27,415 nt of DNA from a virus. A model generated the notes under the pieces. That model searched no databases. It saw only the letters and a program-made list of their open reading frames with translations, and was not told the origin of the DNA. Below, in pieces: positions 1 to 27,415 of this stretch. The translations under genes and the position numbers were made by a program. Within the stretch, counting starts at the first letter, position 1, and each line of letters starts with the position of its first letter. The stretch is taken from IMG/VR virus record IMGVR_UViG_3300010149_000121, positions 1-27,415 of that record; one strand, written 5' to 3'.

Positions 1-5
1 ATCCC

Positions 6-146
6 ATGGCAGTCAAGCAAGTATGGGGCAGCACTAGGTGGGCACTTTATTGGAAGGAGGACTGGATCTTGATTGATACCTTCTCTTGTCAGTCTATGGC
101 AATGGGTGCTCGTCGCTCTATTTTGAATGGCATGGGATATGAATAA
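6..146 (+). CDS. Small hypothetical protein, possibly 5'-truncated
   Basis: A 46-codon ORF starting MAVKQVWGS and ending NGMGYE. The frame is still open at the left edge, so the gene may begin upstream of the window. It is rich in Trp and other aromatics (WALYWKEDWILID). I recognise no family. Its last codons overlap the next gene by 8 bases through ATGAATAA, the overlap style used repeatedly in this region, and this is the main support for it being real. Confidence 0.5.
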   Translation: MAVKQVWGSTRWALYWKEDWILIDTFSCQSMAMGARRSILNGMGYE

Positions 147-279
147 GGGTAACGCTATCCAATATGGTCTAGCATTTATCATCACGGTGTTTGCAATGTC
201 ATCTTATTTGATGTTCCTTGCACATCGTGATAGTCAGATGATGGACTACTACAACTCAACCATTCAAAAACAACGATGA
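139..279 (+). CDS. Small single-pass membrane protein
   Basis: A 46-residue ORF. Residues about 8-27 (IQYGLAFIITVFAMSSYLMF) form one hydrophobic membrane-spanning segment, preceded by a short Lys-containing N-terminus and followed by a polar, charged tail (HRDSQMMDYYN). A protein of this shape would sit in the host inner membrane; its function is unknown. It overlaps the upstream ORF by 8 bases (ATGAATAA) and the downstream ORF by ATGA, so translation is probably coupled. No promoter is visible directly upstream. Confidence 0.5.
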   Translation: MNKGNAIQYGLAFIITVFAMSSYLMFLAHRDSQMMDYYNSTIQKQR

Positions 280-380
280 CAATGCGACTTGTACCTGTGC
301 AACAGTGGGCAGCATATCTTCACTGGTTAAATGACTGTGAGTCAGGCTATGAGTTGTTGTTAGTGTTAGATGCTGTATGA
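276..380 (+). CDS. Very small hypothetical protein
   Basis: A 34-codon ORF (MTMRLVPVQQWAAYLHWLND...) joined to both neighbours by ATGA overlaps at 276-279 and 377-380. It has no recognisable domain. It is short enough to be chance; the support is the unbroken chain of start/stop overlaps, which leaves no gap in the cluster. Confidence 0.4.
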   Translation: MTMRLVPVQQWAAYLHWLNDCESGYELLLVLDAV

Positions 381-652
381 CATTACCAACTGATTTCCCA
401 CATCAACCACCAGAGGGTTATAGCTATGAAACTGAAGAGTTTAAAGCAAACATCACTAGCATTTGGATTAGGAATCACGCTCGGTATAGTTACACTGATA
501 AGCCTATCCGCTCGATCTGGGGATTCTACAACACAAAGAAGCGGTGCTATGTTGCACCAGTTAATCACAAACGCCCAGGTAAAACTGTTGACGTTAACAG
601 CACCACAGCATACAGTGCAATGCCATTACTCAAATCATATGTAAGCTCATGA
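377..652 (+). CDS. Conserved hypothetical cyanophage protein
   Basis: 91 residues, starting at the ATG in an ATGA overlap with the previous stop. The core PEGYSYETEEFKANI, SIWIRNH, IRSIWGFYNTKKRCYVAPVN, resembles small hypothetical proteins I have seen in T4-like cyanophages, but no function is known. The protein is basic and aromatic with no membrane segment. A second ORF in another frame (426-644) lies inside it and is discussed as a finding. The end overlaps the next gene by ATGA. Confidence 0.7.
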   Translation: MTLPTDFPHQPPEGYSYETEEFKANITSIWIRNHARYSYTDKPIRSIWGFYNTKKRCYVAPVNHKRPGKTVDVNSTTAYSAMPLLKSYVSS

Positions 653-1002
653 CTATAGAACAAATGAATATGGAGGACGATCCAAATACTTATCGTACTC
701 CTGGACTCTTTGATGAACATAAGCAATCACCATTGGAGAGGTTAATCCTATCACTGTTTGATAAGTTGAAGTGGGAGCTTGATGATGACATTGAGATTAC
801 AATTTCAGGTAGTCAGACATCAGGTATCGATCAACCTGAAGGATATAATAAGAAGTGGTCAACACCACTTGGTGAGGTAAAGTATAATCGCGATGCATTC
901 ATTGTGATTAAGAACCGTGATCGTGATCCATTCGTACCATCAGTCGCACCACAACCAATTGAAACCGATGACACTAACGTACAGCAAGGAACAACTGATT
1001 GA
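649..1002 (+). CDS. Hypothetical acidic protein
   Basis: 117 residues, starting at the ATG of an ATGA overlap. It is acidic in the middle (DKLKWELDDDIEITISGSQTSG) with a basic segment in the second half (EVKYNRDAFIVIKNRDRD) and a low-complexity C-terminus. I do not recognise a family. The last 35 bases overlap the next gene in a different frame. No Shine-Dalgarno is evident, which fits translational coupling with the upstream ORF. Confidence 0.65.
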   Translation: MTIEQMNMEDDPNTYRTPGLFDEHKQSPLERLILSLFDKLKWELDDDIEITISGSQTSGIDQPEGYNKKWSTPLGEVKYNRDAFIVIKNRDRDPFVPSVAPQPIETDDTNVQQGTTD

Positions 1003-1174
1003 TGCACTCGTACATGAGTGGGACTATCTTTGTCATGATGATTATGATCCTGATGATGACACACCAGAGGAGTATCGTCTCAAGTTAGAGTTACTTACCA
1101 TTGAAGAATTGGTAGAGGAGACATCAACTGGTGAAGGTTACACACTGGATGAGTTTATGGACAATCATGGGTGA
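968..1174 (+). CDS. Conserved small acidic cyanophage protein
   Basis: 68 residues from the internal ATG at 968 (MTLTYSKEQLIDALVHEW). The frame opens further upstream at 917, but those residues (His/Gln-rich, MIVIHSYHQSHH) look like antisense-quality filler, and the compact KEQLIDAL start is typical of cyanophage proteins. The body is strongly acidic (DYLCHDDYDPDDDTPEEY) and ends EELVEETSTGEGYTLDEFMDNHG. It resembles a hypothetical family common in these phages, of unknown function. Last gene of the first overlapping cluster. Confidence 0.7.
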   Translation: MTLTYSKEQLIDALVHEWDYLCHDDYDPDDDTPEEYRLKLELLTIEELVEETSTGEGYTLDEFMDNHG

Positions 1175-1198
1175 CAGTTCAGAAACTGGTGAGAACGC

Positions 1199-1227
1199 TT
1201 GACAGTGACCCCATAGGGCTGTATATT
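1199..1227 (+). promoter_or_regulatory. Consensus sigma70-type promoter
   Basis: TTGACA at 1199-1204, a 17-base spacer, and TATATT at 1222-1227. Transcription should begin around 1234, giving a leader of about 16 bases before the ATG at 1250. It lies between the end of the first gene cluster and the next ORF. Confidence 0.8.
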
Positions 1228-1249
1228 AAGAGAGTCAAGGGAACACACC

Positions 1250-1411
1250 ATGCAACACGAGTATTACGAGATCACTGCTGTCACTCCTGAAGAGGGTGAG
1301 GTATGCTACCAAACGATGGAAGAAGCACTGGCACGTAGTATCCACAATGATCTCTACACTCGTCAAATGAATAAGGACGGTACTCATAGTGTCACAGTCC
1401 GTATGGTCTGA
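1250..1411 (+). CDS. Small hypothetical protein
   Basis: 53 residues (MQHEYYEITAVTPEEGEVCY ... HSVTVRMV). It has its own promoter 22 bases upstream and a weak GGGAA Shine-Dalgarno at 1239-1243. The layout, with a short beta-like start, an acidic turn and MEEALARSIHNDL, suggests a small alpha/beta fold. No family recognised. Because the gene is monocistronic with a consensus promoter, it is probably expressed early by the host polymerase. Confidence 0.65.
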   Translation: MQHEYYEITAVTPEEGEVCYQTMEEALARSIHNDLYTRQMNKDGTHSVTVRMV

Positions 1412-1425
1412 CGCTCTCCATCCAT

Positions 1426-1431
1426 TATACT
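1426..1431 (+). promoter_or_regulatory. Putative -10 element (TATACT)
   Basis: TATACT lies 23 bases before the ATG at 1455, the same geometry as other promoters in this region. No good -35 is present at 16-18 bases (best is TGGTCT), so this is a -10-only call. Confidence 0.4.
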
Positions 1432-1454
1432 AAACACAACAGCGAGGAACTTTC

Positions 1455-1913
1455 ATGACCACGACACCATTGAACAAAGAGTTTTCAGACTATTGTGCCC
1501 AGAAGGATGCACAGAACACAATTCAATTGAATATCACCAAGTATTGCTTTGAGTTATGTGATGCACTTGTATCTAATTTTATTAATGAATCAATGCGTCG
1601 TCATGAGTTCTTGATGCCATCATCTGATCGTCCAGAGTATCATCAAGCATGTATTGATGATTTAAAAGATGGTCGTTGTGGTTATAACTTCACAGTTGAT
1701 ACTGGACGTAAGTATCATAAGATCATGATGAATGCCAATGGTTCACGTAGTGTGCATGCATTTGTTGATCGTAAGACTGGTGATGTATATAAGCCAGCAA
1801 GTATCAAAGCACCTGCCAAGGGTGTAAGATTTAATATGCTGATCATTTCACAACGCAATTGGATGTTAGAGCATGCTGATTGGAGTGGTGGTTATCTGTA
1901 CCGCAAGGGTTGA
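1455..1913 (+). CDS. Conserved hypothetical protein (VDRKTGDVYKPAS family)
   Basis: 152 residues with a good Shine-Dalgarno (GAGGA, 1449-1453 region) before the ATG. The C-terminal half carries VDRKTGDVYKPAS followed by PAKGVRFN and ends DWSGGYLYRKG, a pattern I recognise from a hypothetical family common in cyanophages and other large tailed phages. The N-terminal half is mostly helical (NTIQLNITKYCFELCDALVSNFI). The function is unknown. The stop codon lies inside the -35 box of the next promoter, so the gene is transcriptionally distinct from the downstream operon. Confidence 0.8.
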   Translation: MTTTPLNKEFSDYCAQKDAQNTIQLNITKYCFELCDALVSNFINESMRRHEFLMPSSDRPEYHQACIDDLKDGRCGYNFTVDTGRKYHKIMMNANGSRSVHAFVDRKTGDVYKPASIKAPAKGVRFNMLIISQRNWMLEHADWSGGYLYRKG

Positions 1914-1938
1914 CAGTTCACTCAATACATAGTATACT
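1910..1938 (+). promoter_or_regulatory. Consensus sigma70-type promoter for a seven-gene operon
   Basis: TTGACA at 1910-1915, a 17-base spacer, TATACT at 1933-1938. The -35 hexamer contains the TGA stop of the previous gene. It should drive the overlapping genes between 1954 and 3448. Confidence 0.85.
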
Positions 1939-1953
1939 ACCTTCAGTTCAATC

Positions 1954-2178
1954 ATGAGCACGATGGAATCCGAGATGTATGTCGTCGTCAATGGCGAGGC
2001 AATCATGTTAGAGAATGGTCAGGTATCAACTTATCTGGTTGATGTTGACGGCACAATTGACTGGGATAGTCATGATACTTTAGATTGGGAAGATATGCTT
2101 CCTGAAGAGTATCAAATGTATAAAGCAGCATATGATTTCTTGCTGACGTACAACAACACTTACATGTATACCAAATGA
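1954..2178 (+). CDS. Small acidic hypothetical protein
   Basis: 74 residues (MSTMESEMYVVVNGEAIMLENG...). ATGs at 1954 and 1963 are both possible; the second would sit 24 bases from the -10, matching the region's usual spacing, and would give 71 residues. An N-terminal beta hairpin is likely (MYVVVNGEAIMLENGQVSTYLVDVDG), followed by an acidic helical segment. No family recognised. First gene of the operon; ATGA overlap with the next. Confidence 0.65.
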   Translation: MSTMESEMYVVVNGEAIMLENGQVSTYLVDVDGTIDWDSHDTLDWEDMLPEEYQMYKAAYDFLLTYNNTYMYTK

Positions 2179-2402
2179 ATCTCATCACTGAACATGTTCT
2201 AGAACTACTAGAACCCATCACTGAAGAACTGAAGGTCAAGCCACGGTTGAATATCTCTGACAGAGAATATCAATTGTTTTGGCGTTATCATGGTCATTAT
2301 CCTGCCGAGTTTGCTGCAGCACTGATGAAAGCATTACCTGAAGGTTATACTTTCGTACAGTACGATCACCTCAAGAATGAACTCACTACCACTCATGAAT
2401 AA
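2175..2402 (+). CDS. Small hypothetical protein
   Basis: 75 residues, starting within ATGA on the previous stop. Probably mostly helical: ITEHVLELLEPITEEL, then a WRYHGHYPAEFAAALMKALPEGY stretch. No catalytic motif is visible and I do not recognise the family. Overlaps the next gene by 8 bases (ATGAATAA). Confidence 0.6.
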   Translation: MNLITEHVLELLEPITEELKVKPRLNISDREYQLFWRYHGHYPAEFAAALMKALPEGYTFVQYDHLKNELTTTHE

Positions 2403-2673
2403 GGCAACTCAAGAACGACTCTCCAGACAGATGGACACCATCATGGAGAATAGACTACGTAGATTCAAGTTTCTCATACGTAAAGATCGTATGGAAGATG
2501 CTTTCTCTCTTGCTGATGAATTCTATGAGTGGATGCATCCTGATCATGCTGATGATGATGACCTGATTGTATACTACAATGAAGAAGAACTCGAAGCCCT
2601 CTACTACAAAAAGAAAATCCAAAGCCTCTCCGAAGACTTTGAAGATTACGGATCGGCGGAAGAACATTACTGA
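2395..2673 (+). CDS. Small acidic hypothetical protein
   Basis: I chose the ATG at 2395 (MNKATQERLSRQMD), giving 92 residues, because it makes the ATGAATAA overlap seen elsewhere; an in-frame ATG at 2377 would add six residues. A basic N-terminal helix (RLRRFKFLIRKDR) is followed by a very acidic second half (HPDHADDDDLIVYYNEEELEAL). Small acidic phage proteins of this type sometimes act as nucleic acid mimics or protein ligands, but nothing here shows that. Its 3' part overlaps the next ORF. Confidence 0.6.
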   Translation: MNKATQERLSRQMDTIMENRLRRFKFLIRKDRMEDAFSLADEFYEWMHPDHADDDDLIVYYNEEELEALYYKKKIQSLSEDFEDYGSAEEHY

Positions 2674-2908
2674 TTGGCCACCACATTCTAAACACTTCCC
2701 ATACAGACTTGAATGGATCTATCATAATGATAAGATCATTGCTATGTTTGAGTGTGAACATCATCTAAACAAACACCTCATTAGATACAAACTCAACAAG
2801 AAGAACTCTCGTATTGATATCTTCCCCGAGCATACTCATACATTCAATCCCAAGTATACTAAACCTAAACGTCAACTATTCTCCACCCTAGAGGACTTCT
2901 TCCAATGA
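2567..2908 (+). CDS. Basic hypothetical protein, start uncertain
   Basis: Up to 113 residues, strongly basic. The part that looks conserved begins near residue 36 (ITDWPPHSKHFPYRLEWIYH ...) and continues ECEHHLNKHLIRYKLNKKN; similar small cyanophage proteins with a WPP..FPYRLEW..ECEHHLNKHL pattern exist in my memory. The first 35 residues are Lys/Ser-rich and lie inside the upstream gene (107-base overlap), so the true start may be a non-ATG codon near 2660. The H-x-H-H and C positions could suit metal binding, but this is only a possibility. Ends in an ATGA overlap. Confidence 0.55.
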   Translation: MYTTMKKNSKPSTTKRKSKASPKTLKITDRRKNITDWPPHSKHFPYRLEWIYHNDKIIAMFECEHHLNKHLIRYKLNKKNSRIDIFPEHTHTFNPKYTKPKRQLFSTLEDFFQ

Positions 2909-3039
2909 AACTTAAGAAGACAACAAAACAATTTACTAATAGTAAAGGTGATAAGTGGGAATGGGAAGAGAATGAACAAACACGTAAGGCAATTCAACAA
3001 CTAGAACAACATGCACCTGATTATGGTGTTGGTAAATGA
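2905..3039 (+). CDS. Very small charged hypothetical protein
   Basis: 44 residues (MKLKKTTKQFTNSKGDKWEWEEN...). The start is in an ATGA overlap with the upstream stop, and the stop is in an ATGA overlap with the next gene. The TKQFTNSKGDKWEWEE pattern resembles small hypothetical proteins in related phages. Highly charged and probably helical in its second half. Confidence 0.6.
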   Translation: MKLKKTTKQFTNSKGDKWEWEENEQTRKAIQQLEQHAPDYGVGK

Positions 3040-3221
3040 ACTATGATGGACCACTGTATGCACCATGGCACAAAGTATTACAAGGAAGACCATCTCTCAT
3101 GACACTTGATCTTAAAGAATTACAATACCTTGAACAGATACTGATCAAGACTCTACCTGATAAACAATCAATGGTTATCTTACAGAAGGTACGAAACAAA
3201 ATACATAAACTCTCCTCTTGA
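3036..3221 (+). CDS. Small hypothetical protein
   Basis: 61 residues, coupled by ATGA. The C-terminal two thirds (LDLKELQYLEQILIKTLPDKQSMVILQKVRNKI) looks like a two-helix hairpin. An internal ATG at 3099 would give just this helical part. No family recognised. The TGA stop overlaps the TTG start of the next gene. Confidence 0.6.
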   Translation: MNYDGPLYAPWHKVLQGRPSLMTLDLKELQYLEQILIKTLPDKQSMVILQKVRNKIHKLSS

Positions 3222-3448
3222 ACTATAGACATAAAGCACCAACCAAATACTATGTTGTTGAGTATGATCACATATACTATGATCAACATCTATTGACTCG
3301 TGCTAAAGCAGTCTATTTTACTCTCGAAGCAGCACAAGAAGCATCACTTAAGATGATCAAGAGAGGACAACACATACATTCAGTACATGAAGAGAAGTTG
3401 TTAAATAAGCCTGAAATACTACACATACTCCGTGAAGGCACTCCGTAG
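3218..3448 (+). CDS. Small hypothetical protein with a TTG start
   Basis: 76 residues beginning at TTG (3218) in a TTGA overlap with the previous stop; no in-frame ATG occurs before about residue 46, and the sequence from the TTG (NYRHKAPTKYYVVEYDHIYYDQHLLTRAKAVYFTLEAAQEA) looks coding throughout. The beta-beta-helix layout with FTLEAAQEASLKMI resembles small DRBM-like folds, but I cannot assign a function. Last gene of the operon. Confidence 0.6.
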   Translation: MNYRHKAPTKYYVVEYDHIYYDQHLLTRAKAVYFTLEAAQEASLKMIKRGQHIHSVHEEKLLNKPEILHILREGTP

Positions 3449-3493
3449 TAGCCACCAGGGTTATCAACGACACAATTTGTTAGTTTCTTAACA

Positions 3494-3517
3494 ACCTGTG
3501 GAAAAACCTGTGGAAAA
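3494..3517 (+). repeat. Tandem DnaA-box-like repeats
   Basis: ACCTGTGGAAAA occurs twice back to back with a 12-base period (3494-3505, 3506-3517). Each contains TGTGGAAAA, the complement of TTTTCCACA, which matches the cyanobacterial-type DnaA box as I remember it. It sits in a non-coding stretch with an inverted repeat just upstream (TTGTTA/TAACAA, about 3478-3495) and an A/T-rich run just downstream. Confidence 0.5.
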
Positions 3518-3544
3518 CTAAATGTATTAAAAAACATAGGTAAC

Positions 3545-3620
3545 GTGCGGGGTTGTAGTTGGTTTAGCGCCCCAGCACTCGAAAGTCAACGAGGCTTGTG
3601 ACAGCCTGCGAAGTGACCCC
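3545..3620 (+). other. GC-rich structured element, possible ncRNA or cis signal
   Basis: GTGCGGGG can pair with CCCCAGCAC (one bulged A) to make a strong hairpin with a loop of about 17 bases. Further on, AGGCT and AGCCT form a 5-bp stem with a 6-base loop, and CGGGGT can alternatively pair with a distal ACCCCG, so two mutually exclusive folds are possible. The stretch has no ORF and lies between the seven-gene operon and the 3627 promoter. The 5' part superficially resembles a tRNA D-arm, but there is no T-arm, so it is not called a tRNA. Confidence 0.4.
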
Positions 3621-3626
3621 GAGAAC

Positions 3627-3655
3627 TTGACAAATCCGAGGTTTTCTGTTATTAT
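3627..3655 (+). promoter_or_regulatory. Consensus sigma70-type promoter
   Basis: TTGACA at 3627-3632, a 17-base spacer, TATTAT at 3650-3655. It should drive the gene at 3721, with transcription starting close to the ATG of a 16-codon leader ORF at 3662. Confidence 0.8.
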
Positions 3656-3661
3656 AGAAAC

Positions 3662-3712
3662 ATGGAAAAGTCAAAAAGTCAGTTTTTTGACTTTTTCAGA
3701 AAACTCAATTAA
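3662..3712 (+). promoter_or_regulatory. Leader with 16-codon ORF and hairpin
   Basis: An ATG six bases after the -10 opens a 16-residue ORF (MEKSKSQFFDFFRKLN) that ends nine bases before the gene at 3721. The same bases hold a 9-bp inverted repeat: AAAAAGTCA (3673-3681), six-base loop, TGACTTTTT (3688-3696). The peptide may be only a by-product of the hairpin, or the arrangement may act as an attenuator. No experimental support. Confidence 0.35.
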
Positions 3713-3720
3713 TCAAAAAA

Positions 3721-3951
3721 ATGGAATTTAAAGATTTTGAATCTTCTGCTATTTCTAGTTTAACAACTAATGAAGATAGTCTTACTATTGTATTCAAATC
3801 ATCTGATAAAGAGTATAGTTACACTATAAATGATACAAAATGGGTAGAAAACCTTACAAATACTATCAATAACAAAGAAAGTATTGGTAAATTTGTATCA
3901 ACTAGTCTAAAACACAAAAATATAGTTGAAAACAAGGATAATTCTAAATAA
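3721..3951 (+). CDS. KTSC-domain-like protein
   Basis: 76 residues. The pattern ESSAISSLTTNEDSLTIVF ... KEYSYTIN ... LTNTINNKESIGKFVSTSLK follows the KTSC fold: SS-I near residue 8, a beta hairpin ending in K-x-Y-x-Y at residues 30-34, and a C-terminal helix with SIGKF and a final LK. KTSC proteins are small and often found in phages and mobile DNA; their role is poorly known and may involve nucleic acid binding. The tail (KHKNIVENKDNSK) is polar. Very A/T-rich. Transcribed from the consensus promoter at 3627. Confidence 0.65.
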   Translation: MEFKDFESSAISSLTTNEDSLTIVFKSSDKEYSYTINDTKWVENLTNTINNKESIGKFVSTSLKHKNIVENKDNSK

Positions 3952-3957
3952 TTACTC

Positions 3958-3963
3958 TATAAT
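3958..3963 (+). promoter_or_regulatory. -10 element TATAAT
   Basis: A perfect TATAAT 21 bases before the ATG at 3985, fitting the -10-to-start spacing of neighbouring genes. No -35 at suitable distance. Confidence 0.45.
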
Positions 3964-3984
3964 TGCTATTACTGACTAATAACA

Positions 3985-4143
3985 ATGAAAAACAATCGTA
4001 AGTACAATCCAGATAGTAATCACAAAGAACTTCAGATTGAAGATGATTATGAACACTTTGGATATGATGTTAAGAATGCCAAGAGATTCAAAAGCAGAGC
4101 AAAACGATCTGCCAAGTTCAGAAACTACGATGAATTTGACTGA
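3985..4143 (+). CDS. Small basic hypothetical protein
   Basis: 52 residues (MKNNRKYNPDSNHKELQIED...). The first half is mixed charge, the second strongly basic (KNAKRFKSRAKRSAKFRNYDEFD), which suggests contact with nucleic acid or an acidic protein partner. No family recognised. It has its own TATAAT and is followed 10 bases later by a strong hairpin, so it is probably a single-gene unit. Confidence 0.55.
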   Translation: MKNNRKYNPDSNHKELQIEDDYEHFGYDVKNAKRFKSRAKRSAKFRNYDEFD

Positions 4144-4153
4144 ATTGTCAATA

Positions 4154-4185
4154 GGTAGTGGACACAAGTTGAACTGTCCACTATC
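4154..4185 (+). terminator. Strong hairpin, possible terminator without U-tract
   Basis: TAGTGGACA (4156-4164) and TGTCCACTA (4175-4183) form a 9-bp perfect stem, extendable to 11 bp (one G-U pair), with a 10-base loop. It follows the stop at 4143 by 10 bases. There is no T-run after it, so it may stabilise the 3' end rather than terminate. Confidence 0.4.
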
Positions 4186-4187
4186 AC

Positions 4188-4218
4188 TTGCAATTTGATG
4201 TGGATCATGTAGTGTATA
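4188..4218 (+). promoter_or_regulatory. Putative promoter TTGCAA-N19-TGTATA
   Basis: TTGCAA at 4188-4193 and TGTATA at 4213-4218, spaced 19, 20 bases before the ATG at 4239. The same two hexamers with the same spacing recur at 4416-4446. Confidence 0.4.
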
Positions 4219-4238
4219 CACAGTTGAAACATTTTCAA

Positions 4239-4412
4239 ATGAGAGTCATCACTACTCCATCAACACGTAGGGGTTACATAGTGACCAAACATCGCACACA
4301 GGATGTAAATCAACGTACACTTGTGGATAACTATGGAGCTGCTATGATTGTTGCCCATAACATAAGTGAAATCGAGGGTTGCCGTGTGACGGTTGACAAG
4401 GTGGCACGGTAG
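4239..4412 (+). CDS. Small hypothetical protein
   Basis: 57 residues from the ATG at 4239 (MRVITTPSTRRGYIVTKHRT...). The frame is open back to a TTG at 4188, but that codon lies in the putative -35, so the shorter start is preferred. Sequence features are a basic N-terminus, then VDNYGAAMIVAHNISEIEGCRVTVDKVAR, suggesting a small alpha/beta fold. An exact TGTGGATAA (DnaA box type) at 4322-4330 lies within it, probably by chance. No family recognised. Confidence 0.5.
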   Translation: MRVITTPSTRRGYIVTKHRTQDVNQRTLVDNYGAAMIVAHNISEIEGCRVTVDKVAR

Positions 4413-4415
4413 GGG

Positions 4416-4446
4416 TTGCAATCTCCTCCCGTTCCTGTATTGTATA
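4416..4446 (+). promoter_or_regulatory. Putative promoter TTGCAA-N19-TGTATA
   Basis: TTGCAA at 4416-4421 and TGTATA at 4441-4446, 24 bases before the ATG at 4471. Identical in both boxes and spacing to the element at 4188. Confidence 0.45.
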
Positions 4447-4470
4447 GAAGTCAACCAAACGACACCAAAC

Positions 4471-4797
4471 ATGCGTAAGATCGAAACCCAGATGAACGCT
4501 GCCATCACAGGCAACGCCAATTGGACCAAAGCAAACACATCGGTCACCACGTCCGATGGTGTGTCAGAGGTTCGCTTGCATGGTAACTTGATCGCTAAAG
4601 TTGGCGATGATTTTGTTACCATCTTCGATGGAGGTTGGCAGTCAAACACTACCAAATCTCGTCTCAACGCTATCATCAATGAGTTCTGTAATGCCTTCAC
4701 TGATGGTGTATTTCAAAAGGACTTTGCATGGTACGTTCGTGACAACAAAGTCACCCATGATTTCGTCAACGGTTACACATTCAGTGAGTTTGCATGA
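4471..4797 (+). CDS. Conserved hypothetical protein (DGGWQSNTTKSRLNA family)
   Basis: 108 residues from ATG 4471 (MRKIETQMNAAITGNANWTKANTSV). The frame extends upstream to 4393, but that part covers the promoter. The pattern EVRLHGNLIAKVGDDFVTIFDGGWQSNTTKSRLNAI is highly characteristic and occurs in many phages, including cyanophages. It reads as a beta-sheet domain followed by a helix; the function is unknown. The C-terminal part contains FQKDFAWYVRDNK. Followed immediately by an intrinsic terminator, so this is a monocistronic gene. Confidence 0.85.
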   Translation: MRKIETQMNAAITGNANWTKANTSVTTSDGVSEVRLHGNLIAKVGDDFVTIFDGGWQSNTTKSRLNAIINEFCNAFTDGVFQKDFAWYVRDNKVTHDFVNGYTFSEFA

Positions 4798-4798
4798 G

Positions 4799-4825
4799 TG
4801 AGAGGGGTATATCCCCTCTTTTTTA
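4799..4825 (+). terminator. Intrinsic terminator
   Basis: AGAGGGG (4801-4807), five-base loop, CCCCTCT (4813-4819), followed by a run of T to 4824. It starts right after the stop codon at 4797. Confidence 0.9.
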
Positions 4826-4832
4826 TTGTCCC

Positions 4833-4838
4833 TACTAT
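4833..4838 (+). promoter_or_regulatory. Putative -10 element TACTAT
   Basis: TACTAT eight bases after the terminator's T-run and 9 bases before the ATG at 4848. No -35 is possible outside the terminator stem. The transcript leader would be almost absent. Confidence 0.3.
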
Positions 4839-4847
4839 CTAACAACA

Positions 4848-5102
4848 ATGGCATCACAGTTCTATTCACTCAAAGCACTCAAAGCAAGGGTTGAAAATCT
4901 CATTGAACAACAGGGCGAAGATGCACCAGCAGCTGGGTGGATTTACACCAGCGAAGATGTTGTGAAGTACGATGATAATGGTGATGAGGTGTATCAATCA
5001 GATGAAGTCTGCCAGGACGTGTTAATTAACCTGCAAGACTATGATCACATTCATTCAGCAATTGTGGACGCTATTGATGCAGAACTCGGTGAGGTTATGT
5101 AA
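4848..5102 (+). CDS. Conserved small acidic cyanophage protein
   Basis: 84 residues from the ATG at 4848 (MASQFYSLKALKARVENLIEQ). The frame is open back to 4794, but that would place the start before the terminator, so the internal start is chosen. The middle is acidic and carries DDNGDEVYQSDEVCQDVLINLQDYD, a pattern I associate with small cyanophage proteins of unknown function. An N-terminal helix and a C-terminal amphipathic helix (HIHSAIVDAIDAELGEV) frame it. Confidence 0.75.
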   Translation: MASQFYSLKALKARVENLIEQQGEDAPAAGWIYTSEDVVKYDDNGDEVYQSDEVCQDVLINLQDYDHIHSAIVDAIDAELGEVM

Positions 5103-5176
5103 CACAAACTGATTCAGCCGCCCGTGGACGATCGACCTAGTGGCACACTGTCTCTCGCATTGCCTCTCACAGCCCC

Positions 5177-5182
5177 TATAAT
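5177..5182 (+). promoter_or_regulatory. -10 element TATAAT very close to the start
   Basis: A perfect TATAAT only six bases before the ATG at 5189. No recognisable -35 at 16-18 bases. If used, transcription would start on or next to the start codon. Confidence 0.4.
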
Positions 5183-5188
5183 AAGGAC

Positions 5189-5386
5189 ATGAACGAAACG
5201 ACCTACGAAATCGCTTGCCCGACCTTGGGTGAGTCAGAGACCACGACCGATCTCGATCGTGCCATGGACATTTGCTACAGCATGCATGAGGAGTCCGACT
5301 CCTATGCATACATCCGAGATTCATTCGGTGATATCGTCGGTGAGTATGGAGACGTGATGGAAGCAGTTGCACTGGGGTTAGTTTGA
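5189..5386 (+). CDS. Small acidic hypothetical protein
   Basis: 65 residues (MNETTYEIACPTLGESETTTDLDRAMDICYSMHEESDSYAYIRDSFGDIVGEYGDVMEAVALGLV). It is acidic, with an alternating beta/helix pattern: YEIACPT, then a helix DLDRAMDICYSM, then YAYIRDSFGDIVGEY, which resembles small beta-alpha-beta modules of phage moron proteins. No named family recognised. The TGA stop shares one base with the next ATG (TGATG), so the two genes are co-translated. Confidence 0.65.
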   Translation: MNETTYEIACPTLGESETTTDLDRAMDICYSMHEESDSYAYIRDSFGDIVGEYGDVMEAVALGLV

Positions 5387-5559
5387 TGAAACGCACTGGA
5401 TTCTTTATGCATAGCGAGAACCCCTCGCCACTGATGCTGAAGGTGATGGAGTCAATCCAACGCCAACACCAACAAGAGATGGAGTATAGGACGGCAGTCC
5501 GAGCAGGACGCATCCAACCAGACCAGTTCACGAGCTGGAACATTAGCGACAGACATTGA
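5386..5559 (+). CDS. Small basic hypothetical protein
   Basis: 57 residues (MKRTGFFMHSENPSPLMLKVMESIQRQHQQEMEYRTAV...). Starts in a TGATG overlap with the previous stop. It has a Gln/Met-rich helix and a basic centre (RTAVRAGRIQPDQF). No family recognised. Coding support is the overlap and its position filling the space between two other genes. Confidence 0.5.
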   Translation: MKRTGFFMHSENPSPLMLKVMESIQRQHQQEMEYRTAVRAGRIQPDQFTSWNISDRH

Positions 5560-5571
5560 TCGCTGACCCTG

Positions 5572-5577
5572 TAGACT
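5572..5577 (+). promoter_or_regulatory. Putative -10 element TAGACT
   Basis: TAGACT with a weak CAGACA at 5550-5555 (16-base spacer), 23 bases before the ATG at 5601. The same TAGACTAT string recurs at 6745. Confidence 0.45.
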
Positions 5578-5600
5578 ATTCTCAAGAAACAAAACAAACA

Positions 5601-5846
5601 ATGGATCAACCAACCTACGCCGTCCAACCTGCAGCATGGGGCAACTTCGATGGATGGGGTTGCGACTACACACCAACGATCGATGCAGCATACAAATCAT
5701 GCAAGATCTGGCGTGAGATGGGCGAGTCTGGCGACATGATGATCTGGCGTATCCTACCAGGTGGCAACCCCATCCGATGGGTGAGAGTCTATGCAGATGA
5801 GTCGATCGAGAGTGTGACAACCCAGGAGCTGGCACTGCTTTCCTAG
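5601..5846 (+). CDS. Small Trp-rich hypothetical protein
   Basis: 81 residues from ATG 5601 (MDQPTYAVQPAAWGNFDGWGCDYTP); an upstream TTG in frame at 5556 overlaps the promoter and is rejected. Then YKSCKIWREMGESGDMMIWRILPGGNPIRWVRVYADESIE. Two halves with a helix then a beta hairpin around an IWRILPGG turn suggest a small alpha/beta fold. No family recognised with confidence. Confidence 0.65.
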   Translation: MDQPTYAVQPAAWGNFDGWGCDYTPTIDAAYKSCKIWREMGESGDMMIWRILPGGNPIRWVRVYADESIESVTTQELALLS

Positions 5847-5865
5847 GCAACGCCCCTCTACCGAC

Positions 5866-5871
5866 TACAAT
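5866..5871 (+). promoter_or_regulatory. Putative -10 element TACAAT
   Basis: TACAAT 27 bases before the ATG at 5899, followed by an A/C-rich leader. No convincing -35. Confidence 0.4.
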
Positions 5872-5898
5872 TCAGAAGTACACAACACAGGACACAGC

Positions 5899-6120
5899 AT
5901 GAACGGTTGGGCAACTTACGAGACTTGGAACGCTGCACTGTGGATCGGCAACGATGAGACGATCTACCGCCACGCCAAAGAAAACAAGAATCTGGGCTAC
6001 CGCAAGTGGGCAAAGCGTTTCATCGATGAATTCGGTGAGTACATCACGGGCGACGGTGTGGCATGGTTGCATGACGACATCGACCAAGATGAGATGGATC
6101 AGATGCTAGCAGAACTGTAA
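5899..6120 (+). CDS. YETWN/ALWI-ND family protein
   Basis: 73 residues starting MNGWATYETWNAALWIGND. The N-terminal YETWN-x-ALWI-x-ND signature is widespread in small phage and bacterial proteins whose function is unknown. Then an acidic/basic helical region (YRKWAKRFIDEFGEY), ITGDGVAWLHDD as the second conserved block, and a C-terminal acidic helix (DQDEMDQMLAEL). The length matches complete members of the family as I remember them. Own -10 upstream and a GC hairpin immediately after the stop, so probably monocistronic. Confidence 0.8.
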   Translation: MNGWATYETWNAALWIGNDETIYRHAKENKNLGYRKWAKRFIDEFGEYITGDGVAWLHDDIDQDEMDQMLAEL

Positions 6121-6134
6121 GGGGTCGCCCCCTT
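6119..6134 (+). terminator. Short GC hairpin after stop codon
   Basis: AAGGGG, loop TCGC, CCCCTT, beginning inside the stop codon. Stem of 6 bp with no U-tract. It sits directly in front of the next gene's -10. Confidence 0.45.
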
Positions 6135-6140
6135 CCATGC

Positions 6141-6146
6141 TACAAT
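6141..6146 (+). promoter_or_regulatory. Putative -10 element TACAAT
   Basis: TACAAT 23 bases before the ATG at 6170. The place of the -35 is taken up by the hairpin at 6119-6134. Confidence 0.4.
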
Positions 6147-6169
6147 AAACAAGAACACAACCCCACACC

Positions 6170-6739
6170 ATGAACGCCACCGCTTTTAATCTCGACAACG
6201 CCATTCGCATCTATGAGGAGACGATCGCTCCTCTTCATGCTCGCTACCTGGCAGAAGACAACGCAGGCGGCAAGATGAGGGCATCGATGGGCGACCTCTA
6301 TGAGGACGTGGCACAGGCAGTGATCTATGCAGTTGATCCGTCGATCGTGTGTAAGCACAACGATTATATCATGATCGAGAGCAGGGGAGGCAAGAGCTAC
6401 AAGAAAACACAGGTGGACATCCATGCATACAAGGATGGAGAATTGATTTTCATTGTGGAGGGCAAGACCTATCTAGACTCCTCCATGCTGGACCGTGCCT
6501 GTAGTGAGTTTGACAAGATCCGCCGTGTCTACCCTGGCATACCTGCAGCGGTGTTCACAGGACAGGACGCCACCGACCCTGACTCTGCAGCATGGTTCGC
6601 TGATGAGACAGAGCATCAGGTCTTCGTTGTGAACAGCACCAAACAACGCAGGAGCACAGCCCCGATCTTTGAGACAGCAGACCCGCTCGACATGATGGCA
6701 CTGCAGGCATTCGCCCGATGGGTTGACTCCTGCCTCTGA
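6170..6739 (+). CDS. Probable PD-(D/E)XK superfamily nuclease
   Basis: 189 residues. The motif series fits a restriction-endonuclease-like fold: a helix with Glu45 (GDLYEDVAQAVIYAV), a strand with Asp83 (QVDIHAY), a second strand ending Glu97-Gly98-Lys99 (LIFIVEGKTY), then a helix (LDSSMLDRACSEFDKIRR). D83 and E97-x-K99 would be the metal-binding and catalytic residues. A later beta-rich part contains AVFTGQD and HQVFVVNS. Such orphan nucleases in phages range from DNA repair or recombination enzymes to host-genome degradation or restriction. Nothing nearby (no methyltransferase) points to a restriction system. It has its own -10, and the promoter of the next gene lies in its 3' end. The fold call is by eye. 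Confidence 0.6.
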   Translation: MNATAFNLDNAIRIYEETIAPLHARYLAEDNAGGKMRASMGDLYEDVAQAVIYAVDPSIVCKHNDYIMIESRGGKSYKKTQVDIHAYKDGELIFIVEGKTYLDSSMLDRACSEFDKIRRVYPGIPAAVFTGQDATDPDSAAWFADETEHQVFVVNSTKQRRSTAPIFETADPLDMMALQAFARWVDSCL

Positions 6740-6750
6740 TCTGGTAGACT
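6723..6750 (+). promoter_or_regulatory. Putative sigma70-type promoter
   Basis: TTGACT at 6723-6728, a 16-base spacer, TAGACT at 6745-6750, 23 bases before the ATG at 6774. The -35 lies inside the end of the upstream nuclease gene. Confidence 0.6.
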
Positions 6751-6773
6751 ATCCAAAGAACACAACCCACAGC

Positions 6774-6971
6774 ATGATGATTTCACTAGACACCAGAGAG
6801 CACAGCAGCGCCACCGACAAGATCCAACTCTACCCACTGTCTCGCCTGGTGTTCATCCATTGGTCATCGGGTCACTACTCATTGCACCGTGCCCGCTTGC
6901 GTGACATGTTGTTACTATTAGACCAACGAATTGGATTCGGTGAGTGGTGCAACCGTTACGCTCTTAATTAA
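6774..6971 (+). CDS. Small hypothetical protein
   Basis: 65 residues from ATG 6774 (the next codon is also ATG). The in-frame TTG at 6723 is part of the promoter. The sequence runs MMISLDTREHSS..., then SRLVFIHWSSGHYSLHRARL, then a Leu-rich helix (RDMLLLLDQRIGFGEWCNRYALN). No membrane segment or catalytic motif is visible, and I do not recognise the family. It closes the G+C-richer block and is followed by a terminator at 7026. Confidence 0.6.
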   Translation: MMISLDTREHSSATDKIQLYPLSRLVFIHWSSGHYSLHRARLRDMLLLLDQRIGFGEWCNRYALN

Positions 6972-7025
6972 CACTAACCTAGGCAGTACAGTATTAAACA
7001 TAAGACCTAGCACTAAATGATAACA

Positions 7026-7050
7026 GGGGGCAGTAAAATGCCCCCTTTAT
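7026..7050 (+). terminator. Intrinsic terminator
   Basis: GGGGGCA (7026-7032), loop GTAAAA, TGCCCCC (7039-7045), then TTTATTGTA. It separates the small-gene region from the structural region. Confidence 0.85.
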
Positions 7051-7117
7051 TGTATACCCCCGAACGCCGAGCGGGACTCCTACCCGTTCCCTAACCTACA
7101 AAGTGTTACCCAAACGA

Positions 7118-7125
7118 GATAAATA
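7118..7125 (+). promoter_or_regulatory. T4-type late promoter (GATAAATA)
   Basis: GATAAATA fits NATAAATA, the late-promoter -10 used by T4-like phages with the gp55-type sigma factor. It lies 55 bases before the ATG at 7181 and is the first late signal of the structural block. The rest of 6972-7180 holds only the terminator and A/T-rich sequence, including a GGAAAT/ATTTCC inverted repeat (about 7131-7149). Confidence 0.6.
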
Positions 7126-7180
7126 TTCCAAGGAAATCAAAAAAATTTCCCGCCAAAAAAATGCTCAAAATAGTTGAATC

Positions 7181-7387
7181 ATGAAAGACTACGATAGCTT
7201 CATTAATAAGCAAGCAGAAGTTCTCAACGAGTTTGATGATTTCTGTGAACAATTCGAGAAACGCGCTGCCGAGAACTTTAAGAACCCACAACAAGAAGAT
7301 GAACGATTTGAACTCCTCAAAGAAATCTCCGAACCTGGAAGAAGTGCTATCGATAGCATTCCAAGAGATTCGGGAACTGAAAGCTGA
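7181..7387 (+). CDS. Small hypothetical protein
   Basis: 68 residues. Residues 1-50 are helical and acidic (MKDYDSFINKQAEVLNEFDDFCEQFEKRAAENF), coiled-coil-like; the last 18 (EPGRSAIDSIPRDSGTES) look less coding because this stretch also encodes the next protein in another frame. The overlap is 89 bases. It may be a virion or assembly protein by position, but no family is recognised. Confidence 0.55.
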   Translation: MKDYDSFINKQAEVLNEFDDFCEQFEKRAAENFKNPQQEDERFELLKEISEPGRSAIDSIPRDSGTES

Positions 7388-7502
7388 AGTTGAGCGTCTA
7401 AAATCTCCAAGCCTCATGTATAGACGCCCTGGTGCTACCGCACATGAGAAGATAACAGATTACTTGGATGATGTAGATAAAAGACTAAAGAAATTAGAAT
7501 AA
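7299..7502 (+). CDS. Small coiled-coil hypothetical protein
   Basis: 67 residues from ATG 7299 (MNDLNSSKKSPNLEEVLSIAF). The heptad-like QEIRELKAEVERL near residue 20 indicates a coiled coil, and a second helix EKITDYLDDVDKRLKKLE ends the protein. Similar LEEVLS.AFQEIR.LKAEV.RL proteins occur near cyanophage baseplate genes in my memory. The frame is open from 7233, but residues upstream of 7299 look random. The stop overlaps the next ATG (TAATG), indicating coupled translation. Confidence 0.65.
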   Translation: MNDLNSSKKSPNLEEVLSIAFQEIRELKAEVERLKSPSLMYRRPGATAHEKITDYLDDVDKRLKKLE

Positions 7503-8332
7503 TGGCAATTCTCATACCTGATGGAACATCGTTTACTTTAGGTTCTGGACCTGGGTGGAAGATGCTGCCGCCCCCAGGACCATTTGTGATACCTGGAATG
7601 TTTCGGGATGGGGTGAACTTGAATATCTACGAGACCGTGGGGGTAGTGAATGTCACTGCTCAAGCGAACTTGGTATGCCCTGGAGGAACGCCTGGTCCTG
7701 CACAGCCGAGTCCCGAGTTAATCACAGGTATCAGTATTGGTGTCATGCCACCTGGTTGTATTGTACTAGCGGGAGGTGTACCAACGATAGCAGAAATGCT
7801 ACCTGGCACTGATGCTGTGAGTTTTGGGAGTATCCGTGTAGCACCTGGAGTCACCACATTAGTATTGCCAATCCCTCTCATTGGTAATTACACGGAGAAG
7901 TATATGTATGATATGCAGGCAGGTTTTGGAGAAAGTTATAAAGGTAGTGTAGTACCACGTACCAGGGACAATATGAGGGGCGTCACATTTCAGGGAGGAT
8001 TTGGAGTACAGAAAACCTTTAAGCGTGATGAGAAGTTAAAGAGGATCGGTGGATCGGGAAGGCTCTCTGCGTTTCAGGCAACACCTGAAGGTAGGGAGTT
8101 TATTGGACCTGCAGTACATGATATAGCACAGAGGGGTAGTAACTATGTACATGCTTATAAGCCGTCTCTGATCAAAACTCTGCGTTTTCATTATGAGATC
8201 ACAGTCACGAGTACGTGTCCACCATACATTTGGAAGTTCCCAGCATATATCGATGTAGATAATAACTGGCAAAATCACACCAAGCGTACTAAATATCGTT
8301 TAAGTAAGCAAGCAGAAGCGAGAGAAGGTTAA
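7502..8332 (+). CDS. Putative virion structural protein
   Basis: 276 residues, start in a TAATG overlap. The N-terminal 130 residues are rich in Gly, Pro and Val with short beta-like stretches (GTSFTLGSGPGWKMLPPPGPFVIPGMF, VAPGVTTLVLPIPLIG), then a basic middle (QKTFKRDEKLKRIGGSGRLSAF) and an aromatic C-terminus (YVHAYKPSLIKTLRFHYEITV, YIWKFPAYIDVDNNW). I recognise no T4 counterpart. Its place directly before the PAAR protein and in the late block suggests a tail-tip or baseplate part; that role is inferred only from position. Confidence 0.65.
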   Translation: MAILIPDGTSFTLGSGPGWKMLPPPGPFVIPGMFRDGVNLNIYETVGVVNVTAQANLVCPGGTPGPAQPSPELITGISIGVMPPGCIVLAGGVPTIAEMLPGTDAVSFGSIRVAPGVTTLVLPIPLIGNYTEKYMYDMQAGFGESYKGSVVPRTRDNMRGVTFQGGFGVQKTFKRDEKLKRIGGSGRLSAFQATPEGREFIGPAVHDIAQRGSNYVHAYKPSLIKTLRFHYEITVTSTCPPYIWKFPAYIDVDNNWQNHTKRTKYRLSKQAEAREG

Positions 8333-8631
8333 TGCCAGCAGGAAGTGGAATCAGTCGATTAAAAGATCTAGAGAGTGGTCATCAGTGCTGGCCACCTGTA
8401 CCTGTAATTACAGGATCAGCGAACGTCTTTGTGAATAAACTTGCAGCAATAAGAGTTGGTGATATAACTGCAATTCATGTATGTGGTAAAAAACCACCGC
8501 ATGCTGATACTTGTGTAAAAGGGTCTACAAGAGTCCGAATCAACATGTTGGATACAATGCGTATAGGTGATACGTTATCCTTTGGTGCCGTGATGACAGA
8601 AGGGTCACACACGGTATTGGCAGGAACGTAG
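8332..8631 (+). CDS. PAAR-motif spike-tip protein (T4 gp5.4-like)
   Basis: 99 residues beginning MPAGSGISRLKDLESGH, very like T4 gp5.4, with repeats of the PAAR pattern: GSANVFVNKLAAIRVGD and GSTRVRINMLDTMRIGD. His/Cys residues in the loops (H17, C19, H49, C51, H57, C60, H92) are suited to the single metal site at the tip of the PAAR cone. The protein caps the gp5 spike and sharpens the membrane-piercing device. Length matches the family. Start in a TAATG overlap with the upstream gene. Confidence 0.9.
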   Translation: MPAGSGISRLKDLESGHQCWPPVPVITGSANVFVNKLAAIRVGDITAIHVCGKKPPHADTCVKGSTRVRINMLDTMRIGDTLSFGAVMTEGSHTVLAGT

Positions 8632-8645
8632 ATCTGTGGTATAAT
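8617..8645 (+). promoter_or_regulatory. Sigma70-type promoter inside the PAAR gene end
   Basis: TTGGCA at 8617-8622, a 17-base spacer, TATAAT at 8640-8645, 23 bases before the ATG at 8669. It would allow expression of the next gene independently of late transcription. Confidence 0.7.
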
Positions 8646-8668
8646 AATAGAAGTTCATCACTAGAATA

Positions 8669-8818
8669 ATGGCAAAGCTTAATCGATCTCTAATGGGCAA
8701 TTCGTTTATTGAACCAATTCCAAAGAAGAGTCGTCAAGGCAATGGTAAGAACACCAAGTATGCAGCATCGAGTCGGAACAGTGCAAAGAAGCGTTATCGT
8801 GGTCAAGGTAAAGGATGA
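8669..8818 (+). CDS. Small basic conserved cyanophage protein
   Basis: 49 residues (MAKLNRSLMGNSFIEPIPKKS...). The second half, KKSRQGNGKNTKYAASSRNS followed by KKRYRGQGKG, is strongly basic and of a type I have seen repeatedly in T4-like cyanophages at about this length. It could bind nucleic acid or structural proteins; unknown. It has its own sigma70-type promoter, and its stop overlaps the next start (ATGA). Confidence 0.8.
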   Translation: MAKLNRSLMGNSFIEPIPKKSRQGNGKNTKYAASSRNSAKKRYRGQGKG

Positions 8819-9468
8819 ATTTAATTTGCAATCTTCCTGCAGAGAAAGTGTGGGTTCGTAGGGAATACTTACGAGATCATCAAGATGGGCATGGGGAGTT
8901 TGTAGAGGGCGTCTGGGTATGTGCTAAAAGCATACCTGGGCGTGCTTTTTACTTTGAGACATACTTGCCTACATATGGAGCAATGTATGACAAGCTACCT
9001 ATCAGTGCATTTGTAAGATCACCTAAAACACCAGATGTTGATATGAGTCTGGAAAACCTACAATTTTGGAATTGTATGGATTATGGTGTTGCATGTATGA
9101 ACAAAGGATTTGTAACATCAATGGACTGTGAGGTCTTTACAAGAGACCATGGTTTGATGAAAGGTCAATACTTGTTTACATTAGATAACTATCATGCAAA
9201 TCCAGATGTGATAGATAATAATGTGAGTGAAGTGCCTCAAGAGCATAAATCACATAATTGCATTGCATTAGAGAATGGTCAGTATGCATTGTATCCTAAT
9301 AATAGGATGCGTCTGTATGACCTCTCTATCACCCCACAGGAACCTCAATTCCCTGACTTTAAAGTATCTACCATAGAATACCAAGTAGAGGCAGGAATCG
9401 ACTGGGGACGCCTAGGAGACACTGACGATTATTTTTGGCAAACACAACAGGAGAAAGAAAATGGGTAA
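8815..9468 (+). CDS. Conserved hypothetical protein of the baseplate region
   Basis: 217 residues, start in an ATGA overlap. Distinctive blocks: NLQFWNCMDYGVACMNKGFV, EVFTRDHGLMKGQYLFTLDNYHANP, QEHKSHNCIALENGQYALYPNNRMR, and at the C-terminus FPDFKVSTIEYQVE then WGRLGDTDDYFW. I recall this family as a conserved hypothetical next to gp25 in T4-like cyanophages. No T4 homologue is evident; it is not gp53 by sequence. It overlaps the next ORF by 8 bases. No enzymatic function can be named. Confidence 0.8.
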   Translation: MNLICNLPAEKVWVRREYLRDHQDGHGEFVEGVWVCAKSIPGRAFYFETYLPTYGAMYDKLPISAFVRSPKTPDVDMSLENLQFWNCMDYGVACMNKGFVTSMDCEVFTRDHGLMKGQYLFTLDNYHANPDVIDNNVSEVPQEHKSHNCIALENGQYALYPNNRMRLYDLSITPQEPQFPDFKVSTIEYQVEAGIDWGRLGDTDDYFWQTQQEKENG

Positions 9469-9589
9469 TTCACCAACTGATAAGAGCAAAGATTTTATCA
9501 AATCAGGAATGACTCTTATCACTCAAATCGAATCTGACAAACTTTTGAAAAAAAGCAAGACAGAAGATAAGAAAAAGGACCATAAATAA
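9461..9589 (+). CDS. Very small Lys-rich protein
   Basis: 42 residues (MGNSPTDKSKDFIKSGMTLI ... KKKDHK). It begins 8 bases before the upstream stop with a GAGAAAG Shine-Dalgarno-like stretch just upstream. The C-terminal third is nearly all Lys, Asp and Glu. Its stop codon overlaps the late promoter for gp25. No family recognised. Confidence 0.6.
   Translation: MGNSPTDKSKDFIKSGMTLITQIESDKLLKKSKTEDKKKDHK
9581..9588 (+). promoter_or_regulatory. T4-type late promoter (CATAAATA) before gp25
   Basis: CATAAATA fits NATAAATA and lies 19 bases before the GTG start of gp25, overlapping the stop of the preceding small gene. Confidence 0.65.
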
Positions 9590-9607
9590 ACAATAAATCG
9601 TGTTATT

Positions 9608-10003
9608 GTGCCCAATCAACAGTCTTTTAAAGATTTAAAGGTTACTATGAAGCCTCACCCAATTACGGGTGACTTACTAGTAACCAAAGACGATGCATCT
9701 GTTAAACAGTCAGTTGTTAATCTTATATTGACTACTCCTGGAGAAAGATTCTTCGATGATCGGTTAGGTTGTGGTGTTAGCGAATTATTATTTGAACCAC
9801 TTGATTTTGGTACAGCGGGTTTGATCGAAGAAGAAATCAGAACCACTTTGAGGTTGTACGAGTCTAGGGTTGATGTGACAGAATTGTCAGTTGACCCAAA
9901 CTTTGATGATAATGCTTTTGATGTTGAGATAGAGTTCACTATCCGTGGTCGTCAAGACGAACCACCTCAAAACGTCAACTTCCTCTTACAGAGAACCCGA
10001 TGA
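9608..10003 (+). CDS. 25: Baseplate wedge subunit gp25
   Basis: 131 residues of the GPW/gp25 family, a small lysozyme-like-fold protein that forms part of the inner baseplate wedge core with gp6 and gp53 and links it to the sheath. The family signature is clear: TTPGERFFDDRLGCGVSELLFEP (residues about 42-64), IEEEIRTTLRLYESRVDV and FDVEIEFTIRG. The GTG at 9608 is chosen because it follows the late promoter closely and keeps the full N-terminus; an ATG at 9647 would remove 13 residues. The length matches T4 gp25. Overlaps gp6 by ATGA. Confidence 0.95.
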   Translation: MPNQQSFKDLKVTMKPHPITGDLLVTKDDASVKQSVVNLILTTPGERFFDDRLGCGVSELLFEPLDFGTAGLIEEEIRTTLRLYESRVDVTELSVDPNFDDNAFDVEIEFTIRGRQDEPPQNVNFLLQRTR

Positions 10004-11802
10004 AGTATATTCAAGTCAATAATTTAGATTTTGCTGACATCAAGACTGCGCTCAAAGATTACTTAAGAGCACAGACTGATTTTGTCGATTTTGATTTTGA
10101 AGGGTCTGCTTGGAGTAATTTGCTAGATGTACTAGCATATAATACGTATTACACTGCGTTCAACACGAACATGGTGGCTAATGAATTGTTTTTGGAGTCA
10201 GCAACACTCCGTGATAACGTTGTATCTCTTGCGAAACAATTAGGATATAAACCAAAGTCTATTGTTTCTCCGCAAGCAACAGTTAATTTTCAAGTAAATT
10301 TTACAGGAACATACCCAAGTGTCATTACCTTGAAGAAGGGCACGGGATTTGTTACTACATTTGATGATCAGTTATATCGTTTTGTCGTAATTGATGATTA
10401 TAAAGCGGGAGTTATCAACGGTCAAGCAATTTTTGAGAACGTTGTACTCCAAGAAGGAACTTTGATTGAAGAGACTTACACCAAGTCTACGGTATTAAAA
10501 AATCAAAAGTTCATTCTAAAGAACAGCGGTGCGGACACTAGCACACTTCGTGTCAAAGTATTTCCCATCGAGAACTCATCAGAGTTTGCATACTACAATC
10601 AGATTAACAATATTATTGATATTGGAGCATCTGACAAGATCTATTACGTAGATGAAAACGCTGATGAGCAATATCAACTCTTTTTTGGTGATGGTGTAGT
10701 TGGTTCTGCGTTAGAGGACAATAACTACGTTGAGGTATCATACTTAATTTCTGCTGGTGCAGCTGCAAACGGCGCTAGTGTATTTACATTTAGTGGTATA
10801 CTACAGGATAATAACGGTGTTGCGTATCCACTTACCGTAACTAACATCACGACAGTTTCTGCAGCTGATGGTGGTGCAGGTATTGAGAGTATTGATAAGA
10901 TTAAGTTCAATGCCCCCAAACTATATGCCACACAGAACAGAGCAGTTACTGCAATGGATTATGGTGCTATCGTAAGGCAGATTTATCCTGCAGTATCTGA
11001 CATCATTACATATGGTGGTGAAGAGGAGAGATACCCTGAATTTGGTAAGGTCAAGATTGTTATCAAACCTGATAGTGGCGCTACACTCTCTAGTGTAACT
11101 AAAAAGCAAATTATTGCTAGATTGAAAGACTATGCTGTGGCATCAGTCACTCCAGAGATTAAGGATCCATCAATTTTGTATTTGGAGTTAGACAGTAGAG
11201 TCAGCTTCAATACTCGTATTACAAATCAATTCCCTACAGATATTAAATCTAAAGTCACAAATGCTGTAGAAGACTATACTAAACTGTCTGACACCGAGAA
11301 GTTTAACGGTAAGTTTAGATATAGTAAGTATGTTGGTGTGATTGACAATGCTGATCGTTCTATCACCTCTAACACTACAACAGTAATGATGAGGAAGGAT
11401 TTCTATCCACAGATCAATACTACAACATTCTATGAACTTTGTTTCCAGAATGCATTTAAGTTGTCATGTCCTGAAGATGGACCTGTTGTTATGTCAACAG
11501 GATTCAAGGTAACTGCTTATCCTAATGTTGTCGTTTATTTTGAGGACAGGGATGGTAAAATCGTCCTATATAGATTGGATCCTGGTACAGGTGAAAAGAT
11601 TGTCCTGAACGACAATATTGGTGATGTTGATTATGAGGAAGGCGAAATCAAATTATATGATGTAACCATCTTACAGGGAACCTTCTTTGACAACAGAATC
11701 TCGGTTCGAGTGATCCCACGTAACAACGACATTAATGCATCTAGACACATGTATCTAGATTTAGATGTTGCAAACAGCAAGTTCGCGGTATATCCAGAGT
11801 AA
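10000..11802 (+). CDS. 6: Baseplate wedge subunit gp6
   Basis: 600 residues (T4 gp6 is 660). gp6 dimers join the six wedges into a ring around the central hub and control sheath contraction. The N-terminal block is diagnostic: WSNLLDVLAYNTYYTAFNTNMVANE, then FLESATLRDNVVSLAKQLGYKP (residues about 38-90). The middle contains a baseplate J-like region (GGAGIESIDKIKFNAPKLYATQNRAVTAMDYGAIVRQIYP, about 288-330). The start is in an ATGA overlap with gp25, so the two are made in balanced amounts. Complete, with no sign of a frameshift. gp7 begins three bases after its stop. Confidence 0.95.
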   Translation: MKYIQVNNLDFADIKTALKDYLRAQTDFVDFDFEGSAWSNLLDVLAYNTYYTAFNTNMVANELFLESATLRDNVVSLAKQLGYKPKSIVSPQATVNFQVNFTGTYPSVITLKKGTGFVTTFDDQLYRFVVIDDYKAGVINGQAIFENVVLQEGTLIEETYTKSTVLKNQKFILKNSGADTSTLRVKVFPIENSSEFAYYNQINNIIDIGASDKIYYVDENADEQYQLFFGDGVVGSALEDNNYVEVSYLISAGAAANGASVFTFSGILQDNNGVAYPLTVTNITTVSAADGGAGIESIDKIKFNAPKLYATQNRAVTAMDYGAIVRQIYPAVSDIITYGGEEERYPEFGKVKIVIKPDSGATLSSVTKKQIIARLKDYAVASVTPEIKDPSILYLELDSRVSFNTRITNQFPTDIKSKVTNAVEDYTKLSDTEKFNGKFRYSKYVGVIDNADRSITSNTTTVMMRKDFYPQINTTTFYELCFQNAFKLSCPEDGPVVMSTGFKVTAYPNVVVYFEDRDGKIVLYRLDPGTGEKIVLNDNIGDVDYEEGEIKLYDVTILQGTFFDNRISVRVIPRNNDINASRHMYLDLDVANSKFAVYPE

Positions 11803-11805
11803 TAG

Positions 11806-14800
11806 ATGAGTACACAGATTTCGGCTCTAATTGAAGACCAACTTCCTGGGTTTATTGTTTCTGAATACGAAAACTTTTCGAGTATTTTAGAAGCATACTA
11901 TCGACAACAGGAATCAGTCGGTCAACCTCTTGATATCATCAGCAACATTACGAAATATCGTGATGTCGATTTTTATGAGAAAAATTTACTGAAAGAATCT
12001 ACTACAGTTGCTTTGACTGTAAATGCATCCTCCACGACTTTGGTAGTCGCTGATGCTAGTTCATTTCCAGAGAAGAACGGATATATTAGAGTTGGAACAG
12101 AAATCTGTTTCTATAAAGAGAGAACAGCTACAGAATTTTTAGATGTCTCTAGAGGAGTGAGTGGTACAACCATTCTCGGAGACCTGCATAATGAATCCAC
12201 ATTTGTGTCTACATCAGCAGTAGACCACTTGGTTGGTGAAGATGTACATAACTTAAGTCATTTGTTCTTGTATGCCTTTGTAAGGGCATTTGAGCGAGAG
12301 TACCTAGTTAACTTTCCAGAAGCATACTTGAAGGATGATGTAGATAAGAGACTCCTGATCAAGAACATTGGAGATTTTTACAAAACTAAAGGTGGCAACA
12401 AATCTATCAGATTCATCTTCAATACTATTGTATCAAAGAGAGCTGATGATATTCCAACTACATACTTTCCAAAAGATAGCACCGTAAAAGTATCGGAATC
12501 TGATTGGTCTGCTGTATTTGCAATACAAGCAATCGTTTTAAGTGGTGATGCCAATAAATTGATTGGTAAGACTATTATCCAGCAAGAGGATAAGAATTCT
12601 ATTGGATCGTCATATGCATCTGCTAATGTAGAGAATATAATCCAAATTGGTAAAGTAGGAGACTATGGTCTTTATAATTTAATTATCGATCCTGTTTCTG
12701 TAAATGGCGATTTTAACATCCCCCAAAAGACAGTGCTGGACAGGGTTTTGGGGACCTCTCTTACAACTAACGATACAATCACTGTAGACTCTACTTTAGG
12801 TTGGAGTTCCGAAGAAGGGTTTGTACAGATCAATGGCGAGATCATTGAGTATGAAGGAAAGACTGCTAGACAGTTTATTATCAAAGAACGTGGAACTGTC
12901 ACGAGAATTCATAATGTCGGTGACATTGTAACTAGTTACTCTAATGTAAGAAGTGACGATGTTAGTTTGCTTCTATATGGCATTCTAACAAAACTTTCTC
13001 CAGATCAAGTATATCCTTACTCCCAGAAGGGAGATAAGATCCAGATCTCTAAACCTGGATTTGAAACTAGAAATACAATCATTTATGACGAATCAACTAG
13101 ATCTGTAAGGTGGAAAGTAAATACCACTGGTGCTGTTGCTTCGGTTCCTCTTAATCCTGGTGTAGGTCTTCCACTCCAAAAATATTTGGCTGATGTTAGT
13201 GCCGTCTATCAAGATGGTCAGTATTACTATATTGCAACATCTTCATATCCATCCACACCTATTCTTACTGGTCAGGATCAACCCAATCTAGTTGATGCTA
13301 ATCAACTCAAGCTGATACCAAAATCTACCAGTACAACTACTGAAGTATATAAAACGCCATTTAGAGATATTGGTGTATTTGTAGATGGTAGTATTGCTTT
13401 TGGATATAAGAGCGAGGATCAAATTGCATATGGCAACATCCAATCTTACACATTGACCTCCAGAGGTTCTGGATATACAAAACCTCCTTTTGTCCTTATT
13501 AATGGCGAAGAACAACTAGCTTTGTCAACTTTAGTCGGTGATACTGTAAACTCTGTATTTACTCGTCTCAATAAGAATTTCACAGCAGACCCTCTAGTAG
13601 AAATTGTCAGTGGAAGAAATGGTGTAGCAGAAGCTATTGTAACTTCTGGTGAAATTACTAGTATTCGTCTAATTAACGCTGGAGAATATTATTCAGCACC
13701 TCCAGTTGTTATTATTACCGATTTGGCAGGAAAAGGTAGATTTGGAGAATTTAGAGCGACTGTTGATACCAAAGGTAAGATTACTGGATTTGAAAAAGTT
13801 GATGGCGGTAAATTCTACACTCAAGAGAATGTACGAGTAGAAATTGTAGAAGAGGCAAGAAATAATCCTGCTACTGCAACTGCCACAATTTACCGTTGGG
13901 TAAAAGACCGATTTTTTAATAATTCTAATTTCATTGATGATAATGGTGGTCTTGCAATAAAAGACCTCATAGAAAATGAGTTTTACTATGGAGTGGTTGC
14001 AAACCCCAAACGCCTTCGTTTTAGACTAGGGGACAATTTAACGCCAACTCAATTCCAAGAGACTTCTACTTTAACACACTCGCCTATCCTAGGTTATGCC
14101 TATGATGGTAATCCTATTTACGGTCCTTACGGTTTTAGCAACCCGCTATCGAATCAATCCTCTATTGCGAGGATGAATAGTGGATATCAGCTTAAGAATT
14201 CAAGAACTGATGGTCCTGTTGATGCTCCATATGACATGGGCACCTTCGTTGATGACTATGAATGGATTGCTACTGTTGATACAGGTAAGACTCGCCTTGA
14301 TGTTAACAATGGTAGATTCTGCGTCACACCAGAATATCCACAAGGTACATATGCATACTTTGTAACTATTGATGCTAGTAATACTCCTGTATATCCTTAT
14401 ATCCTTGGAGATAACTTTTATTCTTTACCAGTTAGGTCCAACTACGAAAGTAAAGTAACTCAAAGATCTATTCCTACTACATCCGAACGTTTGTTCATTC
14501 CAGGAACGTTGAAGAATGGTTCTGGAGAAGTTGCGTATATTGATACTGTAAGTAAAGGATTTGTTAATACAGTAAGCATTGAAGATTCTCAACCTACATT
14601 CCAAATTGGATCAAGAATATACGTAGATGACAGTGGCACTGGTGGATCTGGTGCTGCTGGCATTGTTGCATCTACATTTGGCAAGACTGTCTCTAGTATT
14701 GAATCTAAAGAAACCAAAGCAGCTTTATTGACATCTCTTTCTAGTTTCTTTGCATTTGAGGGTGATATTATCACTCAAGAGACTACAGGTGCAACTGGTG

Positions 14801-17800
14801 AAATTATTAGAGACATTTCTGAAGAGAATGAAATTGGTGTCAGAAATATCACTGGATCCTTTGAGGCTGGATATGAAATCAATTCTTCTACTCAAGTAAT
14901 CAATTTACTGCTATCTCAAAACAGTTCTTACACTTTAGGAGCAACTCTTGCTTTAGTTCTATTTGAGGATCCAACAACAGAGATTGCCACTGGAGAAATC
15001 CTAAATCAAACTGTTGACCAAAATTCAGTTCGACTAAAGGTTACAAGTGGTGATTTTGCCGATTACCTCGATTATAATGAAGGTGAAGTAATTCTTAAAA
15101 GTTCTGACCTAGGTAATACTGCAGGAACAGAGATTGTAATTATTAATCAGTTGAGTAGAAATATTAATATTACTGATGTTGATGATTCTATTGCTATTCT
15201 AGAAACAACTGAAAATCATGACTTTGGCACTGGAGATATTATTAATATCACAGTAGATCCAGATCCTGCCACTACAGAGACAACTTACTATGTGACGAAG
15301 AAAAAGTTTCAAGAGATCACTTTACTTCCAAATGAATATCGTGCAAAGGTTGATGATACTGGCGTTGGCGAATCTACTGTACTTGGTTTAGGTAAAGACT
15401 ACATTTCTGGAGAGTATACTGATGTCCCTCTTGTATTTGCTAATTCTGCTTTGTCGAGATCTGATGTAGTAGCAGCAAAGGCATCTGTAAGTGTAGACAC
15501 TGCTAATTTTGATAACAGTGGTAATATTGGTAATATTACTATTACTAGTGCTGGTGCAAATTATAAAGCAGACGATATCCTAACAATTGATCCATCTGCT
15601 ATTGCTAAAGTAGATGCAGCTGATTCAGACATCTCCCCGATTCTATCGATGGTGTATTTGAATCAAACAGAAGTTGAGTCTTATGCACAAAAAAGATTTT
15701 TCGTTGCTGAAGCAGATTATCCAACTGTAGTAACAGCACTGGGCGATGTCGGAGGATTCTTCCAGAATGATGCTGGTGGTACTAATCTCATCTATATTTC
15801 TAAAGATGATGACAATTTTGCTTTCACTTACTTTGTTGCCGATACTGAAGGTGAAGACTTAACTACTGATGATACTATCAGTGGTGTTGCAATTACCAGT
15901 GTTGATGTATACAGCCCTCCAGGTAGTCTCAAACCTCAATACAGATTTGAAGATGATCAAGGAGAGCGAAACCCAAATTATGAAATACGTGTAGGATCTA
16001 CTCTTACTTTACAACCAATGCCTGGTCATTCAGTGCATGTTGTATCTGACATAGAGTTGGGACTCAAAGATGATGGTCGTGCTCAATTTACTATCGATTA
16101 TACAGTTGCTGGTGGTGTTACTAACAGTGGATCTGTTACAGATCCTATTGTCTTTGTACCTACAGTTCCTGGTGTATATCAATATGTCTGTGTAACTCAT
16201 CCAGAAGCTCGTGGAACTATCACAGTGTATCCTGCACCAAGTGCTGCTGGTCCACTAATTAACGTTGATTTTGTTGGTTTTGGTGTTGATAGAACAGATG
16301 TAAACGTTACTAATACTTTTGCAGCATCAGTTGATGATCTTGTATCTATTGGTAACGAGATCGTTAAAATTACTGCTGTAGATACAGATAATAAAAATAT
16401 TTCAGTAGCAAGAGCTCAAGAAGGAACTATCAAAGTTAATCATTCTAATAATAAAGATTTAGTATCTTATTTGCCGAATTACAGATTTGCAGCTGGTACA
16501 AGAATTGGAACTGGTGTTAATGCACCAGTAGTTGTTTCTTATGACAATGAAACTAAAAAACTAATTGTCAACTGGGATTACAATGCAACTAGCCCTGTTG
16601 CTTTGACCACAGTATCATCAATTGTTGATACCAGTAATCCACAAAAAATTGTTACTGTAGGTTCTGTAAATGATATTCGTGATAAACTACTATTCTCTAC
16701 AGATAATACAAATTTCCTCACTAATCCTATTGTAGATATTCAGAAGTATTATTTCTACAAGTTTGATGTAAGTCATCCTTCGATGTTGAACTCTTACCTT
16801 GATATCTCAACTAGTCCAAACTTTAATGTCTTTACCGAAGAAAAAGAAGTTGGTTTGACTGAACCTGGTAATGCTGGTGCATTTGTGAGAATTAGACTTG
16901 GATATGGTGCAAACATTGGAGAACAAACAAGAAAAGATGTTAACTTCACAAGTTACTATTATTTCTTGACTTCTTCTACAACTGATACTGAAGGATCTTA
17001 TCTTCGTATTGTTGATGACCCTTTGTCAGGTAGAAAAGAAGTTGCGTACACTACAGACAAAAAAGTTGTCTACAAACTTTCCGATGTTCCCCAATACGAT
17101 GGAACTGGAGATATTAGATATACAGGTAAGTCAGTTGGTAAGATTCATTCTATCAAGCTAGACAATCTTGGATCTGAATATGATAAGTTGCCAATTATTA
17201 AAGGTGTAGTCCCTGCAGATGGATACAAAGCAGTCGTTAATGCTGTCAGGAGTATATCTACTAATAAAATTATTTCAATTGATATTGTCACTCCAGGTCA
17301 AGGATATTCTAAACCAGAAGTTGTTGTTGCTTCTGGTCTGGGAAGTGGTCTCAAAGCAATTGCTGATGTAAAGGATGGTATCATCACTCAAGTCAGAATT
17401 ACCGATCCTGGTAATTATACCACCACACCAAAACTGGAAATTATTGAAACAGACAATAAGTTGTTCTTTGTGTCTGATAATATTGGTCGTCCACAAAACG
17501 TTAATTTTGTAAGAAATGGATCGGGATTCCATAGCGATAGTACGATTAGATCAAATTACTATTCACCTGATGTTTTTATTCTTGATACCTTTGAGTTAGA
17601 CGCATTTAGACCTGGTGAAACTATTGAACAGAAAGTAAATGGTATTATTGTTGCTCAAGGCATAGTTGCTCCAAATGGATGGAGAGTAGGATCTAATATT
17701 CTACGTTTGGAAGATGTTGTCGGTGTTTTCAAAGAAGGACAGACTATCATTGGAAAGAGTAGGAAGAAAACTGCTCGTATCAAGACAATTAGTAGATCTT

Positions 17801-20800
17801 CGTTTATCCCTAACATTGTTACTAGAGAAAAGACAATTGGTAGATTTACTTCCGACAGAGGAAAGGTAAGTTCTAGCAATCAAAGAATTCACGATTCTAA
17901 TTTCTATCAAGATTATTCTTATGTTGTTAGATCTAGAACACCAATCAACCAGTGGCGTGATGTAATTAAAGATACCACACATCCAGCTGGATTCAAGATG
18001 TTTGGTGAAGTCTACGTGGAATCTGAAGGTGTATCTGATATGCCATCTGATCAGAAGGCATTTAAGTCCACCATGTATTTGGTTGGTCCTCCACTTGCAG
18101 TATCCTCTCTATCTACAAAGAGAACTATTCAGCAACAGGTAATTAAAGTAAAAGACTCTAGAGTTATTAGAGGTGAAGGATCAGTTTCTGTATCCGATTT
18201 TGACGAAACTCTTACCAGAGTAAGAGAACTTAAGTTGTCTCCTGCTTTTGACGGTAGATATGATCCACAGACTGGTTTGAAAATTGGTAACAAACAGTTT
18301 ACTATTACTGATGCTGCAACTGGTACTGCATACACACCATACAATGATCAAGAAATTTTAATGACCATTGATGGTATTGCACAAAGACCAGGATATTCTT
18401 TTAAAGTTGTAGGTAACCAACTTTTCTTCTTTGAACCGCCACTTGGTCCAAGAGTTACTGAAGATCAGCTTGTTCCCCCACAGAGTGCATATATTAGAGC
18501 ATTCAAGTTTAGAGAAGATACGGATAATGCACGTTATCTGAAAAATTTAAAAAATATTGCAGATTCGTTCGACGGTAGAACTAGAATCTTTGATTTGAAT
18601 TGGGACGATGGTAGTGTCGTGAAGACACAGGTCAATGAAGACTTGTTTGTGTATCTCGATGGAGTATTACAGCAAGGTTCTTATGAGATCAGAAGATTTT
18701 CGAGTCCAAACAAAACAGATCGTATCGCTTTTGTCAAAGCACCTAAAAACTACAAGGATCTCTATGATTCAGATGCTTTTCCACAAGAACTGCAGAATGA
18801 AACATATTTTTATGGATTTGGTGTAGGTCTATACGAAAGACTTGGTATCGACAAGAGAATAGTTCCTTATAATCAAAATAATCAATACCTAATCTATGAC
18901 TCAAATAATAATGTAAGAACTATTGATAGTACATTATATGCATATGTTTATGTAGATGGTGTTCTCCAACAACAAGATCTGTCATACAAGATCAATGGAG
19001 CTTCAATTACTTTTATGGAACCATTGGAGTATTCAGAACAGGCAGATGGATCTTATACTTGTGCAAGAGTAGATATTATTCGTTTGTATGGTAAGAACTA
19101 TCAATCTACTCTCAATATCTTTAATTATGAACAAGATGCTTTCTATAACAGAGCAACTGTAACTTTTGATGGTGCAGGTACATACGATACCATCTCTTCT
19201 TGGTATGTCTTAAACACTAGTGATAAAACTAGTGTTGTACAAGGAGGTAGGGTTTGGGGTGAACTTATGAGTATCCAAAAGGGAACTGGAGATCAATGGA
19301 TTGCTATATTGAAATCACAAAATATTGATTTTGTTGCTGGCTCTGATGTCACTTTTGATAGATTTGATGGAGATCCTTTGACAATTAGTTTCACAGACTT
19401 CTCCATTGCATATACAACAAATGTTGCTGGAGAACGTATTCTTAATCGTGTGGAAGCAAACTATATTCCTTTCTTGCCTACTAATGATTCTTTTGATAGT
19501 TACGACTACCGTGGCGAGATTCTAAAAGAGCATCCAACTCTCCGTAGAGGAGATAAGATCATGATTGATGGTGAAAGTGAATATCGTAATATTATTAGTT
19601 CTCCACTTTTTGCTAAAACAACTGATTATCGTCCAGGTGGTAATGCTTCTGCTAACTTCTTTGCTAAAGTTGCTGCTTCTGATTATAACGGAGATGTATT
19701 AGGTGAAGGTCTGTCAGTTACAACAACCATTGATACTGGTAAGGTAACCTCTTTGAATTGGAATAGAAGGGAACTAACGTATTTCTTCCAAAATAGTATT
19801 CTTATCAATCCTACTGCCTATAACTATAATAGCCCACCAGTATTGAACTTCATTCCTACGAATGGTGAGGGTGGCGGTGCTAAAGCACAAGTTATAGTAT
19901 ATGGTGGTCAAATCATTGACATCATTTTAGTAGATGGTGGTTCTGGATATACTGCTCCTCCAAGAGTTGTTATTTCTAGAGGATATGATATTCTTCGTGA
20001 AAATAATCATCCAGAGTTTTCTTTAGTTAGAACTATTTTTGGTGGTCAAGGTGAAGGGTTGAATGCAACGATTCAAACTACATCCTCTGTTATTGATCTA
20101 TATCGACGTAACTTGGTTGAGCATGTTGCTGTTATACAATCTCCTAATCCTCTTGGATCTGCGAGATTGATTGGCAGGAGAATGGATTTAGTTACTCCTG
20201 AAATTGGAATGGGATTCCCATTCGAGCAAGATATCATTACACATATTCAATATGTTGTAGCAACACAATCACCAGCTGCTATTGAGCAACCAACTTTCGT
20301 CAGAGTGTTCCTTGAAGCAGAGGATATTGGATTTGAATCATTCCGAGTGGATAAGACCAGATATTTCAATTCTGGTGTTATTGCTTTGGATGAAAATCCA
20401 GTTACTTATCCACAATTCTACACACAAGGTAAATTGGGAGGTACTGTAGCTTCATTTATTGATTACTTGTATCTAGATGTTGGTTATGCAAATGTATCTG
20501 GAATTACTCTAGAGCAACTTGAATTGACATACACACAATTCAATGGTATCAGCGAAGGTGTTGATACATGGATGGAAAATATGACATTAAATAATACATC
20601 CTTGACAACTAATGGAACTCTATTTAATCCTGGAATTCCATCTATTCAAGAGTTGATGTCTTATCTAGATGCACCACTGCTAGCAAATTCAATTGTCATC
20701 TACATTCCAGATACCACTAATTTCCCTGACAGTGGTAAACTACTTGTCGGTAAAGAGCTTGTAACCTACACATCTAAATTATCTGATCGTCTTATTGGTG

Positions 20801-20886
20801 TTACAAGAGGTGTTGACAACACAACAGCAGAAGCACATACTGCTGGTCAGTTCATCAGGACTATCGGTCTAGGGACAACTCTCTAG
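11806..20886 (+). CDS. 7: Giant gp7-like baseplate wedge protein
   Basis: 3026 residues, against about 1030 for T4 gp7. In T4, gp7 starts wedge assembly with gp10 and gp8. Residues 1-260 (NITKYRDVDFYEKN, GDFYKTKGGNKSIRF at about 190, NKLIGKTI) resemble the T4 gp7 C-terminal third. The next matching block, YVVRSRTPINQWRDVI then HPAGF, lies at 2039-2063. The 1,700 or so residues between contain repeats, a YHYH-type segment (758-777) and a cupredoxin-like segment (about 1370-1478). Residues 2184-2410 hold three DGVLQQ-type repeats. One continuous reading frame. Position between gp6 and gp8 supports the gp7 call. No start problem; ATG follows gp6 by three bases. Confidence 0.85.
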   Translation: MSTQISALIEDQLPGFIVSEYENFSSILEAYYRQQESVGQPLDIISNITKYRDVDFYEKNLLKESTTVALTVNASSTTLVVADASSFPEKNGYIRVGTEICFYKERTATEFLDVSRGVSGTTILGDLHNESTFVSTSAVDHLVGEDVHNLSHLFLYAFVRAFEREYLVNFPEAYLKDDVDKRLLIKNIGDFYKTKGGNKSIRFIFNTIVSKRADDIPTTYFPKDSTVKVSESDWSAVFAIQAIVLSGDANKLIGKTIIQQEDKNSIGSSYASANVENIIQIGKVGDYGLYNLIIDPVSVNGDFNIPQKTVLDRVLGTSLTTNDTITVDSTLGWSSEEGFVQINGEIIEYEGKTARQFIIKERGTVTRIHNVGDIVTSYSNVRSDDVSLLLYGILTKLSPDQVYPYSQKGDKIQISKPGFETRNTIIYDESTRSVRWKVNTTGAVASVPLNPGVGLPLQKYLADVSAVYQDGQYYYIATSSYPSTPILTGQDQPNLVDANQLKLIPKSTSTTTEVYKTPFRDIGVFVDGSIAFGYKSEDQIAYGNIQSYTLTSRGSGYTKPPFVLINGEEQLALSTLVGDTVNSVFTRLNKNFTADPLVEIVSGRNGVAEAIVTSGEITSIRLINAGEYYSAPPVVIITDLAGKGRFGEFRATVDTKGKITGFEKVDGGKFYTQENVRVEIVEEARNNPATATATIYRWVKDRFFNNSNFIDDNGGLAIKDLIENEFYYGVVANPKRLRFRLGDNLTPTQFQETSTLTHSPILGYAYDGNPIYGPYGFSNPLSNQSSIARMNSGYQLKNSRTDGPVDAPYDMGTFVDDYEWIATVDTGKTRLDVNNGRFCVTPEYPQGTYAYFVTIDASNTPVYPYILGDNFYSLPVRSNYESKVTQRSIPTTSERLFIPGTLKNGSGEVAYIDTVSKGFVNTVSIEDSQPTFQIGSRIYVDDSGTGGSGAAGIVASTFGKTVSSIESKETKAALLTSLSSFFAFEGDIITQETTGATGEIIRDISEENEIGVRNITGSFEAGYEINSSTQVINLLLSQNSSYTLGATLALVLFEDPTTEIATGEILNQTVDQNSVRLKVTSGDFADYLDYNEGEVILKSSDLGNTAGTEIVIINQLSRNINITDVDDSIAILETTENHDFGTGDIINITVDPDPATTETTYYVTKKKFQEITLLPNEYRAKVDDTGVGESTVLGLGKDYISGEYTDVPLVFANSALSRSDVVAAKASVSVDTANFDNSGNIGNITITSAGANYKADDILTIDPSAIAKVDAADSDISPILSMVYLNQTEVESYAQKRFFVAEADYPTVVTALGDVGGFFQNDAGGTNLIYISKDDDNFAFTYFVADTEGEDLTTDDTISGVAITSVDVYSPPGSLKPQYRFEDDQGERNPNYEIRVGSTLTLQPMPGHSVHVVSDIELGLKDDGRAQFTIDYTVAGGVTNSGSVTDPIVFVPTVPGVYQYVCVTHPEARGTITVYPAPSAAGPLINVDFVGFGVDRTDVNVTNTFAASVDDLVSIGNEIVKITAVDTDNKNISVARAQEGTIKVNHSNNKDLVSYLPNYRFAAGTRIGTGVNAPVVVSYDNETKKLIVNWDYNATSPVALTTVSSIVDTSNPQKIVTVGSVNDIRDKLLFSTDNTNFLTNPIVDIQKYYFYKFDVSHPSMLNSYLDISTSPNFNVFTEEKEVGLTEPGNAGAFVRIRLGYGANIGEQTRKDVNFTSYYYFLTSSTTDTEGSYLRIVDDPLSGRKEVAYTTDKKVVYKLSDVPQYDGTGDIRYTGKSVGKIHSIKLDNLGSEYDKLPIIKGVVPADGYKAVVNAVRSISTNKIISIDIVTPGQGYSKPEVVVASGLGSGLKAIADVKDGIITQVRITDPGNYTTTPKLEIIETDNKLFFVSDNIGRPQNVNFVRNGSGFHSDSTIRSNYYSPDVFILDTFELDAFRPGETIEQKVNGIIVAQGIVAPNGWRVGSNILRLEDVVGVFKEGQTIIGKSRKKTARIKTISRSSFIPNIVTREKTIGRFTSDRGKVSSSNQRIHDSNFYQDYSYVVRSRTPINQWRDVIKDTTHPAGFKMFGEVYVESEGVSDMPSDQKAFKSTMYLVGPPLAVSSLSTKRTIQQQVIKVKDSRVIRGEGSVSVSDFDETLTRVRELKLSPAFDGRYDPQTGLKIGNKQFTITDAATGTAYTPYNDQEILMTIDGIAQRPGYSFKVVGNQLFFFEPPLGPRVTEDQLVPPQSAYIRAFKFREDTDNARYLKNLKNIADSFDGRTRIFDLNWDDGSVVKTQVNEDLFVYLDGVLQQGSYEIRRFSSPNKTDRIAFVKAPKNYKDLYDSDAFPQELQNETYFYGFGVGLYERLGIDKRIVPYNQNNQYLIYDSNNNVRTIDSTLYAYVYVDGVLQQQDLSYKINGASITFMEPLEYSEQADGSYTCARVDIIRLYGKNYQSTLNIFNYEQDAFYNRATVTFDGAGTYDTISSWYVLNTSDKTSVVQGGRVWGELMSIQKGTGDQWIAILKSQNIDFVAGSDVTFDRFDGDPLTISFTDFSIAYTTNVAGERILNRVEANYIPFLPTNDSFDSYDYRGEILKEHPTLRRGDKIMIDGESEYRNIISSPLFAKTTDYRPGGNASANFFAKVAASDYNGDVLGEGLSVTTTIDTGKVTSLNWNRRELTYFFQNSILINPTAYNYNSPPVLNFIPTNGEGGGAKAQVIVYGGQIIDIILVDGGSGYTAPPRVVISRGYDILRENNHPEFSLVRTIFGGQGEGLNATIQTTSSVIDLYRRNLVEHVAVIQSPNPLGSARLIGRRMDLVTPEIGMGFPFEQDIITHIQYVVATQSPAAIEQPTFVRVFLEAEDIGFESFRVDKTRYFNSGVIALDENPVTYPQFYTQGKLGGTVASFIDYLYLDVGYANVSGITLEQLELTYTQFNGISEGVDTWMENMTLNNTSLTTNGTLFNPGIPSIQELMSYLDAPLLANSIVIYIPDTTNFPDSGKLLVGKELVTYTSKLSDRLIGVTRGVDNTTAEAHTAGQFIRTIGLGTTL
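12034..12204 (+). repeat. FP-G-IG-E-Y module, copy 1 in gp7
   Basis: Residues 77-133. Pattern: SSFPEKNGYIRVGTEICFY, then LDVSRGVSGTT and a His. Copies 2-4 follow at residues 324-375, 1498-1553 and 2962-3017. Confidence 0.65.
12775..12930 (+). repeat. FP-G-IG-E-Y module, copy 2 in gp7
   Basis: Residues 324-375: GWSSEEGFVQINGEIIEY, then IKERGTVTRIHNVGDIV. Same order of elements as copy 1. Confidence 0.65.
14077..14136 (+). other. YHYH-type domain signature within gp7
   Basis: Residues 758-777, HSPILGYAYDGNPIYGPYGF, match the YHYH-domain core (GYAxDGxPIYGPYG) of a family known from bacterial secreted proteins and marine phage structural proteins. The surrounding residues (SRTDGPVDAPYDMGTFVDDYEW, then YPQGTYAYFVTID) continue the usual domain. 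Possibly a carbohydrate- or metal-binding surface module; not established. Confidence 0.75.
15913..16239 (+). other. Cupredoxin-like domain within gp7
   Basis: About residues 1370-1478. The order YRF, NPNYEIRVGSTLTL (strand start), GHSVHVVS (His1408/His1411), then FVPTVPGVYQYVCVTHPEARGTITV (Cys1462, His1465) follows a plastocyanin-type fold. The axial Met expected a few residues after the second His is absent (ARG). Confidence 0.6.
16297..16464 (+). repeat. FP-G-IG-E-Y module, copy 3 in gp7
   Basis: Residues 1498-1553: TFAASVDDLVSIGNEIVKI, then ISVARAQEGT and a His, directly after the cupredoxin-like segment. Confidence 0.55.
18355..19032 (+). repeat. Three DGVLQQ-type repeats in gp7
   Basis: Copies begin at residues 2184 (ILMTIDGIAQRPGYSFKVVG), 2279 (DLFVYLDGVLQQGSYEI) and 2376 (TLYAYVYVDGVLQQQDLSYKI). 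Each ends in a strand with F-x-x-P or an equivalent. The LDGVLQ-Y-F-P pattern is common in tail fibre and tail proteins. Confidence 0.65.
20689..20856 (+). repeat. FP-G-IG-E-Y module, copy 4 in gp7
   Basis: Residues 2962-3017, at the very C-terminus: TNFPDSGKLLVGKELVTY, then IGVTRGVDNTTAEAHTAGQFI. It is the copy closest to copy 1. Confidence 0.65.
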
Positions 20887-20894
20887 AAACACCG

Positions 20895-20908
20895 TATAAA
20901 TATAAATA
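20895..20908 (+). promoter_or_regulatory. Two overlapping T4-type late promoters before gp8
   Basis: TATAAATA occurs at 20895-20902 and again at 20901-20908, sharing two bases. Both match the T4 late -10 consensus. The second lies 33 bases before the gp8 ATG. This is the only late signal between gp25 and the end of the window, so it likely boosts gp8 and downstream genes. Confidence 0.75.
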
Positions 20909-20941
20909 ACACAGAAATCCAACCCGTATCTCTTATTTTCA

Positions 20942-22807
20942 ATGGCTGCTATTATCTCGGAAAAGTTCAGAATTTTTAATGCGAAGCAGTTCCTAGAGTC
21001 TTTAACCGAAGGCGCTAGTGATACTGGTGCCGACCGAAGTCGAATGTACTTCTTTGTCGGCAGACCCCAAGCATGGGACTCGTATCTAGAAGTTTATGCT
21101 ACAGATGGCGGGACTTTTACCGCTGGCAATCAAGTATATGTTGGTGCTGCTTTGGGCAGTGCTACATTCAAGGGCACTATCGCAAAGGTTTGTCCTAATA
21201 GTCTTCTTATTCAATCGGTTGGTCCTCTTCCAACTGCTGCTCCTGTTTTGGGATCAGCACTAAAAGAGTCTGATGGTTCGGCAGATACGGGTGTTACCGC
21301 AACGTCAGGTGTCTACAGATATTCTACAGAGAATGTTCCCCCTGTACCCCTTGACAATCAGACCGAGAAATTCAGCGTTTATGACGACATTATTGCAGCA
21401 AAAAGAATTACTTCTTCTTATGCAAGATCTGTTGTAAGAAGATACAACTGGGACACAGCAAACAATCCCAAGTTTGATATGTGGAAACCAAACTATTTTG
21501 CTACCCCAGCTGGTGGTGGACAAATTGGTGTTTCTACTGCTACGGGTGCAACTGGTATTGGTTCTGCAAAGTTCTATGTAATGAACCAGAACTATGAAGT
21601 ATTCAAGTGTCTTTATAATGGCGAAAGTATCGCTAATCCATCTGGTGTTAACGTAGTTCACGAACCAAAGACTAACCCTTCGGCAGGTCTAGGTACATAT
21701 GCTGCTGGAATCTTCACTGCTCCTGATGCTTCTTACATCTGGAAGTACATGTATACCATGCCTACCGATGATGTACTAGCATTCCTTTCTTCTGACTTCA
21801 TGCCTATCTCGGCAGCAGGAGAAGCAACCAGAGTTGCAACTGAAACAGCTGCTGTTGCTGGTTCTATTAATGTCGCCCTTATCAAAGATGCTGGTACAGG
21901 TCTTACCAACGGCACTTTCTATGCTCCTATCATGGGAGACGGTGCTGGTGGTGTTGTCAAACTAACAGTTACTGGTGGTGCTATTTCTGCTGCAGAACTC
22001 GAAGTACCAGGTTCTGGTTACACTTATGCATCTGTTCCAGTTGTAACTGGTGTTCCTTCTGGAGTCGCTGGTAGCACTGAAGCAATTGGTTTGTTTACGG
22101 ATGCAGCACTTACTGTATCACAAGCAGTAGCAGCAACTTCGGCTCCAGCACTAGAAGTTATTCTTCCTCCTCAAGGTGGTCACGGATCTGACTTTGAAAC
22201 TGAACTTAACACAAAGCGTGTTATGACGAACATTCGTCTCACCTTTGTTGAGAATGCTGGTGACTTCCCTGTAGATAACGACTTCCGTCGTATCGGTATT
22301 ATCAAGGACCCTCTTGAGTACGGTACAACTACCTTCGCTACAGCAGATACTCTTTCTGGTCTAAAGTCAGTTAAATTGACTGGAGCAACTGGAAACTTCA
22401 CTCCTGATGAGATGATCTCACAGACTGTTGCTGGAGGCACTGCAAAGGGCACTGTAGTCTCTTGGACCCTAGATGCTGGTTCTCCTACTCCCACGCCTGG
22501 AACCCCTGGTAGCGGTGTTCTGAAGTACATTCAGAGTCCAGAGTACCACAAAGATGGTAATGAAATTGTGAGAGACTTTGCATCTGATGCTGCAAATGCA
22601 ATCACTGGTGCTTCTTCTGCTTCACAAGGAACAGTTGAAGTTGCCTTGGCAGATGGAACTCAATTGGTGGGTGCTATCTTTACTGATGGTCTTGCATCTC
22701 CAGAGATTGAAAATAACTCGGGAGACCTCATATACATAGAGAACAGAAGACTAATCACTAGAGCAGCTGACCAAATTGAGGACATCAAGTTAGTCATCGA
22801 ATTCTGA
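20942..22807 (+). CDS. 8: Baseplate wedge subunit gp8
   Basis: 621 residues, against 334 in T4. gp8 is a dimeric wedge component bound to gp7 and gp10 on the baseplate periphery. Landmarks resembling T4 gp8 are in order: SEKFRIFNAKQFLESL (N-terminus), MYFFVGRPQAWDS, VVRRYNWDT, YIWKYMYTMPTDD, FRRIGIIKDPLEYG and the C-terminal GDLIYIENRRLITRAADQIEDIKLVIEF. The extra length lies between these blocks and includes a GSGY-type repeat near residue 357 and Gly/Ala/Ser-rich stretches. A double late promoter precedes it. Complete. Confidence 0.92.
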   Translation: MAAIISEKFRIFNAKQFLESLTEGASDTGADRSRMYFFVGRPQAWDSYLEVYATDGGTFTAGNQVYVGAALGSATFKGTIAKVCPNSLLIQSVGPLPTAAPVLGSALKESDGSADTGVTATSGVYRYSTENVPPVPLDNQTEKFSVYDDIIAAKRITSSYARSVVRRYNWDTANNPKFDMWKPNYFATPAGGGQIGVSTATGATGIGSAKFYVMNQNYEVFKCLYNGESIANPSGVNVVHEPKTNPSAGLGTYAAGIFTAPDASYIWKYMYTMPTDDVLAFLSSDFMPISAAGEATRVATETAAVAGSINVALIKDAGTGLTNGTFYAPIMGDGAGGVVKLTVTGGAISAAELEVPGSGYTYASVPVVTGVPSGVAGSTEAIGLFTDAALTVSQAVAATSAPALEVILPPQGGHGSDFETELNTKRVMTNIRLTFVENAGDFPVDNDFRRIGIIKDPLEYGTTTFATADTLSGLKSVKLTGATGNFTPDEMISQTVAGGTAKGTVVSWTLDAGSPTPTPGTPGSGVLKYIQSPEYHKDGNEIVRDFASDAANAITGASSASQGTVEVALADGTQLVGAIFTDGLASPEIENNSGDLIYIENRRLITRAADQIEDIKLVIEF

Positions 22808-22840
22808 TTATAAACGAAAACAAGACGGTAGTTTAATACA

Positions 22841-25800
22841 ATGCCACAGAAGACTAATCTTAAAGCCGCACCATATTTTGACGACTACGATTCTGGGAAC
22901 GACTTCTATAAGGTATTATTCAGACCTTCCTATCCTGTTCAAGGGAGGGAGCTGAATACTACCCAGTCGATCCTACAGAATCAGATTGAAAGTTATGGTA
23001 AATACTCTTTTAAACAGGGCGATCTAGTTGTCCCTGGTGAGGTTGGTCTAAATAAAAAACTTGACTTTGTAAAACTATCGTCTGTTTCTGAAGTCGCTGT
23101 AAGTGTAAATGATGAGATCATTTACCAAAAATATGATATTAATAATCTCGTTGGTCAAAAGATCAATGGATTATCCTCTGGTGTTATTGCACTTGTACAA
23201 GCAATCGTACAAGCATCTGACAATAACGCTGATACTCTTTACGTAAAATATTTAAATGCTGGTGATGGAGGAAACGAAGAAAGGTTCCGTCAAGGAGAAA
23301 CACTCGAAGTTGTCGATGGCGTTAACAGCCCTCTTCTTGTTGTTGGTACTGACGGGTCTGTTCTACCTACTAGCGTTGCAGTAACTGACCCAGACACACA
23401 AGTTACCACATTTGTAGAAAGTGGTGCCATGGGATTTGCTTCTGCTGTGCAAGTAGAAGAAGGTGTATATTTTGTTAATGGATATTTTGTAAGAAATTCT
23501 TCCGATTTAGTTGTTGTTGATGGTTATAGTGACAATCCTTCTGTAAAAGTTGGTTTTAAGGTTACTGAAACTCTAGTAACTCCAGAAGAAGATCCCACAC
23601 TATATGATAATGCATTTGGATCTTCCAACTATGCTGCTCCTGGAGCACATCGTCTAAAAATTAGTTTAAGTCTAGTACGATATTCTTTTGAAGAAACTAC
23701 AGACAAGAATTTTATTCAACTTCTTTCTATTAAGAATGGAGTTATTCAAAAGCAGGTAAGACAAGCTGCATATAATACACTTGAGAATACTCTTGCTAGG
23801 AGAACTTACGATGAGTCTGGTGACTATGTTGTAGATTCTTTTGACTTTGATATCAGAGAGTTTTATCAAAGAGAAGGTAATCGTGGTGTATATGCACCAG
23901 GTGTCAACGGACTTATCGGTCCTAATGGACTGACTGCAACCGAAGCAGCAGACAAGATGGTTGCTACCATTGGACCTGGCAAAGCATATGTTCGTGGTTT
24001 TGAAATTATCAATAAAGAAACCAAGTATATTGACGTTGACAAAGCTAGAGACACACTTTCCAGAGACAATGTAACGATCAAATCTAATGGTCTTGCATCA
24101 TTCACCATCACCAATGTATTCAACACTCTTCCTCTTAATGCCGAGGGTGCTGATCTAACTGCATATCCAACTATCTTCTTAAACTCCACATATAATGATG
24201 GAGTCAATGGTACTAATGATTTAGAGTCTTCCACTAACTACATCCAAACCATCGAAAGAAGAGGTCTTGGATATGGAAAAGATGATGCTATCAAGACTAT
24301 CTACCTACAAGCAGCAATTGATCTAGGTCTTATTGATGAGACAAGTATTGAACCAAATACTCCTTCTAATAAGGCAGATATCAAAACTCTCTACTTTGTT
24401 TCTTCCAGAACTTCTAGTAATGGTGTAGCATCTACAGAATCTGTAAAAGTTCTTTCTTTTGCAAAAGTAACCAGACCAGAAGTTGGGGATGTTAACGCAC
24501 AGTATTTGCAATTAACTGTTCTCGGCAGAAAAGATTTTCTAGATAATCTCTTCCTTGAGTACGATGACAACGTGTCAACTAGAAGAAGATTTCTTTACAA
24601 GTCTTTGGCAGAAGTTCAGCAAGAGATCAATGATGTAGGTTACATTGTTGACTATAGCAATACTATTGTACCTTTGATTGGTGTAGCAAAACCAAAAGAT
24701 GTCAGCTTGGTTGGTAGACCTGATGGATTTAACGCAGACACCGATATTGTTATTTCTCGCGGTAAACTTGCTGATGGATCAGCAATTTACAATGGTAAAT
24801 TTAATCTATCCTATTTCAATCCAGTATTCTTTACTCGTTTGCTTGTAGATTCTACTATTGGCAATGGATTTGCACCTGGTAAATACATCACAGGTTCTAC
24901 CAGTGGTGCCTACGGGGTCGTAGAAGGCAATACAAATGGATTCTTATCTCTTGGTAAGAGTCTATACGTTAAGACGCTCTACGGAACCTTCCTGCCTGGT
25001 GAGACAATCACTAGTGAAGAAGGTGATCTTCTTCGTATTGGACAAGAGAATACTATTTCACACTTTGTTGTTTCAAAGCAAGGAACTGGTTATACAGCTG
25101 GATCTAGAATTTCTATTAACGGCACTCGTTTTGAACTCAAGGATATCAATGTAGGTATTAACGGCGGAACTCTCTACAAGGTAGAAATTCTAAACAGAGA
25201 TGTTACACAGACAGAATATTCTGCACCTCCAACCATTGATATCGAAGGAACTAGCACGATCGTTACTAATATCATTCCTGTTCTATTCAAGAACACAGTT
25301 CTGACTTATACTGCACAGAATGTCAAGTCTCTATATTCAGAGTTTGGATCTTCCAGTAAGTTCTCTGCTGATATTGAAACTCAAGATACACAATTCTCCG
25401 AAACAAAATCTGTAACCCAATACACCTTCAGTGGAACTAAAGGTTACAAATATATTGAGTGTAATGGATTTGGTGCAGATGCATCACTCATGCTCGTCCA
25501 AGGTGACGTTATTCAATTTAATGATGATACTGGTAGACTAAACAAATTTATTGTAGATCTAGTAACTATTCCAAAAGGAACTGATAAGTCTAGAATTTAT
25601 TTCAACAGTGCCCTACCTGATACGGTAACATCAGTAGCTGTCATTAGATTGCGTCCTATTATTACAAATGGAACCACATCTACACTTCTGTTCCCAACTG
25701 GTAGTAAAGAAGTTGGTAGTCTTGTCAAGTCTACAGAAGACACAAAGATCAACTACTACATCAGAAGAGACTTCGTAACTACTGGTAGTGACAATGGTGG

Positions 25801-27415
25801 CAACATCACATTCGCTGCACAACTAGATTTCGGTACACAGAGATTTGTTCCTTTCACCGAAAAAGACTTCTTGATTACTGTTCTAGACAAAGGTGGTTCT
25901 GACCTAGTTGAAACTGGTGATGTTATCTATGTCTCGGATGATTTTGTAAGTATCTTGAATACTACAGATGCTACATCTGGTCTATCTTCTGGTAGTATCA
26001 CACTTACCTTCCCTGGCAACTATTTTGGTAATAATGTAACTAACTTCCCCAAACTGAAGTTGACTGCTACCATTGAAGTTTCTAAAGGTAGACCCAAGCT
26101 AAAGACAGCAATTAAAAACAAGAGAGTTGTCATCACCTCTGCTGGCGATCAGGTATTGCCTATACGTGGTCTTGATTACGATAGTGACAGCAGTGAAGTT
26201 CTATCTTACTCTGATGTATTTAAAGTAAGATACATTTACGAAGGATCTACATCTGCTCCCCCAACAGTTGACGTTAATGGCAATTTGGTTGTTGGTACTG
26301 ATCTGACTGATAGATTTACTTTTGATGATGGACAAAGAGATACATTCTATGATGTGTCTAGAATCGTACTAAAACCTGGTTTCACTCCACCTGTAGGACA
26401 AGTAGTTGTAGCATTTGATTACTTTGAGCATTCTCAAGGTGACTTCTATACAGTTGACTCATATATTCATGAGGCAGGTGTTGTAGCAGATGAGATCCCT
26501 GATTTCAACTCTGTTGTGCATGGTAACTTGAGTTTGAAGAACGTCATTGACTTCAGACCGAAGGTAGATTCTACTGCTATTATCACTGGTTTCCAAGATA
26601 CTTCATTACTCTCACAAACAGAATACATCAACTTTATTGGTGCAGGTGGTTCTGTATCCAGTACACCATCTTCTGCTAGATCTCTACCATATACTATTTC
26701 CTTTACTGAATCACAGTATCTGGATAGAATTGATGGTGTTTTCTTGAATAAGAAGGGTGAGTTCATTATCAAGCAAGGTAATTCATCACTCAACCCAAGC
26801 AAGCCAGAAATTATTGAGGATGGCATTCCTCTCTATTATATCTTTATTCCTGCTTTCACCAAGTCAAGCAAGGATGTAAGAATTACTCCAGTTGACAACC
26901 GTCGTTTCACGATGCGTGACATTGGTAAGCTAGAGAAGCGTATTGAGCGTCTTGAGTATTATACTACTTTGAGTATTCTTGAGCAGCAAGCACTTAACAT
27001 GCAAGTTAAGGATACTCTTGGCATTGATAAAACCAAGAGTGGATTCCTAGTTGATAACTACGAGACTCATGCTGTAGGTAATGTCAAATCTATTGATTAT
27101 CTGTGTTCTATCGATGCACAACAATCTGTATTGAGACCACAGTCCAAAGAGGATAGTTTTGCACTAAAAGAAGTTAATACAAGATCCGATCAAAGAAGAA
27201 TCGCTGGGTATTCTAATTCTAATGGTGTTGTAACACTACCGTTCTCTGATGTTTCTTATGCAAATAATAATTTTGCTACAAAGACTGTAAATCCAAACCC
27301 ATTTGTTGTTCTACAATATGTTGGTGATGCTGCTGTTCATCCCAATATTGATCAGTGGTACAATGACACTGTGGCACCTTTGGTTACAGATAACAATACC
27401 AATTTGTTCTCTGTA
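22841..27415 (+). CDS. DUF4815-type structural protein (partial, open at right edge)
   Basis: 1525 codons from ATG 22841 with no stop before the window ends. The N-terminus, APYFDDYDSGNDFYKVLFRP, then PVQGRELNTTQSILQNQIESYGKY and FKQGDLVVPG (residues about 11-65), is typical of DUF4815 proteins found in phage tail fibres and baseplates. IGPGKAYVRGFEI near residue 377 is a second DUF4815 block. A GTGYTAGSRISING repeat is near residue 750, and a coiled-coil-like stretch LEKRIERLEYYTTLSILEQQ is near residue 1365. Following gp8, the T4 order would suggest gp9/gp10 (tail-fibre connector or pin), but sequence similarity to those is not visible to me. Its true length is unknown. Confidence 0.85.
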   Translation, partial: MPQKTNLKAAPYFDDYDSGNDFYKVLFRPSYPVQGRELNTTQSILQNQIESYGKYSFKQGDLVVPGEVGLNKKLDFVKLSSVSEVAVSVNDEIIYQKYDINNLVGQKINGLSSGVIALVQAIVQASDNNADTLYVKYLNAGDGGNEERFRQGETLEVVDGVNSPLLVVGTDGSVLPTSVAVTDPDTQVTTFVESGAMGFASAVQVEEGVYFVNGYFVRNSSDLVVVDGYSDNPSVKVGFKVTETLVTPEEDPTLYDNAFGSSNYAAPGAHRLKISLSLVRYSFEETTDKNFIQLLSIKNGVIQKQVRQAAYNTLENTLARRTYDESGDYVVDSFDFDIREFYQREGNRGVYAPGVNGLIGPNGLTATEAADKMVATIGPGKAYVRGFEIINKETKYIDVDKARDTLSRDNVTIKSNGLASFTITNVFNTLPLNAEGADLTAYPTIFLNSTYNDGVNGTNDLESSTNYIQTIERRGLGYGKDDAIKTIYLQAAIDLGLIDETSIEPNTPSNKADIKTLYFVSSRTSSNGVASTESVKVLSFAKVTRPEVGDVNAQYLQLTVLGRKDFLDNLFLEYDDNVSTRRRFLYKSLAEVQQEINDVGYIVDYSNTIVPLIGVAKPKDVSLVGRPDGFNADTDIVISRGKLADGSAIYNGKFNLSYFNPVFFTRLLVDSTIGNGFAPGKYITGSTSGAYGVVEGNTNGFLSLGKSLYVKTLYGTFLPGETITSEEGDLLRIGQENTISHFVVSKQGTGYTAGSRISINGTRFELKDINVGINGGTLYKVEILNRDVTQTEYSAPPTIDIEGTSTIVTNIIPVLFKNTVLTYTAQNVKSLYSEFGSSSKFSADIETQDTQFSETKSVTQYTFSGTKGYKYIECNGFGADASLMLVQGDVIQFNDDTGRLNKFIVDLVTIPKGTDKSRIYFNSALPDTVTSVAVIRLRPIITNGTTSTLLFPTGSKEVGSLVKSTEDTKINYYIRRDFVTTGSDNGGNITFAAQLDFGTQRFVPFTEKDFLITVLDKGGSDLVETGDVIYVSDDFVSILNTTDATSGLSSGSITLTFPGNYFGNNVTNFPKLKLTATIEVSKGRPKLKTAIKNKRVVITSAGDQVLPIRGLDYDSDSSEVLSYSDVFKVRYIYEGSTSAPPTVDVNGNLVVGTDLTDRFTFDDGQRDTFYDVSRIVLKPGFTPPVGQVVVAFDYFEHSQGDFYTVDSYIHEAGVVADEIPDFNSVVHGNLSLKNVIDFRPKVDSTAIITGFQDTSLLSQTEYINFIGAGGSVSSTPSSARSLPYTISFTESQYLDRIDGVFLNKKGEFIIKQGNSSLNPSKPEIIEDGIPLYYIFIPAFTKSSKDVRITPVDNRRFTMRDIGKLEKRIERLEYYTTLSILEQQALNMQVKDTLGIDKTKSGFLVDNYETHAVGNVKSIDYLCSIDAQQSVLRPQSKEDSFALKEVNTRSDQRRIAGYSNSNGVVTLPFSDVSYANNNFATKTVNPNPFVVLQYVGDAAVHPNIDQWYNDTVAPLVTDNNTNLFSV

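Follow-up and report, generated by a model that had tools for sequence, protein, structure and literature searches.

The 3,026-residue open reading frame (ORF) between gp6 and gp8 of a T4-like marine cyanophage very likely encodes gp7, the baseplate wedge protein 3, in a form whose ~300-residue core is split by ~1,700 residues. As read from sequence comparison, homology to gp7, the order of the conserved blocks, the site of the insertion, a continuous series of insert sizes among relatives and the repeat content of the insert are all established; the function given below for the insert is a proposal.

Genomic context and domain organization

The source record is a virus fragment of 27,415 bases, referred to here as the window, and its nearest isolate is Synechococcus phage S-CAM1. 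The ORF is single and intact, and sits in a gp25-gp6-gp7-gp8 wedge cluster followed by a VrlC/DUF4815 gene (Table 1). The order gp25-gp6-gp7-gp8-VrlC is common to the window, S-CAM1, P-HM1, S-SM2, Bellamy and HTVC008M. Homologues of the ORF were found at 68 viral-contig loci, many of them full-length and intact, and full-length copies that are 86-100% identical occur in independent contigs, so the ORF is not an assembly artefact. The neighbouring gp8 is also long (334 residues in T4), with the T4 gp8 Pfam model matched as noted in Table 1, and it may carry insertions as gp7 does. Immediately 5′ of gp25, a 217-residue ORF (8815-9468) belongs to the phage ferredoxin family phrog_3704 (E 1e-118).

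Table 1. Features of the window, with residue numbers referring to the 3,026-residue protein.
Feature	Residues	Window position	Strand	Remarks
gp25 wedge subunit (context)		9608..10003	+	
gp6 wedge subunit (context; pairs with gp7 in T4)		10000..11802	+	
gp7-like baseplate wedge protein	1-3026	11806..20886	+	Single intact ORF; ATG 11806, stop 20886; 3,026 aa
N-terminal helix-turn-helix (core-bundle type)	1-65	11806..12000	+	HMM; model helices of low confidence
Small beta-domain within helical part (growth site 1)	66-139	12001..12222	+	
FYxTKG-motif core	140-235	12223..12510	+	Homologous to T4 gp7 ~680-760
Beta-domain, counterpart of T4 domain V	236-310	12511..12735	+	hhalign; pLDDT about 70-93
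Large insertion (growth site 2)	311-2005	12736..17820	+	Without T4 counterpart
GxGYxxPPxVxI beta-repeat array	543-691	13432..13878	+	
YHYH domain (PF14240)	740-870	14023..14415	+	E 5e-27; YHYH replaced by YAYF, HSP and YDG motifs retained
Optional module ending in cupredoxin-like domain	1286-1480	15661..16245	+	
Second GxGY repeat array	1778-1888	17137..17469	+	Similar to gp8 family phrog_438
C-block (IxDSxFYQDYSYVV...W...HPAGFK.FG)	2006-2084	17821..18057	+	Homologous to T4 gp7 862-892
C-terminal tail (growth site 3)	2085-3026	18058..20883	+	Unrelated to T4 domain VI
Dispersed ~70-aa beta-domain, copy 1	68-140	12007..12225	+	
Dispersed ~70-aa beta-domain, other copies		12748-12966; 16273-16491; 20653-20865		16273-16491 weak
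gp8 wedge subunit		20942..22807	+	621 aa; T4 gp8 matched by last ~35 residues only
VrlC/DUF4815 gene		22841..27415	+	Distinct from gp7; extends past window end

The N-terminal helix-turn-helix is common to nearly all homologues, including the compact forms, while the beta-domain at growth site 1 is absent in Yut3, phiM7 and the Desulfovibrio phage. The C-terminal tail (~940 residues) terminates in a further copy of the small beta-domain.

Homology to T4 gp7

Two segments of the protein match T4 gp7 collinearly. Residues ~140-300 align with T4 ~680-814, which comprises the helical core and the beginning of domain V, and residues ~2030-2070 align with T4 862-892. The first segment contains FYKTKGG (residues 191-197) and LIGKTI (~252, LVGQTI in T4 domain V), and the second contains YVVRSRTPINQWRDV...HPAGF (2038-2063). 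Direct BLASTP comparison with T4 gp7 gives weak matches of residues 152-214 with T4 699-757 (E 0.02) and of residues 2037-2063 with T4 862-888. When the protein was divided into 28 tiles of 300 residues and compared profile to profile with full-length T4-family gp7, the pairings of 176-208 with T4 719-751 and of 2037-2067 with T4 862-892 scored 34-35, and the other tiles scored 21.9 or less.

Deeper profiles were built from non-T4-type gp7s, 15 for the N-core and 14 for the C-block, with no T4-type sequence included. Aligned to the T4 family with hhalign, these reach E 8e-13 (N-core) and E 9e-6 (C-block), and the N-core alignment continues into domain V, to T4 ~814. Searched against the whole T4 genome, each profile matches gp7 alone (E 2e-10 and 0.005), and in the genomes of nt-1 (E 5e-12 and 7e-4) and Asswx_1 (E 3e-8 and 4e-4) each gives a single match at the expected place of gp7. 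Within the PDB, the N-core profile is significant only for the gp7 proteins of phage T4 and a T4-like phage of Klebsiella (KP1-type) (E 3.5e-7), while the C-block profile has no significant PDB match, its best match to gp7 being at E 0.56. In the reverse direction, the T4-family HMM places the 3,026-residue ORF first of the 110 ORFs in the window and matches both blocks. The T4 similarity of the two segments exceeds chance, the real T4-family HMM score being reached by 0 of 2,000 shuffles of one segment and 1 of 2,000 of the other.

An alternative is that the ORF encodes an unrelated giant structural or adhesin-like protein between gp6 and gp8, in which the T4-like motifs arose by chance. The direct pairwise similarity to T4 is indeed weak, the Pfam models of T4 gp7 (Gp7_helical, Gp7_5th and Gp7_6th) do not match the protein, and the PHROGs family to which it belongs, phrog_4406, carries the label “virion structural protein”. 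Single-sequence PDB searches with the whole protein or with residues 1-315 return chance matches only, and the T4 match of the C-block spans ~30 residues, with a modest score when large databases are searched by sequence alone. Against a chance origin stand two collinear profile matches that are independent of each other, each the sole match in the T4 genome, an N-core profile with no significant PDB match outside gp7, and compact relatives that connect the families and match gp7 structures. An unrelated protein is therefore extremely unlikely.

The two segments lie ~80-130 residues apart in T4 and ~1,840 residues apart in the window protein, with an insert proper of ~1,700 residues. In the profile-profile tiling, no tile rose above background for T4 gp7 residues 1-640, and T4 domain VI (920-1012) was not detected. 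A first-pass annotation of the window had described an ORF of 3026 residues at 11806-20886 in which two blocks resemble T4 gp7 in the same order, split by about 1,700 residues and with the N-terminal part of T4 gp7 left without a counterpart. The start, stop and length of the ORF, the resemblance and order of the blocks (by BLASTP, tiling, hhalign and T4-genome searches), the spacing and the missing N-terminal ~640 residues all agree with that description, and the profile-profile comparison that it proposed matches both blocks. Its equation of the protein with the “C-terminal third” of T4 gp7 is correct in that T4 ~643-905 is shared; it fails for domain VI, in place of which the window protein has a different tail.

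Predicted structures

A compact relative from metagenomic contigs, L124, was modelled with AlphaFold at middling confidence (371 residues of core plus a 110-residue insert; pLDDT 67). Three PDB matches to this model fall below E 0.001, and all are gp7, from the KP1-type phage, the T4 pre-attachment baseplate and the T4 star baseplate. The TM-scores against these gp7 structures are low (0.18-0.19), so the models support similarity at the level of domains and not of the overall arrangement. In a model of residues 1-310 of the window protein (pLDDT 69, also middling), domain V is confident, for the most part above pLDDT 85, and the helices are poor, which might be what is expected of a bundle that needs its gp6 partners. 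A fold search with this model found nothing significant, the matches being a mixture of ATP-synthase and phage proteins at E 0.007 or worse. Structure prediction, also proposed in the first-pass annotation, thus points to gp7 through the compact relative, while residues 1-310 of the window protein itself gave no significant match.

A continuous series of insert sizes

Viral contigs were scanned successfully with a degenerate DNA pattern built on the C-block motif; scans of the contigs with conserved patterns from broad alignments or from the Desulfovibrio protein gave nothing usable. The N-core lies upstream of the C-block in 138 viral-contig ORFs that have both blocks, and 27 of the 28 ORFs with a C-block only run off the 5′ end of their contig.

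The insert between domain V and the C-block is about 0 residues long in T4-type gp7s, in the metagenomic relative L154, which also has no clear domain V, and in Desulfovibrio phage 7757 (36). Inserts of 110-180 residues occur in L124, L190 and Yut3 (178), and inserts of ~300-440 in Melnitz-2 (314), P10VF (322) and HTVC008M (436). Mid-size inserts are found in phiM7 (731) and S-CRM01 (997), followed by a group of ~1,500-1,700 that includes S-H34 (1,522), S-CREM2 (1,548) and the window phage (~1,700), and by inserts of ~2,100-2,750 in Bellamy, S-SM2, P-HM1 (2,266) and ACG-2014d (2,746). Judged from the aligned sequences, the insertion site is constant across this series, directly after domain V and ahead of the C-block. 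Two other sites also vary. Growth site 1, inside the helical part, holds 0 to 590 residues among relatives (75 in the window, 590 in ACG-2014d), and the C-terminal tail ranges from a few to 3,183 residues. The gp7 of ACG-2014d (L087:1-20454) has 6,817 residues and occupies 20.5 kb of a 179-kb genome (11%); it is among the largest phage proteins that we have come across.

Since the N-terminal ~640 residues and domain VI of T4 gp7 have no counterpart in the window protein, and the compact forms lack such extensions, the sequences suggest that the short core is probably ancestral and that T4 and the cyanophages elaborated it at different places. T4 is thus probably not the ancestral form, and the N-terminal two thirds of its gp7 are probably an addition of its own. 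The first-pass annotation had described the C-terminal third of T4 gp7 as split by inserted residues; this is refined in that the window protein takes its place in a continuous range of insert lengths at a shared position, and in that T4 is not taken as the starting point. A tree of the ~300-residue core did not separate a single expansion from several, with most deep supports at 17-66%.

What fills the insert

Small inserts consist largely of a GxGYxxPPxVxI beta-repeat of ~40 residues, to which the large inserts add a domain of the YHYH fold. The repeat does not occur in T4-type gp7s or in forms that lack an insert. Most small and mid-size inserts hold 1-4 copies (three in Yut3, four in Melnitz-2), and those of ~1,000 residues or more hold 4-13; none were detected in the 322-residue insert of P10VF. 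GxGY-like repeats are also present in gp8 and VrlC, and residues 1777-1955 of the gp7 insert (window 17134-17670) match the cyanophage gp8 family phrog_438 (E 1e-7). These two observations suggest that modules have been exchanged between neighbouring wedge genes and have spread among virion proteins.

The optional module is missing in four relatives (L047, L055, L058 and L060). The cupredoxin-like domain at its end covers residues ~1364-1481 (window 15895-16248) or ~1370-1482. The cupredoxin profile PF00127 scores 15.2 bits here, below its cut-off of 21.2, and the 13 PDB matches, none of them significant, all belong to blue-copper proteins or to copper nitrite reductase. The His and Cys-x2-His ligands are kept in all copies with amicyanin-like spacing, while the axial Met is variable, being present in S-CAM1 and some others and replaced by Ala in the window.

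The YHYH domain scores 95.6 bits against a cut-off of 25 and is found in each gp7 above ~1,900 residues examined. A role as a metal hydrolase associated with the tail has been predicted for YHYH (PMC7824862), and the strength and regular occurrence of the match could be taken to mean that gp7 carries an enzyme, a metal-dependent hydrolase acting on the host surface during tail contraction. Both motif histidines, however, are replaced in all aligned gp7 copies (YAYF, YSYF or YCYF), which leaves the predicted metal site incomplete. On these grounds an enzymatic role is regarded as very improbable.

A related question is whether the insert is the main adhesin of the cyanophage, a receptor-binding or host-specificity region of gp7 under diversifying selection. 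In many phages the equivalent protein is the attachment point for receptor-binding proteins (PMC10811340; PMC10457771), YHYH domains have been placed among host-recognition domains in a survey (PMC7029224), and the optional module and the strongly variable last ~225 residues of the protein would suit such a role. Outside these two regions, conservation among near relatives is about equal in the core and in most of the insert, and at least as high in the YHYH region; this argues against most of the insert being a diversifying adhesin. No carbohydrate-binding family was detected, and the annotation of some of these phages includes separate genes for tail fibres. A role as main adhesin is therefore unlikely. 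Of the “candidate surface-binding domains and repeats” named in the first-pass annotation, the repeats are present as GxGY arrays, and surface binding is weakened by the lost YHYH histidines and by the conservation of that domain. The large decorated exterior platform that it envisaged would be one inferred function of the insert.

Proposed role of the expanded wedge protein

The wedge scaffold is built from a gp7 homologue and two gp6 chains, and it is usually to the gp7 homologue that receptor-binding proteins attach (PMC10811340). In XM1, loops and the C-terminus of a 242-residue gp7 orthologue hold the spikes (PMC10457771), and T4 gp7 contacts gp10 and gp9 through other domains (PMC3004832). 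In each wedge, the ~300-residue core of the window protein (N-terminal helices, FYxTKG core, domain V and C-block) would associate with a pair of gp6 chains and retain the scaffold function of gp7. A permissive point within this core holds ~1,700 residues made up of beta-repeats and beta-domain modules, and the ~940-residue tail is added at the C-terminus. The insert is predicted to loop out to the periphery of the wedge, where it may take structural roles that T4 assigns elsewhere, to the N-terminal gp7 domains with gp10 and gp9, and perhaps anchor tail fibres. The simplest reading is therefore an unchanged core with an insert that would form peripheral structure and perhaps a fibre anchor.

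The T4_gp9_10_N family (PF07880) had no match over the cut-off in S-CAM1, S-SM2, P-HM1 or Bellamy, which fits the loss of the T4 gp7 domains that contact gp10 and gp9. In S-CREM2, gp122 was detected in the virion with 91 unique peptides by mass spectrometry (PMC10665884), and this protein (1,937 residues) has all the gp7 blocks, so in S-CREM2 the expanded gp7 is a real virion component. A bolder proposal, which we consider doubtful, is that gp7 of cyanomyoviruses is a single-chain baseplate periphery whose inserts replace T4 gp10, gp11, gp12 and the N-terminal gp7 domains, building host-surface sensing and the contraction trigger into the wedge scaffold.

Comparison with known systems

One paper states that cyano- and pelagimyophages lack gp7 and have VrlC in its place (PMC7029224), and a comparison from 2010 found gp7 highly divergent among non-cyanophage T4-like genomes (PMC3037559). 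On the sequence evidence, the statement of absence is contradicted here: abundant cyano- and pelagimyophages have gp7. Substitution by VrlC was rejected, as VrlC is a separate gene without gp7 blocks, and the pelagimyophage HTVC008M also has gp7 between gp6 and gp8. In that genome (NC_020484; L207:4983-8033) the protein has the gp7 core blocks, yet its RefSeq product is “head closure Hc2”, an annotation that looks wrong. Among the other records, P-HM1, S-SM2 and Bellamy name the gene gp7 or wedge initiator, S-CRM01 has “gp7-like” and others have “structural protein”.

The split-core architecture seems to be undescribed in the literature searched, which covered papers available without subscription. 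At one permissive site, a conserved scaffold protein of contractile tails has taken in anything from nothing to ~2,700 residues, so the family lends itself, as a natural series, to questions about the role of the baseplate periphery. We know of no high-resolution structure for the baseplate of these ocean phages, and exact domain boundaries are supplied here for structure work on these phages.

The best-characterized relative, T4 gp7 (Straboviridae; PDB 5IV5 and 5HX2), shares the helical/FYxTKG core, domain V, the C-block and the gp6-gp7-gp8 order. In T4 gp7 the C-block follows domain V with no large insert in between, and there are ~640 extra N-terminal residues and a C-terminal domain VI; the window protein is the reverse. 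The annotated cyanophage gp7s or “baseplate wedge initiators” of P-HM1 (4,446 residues), S-SM2 (4,156), Bellamy (4,067) and S-CRM01 (1,454) share family, synteny and the split core with the window protein, and the large ones also have the YHYH domain. They differ in insert length and module set, and their records are silent on the split relative to T4. Compact gp7s, including those of Yut3 (503 residues) and Desulfovibrio phage 7757 (~587) and the metagenomic L124, L190 and L154, have the core blocks in the same order, with 0-180 residues at the site where the window protein has ~1,700. The minimal wedge protein 3 of other contractile systems (XM1 gp17, Milano BW3, pyocin PA0619 and P2 gpI), likened through the literature, is expected to have the same position and role in a (gp6)2-gp7 wedge; in XM1 gp17, of ~240 residues, a flexible loop and the C-terminus bind fibres or spikes.
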